Shown here in pieces: positions 1 through 34,073 of a DNA stretch of 34,073 nt. The notes under the pieces are model-generated. The model was not told the DNA's origin and did not search any database. It saw only the letters and a program-made list of their open reading frames with translations. This DNA is from Actinomycetota bacterium (GTDB lineage Bacteria; Actinomycetota; Actinomycetes; Streptosporangiales; Streptosporangiaceae). Numbering within the stretch: position 1 is the first letter of the stretch; each line of letters begins with the position of its first letter. The translations under genes were made by a program, and so were the position numbers. The stretch is from positions 1 to 34,073 of the forward strand of contig DAHVAR010000122.1 in NCBI GenBank assembly GCA_027314515.1, in the 5' to 3' direction.

Positions 1-1462
1 CGAGCGCCACGCACGCGGTAGCGAGGACGGCTGGTCCGGCCACCGGCTGGCCGCGCTCGCTGGCAGCCGCAGCCTGCCGGGTGCGCGGCATGCCGAGATA
101 GGGAATGCCGTACCCGCGCACGAACGCGTAGATCGCCAGGCCCCCGGTAAGGCCCAGGGTGCCAGCGGCGAGCACGATCAGTATCGCGACCAGGTGGCTG
201 CCGGTCCGGAAGCCCTGGAACAGGCCCTGGAAGATGAGCCACTCGCTGACGAAGCCGTTCAGCGGCGGAAGCGCCGCGATGCCGAGCGTGCCCACGAACG
301 TGATCACCCCGGCTCGCGGCATCGTCCTGGCCAGTCCGCCGAGCCGGTCCATCTCCCTGGTGCCGGTCACGTGCTCGGTAACCCCGGCCTCCAGGAACAG
401 CAGTGTCTTGTAGCTGCCGTGGTTGAGGACGTGGTACAGCCCGGCCAGCAGCAGGAACGCCCACAGTGCCCGCTGGCCATAGGCCAGGAACGTCATCGCC
501 GCGCCGAGCGCGGTGACGATGATGCCGATGTTCTCGATCGTCGAAAAGGCGAGGAACCGCTTAATGTCGCGCTCACTGAGCGCGTACAGGATGCCGATCG
601 CGGCGGTCAGCGCTCCGACGGCCATGGTCACGACACCGGTCCAGGCGGGCCCGCCAGGCAGCAGCCGGAAGGCGAACAGCGCGATGCCGTACACGCCGAG
701 CTTGGTGATCAGGCCGGACAGGAACGCCGAACCGTCAGCGGGGGCGACCGGGTGCGCGGCGGGCAGCCAGACGTGCAGCGGAACCAGGCCAGCCTTGAAC
801 CCGAAACCTGCCAGGGCCAGCAGGTACGCGGCATCCCGCCAGGCGCCCGGCACCAGGTGCGCGCGAGCCGCGATCAACTCCAGGTTCATGGTGTGCGTCT
901 GGGTCGCGAGAATGGCGAACGCGGCGACAATCAGCACGAACCCGGCCTCGGAGAGCGCAAGGAACCAGAACGCGCCGCCCGCCACCTCGCGGCTGCGCGG
1001 CCGGTGCAGGATCAGCACGTAACACAGCAGCGCCATGGTCTCCCATGCGACCAGGAACGTCACGACTCCGCCGGCCGCCAGCACCGCCAGGCTCGCCAGC
1101 AGCGCCAGGTTGTAGGCGCACAGGTATACCGCCGTCCCCGCCGACGCTTCCTTCCCGGAACGGGGCAAGTACAGGCCGATGCCGATGGCAACCACGCCGA
1201 GTAGCACCGCGAAGACCCCGGACAGGCTGGTGGCCTGCAGTTGCAGCGTGCCGGCCACGACCGACCCGCCCGGCGACACGACCGCCGAGTTAGCGGACAG
1301 CAGCGCAGCGACACCGCCCGCCAGCACGCCAGCGCCGCCGAGCACCGACAGCGCGCATCCGGCCCGGAGCGCTGCGCCCCCGGACGCCGCCGTGAGCATC
1401 CCTGCCAGCGCCGCCGCTGCCCACGCGCCTGCCGCGATGGCGAACAGGATGAGCGCGGTCAT
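1..1462 (-). CDS. HyfB-like antiporter-type membrane subunit (partial, C-terminus off the window)
   Basis: Integral membrane subunit of the Mrp-antiporter/NuoL-NuoN type, expected to form a proton- or ion-translocating channel of a complex I-like assembly. The reading frame is open from the ATG at 1462 to base 1, about 487 codons; HyfB proteins are usually near 670 residues, so the end is missing. It is made of hydrophobic helices, with the family signature LVPLHVWLPAAHP around residues 226-240 (the helix carrying the conserved Lys/His) and SERDIKRFLAFSTIENIG around residue 295. The start overlaps the stop of the upstream NuoB-like gene by ATGA, so it is the last visible gene of the operon. 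Family assignment is firm. Whether it is called HyfB or an Ehr subunit depends on the large subunit, which lacks hydrogenase ligands. Confidence 0.9.
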   Translation of the reverse strand, partial: MTALILFAIAAGAWAAAALAGMLTAASGGAALRAGCALSVLGGAGVLAGGVAALLSANSAVVSPGGSVVAGTLQLQATSLSGVFAVLLGVVAIGIGLYLPRSGKEASAGTAVYLCAYNLALLASLAVLAAGGVVTFLVAWETMALLCYVLILHRPRSREVAGGAFWFLALSEAGFVLIVAAFAILATQTHTMNLELIAARAHLVPGAWRDAAYLLALAGFGFKAGLVPLHVWLPAAHPVAPADGSAFLSGLITKLGVYGIALFAFRLLPGGPAWTGVVTMAVGALTAAIGILYALSERDIKRFLAFSTIENIGIIVTALGAAMTFLAYGQRALWAFLLLAGLYHVLNHGSYKTLLFLEAGVTEHVTGTREMDRLGGLARTMPRAGVITFVGTLGIAALPPLNGFVSEWLIFQGLFQGFRTGSHLVAILIVLAAGTLGLTGGLAIYAFVRGYGIPYLGMPRTRQAAAASERGQPVAGPAVLATACVAL

Positions 1463-1983
1463 GACGACGCCCCGGCGACGAAACTGAGCCCGGAGACCTT
1501 GTCGGCCAGCCGGCCGACGGCGACAAGCAGCCCGTGCAGTAGCGCAAGCGGACTCGGCGGGCAGCCGGGGATCCACACATCAACCGGCAGCACCTGGTCG
1601 GCCGAGCCGTAGCTGAACGCGTCGGGCTGGTAGACGCCGCCGAGCGCGCAGGCACCGGTGGCGACCACGAGCTTCGGCCCTGGCATCGCCTCGTAGGTCT
1701 TGCGGGCGGCGGCGGCGAACGCCCGCAGCATCGGGCCGGTCACCAGCAGCAGGTCGGCGTGCCTTGGCGCCGGGGTGAAGAAGAGCCCGAGCCGGTGCAG
1801 GTCGTAGTGCGGCGCGGCGAGCATCCGGATCTCCTGCTCGCACGCGGCGCACGAGCCGGTATCCAGCGTCCTGATGTGCAGGCTGCGGCCGAACTGGCGG
1901 GCGACGGCGCTGCGCAGTTGCTCAGCTGCCGCCGCTTCCGCCTCGGTGGTGACCGGGCCGCCGCCCGCCGTCGTCGTGCTCAC
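1459..1983 (-). CDS. NuoB/HyfI-like small subunit with N2-type Fe-S cluster
   Basis: Peripheral subunit of the complex I/[NiFe]-hydrogenase small-subunit family (174 residues), which carries the [4Fe-4S] cluster next to the catalytic large subunit. Four candidate ligands are visible: Cys45 and Cys48 in GSCAACEQE, Cys112 in TGACALGG and Cys141 in IPGCPPSP. The spacing of the first pair is CxxC, as in hydrogenase-type small subunits, not the adjacent CC of NuoB. I chose the GTG at 1983 because GGAGG lies a few bases upstream and the start overlaps the ferredoxin stop by GTGA; the frame itself stays open further upstream. Gene order and overlaps show stoichiometric expression with the neighbours. 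Confidence 0.92.
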   Translation of the reverse strand: MSTTTAGGGPVTTEAEAAAAEQLRSAVARQFGRSLHIRTLDTGSCAACEQEIRMLAAPHYDLHRLGLFFTPAPRHADLLLVTGPMLRAFAAAARKTYEAMPGPKLVVATGACALGGVYQPDAFSYGSADQVLPVDVWIPGCPPSPLALLHGLLVAVGRLADKVSGLSFVAGASS

Positions 1984-2321
1984 CGCGTTACCTCCGCTCC
2001 CAGTCCGATGCGCTTGACCAGTCCGGACCGGCGGGCCGCGGCGAGCTCGAACTCGCCGCTGGCGGTCACCGCGCCCGGCGCGTACTCGCCGCACCGCCCG
2101 CAGGCCGTGCACGCGCCCACGTCGAAGATCAGCGTCCCGCCCTCCCTGGTCAGTGCCCGGCTGGGGCAGATGGCGACCAGGCCGTCGGCAATCTCACCGG
2201 TCAGCGCCCCGGGACGGAAGGCGGGCGGGGTCGGCAAGTCGCGTGCCGACATCTCGCTGCGATCGGGGTAGCGCGTGGTGACCACGCCGCGGCGCAGGCC
2301 CCGGACGAACCACAGTGGCAT
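1980..2321 (-). CDS. Ferredoxin-like subunit keeping one [4Fe-4S] site
   Basis: Small iron-sulfur protein (113 residues) in the position of HyfA/HyfH/NuoI-type electron-transfer subunits. A standard 2[4Fe-4S] ferredoxin has two CxxCxxCxxxCP motifs. Here the first motif keeps only its CP cysteine (Cys52, ICPSRAL) and the second keeps CxxCxxC (Cys71, Cys74, Cys77) but has Ala81 in place of the last cysteine. The four survivors are exactly the ligands of one of the two clusters, so a single-cluster ferredoxin is the likely product. It starts with ATG at 2321, 24 bases after the large-subunit gene, and overlaps the next gene by GTGA. It presumably passes electrons to the NuoB-like subunit. Confidence 0.85.
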   Translation of the reverse strand: MPLWFVRGLRRGVVTTRYPDRSEMSARDLPTPPAFRPGALTGEIADGLVAICPSRALTREGGTLIFDVGACTACGRCGEYAPGAVTASGEFELAAARRSGLVKRIGLGAEVTR

Positions 2322-2345
2322 GGTCGCTCCCCCTTCCCCGGCTCG

Positions 2346-3899
2346 CTACCTGGCCGTGCCGGCCACGGTCAGCCAGAAGCTGGCTTCGATGATCGGGACG
2401 TCGGTGAACACGTTCTGCGACCGGCAGGCGTCGTCGAAGCCGCGCCAGTTGCGCACCGCGGCCGGACGCAGCCGGGCCCGGCTTATCCGGCCGGACTGGT
2501 CGAGTTGCACCCAGGCGAGCGACTCGCCGCGCGGCGACTCGGCCCAGCCGAGTCCGGACCGCCCGGCCGGACCGGGCCGCGGCGTACCAGACTCCTCCGG
2601 CTGCCCCGCACCGTGCCCGAGGGCGCCGGTACCGATGAGAGTCTCGAGCAAGCGCACCGACTCGGCGGCCTCGGCTAGCATCACGCGCAGCCGGGCCAGC
2701 GCGTCGCCAGCGGCCTGGGTGGCGACCGCCGGCCGCAGCCCGCTGTAAGGACCGGACGGGTGGTCAGCGCGCGTGTCGGCAGCGACGCCGGCCGCCCGTG
2801 CTACCAGCCCGACCAGGCCGAGCCGCCCCGCTTCCTCGGTGGTGACGATGCCAGTGGCTTCCAGCCGGTCCAGGAACGAGTTGGTCGCCAGCAGCGCGTC
2901 GGCGGCCCGGCGCAGTTCCCCGTAGGCGGCAGGCAGGCCCGCTCGCAGCGCGGCGAGGTCTGGCGCTGTCCGGATCCCGCCGATGGCCAGCACGTTGAAC
3001 AGGTACCGGTGCCCGAACACGACGGCGTTCAGCCGGAGGAATCGCTCGAGTGCGATCTCCGCGGCGGCACGGCCGACGGCGAGGCCGCACGCCTGGCACA
3101 GCGCGGCGATCGCGGCCGCGTGGTTGTACAGCCGCTCCAGTTCCAGGGCGGCCGCGCGGCCGGACATCGCGGCCGCGCCTGGCTCGATGTGAAGCGCTGC
3201 TTCCGCGGCGGCGGCGAAGGCCCAGCCGTTGCCTATCGCGCTGAGGCCCTCGGCTCGCTCGATGTGGAACAGCGCCTGCTGCGGGGTCTGGCCCTGGGCG
3301 CGCCACTCGACGCCGCGGTGCTTGTGCCAGGTGAACAGGTACAGGTCGACGAGTTCCTCGCCGCTGGTGACCAGGCCGTAGTACAGCGACTCGACTGCCA
3401 CCTGCCGGACCGGGCCGAAGGGGAATTCGAACGCGTGCCCGCCGACCACGTGCGGGGCATGCACGTCCGCCGGCGGCTCGGCCGGAGCGCGGCCGAGGCG
3501 CGGCAACTCGATGTCGGCCTGCGGTGGCGTCGCGACGCGGTTGAGCGGCTTGTCGCCCGCGGGCCTGATGCCGAACTGCTCGTAGATCTCGCACTCCTCG
3601 GCGAAGGCGGCCGGCGCGATCTCCGACAGCGCGGGATACCGCGATCCGCTGACCGGCGTCTCGATGATCAGGTAACGCTGATCGAGATCCAGCGCCCATA
3701 CCGCGCGCAGGATCACCGGGTCGGTGTCGGCCGCGAACAGGTCGGCCAGCCGGCCGCCGGGATGCCGGGCCAGTTCGGCGGTCACCGCTTCCAGATCTGT
3801 CTCCGCCAGCTGGGTTACTGCCACCGGATCGCCGGCCCGGCCGGCGCCGGCCATGACCGACGGCAGCCGTCGCGAGGTGTGTGGCCTGACCGCCGTCAT
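2346..3899 (-). CDS. HyfG/NuoCD-like large subunit without NiFe ligands (Ehr type)
   Basis: A 517-residue fusion of a NuoC-like N-terminal part and a NuoD/[NiFe]-hydrogenase large-subunit-like part, as in HycE/HyfG. In real group 4 hydrogenases a RxCGxC motif and a C-terminal DPCxxC motif bind the NiFe centre. The equivalent first site here reads HIERAEGLSAIGNGWAFA, with no cysteines. The C-terminus (FTDVPIIEASFWLTVAGTAR) has no CxxC either. The protein should therefore not bind NiFe; complexes like this have been termed energy-converting hydrogenase-related (Ehr), of unknown substrate. The start is the ATG at 3899, overlapping the previous stop as TGATG; the frame is open further upstream, but that stretch lies inside the HyfF-like gene. 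Catalytic role is unknown. Confidence 0.88.
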   Translation of the reverse strand: MTAVRPHTSRRLPSVMAGAGRAGDPVAVTQLAETDLEAVTAELARHPGGRLADLFAADTDPVILRAVWALDLDQRYLIIETPVSGSRYPALSEIAPAAFAEECEIYEQFGIRPAGDKPLNRVATPPQADIELPRLGRAPAEPPADVHAPHVVGGHAFEFPFGPVRQVAVESLYYGLVTSGEELVDLYLFTWHKHRGVEWRAQGQTPQQALFHIERAEGLSAIGNGWAFAAAAEAALHIEPGAAAMSGRAAALELERLYNHAAAIAALCQACGLAVGRAAAEIALERFLRLNAVVFGHRYLFNVLAIGGIRTAPDLAALRAGLPAAYGELRRAADALLATNSFLDRLEATGIVTTEEAGRLGLVGLVARAAGVAADTRADHPSGPYSGLRPAVATQAAGDALARLRVMLAEAAESVRLLETLIGTGALGHGAGQPEESGTPRPGPAGRSGLGWAESPRGESLAWVQLDQSGRISRARLRPAAVRNWRGFDDACRSQNVFTDVPIIEASFWLTVAGTAR

Positions 3900-5389
3900 C
3901 ACAGCACCGCGATCGAGTGGCTGATGAGCGTGCCCAGGCCAGCCGGGATCCATAGGCCGAGCACCAGCAGCACGACGAGGCCTGCGGCGGCCGGCAGCAC
4001 CGCGGTCAGGCCGACCGCGCGGCCGCGGTACGGGCTCACCGCAGGGTCGGCGCCGGTCGCCAGGGCAGGCTCGCCGGTCGCCATCCCGGTAGTCGTACGA
4101 GCGAACGCGACGAAGGCAACCGCGAACAGCAGCAGGAGCAGCAGCGGCAGCACCGGGCTCGCGCCGGCGAACCCGGCCCGCACGATGGTGAACTCCGAAA
4201 TGAATAGGCCGAACGGCGGCGAGCCGAGCACCGCTACCGAGCCGAGCAGCAGCGCGGCACCGGTCAGCGGCACGGCGGTGAGCAGGCCTGCCACCCCCGC
4301 GGCCTCCCTGGTGCGGTACCGGAGCGCAACGTCGCCGCTGGTCAGGAACAGCACGGTCTTGGCAATCGCATGGTTCAGGGTGTGCAGCAGCGCGCCGTAC
4401 AGCCCGAGCACGCCGCCGAAGCCCAGCGCGACCGCGATGATGCCCATGTGCTCGACCGACGAGTAGGCGAACAGCCGCTTGAAGTTGCCTTTGCGCACCA
4501 TGAACAGCACGCCGATGGTGACCGACAGGAAGCCGAAGACGAGCAGCACCACGCGGGGGAACTCGGGGCCGAGCGCGGCCCTGGCGATGGCGAAGAACCT
4601 GATGATCGCGTACATGCCGGTATTGAGCAGCGCGGCGGACAGCATCGCGCTTCCGGGGCTGGGTGCCTCGGCGTGCGCGTCGGGCAGCCAGGTGTGCATA
4701 GGCGCCAGGCCGACCTTGGTGCCGTAGCCGACAACCGCGAGCAGGAACGCCAGCCGGAGGCTGTCCGGGGCCAGCAATCTGGCGTGCGCGAACAGGTACG
4801 GCCAGGTCAGCCTCAAGTCTGCGGCCAGGTGCAGGCCGCTCGCCGAGTAGAACAGGAACAGCGTGCCGGCCAGCGCCATCGTGACGCCGAGCGAGGTGAT
4901 GATCACGTACTTCCAGGCCGCTTCGAGCGAGCTGGCCTTGCCCTCAAGCCCGACCAGCGCGGCGCTGGCCAGCGTGCTGGCCTCGATGAGCACGAACAGC
5001 AGGCCGAGGTTGCCGGTCTCCATCGATGCCAGCATGAGGGCGGCGAACAGGCCGAAGAAGATGTAGTACAGCCGCACCTGGAAGCCCGACAGCCTGCCGG
5101 CGGCTTCCTCGGCGGCCACGTAGCCCACCGACCCGACCGCGGCCAGTACCGTGACCACCGCCACCGTGAACATGAAGAAGCAGCTGAGCGAGTCGACGTA
5201 GAGGAAACCGCCGAGACCGCGCAGCGGGGGGCGGTGCAGCTGCCCGATCGTGAGCCAGACGGCGGCGGCGAGCGCGAGGCACGCGCCGGCCGCGCCGGTC
5301 CAGCCAGCCGGCCTGGCCCTCGCCCCGGCCGCGGCGGCAAACGTGCCCGCCAGCGGCCCGGCCACCACGACGAAGGCGAGGATCGTCAT
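3899..5389 (-). CDS. HyfF-like antiporter-type membrane subunit
   Basis: Polytopic membrane protein of 496 residues in the NuoL/M/N-MrpA/D family, a second ion-translocating subunit of the complex. Visible signatures include a long run of hydrophobic helices, the motif APMHTWLPDAHAEAPSPGSA near residues 225-245, and RKGNFKRLFAYSSVEHMG near residues 300-320. The start is the ATG at 5389, which overlaps the stop of the HyfE-like gene by ATGA. A longer open frame upstream overlaps that gene and is discarded. Having two antiporter-like subunits (this and the HyfB-like one) is normal for Hyf-type assemblies and suggests coupling to ion translocation. Confidence 0.92.
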   Translation of the reverse strand: MTILAFVVVAGPLAGTFAAAAGARARPAGWTGAAGACLALAAAVWLTIGQLHRPPLRGLGGFLYVDSLSCFFMFTVAVVTVLAAVGSVGYVAAEEAAGRLSGFQVRLYYIFFGLFAALMLASMETGNLGLLFVLIEASTLASAALVGLEGKASSLEAAWKYVIITSLGVTMALAGTLFLFYSASGLHLAADLRLTWPYLFAHARLLAPDSLRLAFLLAVVGYGTKVGLAPMHTWLPDAHAEAPSPGSAMLSAALLNTGMYAIIRFFAIARAALGPEFPRVVLLVFGFLSVTIGVLFMVRKGNFKRLFAYSSVEHMGIIAVALGFGGVLGLYGALLHTLNHAIAKTVLFLTSGDVALRYRTREAAGVAGLLTAVPLTGAALLLGSVAVLGSPPFGLFISEFTIVRAGFAGASPVLPLLLLLLFAVAFVAFARTTTGMATGEPALATGADPAVSPYRGRAVGLTAVLPAAAGLVVLLVLGLWIPAGLGTLISHSIAVL

Positions 5390-6060
5390 CCCTGCAGCTC
5401 CCTCAGCTCGGCCGCGCTCGCGCTGGCGAGCTGACGGGTGAGACCGGACACGAACACGAGCATCATCAGCACGCCGGCGACGACGTCCAGGAAGATGCCG
5501 GCCTCCACGATGAACGGGAACGCGGCCACCAGCGTGATGGCGGCGAGAAACACCCCGTTCTCCACGATCAGCCAGCCGACAAGCTGGGCGACGGTGTGCC
5601 GGCGCACCACCATGGCGAGCGCGCCGAGCAGGATCACCGCGGTCGACAGCGGCACCACTGCGGCCGCGACCAGGCCATGCGGCAGCAACTGCGGGCGGGT
5701 GACCAGGTAGGCGAACGCGGTCAGGCCGCCGCCGACGATCAGCGAGGTGGACAGTCCCGTGGCTAGCGCCGAGTCCCTCTTGAGGTCCAGCCGGCGGATC
5801 AGCAGCCGGCGGGCCGCGAGCGGGATCCCGATGCCCTTGATCATCAGCGTGGCCCCGGCCAGTACCCACAGCTCCACGCTGTGGAAGGCGTACGCCGAGA
5901 CGCCGGCCGCGAACGACAGTACGACCGACTGCGCGCCGTAGTAGGCGACATACCGGTTGAACAGCTTGGAGCCGAGGCAGGCGAAGGCCAGCAGCAGGAT
6001 GACGACCCCGGACAGGTCGAGCAGGACGCCGGGCGCGCTGGTGGCCGACAGGCTCTGCAC
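5386..6060 (-). CDS. HyfE-like (NuoK/MrpC-like) membrane subunit
   Basis: Membrane protein of 224 residues with about six to seven hydrophobic segments. It resembles HyfE, whose C-terminal half is NuoK/MrpC-like. It starts with GTG at 6060, two bases after the HyfC-like stop, and overlaps the HyfF-like start by ATGA. In the complex it should sit in the membrane arm between the NuoH-like anchor and the antiporter-like subunits. HyfE proteins are poorly conserved, so the call rests on size, topology and position between HyfC- and HyfF-like genes. Confidence 0.85.
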   Translation of the reverse strand: MQSLSATSAPGVLLDLSGVVILLLAFACLGSKLFNRYVAYYGAQSVVLSFAAGVSAYAFHSVELWVLAGATLMIKGIGIPLAARRLLIRRLDLKRDSALATGLSTSLIVGGGLTAFAYLVTRPQLLPHGLVAAAVVPLSTAVILLGALAMVVRRHTVAQLVGWLIVENGVFLAAITLVAAFPFIVEAGIFLDVVAGVLMMLVFVSGLTRQLASASAAELRELQG

Positions 6061-6062
6061 GC

Positions 6063-7028
6063 TTACGCCCCGATCACGTAGGACGTGGCGACGCCGACCA
6101 GCGCCAGCAGGAACGCGGCGCCAAGGAACTCGGCGATCCGGAAGAACCGCAGCTTGGCGAACGAGGTGTCAATCACGACGATGGCGAGGCCGCAGAGAGC
6201 TAGCTTCCCGGCGAGAGCGGCGATGGCGAGCACGGCCGAGGGCAGGTCGGCCCCGTTCCCCAGTCCCCACGGGAGCACGAACACGTTCATGAAGATCGAT
6301 GACATCAGGAAGAGCTTCATCCAGCTCCCCCACTGCATCAGCGCGTAGCCGCGGCCGGAGTACTCCAGCACCCGGCTCTCCTCGATCATGGAGATCTCCG
6401 TGGTGCCGCCGTGACTGTCGATCGGGATCCGGCCGTTGTCCACCAGCACGATCATGAAGAACGCCAGCAGCCCGAGCAGGTGCGTGGGCAGCACCAGTGC
6501 GTACGGCGAGGCGGAGATCGCGTGGTTCATCAGGTACGGGTTGTCTGATGCCGACACCACACCCACGGTGAAGAAGACCAGAATCAGCGCCGGCTCGGCC
6601 ATGCTGCCGACCCAGCTCGCCCGGCTTGCCCCGAGTCCGCCGTAGGCGCTGCCGGTATCCAGGCCGGCCAGCGAGGTCATGAAGCTCGCCAGTGCCAGCA
6701 CGAAGGCGCCCCCGATCAGGTCGGCAAGGAACGCCAGGGGAAGCGGCGTGTTGGTGATGACCGGAACGATGACCGAGACCGTGAGGTAACAGGCGAAAGT
6801 GGCGAACGGCGTGATAGCAAAGATCCAGGATGCCTGATCGCTGGTCGCGCTGCCCTTGCGCAGTAGCTTGGCCAGGTCGCGGTAGGGCTGCAGCACGCTC
6901 GGGCCGCGCTTGGACTCGACGATCGCCTCAGCCCTGGCCAGGACGCCTGCGTACAGCGGCGCGGCGAGCAAAACAACGAGGCTTTGCAGGATCTGCGCTC
7001 CAACGGCAGACAGCAATATGACCTCCAC
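6063..7028 (-). CDS. HyfC-like (NuoH-like) membrane anchor subunit
   Basis: Membrane protein of up to 321 residues, equivalent to NuoH/HycD/HyfC, which anchors the soluble redox arm and forms the entry of the proton path. The conserved cytoplasmic loop ESKRGPSVLQPYRDLAKLL is near residues 38-56, and a second conserved region DNGRIPIDSHGGTTEISMIEE lies near residue 197. It is the first gene of the operon. The GTG at 7028 opens the frame, but GGAGG lies inside it, 5 bases before a TTG at 7016, so translation may begin at that TTG (317 residues). A motif shared with the Usp/DUF190 operon lies just upstream. Confidence 0.92.
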   Translation of the reverse strand: MEVILLSAVGAQILQSLVVLLAAPLYAGVLARAEAIVESKRGPSVLQPYRDLAKLLRKGSATSDQASWIFAITPFATFACYLTVSVIVPVITNTPLPLAFLADLIGGAFVLALASFMTSLAGLDTGSAYGGLGASRASWVGSMAEPALILVFFTVGVVSASDNPYLMNHAISASPYALVLPTHLLGLLAFFMIVLVDNGRIPIDSHGGTTEISMIEESRVLEYSGRGYALMQWGSWMKLFLMSSIFMNVFVLPWGLGNGADLPSAVLAIAALAGKLALCGLAIVVIDTSFAKLRFFRIAEFLGAAFLLALVGVATSYVIGA

Positions 7029-7048
7029 CTGTGCGGCGGTACACCGTG

Positions 7049-7098
7049 CAGGTAGAGGCCATCAGCCAGGGTAAGGGCGGCGTTACGCGAGCCTCATC
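7049..7098 (-). promoter_or_regulatory. Shared two-block upstream motif, copy 1 (complex operon)
   Basis: On the minus strand, GATGAGGCTCGC (7098-7087) is followed after 20 bases by GCTGATGGCCTCTACCTG (7066-7049). That ends about 20 bases before the first possible start of the HyfC-like gene. The same two blocks, at nearly the same spacing and distance from a start, precede the Usp gene (8053-8003). Position fits a promoter plus activator site. I cannot match it to a known sigma-factor or regulator consensus. Confidence 0.6.
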
Positions 7099-7119
7099 GC
7101 GTGATGACGAGCATACATG

Positions 7120-7524
7120 TCACGGCGGTGCCGCGGTAGCCGTTACACCCGGCTCTGCTGCCCGTGGCTCAGCGGCCCGGCGGGTGACAGTGACACGGCT
7201 GAGCACCACCAGCCCGCTGCCGACCAGCCGCTCGAGCACCGGCAGAAACGCGCGGACGCGGGCCTCGTCGTCGCTGATCTCGATGAGCACCGGCTCTGAT
7301 CCGCGCAGTCCGGCCAGACCCGGCGGGCACAGCAAGCCGGACGATCCGAAGCCGGTCAGGCCGCGGACCGCGGTGGCGCCGCTGAGCCCGGCTGCGCGGG
7401 CGCGGTCGACGATCTCGCGGTACAGCGGACGGCCTGCGAGGGTGTCGGCCGCGCGCACGAAGACCGACACGTGCACCTCGCAGCTTCGGACCAGCCGGTA
7501 CTGCTGGGCGGCCCGGCGGGTCAC
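7120..7524 (-). CDS. DUF190 (PII-like fold) protein
   Basis: Small cytoplasmic protein of 134 residues matching the DUF190 family: a beta-alpha-beta PII-like fold with VHVSVFVRAADTLAGRPLYREIV, followed by GLSGATAVRGLTGFGSSG and a C-terminal LIEISDDEARVRAFLPVLERLV. DUF190 proteins are often found beside CrcB fluoride channels and are suspected nucleotide-sensing regulators. No CrcB gene is visible here. Its GTG start overlaps the Usp stop by GTGA, so the two are co-translated. The role with a Usp protein is unknown; a signalling or stress function is inference. Confidence 0.85.
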   Translation of the reverse strand: MTRRAAQQYRLVRSCEVHVSVFVRAADTLAGRPLYREIVDRARAAGLSGATAVRGLTGFGSSGLLCPPGLAGLRGSEPVLIEISDDEARVRAFLPVLERLVGSGLVVLSRVTVTRRAAEPRAAEPGVTATAAPP

Positions 7525-7964
7525 CGCGCGCTCAGCAGCAGGACGGGCACCGAGCAGGCCTGAGCAGCCCGGCCTGCTACCCGGCCGAGCCTGCTCTTGC
7601 GGTGCGCTCCGTCACCGTGCCGGCCCAGCACCAGGATGTCGAAACCGTGCTGTTCGGCGTAGTCGGACACCACCTGACCAGCACTGCCATCGTCGGAGTA
7701 CACGACCTGGACGCTCATCCTGACCGTCTTGCCTGGCGGCTGCCCGCGCGCCAGCTCGCTGAGGATCGCTTCCGCCTGCTGGCGCAGCCGGCCGCCGCCC
7801 GCTTCCCGGGCCTCCGCATGCAGGCCCGGCGCTACGACGCACAGGGCGACGACATGACCGCCGTCGCCAGCCGCGACGGCAGCGGCTACCCCGAGCGCCT
7901 CGGCCGCGTCCGGCGAGCCATCGAAGCCCACCAGGACACGGCGGAACGGGCTGACGGTCCGCAC
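7521..7964 (-). CDS. Universal stress protein (UspA family)
   Basis: Single-domain Usp protein (147 residues). The N-terminal strand VLVGFDGSPDAAEAL carries the typical Asp, and the C-terminal nucleotide-binding segment is DILVLGRHGDGAHRKSRLGRVAG. GxxG is present, but the Ser/Thr after the last Gly of the classical G-2x-G-9x-G(S/T) motif is Arg. I prefer the GTG at 7964 because GGAGG sits about 8 bases upstream; a TTG at 7979 would add five residues. It is the first gene of a two-gene operon with DUF190, and its upstream region shares a motif with the complex operon. Usp proteins commonly act under energy or oxygen stress. Confidence 0.9.
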   Translation of the reverse strand: MRTVSPFRRVLVGFDGSPDAAEALGVAAAVAAGDGGHVVALCVVAPGLHAEAREAGGGRLRQQAEAILSELARGQPPGKTVRMSVQVVYSDDGSAGQVVSDYAEQHGFDILVLGRHGDGAHRKSRLGRVAGRAAQACSVPVLLLSAR

Positions 7965-8319
7965 TGTGTCCGCCTCCAAGCTCCCCCGGATGCCGACGGG
8001 ATCAGGTAGAGGCCATCAGCGAGTCCGTTTTCGCGGTTATGGCGAGCCTCATCGCCATTGGCCATTCTCACGGCGCAGCCGCACGACGACAAGGGCTTGC
8101 CGGTCGTCCCTTGACCGGCGAGTGCGTCGTTGCCAGACTTGCTGCCGGCGAAGGGGCTCGCCTCCAAGATCGCGGCCGCTGCCGCTGACAGTCCCTGCTC
8201 CTGCAAGCAGGTGAGGACGGTTCATGGCCAGGGTGAGCGACGACGAGGTCCTGTTGCTGTGGCGCCCGCTGCGAGCGTTCAATTCCGGCCCGTGACCACG
8301 CGCAAGGCGGGCGGTTAGG
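7965..8319. other. Non-coding region between divergent genes
   Basis: About 355 bases between the Usp gene (minus) and the CxxC-module gene (plus). It holds the second copy of the shared two-block motif (8003-8053). I see no convincing gene: the short ORFs here lack ribosome sites and family features. No strong promoter could be picked for the plus-strand gene. Confidence 0.5.
8003..8053 (-). promoter_or_regulatory. Shared two-block upstream motif, copy 2 (usp operon)
   Basis: Minus strand: GATGAGGCTCGC (8053-8042), 21 bases, then GCTGATGGCCTCTACCTG (8020-8003). This is identical in both blocks to the copy upstream of the HyfC-like gene, while the spacer sequences differ. The block end lies about 40 bases before the preferred usp start. 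Conservation of the blocks but not the spacer argues for regulatory selection rather than recent duplication. Confidence 0.6.
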
Positions 8320-9555
8320 TTGCCCGCCGCGACGCCGCTGCCGCGGGGCCCGTCAGTGCTGACCCTGTACAGCGCAGCGGACCTGCTGACCGCGCCAGGC
8401 TGCCCGGTGTGCCGGTACGCCGCCGAGGCAAGCGACCGCTATCTTCACTGGTTCGCGCTGGAGGGGCACTCCCAGCCTGCCACAATCACGCGCCTGTGCG
8501 CGAGCCTCGGCATGTGCGCGGCGCACACTCGCCGGCTGATGAGCCAGCCCGGCGCGCCCGTCCGGCTGACCGCCGTCTACCGGTACGTTGTCACCGCCGC
8601 AGGAGACCAACTGGCCGGGCGGGACGCGCGGCAGGCAGCCTGCCCCGGATGCGAGCATGACGAGGCGGCGGCCGGGCGCGCACTGGACACGCTGACCGAA
8701 GACCTCTCCGATCCGCCGGTGCTGGACCGCCTGCGGGAGCTTGGCGGCCTGTGCCTGCCGCACCTGGCCGCGGCATCAGCGGCCGGGCGGCCGCGGCTGG
8801 TCGCCCCGCTGGTGCAGACCATGCAGGCCACGATCGCCGCCCGCGGCACGTGCCGTGACTGGCTGGCCGGAACCGACCCCGACGCCGGGAACCGGGCCGC
8901 GCTGCGCGCAGCCATCCCCCCTGGCCGGCCGCCGGGCCCCGTCGCCTGCTGGCCGTGCCTGACCGGAGCGCTAGCCGAGCGGGACGCCCTGGCACGGCTG
9001 CCCAGCCAGGCCGGCGGCGGCCCGGACCCGGCGCTGGCGCTGTGCCCCGGCCATCTCGCCGACGCTGCCGCGGCGGCCGGCGGCCGCGGAAGCCGGCCGC
9101 TGCTCGCCTGGCAGGCGCAGTGCATGACACTGCGGATGCACGCAGGATCGGCCCGCTGGATGCGGCTGCGCCGCCGCGGCGGCCTGCCCGGCGAGTGCGC
9201 CGTCTGCCATGCCAGCCAGACCGCCGCCCGCCGCGCCCTCACAGGGTCGTCCGGCGAGCCGCACGACCCTGCCGCCGCGGCCGCCCTGTGCGTCCGGCAC
9301 CACCTCGCGCTTCGCGCCGCGGACCCGCGCGGCGCCCGGCAGCTCGCTCGGCGCGCGATCGGGCAGGCGAACCAGCTCGCAGCCGAGCTCGCCGACGCGT
9401 TCGACCGCGCCGCACGAGCGCGCAGCCAGGGTGCGCCCGCGCCGGGCACCACAGCCTGGCAGCGCGCCGCGGCCTTCCTCGACGGCAGCGTATTCGGCGG
9501 CTGGTCACGGCCACTGCCGGCCGGCTCCGTGCGCGACTGGCCGGTCAGGCCATGA
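8320..9555 (+). CDS. Protein with four CxxC...CxxH modules (DUF6062-like?)
   Basis: Soluble protein of up to 411 residues with four repeated putative metal-binding units: Cys28/Cys31 with Cys66/His69, Cys108/Cys111 with Cys145/His148, Cys210/Cys213 with Cys242/His245, and Cys293/Cys296 with Cys324/His327. Each has CPxC- or CxxC-type first knuckles and CxxH second knuckles 31-38 residues later, which suggests zinc sites joined by helices. The same unit occurs twice at the C-terminus of the dynamin-like GTPase at 16722-19127. The frame opens after a stop at 8293; TTG 8320 is the first start, GTG 8356 is a good alternative. The resemblance to DUF6062 is from memory and function is unknown. Confidence 0.75.
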   Translation: MPAATPLPRGPSVLTLYSAADLLTAPGCPVCRYAAEASDRYLHWFALEGHSQPATITRLCASLGMCAAHTRRLMSQPGAPVRLTAVYRYVVTAAGDQLAGRDARQAACPGCEHDEAAAGRALDTLTEDLSDPPVLDRLRELGGLCLPHLAAASAAGRPRLVAPLVQTMQATIAARGTCRDWLAGTDPDAGNRAALRAAIPPGRPPGPVACWPCLTGALAERDALARLPSQAGGGPDPALALCPGHLADAAAAAGGRGSRPLLAWQAQCMTLRMHAGSARWMRLRRRGGLPGECAVCHASQTAARRALTGSSGEPHDPAAAAALCVRHHLALRAADPRGARQLARRAIGQANQLAAELADAFDRAARARSQGAPAPGTTAWQRAAAFLDGSVFGGWSRPLPAGSVRDWPVRP

Positions 9556-9578
9556 CAGCCCAGTGGCCGGTCAGCGAC

Positions 9579-10466
9579 CTAGTCCCCAGCTCGCCAGCGG
9601 CGCAGGAACGGCGCCCGCCCGCCGGCCGCCCTTCGGGCTATCCCGTGCGCTTTCATCAGTCTCAGCACTGTCTGTGCCGGCTGCCCGGTAAGAAGCTCGA
9701 TATGGCGCGCAGCGAGACCGCACTGCACGTACAGCTCCTCCGCAAGCTGCGGGCTGACCGGGAACGGGACCGGGAACCGCTGCCAGATTGGCCCGCCCGC
9801 CGGCTGGCCCGGAATGCCGTGGCGGGCGAGCGAATGCGCCACCATCGGATCCGCGTACAGCGCGTCGATCAGCTCGATCTCGGTAGGCCCGCGGCGAGGT
9901 TGCGGGCCGCCCATCCGTACCGGCAGGCCCGCGTCGTGCGCGGCGCGCAAGACGATCTGGCGGGACACGCCGAGCAGCCGGCCGGTATCTGCCGCGGATA
10001 GCCCGGCGGTCACATACCACTTGCGTAGCGGCTCTGCCGGCAGCTGCAGCCGGTCCTCCCGGTTCAGCCGGCCGCGCGTGCGCATGCGGACGCCGCGGGC
10101 CCGCAGCCGGTCGCGCACGCTGCGCTCCGATAGCCCGGCCAGTGCCGAGATCTGAACCGATGTCCAGCGCCACTCGACATACAAGCGGGCCATCAGATCA
10201 TCGAGCAGCGCCTGGCTGTCATCGCGATGCCGCGGCCGGCCCGCGCCGCGCGGCTTGACAGCCACTCCGGAACGAGCAAGCAGCCTCCGCACGCGCTGCC
10301 TGTCCGCGCCGATCAGATCGCCGATCCGGTAGGTGGACAGGCCCTGGCAGACATACAGGTGCGCCACCAGCCCGGCGCAATCATCAGCCTGCGCACCGGA
10401 GGCCTGCCGCACGGCGGCAGCCTCCCGCATCGCATGCGGGCAACACGCATCGCTCTCTGGCCGCAC
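9579..10466 (-). CDS. Multi-helix-turn-helix DNA-binding protein
   Basis: A 295-residue protein built from repeated helix-turn-helix units of the pattern LY..xGLS...I..L.G.....V...L...G...R. Clear units lie near residues 32-70, 88-128, 144-184 and 242-278, with a degenerate one around 197-219. The units resemble the DNA-binding domains of resolvases and transposases, but no catalytic domain is visible, so it is probably a regulator or DNA-organising protein. It starts with GTG at 10466. Its Shine-Dalgarno AGGAGG (10480-10475, minus) lies inside a 21-bp repeat equal to the tRNA-Pro anticodon region. It converges on the CxxC-module gene. Confidence 0.75.
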   Translation of the reverse strand: MRPESDACCPHAMREAAAVRQASGAQADDCAGLVAHLYVCQGLSTYRIGDLIGADRQRVRRLLARSGVAVKPRGAGRPRHRDDSQALLDDLMARLYVEWRWTSVQISALAGLSERSVRDRLRARGVRMRTRGRLNREDRLQLPAEPLRKWYVTAGLSAADTGRLLGVSRQIVLRAAHDAGLPVRMGGPQPRRGPTEIELIDALYADPMVAHSLARHGIPGQPAGGPIWQRFPVPFPVSPQLAEELYVQCGLAARHIELLTGQPAQTVLRLMKAHGIARRAAGGRAPFLRRWRAGD

Positions 10467-10473
10467 GACACCA

Positions 10474-10494
10474 GCCTCCTGCTCCCAAAACAGG
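10474..10494. repeat. 21-bp direct repeat, candidate attachment core (left copy)
   Basis: Twenty-one bases beginning GCCTCCTGCTCCC are identical to 14883-14903, in the same orientation. The right copy is the anticodon stem-loop of a tRNA-Pro(TGG) 3' fragment. The left copy continues into neither half of a tRNA; it overlaps the ribosome-binding site of the multi-HTH gene. The two copies bracket about 4.4 kb with two integrase genes, so a recombination core is the natural reading. Confidence 0.65.
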
Positions 10495-10595
10495 AAAATA
10501 CGGTCGGCTGGCAGCGGCGCGCGTTGCCTGACGTGGCGCCTACCTGCGACGATCCTCGCCCCATGTCGGCAGACGTCGCCCGGTGACTGTGGCTG

Positions 10596-10618
10596 TTGGC
10601 TCCCAACTTGGCTCCCAC
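10596..10618. repeat. Short direct repeat upstream of toxin-antitoxin pair
   Basis: TTGGCTCCCA occurs at 10596-10605 and again at 10609-10618, 13 bases apart. It lies about 80 bases upstream of the antitoxin start and could be part of a regulator site, but nothing else supports a function. Confidence 0.35.
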
Positions 10619-10670
10619 TCAGGACGGCCTCGCTCGGTCAATTGCATTGGCCGAGACCACAGATCGACAT

Positions 10671-10684
10671 CAGAACATGTTCTG
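10671..10684. promoter_or_regulatory. Palindromic operator candidate for the toxin-antitoxin operon
   Basis: CAGAACATGTTCTG is a perfect 14-base palindrome ending 14 bases before the antitoxin ATG at 10699. Antitoxins of the Phd/YefM type commonly autorepress through palindromes in this position. The sequence TAGACT right after it could be a -10 element. It is not a LexA box of the known type, since the half-sites are two bases closer than CGAAC-N4-GTTCG. Confidence 0.5.
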
Positions 10685-10698
10685 AATAGACTCTTGTC

Positions 10699-11169
10699 AT
10701 GAGCGCGCAGCCAGCCGACGCCGTGAGCTTCTCAGACCTGTCCCGCAACCCACGCGCCGTCGCCGAACGCACCCGGCGCCTGGGCAGGCTGCGGGTGACC
10801 CACCGCGACGGGCCCGACTTCTACCTGACAGCAGCCGAAGCCGAAGACGAGCGGGACGAGAACCTCCTGACCGCCTCCCGCATGTTCATCGCACTGTCCC
10901 GCAGCGACGCCGGAACACGCGCGGTCGAGCTCGCCGTCACAGATGTCTTCCCCTGGACCCGCCACCTGTCCGCCGGCGAACGGTCGGCCTTCGCCGCAGA
11001 ACTCATCGCCGCCTTGTCGGACGCGGCCGAACTCACCATCGACGGCAAAGCACGCGAAGTTATCGCCGGCTGGCGCGCCACCGCCCGCATCAAGGCAGAC
11101 ATCCGCCAGTACCAGCAGGCACTGACCGCCACCGACGGTGACTACGGACCCGCAGAGGCCCTCGGATGA
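10699..11169 (+). CDS. Phd/YefM-like antitoxin
   Basis: A 156-residue protein with an N-terminal Phd/YefM-like segment (VSFSDLSRNPRAVAERTRRLGRLRVTHRDG), which normally dimerises and binds operator DNA. A helical C-terminal half would wrap the toxin. It starts with ATG at 10699 behind a palindromic operator candidate. The stop overlaps the toxin start by ATGA, the usual arrangement of type II pairs. It is longer than typical YefM proteins (about 85 residues); the extra C-terminal part has no recognised fold. It lies inside the candidate mobile block, where it could stabilise the element. Confidence 0.72.
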   Translation: MSAQPADAVSFSDLSRNPRAVAERTRRLGRLRVTHRDGPDFYLTAAEAEDERDENLLTASRMFIALSRSDAGTRAVELAVTDVFPWTRHLSAGERSAFAAELIAALSDAAELTIDGKAREVIAGWRATARIKADIRQYQQALTATDGDYGPAEALG

Positions 11170-11522
11170 GCCCCAAATGCGGCGACCGGGTCACCGTTCC
11201 CCCGCCCGACAGCCAGTGGGACGTCAGGTTCGGCACCAGCGAAGCAGCCGCCGGCTGGGACGAACTATGCCGCCATGCATTAGCGAACACCCGGCGCTGC
11301 CTGGAGATCCTGCGCACCGATCCCAGAACCCGGACCGACCACGACCGACAGCACCGCCTCCGCGGAGACCTCGCCACCCACCGCCACAACGGCCGCGACC
11401 TCGAGCAATGGGAATACGAAGTCACCAGCGGCGGCCGCGTCCGCTACGCCATCGACGACCACGCCCGCACCGTCTGGCTGATCTACGCCTCACCCAGGCA
11501 CCCCAAAGACACCGACCGGTAA
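11166..11522 (+). CDS. RelE/ParE-like toxin
   Basis: A 118-residue protein, basic and of the size of RelE-superfamily toxins. The segment GWDELCRHALANTRRCLEILRTDPR is followed by HRLRGDLATHRHNGRDLEQWEYEVTSGGRVRYAIDD and a terminal strand TVWLIYASPRHPKDTD. The strand order and the final hydrophobic strand followed by a basic tail match RelE-type proteins, which cleave mRNA on the ribosome. The ATG at 11166 overlaps the antitoxin stop. Catalytic residues cannot be assigned with certainty; ParE-like gyrase inhibition is possible. Confidence 0.72.
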   Translation: MSPKCGDRVTVPPPDSQWDVRFGTSEAAAGWDELCRHALANTRRCLEILRTDPRTRTDHDRQHRLRGDLATHRHNGRDLEQWEYEVTSGGRVRYAIDDHARTVWLIYASPRHPKDTDR

Positions 11523-11709
11523 GCCTGCCCGGCCCGGCGCACAAGTAAGGCTCGTTAGGTACGCCCTTAGGTTGTGGGCTTCCCCTCGGTCGCGGCGTTC
11601 AGAATGGCCCGATCTGCACGCTGGGTGGGAGCGCGGCACTTGGCCGCGAGGACCGCTCATGCGGATGTGAGGGCCACTGGGCGGATCCGCCGGCCGCGCC
11701 GCTCCGGTC

Positions 11710-12111
11710 TCATCCGGCGTGCCTGGCGGCAGATCCGTTCTGGCCGGTTGGGTAGGCGGCGACAAACACAGTTGCCTCGCGGGCGTCACGCGGCCACCGG
11801 TAAGCACGGCACCGCACGCCGGCTGGCAATATTAAAGCTTCTCCCACACTCAGCACACGGTCGGGCTCGGTGGGTGATGCGAACTCGAATTTCAGTTGCC
11901 CCTGAATCACCAGGATCAGATCAACCTGATCAGAGGAAAACCAGTTCTCGTCAATAGGCTCGGCGAGCTTGCTCACCCAGACCATCTCGATGCCCTGCCC
12001 GGAGAACACGGTCCCGACATCCCCGAACGGCGTGGCGCGGATCTGACCAGCGTCCCTACCCAAGACGTTGAAGACCTGCGGGACGGCCCCACCAGAATCG
12101 CCAGGTGTCAC
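11710..12111 (-). CDS. Cupin-domain protein
   Basis: Small single-domain cupin of 133 residues. The core reads SSDQVDLILVIQGQLKFEF, then DRVLSVGEALILPAGVRCRAYRWP, the two cupin motifs forming a beta-barrel. The usual metal-binding histidines of motif 1 are absent (DLILVIQG), so metal binding is doubtful. I start it at GTG 12111, which overlaps the upstream stop by GTGA; the frame is open further upstream but that lies within the previous gene. It is the last of a chain of overlapping genes led by two integrases, so it belongs to the element. Possible ligand-binding role only. Confidence 0.75.
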   Translation of the reverse strand: MTPGDSGGAVPQVFNVLGRDAGQIRATPFGDVGTVFSGQGIEMVWVSKLAEPIDENWFSSDQVDLILVIQGQLKFEFASPTEPDRVLSVGEALILPAGVRCRAYRWPRDAREATVFVAAYPTGQNGSAARHAG

Positions 12112-12353
12112 GGGAACTGAGAATAATGGCTGCGCCCACCACCAGCCTGGAAAAGGCCCAGTTGTCGTTCGGCCCATCGCTGAAGGACGTCCGCTACTGC
12201 CGCGATGAGGTTCGCCACGTCGAGAGCATCACCCAGAACCGGTCGTTCTGCGTGCAAGGCACTGGTGCCTGCGGCCCGATCGCCTGCGCGCAGAGTCGGC
12301 GTTATACGGGTGATCCTGTCAAGCGGGCGCGCCGTGTCGCTGATGGTGGTCAT
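12108..12353 (-). CDS. Small element-associated protein, function unknown
   Basis: An 81-residue protein with a basic N-terminus and a predicted amphipathic helix (DALDVANLIAAVADVLQRWAERQLGLF). The ATG at 12353 overlaps the preceding stop by ATGA and its stop overlaps the cupin start by GTGA. That coupling on both sides is the main reason to call it real. I do not recognise a domain. Similar small ORFs trail actinobacterial integrase pairs as far as I recall, but this needs a database check. Confidence 0.6.
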   Translation of the reverse strand: MTTISDTARPLDRITRITPTLRAGDRAAGTSALHAERPVLGDALDVANLIAAVADVLQRWAERQLGLFQAGGGRSHYSQFP

Positions 12354-12580
12354 GGCGTCGGCTCGCCGAAGAGTTCTTCGCCGCCGCTGATGCCGAGGAG
12401 GAAGGCGAACCGGTGCAGGTCGGCGCGGAGGGTCTCGATGCCGTAGGCGGGGTGGCCGGCGAAGGCGGCCAGGCTTTCGGCAAGGATCTGTTCCTGGCTG
12501 CCGGATAGCCAGCTGCTGATGAAGGCGAGCGTTTCGGCGAGTTCTGTCGCGTCGCTCAGGTCGAGGGTGATCTGGGGCAT
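12350..12580 (-). CDS. Small acidic element-associated protein, function unknown
   Basis: A 76-residue acidic protein (MPQITLDLSDATELAETL at the start, DLHRFAFLLGISGGEELFG near the end). It starts with ATG at 12580, inside the last 25 bases of the second recombinase, and overlaps the next gene by ATGA. Because of a frameshifting deletion in that recombinase, this gene's frame is now continuous with the recombinase N-terminus and could be misread as its C-terminal end. No known domain is recognised. Confidence 0.6.
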   Translation of the reverse strand: MPQITLDLSDATELAETLAFISSWLSGSQEQILAESLAAFAGHPAYGIETLRADLHRFAFLLGISGGEELFGEPTP

Positions 12581-13549
12581 GCGGTTGCGTTCCGTTCGGC
12601 TGAGGCGCGCTGGATGAGCCCGTCGAAGAGGGCGGCGCGGTCGGGCTGGCCGTGGTCCTGGGCGTGGTCGCGCTGGCGGGTGAGGATGGGCAGGAACTGG
12701 GGGCCGGTGCGGAAGTAGGCGCAGGTCTCGCAGGCTGATTCCAGCCGGCAGTCCAGTTCTGGGGGGCGGGTGCACAGGCCGTTGCCGAGCATGCGGGCGT
12801 GGGCTTCGCGGCGGAGCCGGGCCATGCCGGCGCTCTCGTAGTCGGCGGGCAGCTCCGGGGGCTGGCAGCCCGGCGAGGTCGGGGTGCAGGGGCACGTACC
12901 GGTCGTTGCGGAGCTTGCCGAGCGGGATCCGCAGCCAGTGCCCGGCGCCGATCTGGACGACCGCGTCCGCGTCCAGGTCCGCGAGCTCCCCGGCCCGCAT
13001 GCCGGTGCGGGCCAGCAGCTCGACCACGAGCCGGTCCCGGGGGTCAGTGCTGGCCCGGGCGGCGGCCATCAGCCTGGCGGCGTCGCGGTCGTCGAGGAAC
13101 TTCGGCAGCGGCTCGGGCTTCTTGGGTATATCCCCGGCAATGACCGGGTTCCGCGGCGGCGCGTCGGGCCAGTCCCACTCGATGATCCGCTCGAAGAACT
13201 GGCGGACCGTGCGCATCCGCTGCCGGTGCGTCTCCCGGCTGATCAGCTGGCCTGCCGACCGGTGCTTGCCGGCTAGCCACACCTTGTAGTCCTCGATGTC
13301 ATCACGGCCGACATCGGAGATCGCGGTGATCTGAGCCTCGGTGACCATCCAGCGGGCGAACTGCCGCAGCGCGTTCTCGGCAGCGGAGACGCTTCCGGGT
13401 GCCAGGAACGTGCCGAGCTGCCGCAGATACCGGTGGATCGTCGCGGCCGCCCGGGGTGCTGCGGCCTGCAGGCGCGCCCACTCTGCGGCGGCGAGGCTGC
13501 CCGCCCGCTGGCCATCGTCCTGAGGAGCCCTGGCGGGCAGGGCACTCAT
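12556..13549 (-). pseudogene. Tyrosine recombinase with catalytic core deleted and frameshifted
   Basis: The N-terminal half (from ATG 13549, overlapping the first integrase by ATGA) is a clear phage-type tyrosine recombinase. It has a SAM-like core-binding domain, then LLARTGMRAGELADLDADAV with the first catalytic Arg and LGKLRNDRYVPLHPDL. At about 12860-12885 it jumps in another frame to PELPADYESAGMARLRREAH and the usual C-terminal tail GLCTRPPELDC...CETCAYF, ending at 12556. The roughly 100-130 residues that should lie between, holding HxxR, the second His and the nucleophilic Tyr, are absent. It cannot catalyse recombination. The continuous open frame 13549-12350 is an artefact of the deletion joined to the 76-residue gene. 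Confidence 0.82.
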
Positions 13550-14511
13550 GAGACAGCCGTTTCCTGGATCGCCAGCATCTGGCCGACCGCCGCCGTATCG
13601 GCGTCGATCAGCGCACAGGCCCGCAGGTACTGATCGGCCAGCCAGTCGTTGGCCAGGTGCAGGTAGACGCGGGTGGACTCGATCGACCGGTGCCCGGCCT
13701 GGGCCTGCACCGCCTCCAGCGCCATCCCGGCTTCCCGCAGCCGGGTCAGGCAGGTGTGCCGCAGTTCATGACAGGTCGCGTGCTCCAGCCCGGCCCGCTG
13801 GCGGGCGCCGGCCAGGATCTCATCCAGCCCCCCTGCCGACAGCGGCAGGCCCCGCCGCGGACCTTTCAGTACCACGAACAGCCGGTCTGTATCCGCCGCG
13901 GCGGGCCGCTCCTCGTGCAGGTAGTCACCGAGCGCGCCGAAGAACCGGTTCGCGGCCGGGACCACCCGGTGATGGCCGCCCTTGCCCTCGGTGATGACCA
14001 GCCGCCGGTCCGCGACCTGCACGTCGGCGAACCGCAGGCCCAGCACCTCGCACCGGCGCAGCCCGGCCAGCAGCATCGCCAGCACCATCGCCCGGTCCCG
14101 GTCCGTGCGCAACGCGGCGAGCAGCTGGTCCGCCTCGGCTGGCGACAAGATCCTCGGCAGCGTGCGCGGCACCCGCACCAGCGGCGCCGTCCGTGACCGC
14201 ACTGACCCGCCCTGCCGCCGCGTCATCAGGCCGCGCGGCACCGGGTTCGCCTGAACAGGCGTATCCCCCCGGGCGACCAGGTACGCATACAGGCCCGACA
14301 CCGACGACAGGCGGCGTGCGATCGTCCGAGCTGACAGCCCGGACTCCCGGTCCGCCAGCCGGATCACCGTCCGGTCGCCACGCTGGTCGGCCAGGAAGTC
14401 GAACACGTCCGCCGCGGTGACCTCGACCGGGTCCTTGCCGACGACCGTGAAGAACGTCTTCAGGTCAAACGCGACCGCCCGCAGCGTGTTCGGCCGGCAC
14501 CGGCCCGCCAC
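13546..14511 (-). CDS. Tyrosine site-specific recombinase (integrase), intact
   Basis: Phage integrase/XerD-like enzyme with all catalytic residues visible: Arg152 (AGLRRCEVLGL), Lys177 (TEGKGGHHR), His248 and Arg251 (CHELRHTCL), His274 (AGHRS) and Tyr283 (TRVYLHLAN). The core-binding domain occupies about residues 1-95. The GTG at 14511 gives 321 residues, but the frame stays open to a stop at 14610 and family-like sequence (GDRLTDRYLEF) precedes the GTG. The true N-terminus is probably upstream, at a non-ATG codon, or has been damaged. It lies about 350 bases from a tRNA-Pro 3' fragment, its likely attachment site, and is followed by the broken recombinase. Confidence 0.9.
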   Translation of the reverse strand: MAGRCRPNTLRAVAFDLKTFFTVVGKDPVEVTAADVFDFLADQRGDRTVIRLADRESGLSARTIARRLSSVSGLYAYLVARGDTPVQANPVPRGLMTRRQGGSVRSRTAPLVRVPRTLPRILSPAEADQLLAALRTDRDRAMVLAMLLAGLRRCEVLGLRFADVQVADRRLVITEGKGGHHRVVPAANRFFGALGDYLHEERPAAADTDRLFVVLKGPRRGLPLSAGGLDEILAGARQRAGLEHATCHELRHTCLTRLREAGMALEAVQAQAGHRSIESTRVYLHLANDWLADQYLRACALIDADTAAVGQMLAIQETAVS

Positions 14512-14674
14512 GAACTCCAGATACCGGTCCGTCAGCCGATCACCCAGCGTGAAACGGACCTGGCCAGACCCCGAAAAGGTGCGCTCAAGACATGGAAGCT
14601 GCTCATCTCAGCACCATCCCAGCCCGGCCCGAAACAGCCCGGCAACGACACGGATCACCCGTGTATTAAGCGAT

Positions 14675-14711
14675 CTGAGTGAGCCGACCGTACATGCAGT
14701 TCCTCACTCAG
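14675..14711. repeat. Perfect 9-bp inverted repeat upstream of integrase
   Basis: CTGAGTGAG (14675-14683) and CTCACTCAG (14703-14711) flank a 19-base loop, in the 345-base gap between the integrase start and the tRNA fragment. Further ACTCA words occur at 14733 and 14754. It could be a regulator site, an integrase arm site or a hairpin. I see no gene in this gap. Confidence 0.5.
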
Positions 14712-14856
14712 CATGATGCCGGTCCCAATTGCACTCACGTGCCCGTCGTCAGGACTCAGGCAAGAGATACGAAACACCCACAGACCTTCGAAGTGGCCAC
14801 CTGCTTCCAGGAGACCTCCCACGGAAACCCAACTTCTCCTGACCTGCACGAACTTG

Positions 14857-14903
14857 TCGGGATGGCGGGATTCGAACCCGCGGCCTCCTGCTCCCAAAAC
14901 AGG
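14857..14903 (-). tRNA. 3' fragment of tRNA-Pro(TGG), candidate att site
   Basis: On the minus strand this reads as the 3' part of a tRNA. An anticodon arm CCTGT-TTTGGGA-GCAGG (anticodon TGG) is followed by a T-arm with GGTTCGAATC flanked by GCG/CGC, an acceptor 3' strand CATCCCG and the discriminator A at 14857. No D-arm or 5' acceptor strand precedes it, so it is not a functional tRNA. Such 3' fragments are left by integrases that recombine in tRNA genes. Bases 14883-14903 are repeated at 10474-10494. Confidence 0.8.
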
Positions 14904-15003
14904 GACCGTTGGCGGCGCATCCGCGATCTACGGCGAGCCCCTCCGCCGATAGCGCAAGCGTAACTGCCAGCGGCGAGCAGCCGGCATCCGCACCTCGCGG
15001 CCG

Positions 15004-15110
15004 TATACTGGGACTTGCGGCTTGCGAGCCGCGCGGCGGTGGAACCCGCCGGGGCATCGTGCCTGCCTGGGGTGAAACAGAACCCTGCCAAGGCACTATG
15101 CCTGAATGCC
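15004..15110 (+). promoter_or_regulatory. Possible promoter and hairpin-rich leader of the MFS/dynamin operon
   Basis: TATACT at 15004-15009 is a good -10 element, with no clear -35. From about 15016 the leader can fold into successive hairpins: 15017-15032 (GCGGCT/AGCCGC, loop TGCG), 15034-15051 (CGGCGG/CCGCCG), 15053-15063 (GGCA/TGCC), a GGG/CCC stem in 15069-15085, and 15092-15102 (GGCA/TGCC). Repeated GGCA and TGCC words allow alternative pairings. It matches no riboswitch class I can recognise. It ends about 55 bases before the first gene of the operon. Confidence 0.4.
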
Positions 15111-15163
15111 GTTAGGCCGATGGTTCCTGTGTAGTGGACGCGCTTGCGACACGAGGACAGGAC

Positions 15164-15502
15164 ATGGCGCCATCGGCGAACAGGCCATTGCACCAGCCGG
15201 AACGATTCGGACGGCTATGGTGGCTGCCCTCGCACGGCGAGGGCAACGGGCTCGGCGATGCGGGCTGGGCGCCCGTGGCCGACGTAGCTGCCACCGTCGT
15301 CACGCCGCTGCTCGCGGAACTGCGAGCCGCGGGAGTACCCGCTCATGCCGCTCCCGTGACGCGCAGGCCGGGCCCGTCGCGCCAGCGGACGTCGCCGGAC
15401 CGCGCCTGGTGCCGGGTCTGGGTCGGGACCAGCGCCTATAGCCGGGCTGAAGAGATGCTGCGCGTCCGGCTCCCGGTCTTGCTCCGGCGCGCCCAGCCGT
15501 GA
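15164..15502 (+). CDS. Small conserved-looking hypothetical protein
   Basis: A 112-residue protein starting with ATG 15164, with GAGG 7 bases upstream; a GTG at 15134 would add ten residues. The segment WAPVADVAATVVTPLLAELRAAGVPAHAAP resembles one alpha-beta unit, and RVWVGTSAYSRAEEMLRVRLPVLLRR is a strand-helix C-terminus. Together they look like an ACT/PII-like or ferredoxin-like small domain, but that is inference. Its stop overlaps the MFS start by GTGA, so it is the first gene of the MFS-dynamin operon. Function unknown. Confidence 0.6.
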   Translation: MAPSANRPLHQPERFGRLWWLPSHGEGNGLGDAGWAPVADVAATVVTPLLAELRAAGVPAHAAPVTRRPGPSRQRTSPDRAWCRVWVGTSAYSRAEEMLRVRLPVLLRRAQP

Positions 15503-16722
15503 TCTCACCGAAGGTGCGGAGCGCGCGTTCCCCTGCCCCGGCGCTGAAGTTCGTGCTCATGGTCGGCGTTATGAGCTTCTTTGCCGACTTCACCTACGAG
15601 GGCTCCCGCTCGGTGATCGGCCCGTACCTGGGCACGCTCGGCGCCGGCGCCCTGGCGATCAGCGTGATCAGCGGCCTGGGTGAGTTCCTCGGCTACGGGC
15701 TGCGGCTGTTCTCCGGCCGGGCCGCGGACCGCACCGGCCGGTACTGGCCGATCACCATCTCCGGCTATGTGGTGCAGATGGCCGCGGTGCCACTGCTGGC
15801 GCTGGCCGGGAACTGGGCGGTCGCGGCGCTGCTGATCATCGCCGAGCGGGTCGGCAAGGCCACCCGCAACCCGCCGCGGGACGCGATGCTGTCGCACGCG
15901 GCGCAAGAGATGGGCTACGGCTGGGGCTTCGGCGTGCACGAGGCGCTGGACCAGTTCGGCGCCCTGTTCGGGCCGCTGCTGGTCGCGCTGGTGCTGGCGG
16001 TCAGCAACCACGACTACAAGCTCGCGTTCGCCGCACTCGCGGCACCTGCCGTGATCACGCTGACGCTGGTGCTGGTGGCCCGGCGATTCTACCCCCGCCC
16101 GCAGGACCTGTTGGCCGGCCCGGCCGAGGTCACCACGTCCGGGCTGCCGCGGGTGTTCTGGGTCTATCTGGCCGGCGCCGCGCTGATAGCGGCGGGCCTG
16201 GCGGATTTCCCGCTGATCGCCTTCCATCTCCAGCAAGCCCGCACGGTGGCGGCGCCGGTCGTGCCGGTGTTCTACGCGGTCGCGATGGCCGTCAGCGGCA
16301 CCGGGTCGCTGATCTTCGGCAAACTGTTCGACCGGTCCGGGACCACGGTGCTGATACCGCTGACGATCGCCGGCGCGGCGTACGCGCCGCTGGTGTTCCT
16401 CGGCGGCGTATGGCCGGCGGTATTCGGTGTGGCGCTGTGGGGCCTCGGCATGGGCGTGCAGGAATCGATCATCCCGGCCGCGGTTGCGCCGATGGTGTCA
16501 CCGGACCGCCGCGCCTCCGCCTACGGCCTGTTCACCGGTGCCTACGGCACTGCGTGGGTGGCCGGCAGCATCGCGATCGGCTTCCTCTTCGAGGTCTCCC
16601 TGGGCGCGGTCACCGCGTTCGCCGTCGCGGCGCAGCTTGCCGCGGTCCCGTTCCTTCTCGCCGTCCGCCGGCGCGCTCCCCGGTCACGACCGCCGGGAAC
16701 GGGCAGCACCCCGCAGCCCTGA
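15499..16722 (+). CDS. MFS transporter
   Basis: Twelve-helix major facilitator protein (407 residues). The loop between helices 2 and 3 carries a degenerate motif A (GRAADRTGRYWP), and the N-terminus reads MSFFADFTYEGSRSVIGPYL, a pattern I recall in a widespread uncharacterised MFS group. RVGKATRNPPRDAML follows helix 4. The GTG at 15499 overlaps the small upstream gene, and the stop shares a base with the dynamin start (TGATG), so the three genes are translationally coupled. The substrate cannot be inferred. Pairing of an MFS with a dynamin-like GTPase is unusual. Confidence 0.9.
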   Translation: MISPKVRSARSPAPALKFVLMVGVMSFFADFTYEGSRSVIGPYLGTLGAGALAISVISGLGEFLGYGLRLFSGRAADRTGRYWPITISGYVVQMAAVPLLALAGNWAVAALLIIAERVGKATRNPPRDAMLSHAAQEMGYGWGFGVHEALDQFGALFGPLLVALVLAVSNHDYKLAFAALAAPAVITLTLVLVARRFYPRPQDLLAGPAEVTTSGLPRVFWVYLAGAALIAAGLADFPLIAFHLQQARTVAAPVVPVFYAVAMAVSGTGSLIFGKLFDRSGTTVLIPLTIAGAAYAPLVFLGGVWPAVFGVALWGLGMGVQESIIPAAVAPMVSPDRRASAYGLFTGAYGTAWVAGSIAIGFLFEVSLGAVTAFAVAAQLAAVPFLLAVRRRAPRSRPPGTGSTPQP

Positions 16723-19127
16723 TGGACGGGCTGACCGGCTACCAGCAACGGCGGCTCGAGCTGGCGGACACGATCCGCGCTCTGCTGCCGGTCACCCGTG
16801 CCTATCGCGATGAGGAGCGTGAGCAGCAGGTCAGGGAACTGCTGACCCGGCTGGCGGCCGGGCGCTTCCAGCTCGCGGTGATCGGCCAGTTCAGTCGCGG
16901 CAAAACGACGCTGATGAACGCGCTGCTGGGCGGGGCGTACCTGCCGACGGGCGCGCTGCCGATGACGTCGGTCGTCACCACCGTCCGGTACGGAACCAGG
17001 CCGCGCGCGCTGGTCCGCAGCCACACTGCCAGCCTGCCCGTCGAGGTGCCGGTGCCCGAGGTGGCCCGGTTCGTGGCCCGGGCCAGCGCCGAGCGCACCC
17101 GGATGCAGGTCACCTCGGTCGAGGTGGAGATCCCGGCGGAGCTGCTGCGCCTGGGCTTCGAGTTCGTCGACACTCCCGGTGTCGGGTCCGCGATCGCCGC
17201 GAACACCGCCGCGACGCTGCGCTACCTGCCAAGCGCCGACGCCCTCGTGTTCGTCACCGGGTTCGACTCCGCGCTCACCAGGGCTGAGGCCGACTTCCTG
17301 ACCAGCGCGGCCGGCCAGGCCGGCAAGCTGTTCCTGGTCATCAACAAGCGCGACCTGGTCAGCGACGCCGAGGCCGCCGATGTGACCAGCTACGTGCAGG
17401 ACTGGGCACGCGCCAGCCTGCCAGCCGGGCCGCCGGTCTTCGCGATCTCCGCGCTGCACGCGCTGCACGCCGCCGTCGCCGGCCACCCCGAGGCGGTGAT
17501 CGCTGGCGGGATCGGCTCGCTGCGCGACGCGCTGACCCGGTTCCTGACCGCCGAGCAGGGCCGGGTCGCGCTTGGCAACGTCGCGGCCGGCGCCGCTGCG
17601 CTGGTGGGCAGGCAGCAGCGAGACCTGCGCGCCGGGCAGCTCAGCCGCGGTGGCGACCCGGCATCTGACAGCGTTGTCGCCGATTTCGAATCGCGGGTGA
17701 GCGAGCTCCAGGCTCAGCTCGCCACCGTCGCGGCGCGCATTGACGCCACGACCGCCACGGCAGTCACCGCCGTCCTCACCGACCGCGCCGCGGCCTGGAA
17801 AGCCGACCTCACCGGATTGCTCGCGACCGCCGCAGCGGAAGCGGACGGCGTAGCGGAAGCGGACGGCGATCCGGTGCCGGGCGCGCTTGCTGACCTGCGC
17901 CTGGCGGGCCGGCGGGCCGCTGGTGACTGGCTGGAGCAGCGCGCAGCCGAGTTGCGCGAGACGCTGATCAGTGCCGCGGCGCAGGACATCGGCATCCTGC
18001 TTGACCTGGCTGAATCCCCACGGGAGCTGGGCGCCGCGGCCGCCGGCCTGCCCGTCGGTGACAGCCCCCCTGGGGGCTGGGCCGCGCAGGAGATCCCGCA
18101 GCTCACCGTCCCCGTGGTGGAGTGGACGGTGCCAGAACCGCCGGCCGCCCGCCGACGGCCGCGCCGCAGCGCCGGGACTGACGCGAGCCGCGTCGTCTCG
18201 ACGGCCGCGGACAGCGCGGTGGCCGGGTTCGCCGGGCGTGCCGGGGCTGCCTTCCGCGCTGTTGCCGCAGAGTGGGCCCGCCAGCTGGGCGAGCAGGCAC
18301 GACGGCAAGCCAGCGCCGGGGCCGCGCAGTTCCGCCGGTACCTGTCGGCCGCGCCGCGCGACGAGGATGTCGCCCTTCTCGACGATCTGGCCGACCAGCT
18401 CGCCAGGTTCCGGGCTGGCCTGGCCGGCTGGGTTCCCGATGGCAGTCACCCTGCACCCGGTCCGGACAATGAAGCGCAGGCCGCGTCGATGCCGGGCGCA
18501 AGCGCGGCCTGCGCCATCTGCGGACAGCTGGAGGCAGCACAGGCCGAGTACCTGATCCGCCGGCAGTTCCTGCTTGCAACCAGCGACGCCGAGCAGGCAA
18601 GGCATGCCGACACTGGCGGGTTCTGCCCGCTGCACACCTGGCAGTACGCCCGGCTGGCCTCCCCCGTCGGCATCAGCGCCGGGAACGCCAGGCTCGCTAG
18701 CCAGCTTGCCGGCGCGCTGCGCGACGCCGGGGCCGGCAGCCGCGATCCAGCTGAGCTCGCCGCGCAGGTCGCAGGCCTAGCTCAGGCCAGGCCCTGTCCG
18801 GCTTGCACCATCATCTCGGCGACGGAGCGGCAGGCAGCCGCGAACCTGGCTGCGCAGCCACCAGCTGCCGCCGGCCTGCCCGTGCTGTGCCTGCGCCATG
18901 TCGCCCTGGTACTCCAATCCTGCTCGGCACTGCCGGCCGGACGGGCCATGACCGGCGCGCTCGCAGCGGCACTGCAGCGGGCGTCAGAGAACATGAGAGC
19001 CTACGCGCTGAAACGGGAAGCACTGCGCCGCGGCCTGATCACCGCCGACGAGGCGAGCGCCTACTCCGACGCGCTGCGGCTGCTCGCCGGACATCCCGCC
19101 CTCGCGCTGCCCGCGCAGCCCGAGTAA
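16722..19127 (+). CDS. Dynamin-like GTPase with C-terminal CxxC...CxxH modules
   Basis: An 801-residue protein with a dynamin-family GTPase domain: P-loop GQFSRGKTT (55-63), switch Thr region LPMTSVVT (79-86), G3 DTPGVGS (150-156) and G4 NKRD (208-211). A long helical middle follows, with no obvious transmembrane pair. From about residue 596 come two cysteine modules: Cys597/Cys600 with Cys635/His638, and Cys692/Cys695 with Cys723/His726. These match the units of the 411-residue protein at 8320-9555. The ATG at 16722 overlaps the MFS stop. Bacterial dynamins remodel or guard membranes; here the zinc-like tail may recruit a partner. That part is inference. Confidence 0.88.
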   Translation: MDGLTGYQQRRLELADTIRALLPVTRAYRDEEREQQVRELLTRLAAGRFQLAVIGQFSRGKTTLMNALLGGAYLPTGALPMTSVVTTVRYGTRPRALVRSHTASLPVEVPVPEVARFVARASAERTRMQVTSVEVEIPAELLRLGFEFVDTPGVGSAIAANTAATLRYLPSADALVFVTGFDSALTRAEADFLTSAAGQAGKLFLVINKRDLVSDAEAADVTSYVQDWARASLPAGPPVFAISALHALHAAVAGHPEAVIAGGIGSLRDALTRFLTAEQGRVALGNVAAGAAALVGRQQRDLRAGQLSRGGDPASDSVVADFESRVSELQAQLATVAARIDATTATAVTAVLTDRAAAWKADLTGLLATAAAEADGVAEADGDPVPGALADLRLAGRRAAGDWLEQRAAELRETLISAAAQDIGILLDLAESPRELGAAAAGLPVGDSPPGGWAAQEIPQLTVPVVEWTVPEPPAARRRPRRSAGTDASRVVSTAADSAVAGFAGRAGAAFRAVAAEWARQLGEQARRQASAGAAQFRRYLSAAPRDEDVALLDDLADQLARFRAGLAGWVPDGSHPAPGPDNEAQAASMPGASAACAICGQLEAAQAEYLIRRQFLLATSDAEQARHADTGGFCPLHTWQYARLASPVGISAGNARLASQLAGALRDAGAGSRDPAELAAQVAGLAQARPCPACTIISATERQAAANLAAQPPAAAGLPVLCLRHVALVLQSCSALPAGRAMTGALAAALQRASENMRAYALKREALRRGLITADEASAYSDALRLLAGHPALALPAQPE

Positions 19128-19231
19128 GACTGCTGCCTGGCTTGACGCGGCAGTGCCGTGGCCGGGAGCCTATCTACAGGGCTTGTTCAGGGAATTGCCA
19201 GGCCACCGTTGATTAATAGGCAATGCAGGCC

Positions 19232-19261
19232 GCAGCACGAAAGGCTGCAGCACGAAGGGCT
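19232..19261. repeat. Two 15-base direct repeats before the protease gene
   Basis: GCAGCACGAAAGGCT (19232-19246) is followed directly by GCAGCACGAAGGGCT (19247-19261), differing at one base, then GCACAAGGG. They sit about 65 bases upstream of the protease start in a 197-base gap that otherwise shows no gene. They may be regulator sites or slippage products. Confidence 0.4.
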
Positions 19262-19324
19262 GCACAAGGGCGTCACCATGCGGGGCAGAAAGCCAGCGTT
19301 GTTAGGTAGCAGGAGATGACGGCG

Positions 19325-20800
19325 ATGGACGAGCGCAGCGGCGACAGCCAGCCGCAGGAACCAGGCACCGTTCCGGGATCCTACGGCCGGGTCGGCGATT
19401 GGCTGGGCTCCCCGCCCGGCGGCTACCCGGCACCGCCCGGCGGCTACCCGGCACCGCCCGGCGGCTACCCGGCACCACCCGGCGGCTACCCGGCACCACC
19501 CGGCTATGGCCAGCCCCGGCCGCGACACAGGCGCCGCCTCCTGGCCGGGTTCATCAGCTACCTAGCAGTCGCCGCGCTTGCGGCCGCTGGCGGGGGCCTC
19601 GCGGTGGCGTTCATCACGGCCGGCGGCGGAAGTCCGGCAAGCGCGAGCGCGGGCCTCGGCTCTGGCAGTTCCGGCGGCGGCGCGCAGCCCGGCGCAGGTG
19701 CGAGCACCAGCATCAGCAGCGCGACCGTGCACAAGGTACTGGCCGCAGTCGAGCCCGGCGTCGTTGTGATCGACAGCAAGCTGGATGACAATCAAACCGC
19801 CACCGGGGCGGCTGGAACCGGAATGATCATCAGCGCCTCCGGCCTGGTCCTGACCAACAACCACGTCATCGCCGGGACCAACGGCCTCACCGTGACGGTC
19901 GTCTCGACGGGCAGGACTTACCCGGCTCGGTGGCTCGGCTACGACAAGAGCTCGGACGTCGCCGTCATTCAGCTGGAAGGCGCCGTCGGGCTCACCCCGG
20001 TGCCGCTCGGCAACTCCGCGGCTACCAAGGTCGGCGACGGCGTCGTAGCCATGGGCAACGCCGGCGGAACCGGTGCGATCAGGACCGCAACCGGCGCGAT
20101 CACCGGACTGGACCAGGCCATCACTGCCACCGATGGCCAGACAGCCGAGCACCTCACCGGCATGCTGCAGATCAACGCGCAGATCATCCGCGGCGACTCA
20201 GGCGGTCCGCTGTCCACCACGGACGGCAAAGTGATCGGCATGGACACCGCCGCCAGCAGCAACTTCATCAACGGCCAGCCCGAAACCGGGTTCGCCATCC
20301 CGATCGACAAGGCCATGACGATCGCACGGCAGATCATCGCGGGCAAGCCCGGCGCGGGCGTGCACGTGGGCTCGACGGGCTTTGCCGGCGTGCTCGTGCC
20401 GGCTGCGCCGAACGGCGGTCAGAGTCACCAGACCAGCCCCCGCGCGCAGCTACAGCAGACGGAGCGGTCCGACGGGCAGCTGCCCTACGGCGGGTACTAC
20501 CAGGCGCCGGCCGGCTGCATCTCCAATGCGGTACAGTCGGGCGTCCCGCAGCGCATCGCGCCAGCCGCATCCGGTGCGCTCGTCCTGGGCGCGCTCTGCC
20601 AGACTCCCGCGGCTGCGGCCGGCCTGACGGCCGGCGACGTGATCACCGTCGCGGCTGGCCAGCGGGTGTCCTCGCCCGCCTCGCTGACCGGCATCCTGTC
20701 GCACCTGCCCAGCGGGAGGAAGATCACCATCAGCTGGGTCACCCCATCCGGCCGGACCGTCACCCGCGCCATCATCCTCGCCCAGGCGCCCCCGCAGTAG
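19325..20800 (+). CDS. Membrane-anchored HtrA/DegP-like serine protease
   Basis: A 491-residue trypsin-like protease with its active domain outside the membrane. A cytoplasmic Pro/Gly/Tyr-rich N-terminus (four PGGYPAP repeats) is followed by basic RHRRR and one transmembrane helix (about residues 77-100). The protease domain has the triad His180 (LTNNHVIAG), Asp211 (KSSDVAVIQ) and Ser292 (RGDSGGPLS). A C-terminal PDZ domain (about 405-491) follows a Gln-rich linker. AGGAG lies 9-10 bases before the ATG at 19325, so I prefer this to the ATG at 19316. HtrA enzymes degrade misfolded envelope proteins. It stands alone between the dynamin and kdp operons. Confidence 0.92.
   Translation: MDERSGDSQPQEPGTVPGSYGRVGDWLGSPPGGYPAPPGGYPAPPGGYPAPPGGYPAPPGYGQPRPRHRRRLLAGFISYLAVAALAAAGGGLAVAFITAGGGSPASASAGLGSGSSGGGAQPGAGASTSISSATVHKVLAAVEPGVVVIDSKLDDNQTATGAAGTGMIISASGLVLTNNHVIAGTNGLTVTVVSTGRTYPARWLGYDKSSDVAVIQLEGAVGLTPVPLGNSAATKVGDGVVAMGNAGGTGAIRTATGAITGLDQAITATDGQTAEHLTGMLQINAQIIRGDSGGPLSTTDGKVIGMDTAASSNFINGQPETGFAIPIDKAMTIARQIIAGKPGAGVHVGSTGFAGVLVPAAPNGGQSHQTSPRAQLQQTERSDGQLPYGGYYQAPAGCISNAVQSGVPQRIAPAASGALVLGALCQTPAAAAGLTAGDVITVAAGQRVSSPASLTGILSHLPSGRKITISWVTPSGRTVTRAIILAQAPPQ
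19415..19498 (+). repeat. 21-base tandem repeat encoding PGGYPAP
   Basis: Four in-frame 21-base units starting at 19415, 19436, 19457 and 19478, nearly identical, inside the protease gene. They encode the cytoplasmic PGGYPAP repeats. Copy number is likely to vary between strains by slippage. Confidence 0.9.
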
Positions 20801-20910
20801 CGCCTCGCGGCCTGCACGCCACTTACCTGCTGGCCGCGTTAACCGATTTTCCACCGCCCCGGCCCGCTCGTTCACCGCGCGGTCACCGCGGCCCGAGCGA
20901 CGATCGGGCC

Positions 20911-20994
20911 ATGGGTGATCTTCTCGTGGTGGTCGCGATCGCCGCCTTCGTCGCGGCGATGCTCGGCATGATCTGGGCGCTGGGGCGGATATGA
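20911..20994 (+). CDS. 27-residue membrane peptide before kdpF
   Basis: A small ORF, MGDLLVVVAIAAFVAAML followed by GMIWALGRI, is one hydrophobic helix with a short charged end. Its stop overlaps the kdpF start by ATGA, and it lies just after the probable kdp promoter region (20801-20910, no gene seen; it holds a repeated TCACCGCG). It is the same size as KdpF and could be a second KdpF-like peptide or a leader peptide. The translational coupling and all-hydrophobic content are the evidence; no good ribosome site is visible. Confidence 0.55.
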   Translation: MGDLLVVVAIAAFVAAMLGMIWALGRI

Positions 20995-21080
20995 CCATCG
21001 TCCAGGGGCTGCTGCTCGCGGTGTCCGTAGTCGTGTTCATCTACCTCGGCGTGGCCCTGTTCAAGGCGGAGTGGTTCTGA
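20991..21080 (+). CDS. kdpF: KdpF, small subunit of K+-transporting ATPase
   Basis: A 29-residue single-helix peptide, MTIVQGLLLAVSVVVFIYLG and then VALFKAEWF, with the typical KdpF end (KxExF). KdpF stabilises the KdpABC complex in the membrane. It overlaps the 27-residue ORF upstream and shares a base with the kdpA start (TGATG). Confidence 0.85.
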   Translation: MTIVQGLLLAVSVVVFIYLGVALFKAEWF

Positions 21081-22771
21081 TGAGCTTCGCCTGGACCATC
21101 ATCGCCATGGTCGTCGTGCTCGCCATCGCCTGGCGATTCCTCGGCGCCTATATGGCTGCGGTCTTCTCCGGGCGCGCCCGCTGGCTCCGCTTCGCCGAGC
21201 GGCCGATCTACCGCCTCATCGGCGTCAATCCGGAGTCCGAGCAGTCGTGGCGGCACTACGCCACGTCGCTGATCATATTCTCGGCCGCGGCCCTGAGCGT
21301 AACCTACCTGATCTTCCGGCTGCAGGGCGTCTTGCCGTTCAACCCACAGCACCTGCCGGCGGTGTCGCCGGCCCTGGCCTGGAACACGTCGGTGTCGTTC
21401 GTGACCAACACGAACTGGCAGGCCTACTCCGGCGAGACGACGATGTCCTATCTGTCACAGATGGGCTCGCTCGCCGTGCAGAACTTCGCCAGCGCGGCAG
21501 CGGGCATCGCGGTTGCCGTCGCGCTGATCCGCGGTTTCGCCCGCAAGGGCGCCAAGAGCATCGGGAACTTCTGGGTCGACCTGGTCCGCGGCACCATCTA
21601 CATCCTGCTGCCGATCGCCTTCGTCGCGGCCATCGTGTTCATGGCACAAGGAGCGCTGCAGACGCTGGCCGGCCCGGTGCACATCCATGACGCGCTCAAC
21701 GGCGTGAGCCAGCTGATCCCCCGCGGCCCGGTCGCCTCTCAGGAAGCCATCAAGCAACTCGGCACCAACGGCGGCGGGTACTTCAACGCCAACGGCGCAG
21801 ACCCGTTCGAGAACCCCACCGGGCTGACCAACTTCCTGTCAATCGTGCTCATTCTGTGCATCCCGGTGGGGCTCACCTACACCTTCGGCGCGATGGTCGG
21901 CAGCGTCCGCCAGGGTGCCGCGATCCTCGGCGTGATGGCGATCCTGTTCGGCGGCTGGCTGGCGATCGCATCGGTCTCCGAGCACCAGGCCAACCCCGCG
22001 GTCGCCGCCGCCGGAATGACGCACCAGCCGACCGGGAACATGGAGGGCAAGGAGGTCCGGTTCGGCGACACGTCGTCGGCGCTGTACGCGACCGCGTCGA
22101 CCCAGACATCGACCGGCAGCGTCAACTCGGCAGAGGACTCCTACACGCCGATGGGCGGGTTCGCCGTCCTCACCGGCATGATGCTTGGCGAGGTGTCGCC
22201 AGGCGGCGTCGGCAGCGGCCTGTACACGATCTTGCTGTTCGCCATCATCACGGTGTTCATCGGCGGCCTGATGGTCGGCCGGACGCCGGAGTACCTGGGC
22301 AAGAAGATCCAGGCCAGAGAGGTGAAGCTGGCGGCTCTCGGGGTGCTCGTCATGCCCATCGTCGCGCTGATACTCACCGCGATCGCCGTCTCGGTACACG
22401 CGGGCCGGATCGGCCCGCTGAACGCGGGCCCGCACGCCTTCAGCGAGATCCTGTATGACTTCACCTCGGTGACGAACAACAACGGGTCAGCGTTCGCCGG
22501 CCTCAGCGTGAACACGCCGTTCTACAACGTCATCGAGACCTTCGGCCTGCTGCTCGGCCGGTTCGCGATCATGGTGCCGGTGCTCGCGCTGGCCGGGGCG
22601 CTCGCGGCCAAGAAAACCGTCGCCGCGTCGGCGGGATCGTTCCGCACCGACCAGCCGATGTTCGTCGGGCTGCTGGTCGGCGTGGTGCTGATCGTCGGCG
22701 CGCTGACGTTCTTCCCGGCCGTCTCGCTCGGCCCGATCGTCGAGCAGCTCTCGCACGGGAAGTTCTTCTGA
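21080..22771 (+). CDS. kdpA: KdpA, potassium-binding channel subunit
   Basis: Membrane subunit of 563 residues that selects and takes up K+ in the KdpFABC ATPase. The four pseudo-repeats of the selectivity filter are seen: SFVTNTNWQAYSGE, KQLGTNGGGYFNANGADPFE, the region around YTPMGG, and FTSVTNNNGSAFAGL. I place the start at ATG 21080, which overlaps the kdpF stop; a GTG nine bases earlier lies within kdpF. Length is normal for the family. The gene is followed, with a TGATG overlap, not by kdpB but by a Usp gene. Confidence 0.97.
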   Translation: MSFAWTIIAMVVVLAIAWRFLGAYMAAVFSGRARWLRFAERPIYRLIGVNPESEQSWRHYATSLIIFSAAALSVTYLIFRLQGVLPFNPQHLPAVSPALAWNTSVSFVTNTNWQAYSGETTMSYLSQMGSLAVQNFASAAAGIAVAVALIRGFARKGAKSIGNFWVDLVRGTIYILLPIAFVAAIVFMAQGALQTLAGPVHIHDALNGVSQLIPRGPVASQEAIKQLGTNGGGYFNANGADPFENPTGLTNFLSIVLILCIPVGLTYTFGAMVGSVRQGAAILGVMAILFGGWLAIASVSEHQANPAVAAAGMTHQPTGNMEGKEVRFGDTSSALYATASTQTSTGSVNSAEDSYTPMGGFAVLTGMMLGEVSPGGVGSGLYTILLFAIITVFIGGLMVGRTPEYLGKKIQAREVKLAALGVLVMPIVALILTAIAVSVHAGRIGPLNAGPHAFSEILYDFTSVTNNNGSAFAGLSVNTPFYNVIETFGLLLGRFAIMVPVLALAGALAAKKTVAASAGSFRTDQPMFVGLLVGVVLIVGALTFFPAVSLGPIVEQLSHGKFF

Positions 22772-23280
22772 TGCCCCCTACCGCGAGCCTGCCGGACAGC
22801 CCGGCCATGCCGCTAACCGATGGCGGCGAGGGCTCCCGGCGACGGGTCCTCGTCCCTGTCGATTCGGTTGACCACTGTGCCAGCGCACTCGCGCTGGGCG
22901 CGTGGTTCGGGTGCGCCGTCGGCGGCGAGCTTCGCGTCGTGCATGTCCGGGCGTTCAATCCGCCGGTGCGCGGACAGGGCCGGTTTTACACCGAGTCCAG
23001 CTCGCAAGCCACCGCCGTGATCGATCAAGCCGTGACCGGAGCCTGGCATAGCGGCTGCCGGGCAAACGGCATCGTGGTGGACGCGGAGCGAACGCAGATC
23101 GCGCGGGCCATCTGCTCGGCGGCCAGCCAGTGGCAGGCAGACATGATCGTCCTGGCCCGGCGGCCCCGGCGGGCGCTCGGCATCCTCCTGCTTGGCAGTG
23201 TCGCTCATCAGGTCATGCGGCTCGCCCGCTGCCCGGTCCTCGTCGTGCGCCCGATGCCGCCGGCAACCGTGCAGCGGTAG
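22771..23280 (+). CDS. Usp-domain protein inserted between kdpA and kdpB
   Basis: A 169-residue protein with one universal-stress-protein fold: RRRVLVPVDSVDHCASALALG at the N-terminus, then ADMIVLARRPRRALGILLLGSVAHQVMRLARCPVLVVRP at the C-terminus. The second glycine region (LLLGSVA) is normal, but the GxxG that contacts ATP is replaced by RRPRR, so binding may differ. It starts at ATG 22771, overlapping the kdpA stop. A Usp domain is normally part of the N-terminal region of KdpD; the KdpD-like kinase in this operon lacks it. A role as detached sensor domain is inference. Confidence 0.85.
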   Translation: MPPTASLPDSPAMPLTDGGEGSRRRVLVPVDSVDHCASALALGAWFGCAVGGELRVVHVRAFNPPVRGQGRFYTESSSQATAVIDQAVTGAWHSGCRANGIVVDAERTQIARAICSAASQWQADMIVLARRPRRALGILLLGSVAHQVMRLARCPVLVVRPMPPATVQR

Positions 23281-23340
23281 CCCATCGGAACAGATCAGCC
23301 ATGACGCAGTCCTCAGCTCACTCATCGGAGGTTGTCTCGC

Positions 23341-25425
23341 ATGTCAGTCGTTGACGGCGTCCGGCCGGCCCGCGGCGGCACCCAGGAGATCGGGCTGCCG
23401 TCTGGCGGTCCGCGCCGCGGCCGCAGCCTGTTCGACCGCGACATCCTGGGCCACGCCGTCGTGGAGGCGTTTCGCAAGCTTGACCCAAGGGTGCAGATCC
23501 GCAACCCGGTCATGTTCGTCGTGCTGATCGGAACGGTCATCACGCTGGTCGAGTCGTTCGCTCACCCGAGCGTGTTTACCTGGTCCATCACGGTGTGGCT
23601 GGCGCTAACGGTGCTGTTCGCGAACTTCGCCGAGGCGGTCGCCGAAGGCCGGGGCAAGGCGCAGGCAGACACGCTGCGCAAGATGCGCTCGGACGCTCAG
23701 GCCCGCAGGCTGCTGCCGGACGCCGGCGGAGAGGAAGTCGTACCGGCATCCGCGCTGGCCAAGGATGACCTGGTGGCCTGTGAGGCAGGCGACATCATCC
23801 CGTCGGACGGCGAGATCATCGAGGGCCTGGCCTCCATCGACGAATCGGCGATCACCGGCGAGTCCGCGCCGGTGATTCGCGAGTCCGGCGGTGACCGGTC
23901 TGCGGTGACCGGCGGAACGAAAGTTCTCTCCGACCGGATCGTTGTCCGGATCACCGCCGAGCGCGGGCACACGTTCCTGGACCGGATGATCGCTCTGGTG
24001 GAGGGCGCGAACCGGAAGAAGACGCCGAACGAGATCGCGCTGACCATCCTGCTCGCGGCGCTGACGATCGTCTTCGTCCCGGTCGTGGTGACATTGGAGC
24101 CGTACAGCATCTTCGCCCACGGCACCGTCTCGGTGGTCGTGCTGGTCGCGCTGCTGGTCTGCCTCATCCCCACCACGATCGGGGCGCTGCTGTCGGCCAT
24201 CGGGATCGCCGGAATGGACCGGCTGGTGCAGCGCAACGTGCTTGCCATGTCGGGCCGGGCGGTGGAGGCAGCCGGCGACGTGCAGACGCTGCTGCTGGAC
24301 AAGACCGGGACGATCACGCTAGGCAACCGGATGGCGACCTCGTTCCGTCCGGTCAACGGGCACAGCGAGATGGATGTGGCGAGCGCAGCCCAGCTTGCCT
24401 CGCTGTCCGACGAGACCCCGGAAGGCCGCTCGATCGTGGTGCTGGCCAAGGAGCGGTTCGGCATCAGGCAGCGCGAGCTTCGTGAGGGGCACGTGTTCGT
24501 CCCGTTCAGCGCGCAGACCCGGATGTCGGGACTGGACGTCGAAGGCCGGCAGATCCGCAAGGGAGCTGCCGAGGCGGTCCGCCGGTGGGTCGTCGAGCAG
24601 GGCGGCGCGTCGTCGGCAGAGCTCGACCGCATCGTGGACAAGATTGCCCGGTCGGGCGCGACCCCGCTGGCCGTGGCCGACGGCCCGGACCTGCTCGGGG
24701 TCATCGAGCTCAAGGATGTGGTGAAGCAGGGCATCCGCGAGCGCTTCGCCGAACTGCGCGCGGCGGGCATCCGGACGGTGATGATCACCGGCGACAATCC
24801 GCTGACCGCGGCGGCTATCGCCCAGGAGGCCGGCGTCGACGACTACCTGGCCGAGGCCACACCCGAGGCCAAGATGAACCTGATCAAGACCGAGCAGAGC
24901 GGCGGCAAGCTGGTCGCGATGACCGGGGACGGCACCAACGATGCCCCGGCGCTCGCCCAGGCCGATGTCGGGTTGGCCATGAACACCGGGACCTCGGCCG
25001 CCAAGGAGGCCGGGAACATGGTGGACCTGGATTCCAACCCCACCAAGCTCATCGACATCGTGGAGATCGGCAAGCAGCTCCTGATCACCCGCGGCGCGCT
25101 GACGACCTTCTCCATCGCCAACGACGTGGCTAAGTACTTCGCGATCATCCCGGCCATGTTCGCGGTGACCTACCCGCAGCTGACGGCGCTCAACATCATG
25201 GGCCTGCACAGCCCGCAGTCGGCGGTGCTGTCGGCGGTGATCTTCAACGCGCTCGTCATCGTCGCGCTGATCCCGCTGGCGCTGCGCGGCGTGCGGTTCC
25301 GTCCGTCCGGCGCCGCCGCGATCCTGCGCCGGAATGTCTTCATCTACGGCGTCGGCGGGATCATCGCGCCGTTCATCTTCATCAAGCTCATCGACCTGAT
25401 TCTCACTGTGACGGGAGCGTACTGA
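23341..25425 (+). CDS. kdpB: KdpB, P-type ATPase subunit
   Basis: Catalytic subunit (694 residues) of the K+ pump. P-type ATPase motifs are present: TGESAPV in the actuator domain, DKTGTIT with the phosphorylated Asp320, [11 protein letters not shown] in the nucleotide domain, and [18 protein letters not shown]. The start is ATG 23341, with GGAGG ten bases upstream; a TTG at 23332 is less likely. Its stop overlaps the kdpC start (TGATG). A 60-base gap separates it from the Usp gene. Confidence 0.97.
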
Positions 25426-25955
25426 TGCTCAGGAACCTGCGCCCCGCGGTCGGCATCTGCGCCGTGTTCTTCGTCTTGCTCGGCCTGGCCTACCCGGCCA
25501 CGGAGACGGCGATCGGACAGGGGTTCTTCAGCCACCAGGCCAACGGCTCACTGACCGCGTACGGCTCGACCCTCGTCGGGCAGAAGTGGACAAGCCCGCG
25601 CTGGTTCGTCGGCCGGCCAGACGCCGACAACCCGATGGCCACCGGCGGCACCAATCTCGGCCCGCGGTCAAAGGTACTGGTCAAGGACGTGGCGGCGCAG
25701 ATCGCGCAACTACGCAAAGACGGGATCACGCCAACGCCTGACCTGGTAACCACGTCCGGCAGCGGAGTCGACCCCGACATCGCGCCGGTCGACGCCTACG
25801 CGCAGGTTCGCGCGGTGGCCAGGGCACGCGGCCTGCCGGTGGCGGTGGTCACGCGCCTGGTGAAAGCCCAGATCCACCAGCCGGAGTTCGGCTTCCTGGG
25901 CGCGTCCTACATCAACGTCCTGCAGCTTAACGAGGCACTTGCGAGGCTGCGGTGA
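25425..25955 (+). CDS. kdpC: KdpC subunit
   Basis: A 176-residue subunit with one N-terminal transmembrane helix and an outside domain, needed for KdpFABC assembly and high-affinity K+ binding. Family features include LAYPATETAIGQ, SPRWFVGRPDA, and the C-terminal LVKAQIHQPEFGFLGASYIN with VLQLNEAL. The ATG at 25425 overlaps kdpB; the stop overlaps the OB-fold gene by GTGA. Confidence 0.96.
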   Translation: MLRNLRPAVGICAVFFVLLGLAYPATETAIGQGFFSHQANGSLTAYGSTLVGQKWTSPRWFVGRPDADNPMATGGTNLGPRSKVLVKDVAAQIAQLRKDGITPTPDLVTTSGSGVDPDIAPVDAYAQVRAVARARGLPVAVVTRLVKAQIHQPEFGFLGASYINVLQLNEALARLR

Positions 25956-26368
25956 CCGAGCCGGGAGCGCGGCCATGCCGGCCGGCCGGGCCGGTACGGC
26001 CGGCATGGCCGACATGGCCGGTACGGCCGATCGGGCAGGTCCGGCCGCAAGAGCGGGTCGTGGTGCGCGGCGAGATCCGGTCCAGCACCGCGATGGCCCT
26101 GCGCGGCTGCCCGGCCTGCCGGTACACGCTTGCTGACGACACCGGCGAACTGGACCTGATGTTCCTCGGCCGGGTGGAGATACTCGGCATGGAGAAGGGG
26201 CGGCGCTGCACGGCCGAGGGGACGGCGGCCAGCCGGGATGACCGCATCGTGCTGTGGAACCCGCGCTACGAGCTGGAACCAGCCGCTGAGCAGGACAGCG
26301 ACGGGCCCGGTCCGGCGGCACCCCGGCCTGCTGAACCGGACTCGCCCACGGCAGCCGCGAGCGGATAG
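25952..26368 (+). CDS. OB-fold protein in the kdp operon
   Basis: A 138-residue protein with a low-complexity Pro/Trp-rich N-terminus of about 30 residues. A compact OB-fold domain follows: QERVVVRGEIRSSTAMAL, then DDTGELDLMFLGRVEILGM, then CTAEGTAASRDD and NPRYEL. The tail is Pro/Ala-rich. OB-fold proteins with the LDLxFLGR and NPRYEL signatures occur in actinobacteria next to potassium-uptake (Trk) genes, from memory. The GTG start overlaps the kdpC stop by GTGA, tying it to Kdp. CPAC (about 51-54) inside the domain is unusual and might bind metal. Confidence 0.72.
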   Translation: MTEPGARPCRPAGPVRPAWPTWPVRPIGQVRPQERVVVRGEIRSSTAMALRGCPACRYTLADDTGELDLMFLGRVEILGMEKGRRCTAEGTAASRDDRIVLWNPRYELEPAAEQDSDGPGPAAPRPAEPDSPTAAASG

Positions 26369-26383
26369 GCTGCCAGCAACACG

Positions 26384-27937
26384 ATGAAGCGCAGCGCGGT
26401 CGGGACCATCGCGGCGCTCGCCAGCATGGCGGTGCTTACGAGCGCGATGATCCCGCTACGCCCAAGCCTGAGCATCGCGACGACAGCGCTCGTCCTGGTT
26501 ATCCCCGTTGTCATCGGCGTGGTGACCGGCGGCTTCATCGCCGGGGTGCTCAGTGTCATCGCCGGCTTCCTGGTTTACGACTTCTTCTTCATTCCGCCCT
26601 ACCTGACCCTGTGGGTCGGCAGGGCGCAGAACTGGGCGGCGCTGGCGGTGTATGTCGCCGTCATGCTGCCGGTCGCCCGGGTGGTCGCCGGGCTGAACGT
26701 CGCCCGTGCGAAGGAACGCCGCCAGGGCACCGAGCTGCGTGAGCTGTTCCAGCTGTCCGGCCTGCTGCTCGCCGAACGGCCGCTGGACGAGCTGCTGAGC
26801 GCCGTGGTGATGGCCGTCGCCGAGGTGTTCGGCGCCCGGCAGGTCGCCCTCTTGCTGCCGTCAGACGGCAATCTGCAGATTGCCGCTGCCGCGGGCGAGC
26901 CGCTGAGCGAGGACCAGCTCCACCGGGTCCTTCCGTCGCCAGGTGAGCTGGCCAGGCTCGGCGCGCCGCCCGGCATTCACGGCGACGTCTTCGTGCACGC
27001 GCTCACGGCCGCGGGCCGCCCGGTCGGGCTGCTCGTGCTGTCCGCCGAGGCTGCGGCCGGACCAGAGCGCGAGCCGCTGACACTGTTCGCGAACCAGATC
27101 GCGCTGGCAGTCGAGCGCGCGCAGCTTCGCGAGCAGGCGCTGCGGACCCGGCTCACCGAGGAAATGGCCAGGCTCGCCAAGACGCTCGTGGCGGCGGTCT
27201 CGCACGACCTGCGGGCGCCGCTGGCCCGGATCAAGGCATCCTCGTCCACGCTGGCCGACGACGACATCGACATCGGTCCGGACGCACGGCGCGAGCTGGC
27301 CCGGCTCATTGACGGGCAGGCTGACCGGCTGGCTGACCTGGTGCAGAACCTGCTCGACATGAGCCGGATCCAGGCCGGCGCGCTCCGGCCACGGTGCGTG
27401 GTCAGTTCTCTGCCCGAGCTGATCGCCAGCGTGACCGGCGACCTGGCGCCTGCGCTGCGGGGCTACGAGGTGCGTCTTGAGGTGCCCGGCACGCTGCCAC
27501 TCGTCGACGTGGACCGGACGCTGATCGCACGGGTGCTGACGAACCTGCTGGAGAACGCCATCCGGCACGCGCCCAGGGGAACGCCGATCTCCGTCACCGC
27601 GGCGCGCCAGTCGGCGGACACGGTGCTGGTGACGGTCGCCGACCACGGTCCCGGGGTCAGCCCGGACCGGCGCGAGGAGGTGTTCGGCATGCTGGCCCGG
27701 CGAGACGCCGACGCGGGCGCGGGCCTCGGGCTGACCATCGCCAGGACCTTCGTCGAGGCGCACGGCCAGCGCATCTGGGTGCAGGACGCACCAGGCGGCG
27801 GCGCGCTGTTCTGCTGCACGCTGCCGGTGGCCATACGGGCCGGCGCGTTCGGCTCGCCGGGCGTGGCGGCAGGGGACTGCCAGCCGCACGGTCCAGCGGA
27901 GTGGGTGGATGGGGTTGGCGCGCGTTCTCATCGTTGA
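26384..27937 (+). CDS. Short KdpD-like sensor histidine kinase
   Basis: A 517-residue membrane kinase: a DUF4118 four-helix membrane region (about residues 8-100), a GAF-like domain (about 120-250), HisKA with phospho-acceptor His274 (VSHDLRAPL), then HATPase with NLLENAIRHAP, DHGPGVSPD and GAGLGLTIA. This is the C-terminal half of KdpD. E. coli KdpD has about 890 residues; the N-terminal Walker-motif KdpD domain and Usp domain are missing here. It begins with ATG 26384, only 15 bases after the OB-fold gene, so the N-terminus was not lost by a wrong start. It overlaps kdpE by 29 bases. It should sense K+ limitation or turgor. Confidence 0.88.
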   Translation: MKRSAVGTIAALASMAVLTSAMIPLRPSLSIATTALVLVIPVVIGVVTGGFIAGVLSVIAGFLVYDFFFIPPYLTLWVGRAQNWAALAVYVAVMLPVARVVAGLNVARAKERRQGTELRELFQLSGLLLAERPLDELLSAVVMAVAEVFGARQVALLLPSDGNLQIAAAAGEPLSEDQLHRVLPSPGELARLGAPPGIHGDVFVHALTAAGRPVGLLVLSAEAAAGPEREPLTLFANQIALAVERAQLREQALRTRLTEEMARLAKTLVAAVSHDLRAPLARIKASSSTLADDDIDIGPDARRELARLIDGQADRLADLVQNLLDMSRIQAGALRPRCVVSSLPELIASVTGDLAPALRGYEVRLEVPGTLPLVDVDRTLIARVLTNLLENAIRHAPRGTPISVTAARQSADTVLVTVADHGPGVSPDRREEVFGMLARRDADAGAGLGLTIARTFVEAHGQRIWVQDAPGGGALFCCTLPVAIRAGAFGSPGVAAGDCQPHGPAEWVDGVGARSHR

Positions 27938-28604
27938 CGACGACCCTGACCTGCTGACCGTCTGCACCGTCGGGCTGACCGCTCTCGGCCACGAGGTCCA
28001 GACCGCGGAGACCGGCAAGGACGCGATCGCCGCTGCCGCCGTTAGCCGGCCAGACGTGATCGTGCTCGATCTCGGTTTGCCCGACTTCGACGGCATGGAG
28101 GTCTGCAAGCGGGTCAGGACATGGAGCGACGTTCCCGTCGTGGTGCTGTCCGCGGACGGCACGGAGGACCGCAAGGTCGAGGCGCTGGAGGGGGGCGCGG
28201 ACGACTACATCACCAAGCCGTTCGGGATGCGGGAACTGAGTGCCCGGCTCCGCGTCGCGCTGCGGCACCGTGCGAGCGCCGACAGCGGGAACGGGCCTTC
28301 GGAGCTTGAGGTGGGCCCGCTGCATCTCGATTTGGTGCACTACCAGGCGACATTCGCTGGTCAGCCGGTGGAGCTCACGGCGCGGGAATTCGAGTTCCTC
28401 GCCTTCATGGCGCTGCATGCCGGCAAGGTCTGCACGCGGCGGATGATCCTGGAGAACGTCTGGGGTGCTGGCTACGGCAGCGAGGTGAACTATCTCAAGG
28501 TCTACGCCTACCGGATCAGGCGCAAGCTCGGTGACGACAGCGGGCACTTCCTGCAGAGCGACCCGTCGGTGGGCTACCGCCTGGCCTGGAACGGCGAGGG
28601 CTGA
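27909..28604 (+). CDS. kdpE: KdpE-like OmpR-family response regulator
   Basis: A 231-residue regulator: receiver domain with acidic pocket Asp11/Asp12, phospho-acceptor Asp54 (VIVLDLGLPDFDG), Lys103 (ITKPFG), and an OmpR/PhoB winged-helix domain from about residue 135 (VELTAREFEFLAFM, NYLKVYAYRIRRKLGDD). It is the partner of the kinase that overlaps it and should activate the kdp operon. The ATG at 27909 is the first good start. The gene ends four bases from the convergent flavoprotein gene, with no obvious terminator between. Confidence 0.92.
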   Translation: MGLARVLIVDDDPDLLTVCTVGLTALGHEVQTAETGKDAIAAAAVSRPDVIVLDLGLPDFDGMEVCKRVRTWSDVPVVVLSADGTEDRKVEALEGGADDYITKPFGMRELSARLRVALRHRASADSGNGPSELEVGPLHLDLVHYQATFAGQPVELTAREFEFLAFMALHAGKVCTRRMILENVWGAGYGSEVNYLKVYAYRIRRKLGDDSGHFLQSDPSVGYRLAWNGEG

Positions 28605-28608
28605 CCGG

Positions 28609-30018
28609 TCAGGCGTCCGGGGCGGGCTGCCCGGTCGCCCGATCCCAGGCCTGGGCGCCGAGCTGGACGGCTTCCCACGGGGTGCCTAGCGGCGGCGTGT
28701 AGGACAGATCGAGGTCACTCATTGCCTGGACGATCATGTCGTGGAAGATCGCGGTGGCCGCGATGTCGATCCGCTTGGCGATCTCGGCGTCCTTGTGGCC
28801 GAACAGCTGCATGCCGAGCAGCCGTCCGGTGCGGCGGTCACCGGTCAGGCGCATCGTAATGCGATGGCTTCCCGGGTAGTACGCCTTGTGGTCGTCGGCC
28901 TCGGCCTGGACCGTGACCGGGTCGAACCCGGCCGCATTGGCCTCGTCGTGGCGCAGCCCGGTGCGGGCGGCGGCCTGGTCGAAGATCTTCACCACCTGTG
29001 TGCCGAGGCTCCCGGCGAACTGCGCGCAGGCGCCGAGCGCGTTCGCCCCGGCGACCCGGCCCTGCTTGTGCGCGGTGGTGCCGAGCGGCAGGTACGTCTC
29101 GCCGAGCAACCGGTGATGGGTGATCACGCAGTCTCCCGCAGCCAGGACATCCGGCAGGCCGGTCTGCATGCCGCGGTCGACCTGGATCGCGCCGCCGGCG
29201 CCCACTCTCGCGCCGGCCGCCGCGGCCAGTTCGGTGTCCGGGCGGACGCCGGCCACCACCAGGACCAGGTCGGCCATCCGCTCGAGCGCGTCGCCGGATG
29301 CCGTCTGCGCTGCCACCCGCAGCCTGGCCGCGCCGCCCGCTGGAGCCCTGCTGATCTGCCGGGCAGTGGTCCCGGTCAGTACCTCGGCGCCGCGAGCAGC
29401 GAGTTCGGCGTGCACGAGTGCGCCCAGTTCCGCATCGACGGTGGCCAGCACTTCGGGCAGCCGCTCGACCTGGGTAACGCGCAGCCCGCGGGTGATCAGG
29501 GCGTCGGCCATCTCCAGGCCGACGTACCCGGCGCCCACGATGACGGCGCTGGCCGCTGCGGTGTCCTCGATCGTGCGCATGACGGCGAACGTGTCGCTCA
29601 TCGTGTGCAGCATGTGCACGCCATCATCGGGTCCGAGCGCGCCGGGCCCGGCAAGGCCGGTGATCGGCGGCCGGACCGGCACGGCGCCGGTGCCGACGAC
29701 CAGCTTGTCGTAGGAGATCAGCTCGTCCTGGCCGTCAGGACGCGTCACCAGCAGCTTGCGGCCTGCAACCTCGATGCGGCGCGCGATCGTGTCCAGCCGC
29801 AGGGCCATCCCGGTGGCTTCCAGGTCGGCCACGGTGCGATGGGCGAGGTTGCGCCAGTGCGTTACCTCGCCGGACACGTAATAGGGGATGCCGCAGATGG
29901 AGAAGTTCGGGTACGCGTCCGCGACCACGACGGTGACCTCGGCGGACGAGTCCAGTTCGCGGGCGCGCAGCGCGGCGCTGATGCCAGCGTCGCTGCCGCC
30001 GATCATGACCAGATGCAT
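28609..30018 (-). CDS. FAD/NAD(P)-dependent oxidoreductase, CoA-disulfide reductase-like
   Basis: A 469-residue flavoprotein of the pyridine nucleotide-disulfide family. N-terminal FAD motif GGSDAGISAALRA; the single active Cys42 in NFSICGIPYYVSG, typical of CoA-disulfide reductase/NADH oxidase (Cys43 type) rather than the CxxxxC of glutathione reductase; NAD motif VIVGAGYVGLEMADAL; second FAD motif VLAAGDCV. A dimerisation domain follows. It starts at ATG 30018, 12 bases after the aquaporin stop, and so is co-transcribed with it. In an arsenic cluster it could supply reduced thiols or oxidise arsenic species, but this is inference. Confidence 0.88.
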   Translation of the reverse strand: MHLVMIGGSDAGISAALRARELDSSAEVTVVVADAYPNFSICGIPYYVSGEVTHWRNLAHRTVADLEATGMALRLDTIARRIEVAGRKLLVTRPDGQDELISYDKLVVGTGAVPVRPPITGLAGPGALGPDDGVHMLHTMSDTFAVMRTIEDTAAASAVIVGAGYVGLEMADALITRGLRVTQVERLPEVLATVDAELGALVHAELAARGAEVLTGTTARQISRAPAGGAARLRVAAQTASGDALERMADLVLVVAGVRPDTELAAAAGARVGAGGAIQVDRGMQTGLPDVLAAGDCVITHHRLLGETYLPLGTTAHKQGRVAGANALGACAQFAGSLGTQVVKIFDQAAARTGLRHDEANAAGFDPVTVQAEADDHKAYYPGSHRITMRLTGDRRTGRLLGMQLFGHKDAEIAKRIDIAATAIFHDMIVQAMSDLDLSYTPPLGTPWEAVQLGAQAWDRATGQPAPDA

Positions 30019-30030
30019 GCATCGCTCCTG

Positions 30031-30837
30031 TTAGCCGTCGGCACGGCGAGCGGAGCCGGCAGCCACCGCCGCCGCGCCATCCTGCGCCGCAACCGTGGCG
30101 TGCGGCACCGTGGCATGCGGGACGACGACGTCTGCGGCTTCGGCCGGCGTGATGTCCGGGTACAGCATCTTGACAACTGCGAAAGCGAGCAGGCCCCCGG
30201 CAACCTGCGCCCCGATGAACGACGGAGCCGAGGCCGGCGCGATGCCGGCGAAGGTGTTGGAGAACATCCGCCCGATGGTGATCGCCGGGTTGGCGAAGCT
30301 GGCCGAGGAGGTGAAGAAATACGCCGCGCCGATATAGGCCCCGACCGCCGCCGGGGTGGCCCGGCTGCGCCCTGACCTGGCAAGCGCGAAGATCACCAGG
30401 ATCAGGCCAAGGGTGGCGATGATCTCGGACAGGAAGTGGGCAGGAGTCGCCCGGCTGTTAGCGGAGACGGCCACCGCCGGCAGCGCGAACATCAGGTTCG
30501 CGCCGATCGCTCCCGTGATGCATCCGGCCACCTGGGCGGGCAGGTACGCGGCGGCATCGCGCCAGGACACGCCGCGGAAGGCAGCGTCCACGAACGACAC
30601 GACGGGGTTGAAGTGGCCGCCGGAGACCGGTCCGAACATCAGGATGATCGCGTACAGCCCGGCTGCGGTCGCGGCGGCGTTTTCCAGCAGTTCCAGGCCC
30701 GTATCGCCGGGAGACAGGCGCTGGGCGGCAATCCCGGAGCCGATCACCAGCGCGGCCAGGAACGCGCTGCCCAGGAACTCGGCGGCCAGCCGCCGCCAGA
30801 GCGCAACCTCGCCCACCCGGCAGCTCCCGCTCGTCAT
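30031..30837 (-). CDS. Aquaporin (MIP family), AqpS-like by context
   Basis: A 268-residue six-helix channel with both half-helix motifs: FNPVVS (first NPA box altered to NPV) and FANPAITIGRMF, which includes the pore Arg. The tail (about residues 235-268) is Ala/His-rich. It lies divergent from arsR with a 62-base shared intergenic region. Aquaporins in ars operons (AqpS) release arsenite made by arsenate reductase, which replaces an ArsB pump. Here that role is inferred from the neighbours: arsR, an ArsC fusion and an MFS. Start ATG 30837. Confidence 0.9.
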   Translation of the reverse strand: MTSGSCRVGEVALWRRLAAEFLGSAFLAALVIGSGIAAQRLSPGDTGLELLENAAATAAGLYAIILMFGPVSGGHFNPVVSFVDAAFRGVSWRDAAAYLPAQVAGCITGAIGANLMFALPAVAVSANSRATPAHFLSEIIATLGLILVIFALARSGRSRATPAAVGAYIGAAYFFTSSASFANPAITIGRMFSNTFAGIAPASAPSFIGAQVAGGLLAFAVVKMLYPDITPAEAADVVVPHATVPHATVAAQDGAAAVAAGSARRADG

Positions 30838-30889
30838 AGACAGCCATCAATACAGGCGCTAGCTTGCCAGCCCGCATCGATCCTCGTCA

Positions 30890-30903
30890 ACATAGAGGTA
30901 TGT
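30890..30903. promoter_or_regulatory. ArsR operator candidate between aquaporin and arsR
   Basis: ACATAGAGGTATGT has perfect 5-base arms (ACATA/TATGT) around GAGG, and overlaps the arsR start codon. On the minus strand TTGACA covers one end and may be the -35 of the aquaporin promoter. A site covering both promoters would suit ArsR autoregulation, but I cannot compare it with known ArsR sites. Confidence 0.4.
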
Positions 30904-31277
30904 CAATCCAGCACGCCCCCCGTGACCTGGGACTCGTCGCCGTCACCGGTCTTGGGGCCTGTACCAGGCCGGCCCTGGTCAGCGAGCCGATCGACGAGTC
31001 CTCTGCCGCCGCGCTCGCCCAGGTATTCAAGGCCCTCGGCGACCCGGTCCGGCTGCGGCTAGTGTCCCTGATCGGCGCCCGGCAAGGCGGTGAGGTCTGC
31101 GTCTGCGACCTGACCAGTGCATTCGCCCTCACCCAGCCGACCATCAGCCACCACCTGAAGATACTGCGCGAGGCCGGCCTCATCGACAGCCAGCGGCGCG
31201 GCACCTGGGTCTATTACCGGCTGGTGCCGGCGGCGCTGGAGCGCATGGGCGAGTTGCTGAGCGCCGCGGCCGGCTGA
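30900..31277 (+). CDS. arsR: ArsR-family arsenite-responsive repressor
   Basis: A 125-residue winged-helix repressor. The metalloid site is CVCDL in GGEVCVCDLTSAF, the same cysteine pair as E. coli ArsR, and the recognition helix reads LTQPTISHHLKILREAGLI. It should repress the divergent aquaporin/flavoprotein operon and itself until arsenite binds. I prefer the ATG at 30900, since AGAGGT just before it is near, though very close; an upstream TTG at 30864 would add 12 residues. It converges with the ArsR-ArsC fusion gene. Confidence 0.93.
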   Translation: MSIQHAPRDLGLVAVTGLGACTRPALVSEPIDESSAAALAQVFKALGDPVRLRLVSLIGARQGGEVCVCDLTSAFALTQPTISHHLKILREAGLIDSQRRGTWVYYRLVPAALERMGELLSAAAG

Positions 31278-31326
31278 GGCTGCCGGGGCAGGTCGCTGCC
31301 AGGGCCCGCCGGGTGGCAACGGCCCG

Positions 31327-32148
31327 CTACGCCGTGGCCTCCGCCAGCGCCGGCAGCAGGAAGCGGATGCGGCCGTCCAACTCGTCGGCAGTGCGCTCGA
31401 ACGCGACATGCCCCGCCAGGCCGTCCTCGCCAGCCGCCGGATCAGGCAGGCTCCAGTGGATCCGGGCCGGGCGGCCGGCAAACTCCGGGAGGGCCTCGCG
31501 AGCCTTGTCGCACAAGCTGACCACGTAGTCGAATGGCTGCGCGCCGACAGCGCCAGCCTGAGCGGAACGGTGCCGGCTGATGTCGATGCGGTACCGATCC
31601 CGCATCACCGCGACCGCGTCCGGGTGCACGGGCTTGGGCCGGATACCTGCGCTCGCTGCCCGCACCTGCCCTGCCGCGCGGTAACGCAGCAGCGCCTCGG
31701 CCATCGGCGACCTGCTGCTGTTCCCGGTGCATACGAACAGCACCGCCGGGTGCGGCCGCCGCACGGCAGTGCCCCCGTCCGCGGCAGTGCCCCCGTCCGC
31801 GACAGTGCCCCCGTCCGCGGCAGTGCCAGCCGCCGGACTGCCGGGCACAAGCACGAGCGCCGGGTGCAGGGCAGCCGCGGCGTCCGCCAGCGCCCGCGAG
31901 CATCCACTCAAATCCAGGCTGTAGTACATGTCCCTGGCGTCGAAACTGCTGCGCCGCGCCCTCACCAGACCGCTCTCGCGCAGCTGGCGCAGATGATAGG
32001 AGACCAGGTTCTGCGGCTGCCCGGTCGCGCTGACGAGCTCGCGAACTCGCCGGTCGCCGCGAGCCAGCTCCCGCACCAGCCACCACCGCACCGGGTCAGC
32101 CAGCAGCCTTACTACTGGCGGAACCAGGCCCGGCGCAGACGCTGCCAC
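31327..32148 (-). CDS. ArsR-ArsC (LMW phosphatase type arsenate reductase) fusion
   Basis: A 273-residue fusion. Residues 1-95 are an ArsR-type winged helix (PQNLVSYHLRQLRESGLV) without a CxC metal site. Residues 105-130 are a linker of TAADGG-like hexapeptide repeats. From about 134 comes an LMW-phosphatase-type arsenate reductase with P-loop FVCTGNSSRS (Cys140) and acid loop LPDPA. Only one further Cys follows (SLCDKAR), so the two-Cys relay of thioredoxin-coupled ArsC is incomplete. A mycothiol/mycoredoxin-coupled mechanism is likelier in an actinomycete. It starts with GTG 32148 and is divergent from an MFS gene. Such fusions are known in actinobacterial ars clusters. Confidence 0.9.
   Translation of the reverse strand: MAASAPGLVPPVVRLLADPVRWWLVRELARGDRRVRELVSATGQPQNLVSYHLRQLRESGLVRARRSSFDARDMYYSLDLSGCSRALADAAAALHPALVLVPGSPAAGTAADGGTVADGGTAADGGTAVRRPHPAVLFVCTGNSSRSPMAEALLRYRAAGQVRAASAGIRPKPVHPDAVAVMRDRYRIDISRHRSAQAGAVGAQPFDYVVSLCDKAREALPEFAGRPARIHWSLPDPAAGEDGLAGHVAFERTADELDGRIRFLLPALAEATA
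31765..31827 (-). repeat. 18-base tandem repeat encoding the fusion linker
   Basis: Three 18-base units (plus-strand unit GGCAGTGCCCCCGTCCGC at 31765, 31783 and 31801, the third with one change) plus a half unit encode TAADGG/TVADGG hexapeptides. They join the ArsR and ArsC domains and may vary in number. Confidence 0.85.
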
Positions 32149-32380
32149 ACGCGCATGATACTTCCGCCCTGGTCAATGCGAATCTCCGCCGGGAGCGATC
32201 CTCACCCGATGAGCTGACGAGCCACCAGCGCGATGCCATGACCCCAGTCAGCCAGCTGGCATCCCGTCACTAGCGCCCATGCCTCCGCCGCCAGGATCGC
32301 CGTCGTGCCGCCGCGCGCCGCAGCACTCGCCAGGCGTCCCGCTCCGGCGATGGCGCCCGGCGGCTTTCGTGCCCGTTACC

Positions 32381-32400
32381 TATTCTAATATAATTTGGAA
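32381..32400. promoter_or_regulatory. AT-rich promoter/operator between ArsR-ArsC and MFS genes
   Basis: Within a 277-base divergent gap this AT-rich block (CTAATATAATTTGGAATG in its centre) stands out from the surrounding high GC. It contains TATAAT, a consensus -10 for the plus strand, inside an imperfect dyad ATTC...GGAAT. An ArsR-type site overlapping the promoter is plausible. The rest of the gap shows no gene. Confidence 0.5.
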
Positions 32401-32425
32401 TGTTGCATCTGCTGCTGGAGGGCTG

Positions 32426-32473
32426 GTGAACGTCACCTGCGACCATCTGATCCCGCTCGCCGCGCGGTCGTGA
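32426..32473 (+). CDS. Possible 15-residue leader peptide of the MFS gene
   Basis: GTG at 32426 after GGAGGG opens MNVTCDHLIPLAARS and stops with TGA at 32471-32473. That stop overlaps the MFS start by GTGA. The strong ribosome site belongs to this short ORF, not to the MFS gene, so MFS translation probably depends on ribosomes finishing the leader. It could also be a chance arrangement. Confidence 0.45.
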   Translation: MNVTCDHLIPLAARS

Positions 32474-33807
32474 CCAAGGTCAGCGCACCGGCGCGGCCGG
32501 AACTCGGGCTGCGCCAGAACTGGTGGCAGTTCTCCCTGTTCACCCTCATCACGCTGCTGGTCGGGATGACCATCGGGGTCGAGCGCGTCGCGCTGCCGCC
32601 GCTGGCCAAAGACGCCTTCGGGATCACCTCGATCCTCTACACGATCTCGTTCATCGCCGCGTTCGGCGCGGTGAAGGCGGTGCTGAACCTGGTGTCCGGC
32701 CGACTGTCCGACCACCACGGACGCAAGACCCTGCTGCTGGCGGGCTGGGCGTTCGGCGTGCCGTTCGCGCTGCTGATCATCTTCGCTCAGGCGTGGTGGT
32801 GGGTTGTGGTCGCCAACCTGTTCCTCGGCGTCAACCAGGCGCTGACCTGGACGATGTCGGTGACCGCCAAGATCGACCTGGTCGGCCCGGTCAACCGCGG
32901 GCTCGCGGTCGGCATCGACGAGTCGGCCGGCTACGTCGGCACCGGACTCGGCGGCTTCGCCGCCGGGCTGCTCGTCGCCGCATTCGGCCTGCGGCCCGCG
33001 CCCTACCTGCTCGCACTCGGCGTGATCGCCGTCGGCGCGCTGATCACCTTCGGCCCGGCGGCCGAGACCTTGCCGTGGGCACGGGCCGAAGCGGCCAGCC
33101 ATGCCAGCGCCACCCCAGCCGCCGCCACCACCGCCACCGCCACCCCCGCAGTGACCACCGCCACGCCTGCGCTCGGGCGCCTGGCCGCCTACATGAGCTG
33201 GCAGGACAAGAGCATGCTCGCGGTCTGCCAGGCCGGCCTGGTCAACAAGTTCACCGACGGCATGGTCGCCGCCATCTTCCCGCTCTACTTCCTGCACAAG
33301 GGCTTGTCCCTGCCGCTGATCGGCCTCCTGACCGGCGTCTACGCCTGGGTCTGGGGGCTCGGCCAGGTCGCCAGCGGAGCGCTCGCCGACCGGATCGGCC
33401 GCAAGCCGCCGATCACCGCCGGCACCTTCCTCATCGGCGCGGGCATCGCCATCATCGCCGCCGCCAGCGCCAGGCCGACCTGGTTCGCCGGCGCCGCCGT
33501 GATGGGCGCCGGGATGGCGCTGGCCTACCCCAACCTGATCACCGCGGTCGGCGACACCGCCCACCCGGCCTGGCGCGGCGGCGCGCTCGGCGTCTACCGG
33601 CTGTGGCGCGACGCGGGCTACGCGGTCGGCCCCCTGGTCCTCGGGACCGTGGCCACGGTGGCCGGCCTGCCGGCCGCGCTATGGACCTGCGCCGTCCTCA
33701 TGGCCATCTCCGGCCTGATCCTGCTGCTGCTCCTGCACGAGACCGACCCGCACCGCCGCACCCGCGAACCCGCCTGGCAACGCAACCCGAACCTCTTGCA
33801 GCCCTAG
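32470..33807 (+). CDS. MFS transporter of the arsenic cluster
   Basis: A 445-residue twelve-helix MFS protein. Motif A-like loops are SGRLSDHHGRKTLLLAG after helix 2 and SGALADRIGRKPPITAG in the second half. A central cytoplasmic Ala/Thr-rich loop lies near residues 205-235. I choose GTG 32470 (MTKVSAPARPELGLRQNWWQ); longer frames upstream read through promoter sequence. Placed beside ArsR-ArsC, it may export arsenite or an organoarsenical such as 1-arseno-3-phosphoglycerate (ArsJ), but no GAPDH gene accompanies it. Substrate unknown. Confidence 0.88.
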   Translation: MTKVSAPARPELGLRQNWWQFSLFTLITLLVGMTIGVERVALPPLAKDAFGITSILYTISFIAAFGAVKAVLNLVSGRLSDHHGRKTLLLAGWAFGVPFALLIIFAQAWWWVVVANLFLGVNQALTWTMSVTAKIDLVGPVNRGLAVGIDESAGYVGTGLGGFAAGLLVAAFGLRPAPYLLALGVIAVGALITFGPAAETLPWARAEAASHASATPAAATTATATPAVTTATPALGRLAAYMSWQDKSMLAVCQAGLVNKFTDGMVAAIFPLYFLHKGLSLPLIGLLTGVYAWVWGLGQVASGALADRIGRKPPITAGTFLIGAGIAIIAAASARPTWFAGAAVMGAGMALAYPNLITAVGDTAHPAWRGGALGVYRLWRDAGYAVGPLVLGTVATVAGLPAALWTCAVLMAISGLILLLLLHETDPHRRTREPAWQRNPNLLQP

Positions 33808-33960
33808 CCGGATCACGCTGGGTGACCGGCCTGGTCGATCGGTGCGTGTCACGATGATGTGCGCGGCTGCGGGTGGCTGGGTCTGGCGGGCTGGCGTATC
33901 GGGCCCGGACGGCAGTAATCGTTACCCGGCAGCTGGCTCTCGCTGGCTGGCAGCCGTGCT

Positions 33961-34073
33961 TCAGCCGCCCGTCCCTGAGCTGGCACTGGGCAGCGGGATC
34001 AGCGTGATGTGGTGCGCGAATCGCGAGAAGTCCGCGACGTTGATAGTGATCAGCACGTCGATGCCGTGCACGA
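33961..34073 (-). CDS. PIN-domain toxin, C-terminal fragment (5' end off the window)
   Basis: The minus-strand frame from the right edge reads VHGIDVLITINVADFSRFAH followed by HITLIPLPSASSGTGG and a stop at 33961. The pattern (L)IT.NV.DF.RF...I.L.PL is the C-terminal end of VapC-type PIN nucleases, with the conserved late Asp in NVADF. A partner antitoxin would lie outside. The 150 bases before it (33808-33960) show no gene. Confidence 0.7.
   Translation of the reverse strand, partial: VHGIDVLITINVADFSRFAHHITLIPLPSASSGTGG

Follow-up and report, generated by a model that had tools for sequence, protein, structure and literature searches.

Predicted fluoride riboswitches precede DUF6062-type and dynamin-like GTPase genes in Actinobacteria

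In the stretch of actinobacterial DNA analysed here (34,073 nt, hereafter the window), a protein of 411 amino acids and a dynamin-like GTPase share a Cys/His module of the DUF6062 type. Our comparison of loci indicates that the genes for this module, the dynamin and their neighbours very probably belong to an actinobacterial regulon for fluoride stress, in which they have so far gone unrecognised. Domain identity, conservation, adjacency and riboswitch placement are demonstrated below at the level of sequence, and riboswitch regulation of these genes is well supported on the same basis.

The 411-aa protein is encoded on the forward strand at 8320–9555, starting at TTG 8320 or GTG 8356. The first-pass annotation had read four CxxC...CxxH units in this protein and two at the C-terminus of the GTPase, and re-reading of the positions returned the same residues. 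In the 411-aa ORF the motifs are CPVC28/CAAH66, CPGC108/CLPH145, CWPC210/CPGH242 and CAVC293/CVRH324 (units at about 8401–8526, 8641–8763, 8947–9054 and 9196–9300), and in the GTPase they are C597/C600–C635/H638 and C692/C695–C723/H726, with the spacing CxxC-x(27-34)-CxxH in both. When each protein was subjected to 20,000 residue shuffles, the maxima were 1 and 0 units, versus four non-overlapping units in the real 411-aa protein and two in the GTPase. The module is present in homologues of both proteins. All 16 ligand residues are kept in the 8 full-length rows of an 11-row four-unit alignment, window included (3 rows are incomplete at contig ends), and the GTPase alignment, six sequences with the window included, shows no substitution at any of the 8 ligand positions. 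Shuffling and ligand conservation in homologues together ruled out random recurrence of the pattern.

Profile comparison shows that one DUF6062 domain is built from two CxxC-x(27-34)-CxxH units and a C-terminal helical stretch, a single unit thus being half a domain. In hhalign, the halves of the 411-aa family matched DUF6062 (PF19538) at 99.7% and 96.1%, and the GTPase tail at 98.1% over 198 columns, with both Cys/His units in register. By these matches the 411-aa protein consists of two DUF6062-like domains in tandem; it scores 16.3 bits against PF19538, under the Pfam gathering cut-off of 27 bits. In the Pfam scan at this cut-off the GTPase did not match PF19538, and an NCBIfam scan returned no match for the 411-aa protein; of seven relatives from other parts of the phylum, six exceed the PF19538 cut-off. 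Because direct profile comparison of the 411-aa family with the GTPase tail was weak (54%, E 1.3e-4; separate halves 9.1% and 59.8%), the relation between the two runs via DUF6062. The proposal of a module common to both proteins thus holds in that both carry DUF6062-type units. The module is closer to known families than the accompanying claim of an undescribed system suggests, two units being one Pfam DUF6062, a domain of unknown function.

Structural modelling gave a helical model in which each unit places both its CxxC and its CxxH at the beginning of a helix, and the C3H sites are predicted to hold, probably, Zn2+. Among solved structures, the four-unit profile found none at E ≤ 1 and the DUF6062 profile a single match (E 0.67), while Foldseek with the four-unit model gave 176 matches at E ≤ 10, the best at 0.35 and none at E ≤ 0.001.

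The GTPase (801 aa; 16722–19127, forward strand) contains Dynamin_N (88 bits, cut-off 27), and the P-loop GQFSRGKT, DTPG and NKRD motifs are invariant in the family alignment. Its residues are numbered from ATG 16722; the longest ORF, 16410–19127, has 104 codons more. The DUF6062-like domain, located by profile comparison, occupies about 18450–19127 on the same strand (units about 18510–18635 and 18795–18899), and on these assignments the GTPase is a bacterial dynamin fused to one DUF6062-like domain. Solved dynamins were matched at 5.3e-22 (2j68), 3e-18 (6j72) and 4.3e-16 (5owv); the best stretches stop at profile position 437, leaving the Cys/His tail unmatched by these solved relatives. The AlphaFold model of the GTPase has long helices, but its confidence is poor (pLDDT 51.9).

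A fluoride riboswitch (RF01734) lies at 8000–8065 on the reverse strand, 5' of the universal stress protein (USP) gene (7521–7964, reverse), and with 48.2 bits is the only element in the window to reach the gathering cut-off of 34. A fluoride riboswitch-like element at 7046–7110 (reverse; 30.9 bits, E 6.6e-5, under the Rfam cut-off of 34) precedes the operon of a group-4 hydrogenase-like or Nuo-like membrane complex (2–7028, reverse), and a DUF190 gene occupies 7120–7524 (reverse). A fluoride-riboswitch-like variant with a GAAG...CUGACAG core stands 5' of the 411-aa gene at 8138–8204 (forward), scoring 34.5 bits (E 4e-7) with R1 and 41.0 bits with R2, and it is absent from the training sets of both. 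Between the two lies a 23-codon remnant (8224–8295, forward) of an ORF of ~90 aa that in relatives is found between riboswitch and module gene. Another variant, with a G-C core, at 14893–14956 (reverse; R1 20.8 bits, E 0.0012; relatives at L047, L151 and L050), was originally 5' of the gene at 9579–10466 (reverse) for an HTH-type protein that is kept in the neighbourhood in relatives. Core positions were read from alignment columns. Neither variant matched RF01734 at E ≤ 1, and the R1 scan found no element belonging to the window's MFS and GTPase genes themselves.

Across relatives, the genes preceded by fluoride riboswitches, either RF01734 or a covarying actinobacterial form, include the module gene, dynamin genes, in some cases the MFS gene, and known fluoride-regulon genes surrounding these loci. 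Genes 3' of RF01734-type elements encode USP, the hydrogenase-like complex, MutS, CrcB, dynamin and DUF6062 proteins. Of the 43 related loci that we scanned, 24 have an RF01734 match above cut-off, as does the window. An element lies directly 5' of 11 of 14 four-unit genes, weak at two of the 14 (L045 and L068), with none 5' of the other three (L052, L053 and L059), and directly 5' at all nine mapped second-dynamin loci of the family (9/9). The stress role suggested earlier is supported; we regard the riboswitches, which the first-pass annotation did not mention, as the deciding feature. We also examined a phylum sample of 24 DUF6062-type loci drawn irrespective of riboswitches, a count from which we left out G259:C98, a weak module hit (E 3.8e-4) whose reading frame does not resemble the module. 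A riboswitch was present within 3 kb at 12 of the 24, versus 0.107 expected; at 12 there was none within 5 kb, some contigs being short. By genome, riboswitches occurred in 17/22 with the module versus 73/374 others (p 3.1e-8), G183, G185, G197, G400 and G431 being the module genomes without any RF01734 match. Likewise, 8 of 25 dynamins (including G039:C23, E 9.3e-11) have a riboswitch within 3 kb, versus 0.090 expected. Since the aptamers end about 0–50 nt 5' of dynamin start codons, control at translation is likely. Many elements have a covarying G-C core and were scored low or missed by RF01734; a different ligand for this variant RNA was rejected as first choice, because the variant form stands 5' of crcB pairs. 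Literature searches, which did not include the primary fluoride-riboswitch gene list (Baker et al., 2012), returned no dynamin with a fluoride riboswitch and no DUF6062.

The first-pass annotation also held that a mobile block mainly separates the two genes, which may once have been neighbours, and both points were confirmed. A 4.4-kb element (10474–14903) with two integrase genes between 21-nt direct repeats (10474–10494 and 14883–14903) splits the cluster, and module gene, MFS gene and GTPase gene are contiguous in two relatives, L045 and L046 (in the latter the module gene is incomplete at the contig end). Module gene and GTPase are repeatedly neighbours, which, like the presence of the module in homologues, runs counter to the grounds for refutation named in the first-pass annotation. 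In seven of the eight fusion-bearing genomes the four-unit gene lies no more than 12.9 kb from the fusion on the same contig, a dynamin lies within 5 kb of a stand-alone DUF6062-type gene at 5/24 phylum loci versus 0.06 expected, and L132 shows a 4-nt gene overlap. Dynamin cannot be the sole DUF6062 partner, since 9 of 21 DUF6062 genomes in the phylum sample have no convincing dynamin (no Dynamin_N hit at E<1e-10).

One candidate partner is the hydrogenase-like complex, of which DUF6062 might be an accessory or maturation factor, handling metal or Fe-S under fluoride, the dynamin fusion being an offshoot by which the factor is brought to the membrane. In L102 a four-unit gene directly follows a complete complex operon that is preceded by a riboswitch (G165:C3:205877-205943), with no dynamin, and C3H sites could hold Fe-S. 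However, DUF6062 occurs with CrcB, antiporter/USP, MFS or dynamin and no such complex in the examined stretches of L139, L112, L107 and L108, and its fusion partner is a GTPase rather than a subunit of the complex; we consider this reading unlikely. Another partner is the MFS transporter (15499–16722, forward), whose proposed link to the module is upheld by the L045/L046 gene order and by neighbourhood comparison, in which its subfamily recurs beside DUF6062 and dynamin genes. DUF6062 and MFS could form the functional unit, a transporter with a regulatory partner, possibly for fluoride or HF, the dynamin being merely co-regulated. The two genes overlap in L107 and L139, an MFS of this subfamily lies within 5 kb at 7/24 module loci (three of which supplied the reference sequences), the MFS is the first gene 3' of the element in L105 and L183, and 7 of 20 genomes checked have no CrcB, two of them, G259 (84% complete) and G185, also having no CLC. 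Yet G259 and G185 have no such MFS near the module (the G185 contig is short) and five of the seven CrcB-less genomes have CLC genes, which leaves this explanation quite unlikely. A small protein (15164–15502) put forward as a further part of the system does not accompany it regularly: clustering found it at one of 20 other loci (L043), and the Pfam scan gave it no match. ORFs in L105 and L151 resemble it by eye.

A defence role had been suggested as well. Bacillus DynA is reported to confer phage resistance (PMC8844932), and the GTPase matches the PADLOC models LeoA (6.7e-20) and LeoBC (2.7e-9), so that the dynamin–DUF6062 pair could be an anti-phage or abortive system whose location among fluoride genes is incidental. 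These two models are themselves dynamins, however, and are the only ones matched; the 411-aa and MFS proteins have no PADLOC match, and no Leo model was matched by the four other window proteins scanned, these two included. Moreover, ion/pH-homeostasis neighbours and riboswitches recur, and the mobile genes here belong to the insertion that splits the cluster. Phage defence was rejected on the PADLOC results and gene context, and we regard it as highly improbable.

Collectively, the explanation we favour, with some confidence, is a fluoride-stress gene set with a dynamin–DUF6062 membrane machine. Rising fluoride would be bound by the RNA elements 5' of module and dynamin genes and expression would be released; the dynamin would then seal, tether or remodel the inner membrane. 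All-helical DUF6062 domains would be stabilised at their C3H sites, probably by Zn2+, and may act as adaptors joining dynamin to the four-unit protein, the MFS and the hydrogenase-like complex, with less damage from HF/fluoride and acidification as the outcome. We give slightly less than an even chance to a mechanism in which the dynamin protects the membrane with the help of a helical, metal-bound DUF6062 adaptor; here we infer the metal, the adaptor role and the membrane role alike. A wider reading is a fluoride-inducible membrane-remodelling machine in Actinobacteria in which dynamins would be under riboswitch control, DUF6062 proteins would serve as metal-bound adaptors and a dedicated MFS would export fluoride or HF, with control partly by the covarying G-C-core riboswitch form. 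It is unlikely as a whole; if true, it would add to CrcB and CLC-F a further type of fluoride exporter. Our results offer a concrete, testable condition, fluoride stress, for the DUF6062 family and for some bacterial dynamins, and a dynamin with a riboswitch 5' is a clean experimental handle. A fluoride role of these genes would extend fluoride biology, so far centred on export and enzyme targets, to the membrane.

In comparison with the known fluoride (crcB, RF01734) regulon, elements here precede neighbour genes already reported as targets: excerpts of the literature list mutS and formate hydrogen lyase genes (PMC2864571) and Na+/H+ antiporters, pyrophosphatase and formate hydrogen lyase (PMC11139923). 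In contrast, the targets given in these excerpts do not name dynamin-like GTPases, DUF6062 proteins or the window's MFS, and many elements here, with their covarying G-C core, obtain low or no RF01734 scores. The results point to a covarying core form 5' of crcB genes that is low-scoring in the current Rfam model. Like Pfam DUF6062 (PF19538), the window proteins have two CxxC...CxxH units per domain and a profile match spanning the whole domain, but they fall under the Pfam cut-off and are tandemly duplicated (411-aa protein) or dynamin-fused (GTPase). With bacterial dynamin-like proteins (BDLP 2j68, IniA 6j72, the 5owv pair and LeoA) the GTPase shares Dynamin_N and the P-loop, DTPG and NKRD motifs, whereas its C-terminal Cys/His domain and fluoride-riboswitch context set it apart from the solved dynamins.

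The positions of the CxxC...CxxH units that the first-pass annotation had assigned to a 411-residue protein (four units; 8320-9555, plus strand) and to a dynamin-like GTPase (two units; 16722-19127, plus strand) were confirmed on the sequence. When each protein was shuffled 20,000 times by residue, at most one unit arose by chance in the 411-residue protein and none in the GTPase. All eight ligand residues of the GTPase were kept in 6/6 sequences (the window's and five others), and all 16 of the four-unit protein in 8/8 full-length rows of an alignment of 11 sequences, window included, the other three rows being cut by contig ends. Matches from the scan of close relatives are MAGs, with 8/12 records titled Streptosporangiaceae. 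Against Pfam DUF6062, one domain of which corresponds to two units, the 411-residue protein scored 16.3 bits, under the cut-off of 27 that 6/7 scanned relatives from elsewhere in the phylum passed. Profile comparison with ten two-unit proteins gave 98.1% for the GTPase tail (E 1.3e-13, 198 columns), the alignment beginning at the first Cys and reaching into the helical stretch at the C-terminus, and 99.5% for the 411-residue family (E 6.1e-23, 165 columns), whose first half reached 99.7% and second half 96.1% (E 2.9e-9, 194 columns); the family and the GTPase tail matched each other directly at a weak 54%. On these profile matches, the GTPase is a dynamin-DUF6062 fusion and the 411-residue protein a double DUF6062-like protein, though neither reaches Pfam's cut-off. 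The AlphaFold model of the latter is all-helical (pLDDT 77.8, pTM 0.78), and in every unit a helix starts one residue after the first Cys of CxxC and after the Cys of CxxH, a modelled placement that would be compatible with a metal site. Searches with the four-unit model and profile found no solved structure resembling this protein.

The four-unit protein was present in 11/60 genomes, its own included, and the fusion tail in 8/120. In seven of the eight fusion genomes (G000, the window's own, G001, G002, G004, G005, G007 and G027), the fusion and the four-unit gene, or a contig-cut part of it, lie on the same contig within 12.9 kb; in the eighth, G457, only a short CxxH-like stretch was found upstream of the MFS gene. 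The order four-unit gene-MFS-GTPase is unbroken in G004 and likewise in G002, where the contig ends within the four-unit gene. In the window, the four-unit gene is separated from the MFS (15499-16722, plus strand) and GTPase genes by a 4.4-kb element (10474-14903) that carries two integrases and 21-nt direct repeats (GCCTCCTGCTCCCAAAACAGG). The right copy of the repeat lies where a variant fluoride-riboswitch element has its 3' end, and it also overlaps a tRNA-like match that is weak (14859-14922, minus strand; 25.6 bits, under cut-off). Comparison with the related locus L047 suggests that the integrase element entered a riboswitch at its 3' end, 5' of the HTH gene (9579-10466, minus strand), with the expression platform of that gene's switch as the apparent target. 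In the phylum sample, 5/24 loci with a DUF6062-type gene have a dynamin (E<1e-10) no more than 5 kb away, against 0.06 expected (genomes G150, G066, G259, G296 and G185), and in G185 the two genes share four overlapping bases. An MFS of the same subfamily as the window's lies within 5 kb of 7/24 module loci, three of which supplied reference sequences. Relatives also carry an ORF of ~90 aa between the riboswitch and the four-unit gene, of which the window version (8224-8295) has just 23 codons; an intact copy (L040:3051-3323) had no Pfam match.

Neighbours of the module include CrcB, DUF190, enolase, H+-pyrophosphatase, universal stress protein (USP), MutS and a hydrogenase-like complex; fluoride was therefore suspected, and Rfam confirmed it. 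In the window, the Rfam fluoride riboswitch, RF01734, scored 48.2 bits at 8000-8065 and 30.9 bits, short of the cut-off, at 7046-7110; it reached the cut-off in 24/43 scanned related loci (8/9, 3/10, 8/13 and 5/11 by batch). R1, a model that we built from 30 of these elements with the window's two among its rows, matched outside its training set at 8138-8204 (plus strand), 5' of the 411-residue gene (34.5 bits, E 4e-7), and more weakly at 14893-14956 (minus strand; 20.8 bits, E 0.0012). Among 14 loci that have a four-unit gene of the window type and some upstream sequence, an element lies within ~340 nt upstream in 11 (the window, L040, L042, L043, L044, L045, L047, L050, L060, L064 and L068), weakly in L045 (23.6 bits with RF01734; not listed with R1) and L068 (20.1 bits), and is absent in three (L052, L053 and L059). 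The stand-alone second dynamin of the family has an element 5' in 9/9 mapped loci (L041, L045, L048, L051, L054, L055, L056, L064 and L146), including the window genome's own copy (G000:C252), the R1 scan covering mapped loci, with other family dynamins such as L037 and L039 outside it. The distance to the gene is 8-19 nt in eight loci and ~31 nt in L048. Elements also stand directly 5' of other dynamins in L107, L108, L116, L132 (partial, at a contig end, 24.3 bits), L140, L141 and L143; a weak one (16.9 bits) precedes an operon ending in a dynamin in L142, and none was found at the dynamin loci L144, L145 and L147. The first gene after the element is DUF6062 in L115 and L140 and MFS in L105 and L183; in L049 an element follows a USP gene. 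As for the hydrogenase-like operon (2-7028, minus strand), its product is perhaps no genuine hydrogenase, because the large-subunit-like protein (2346-3902) seemingly lacks the C-terminal CxxC, the nickel-ligand motif of hydrogenase large subunits. Further along (21071-25955) lie genes for KdpA and a KdpB-like P-type ATPase, separated by a USP gene, with KdpC likely; no fluoride riboswitch was found 5' of these Kdp genes.

Since the related loci had been picked for module or dynamin genes, riboswitch-blind samples were added as a control. Two profile searches of 396 phylum genomes found module genes in 17 and 15 genomes (union 22), and RF01734 matched in 90/396 of the same genomes, 69 above cut-off. 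A riboswitch lies within 3 kb of 12/24 module loci against 0.107 expected, and of 8/25 dynamins (E<1e-10; 23 from genomes chosen mostly for the module, two of the window's genome) against 0.090 expected, one (G457) having the element downstream. Riboswitches occur in 17/22 module genomes versus 73/374 others (p 3.1e-8, or 1.1e-7 without the window's genome). Kinship is ignored in all these comparisons. An RF01734 match is missing in module genomes G183, G185, G197, G400 and G431, though in G185 R1 saw a partial element at a contig end. G259 and G185 (completeness 84% and 95%) carry the module and gave no match to CrcB or CLC.

Two core positions, which we take to be the fluoride aptamer's A6 and U38, covary among 71 aligned elements (alignment A9): A/U in 49, G/C in 19, A/C in 2, G/U in 0 and another pair in 1, with kinship ignored. 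The G/C form stands 5' of the second dynamin, the HTH gene and the MFS genes of L043, L040 and L044, and its actinobacterial examples scored low or were missed by RF01734. R2, a model of this form, matched in 40/110 relatives, some matches being canonical or weak. The follow-up covered 20/30 loci, the other 10 being loci of the genus that were known already; downstream genes in the 20 were crcB (10), dynamin (4), HTH (2), MFS (1) or none assigned (3), and 16/18 R2 elements listed have the G/C core. Besides A9, the form is recorded at L170, L177, L178, L180, L181, L182, L184, L187 and L188, and it also stands 5' of crcB pairs. Because the G/C form precedes the fluoride channel gene, its ligand is likely fluoride.

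Domain architecture, conservation, adjacency and riboswitch placement can be read from the sequences themselves, and on them we propose a mechanism. The riboswitch-preceded genes would be under translational control, because the aptamer-to-start distance is short; the C3H sites would hold Zn, DUF6062 could serve as an adaptor, and the dynamin may act in membrane repair or tethering. The lack of a Dynamin_N match at E<1e-10 in 9/21 phylum-sample module genomes counts against an exclusive dynamin role of DUF6062. In the open-licence literature we found no mention of DUF6062 and no dynamin linked to a fluoride riboswitch or to riboswitch plus crcB; matches for bacterial dynamin and fluoride were judged, from excerpts, to be unrelated. 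Some of the genes may figure in the primary 2012 list of fluoride-riboswitch genes, and mutS and formate hydrogen lyase genes are, according to PMC2864571, known targets already. Some bacterial dynamins have reported ties to stress: TB drugs induce IniA (PMC6715688), and DynA has roles in phage resistance and in surveillance of the membrane against antibiotics (PMC8844932). HF entry is described in PMC11139923 as accompanied by cytoplasmic acidification and as coupling fluoride tolerance to membrane energetics.
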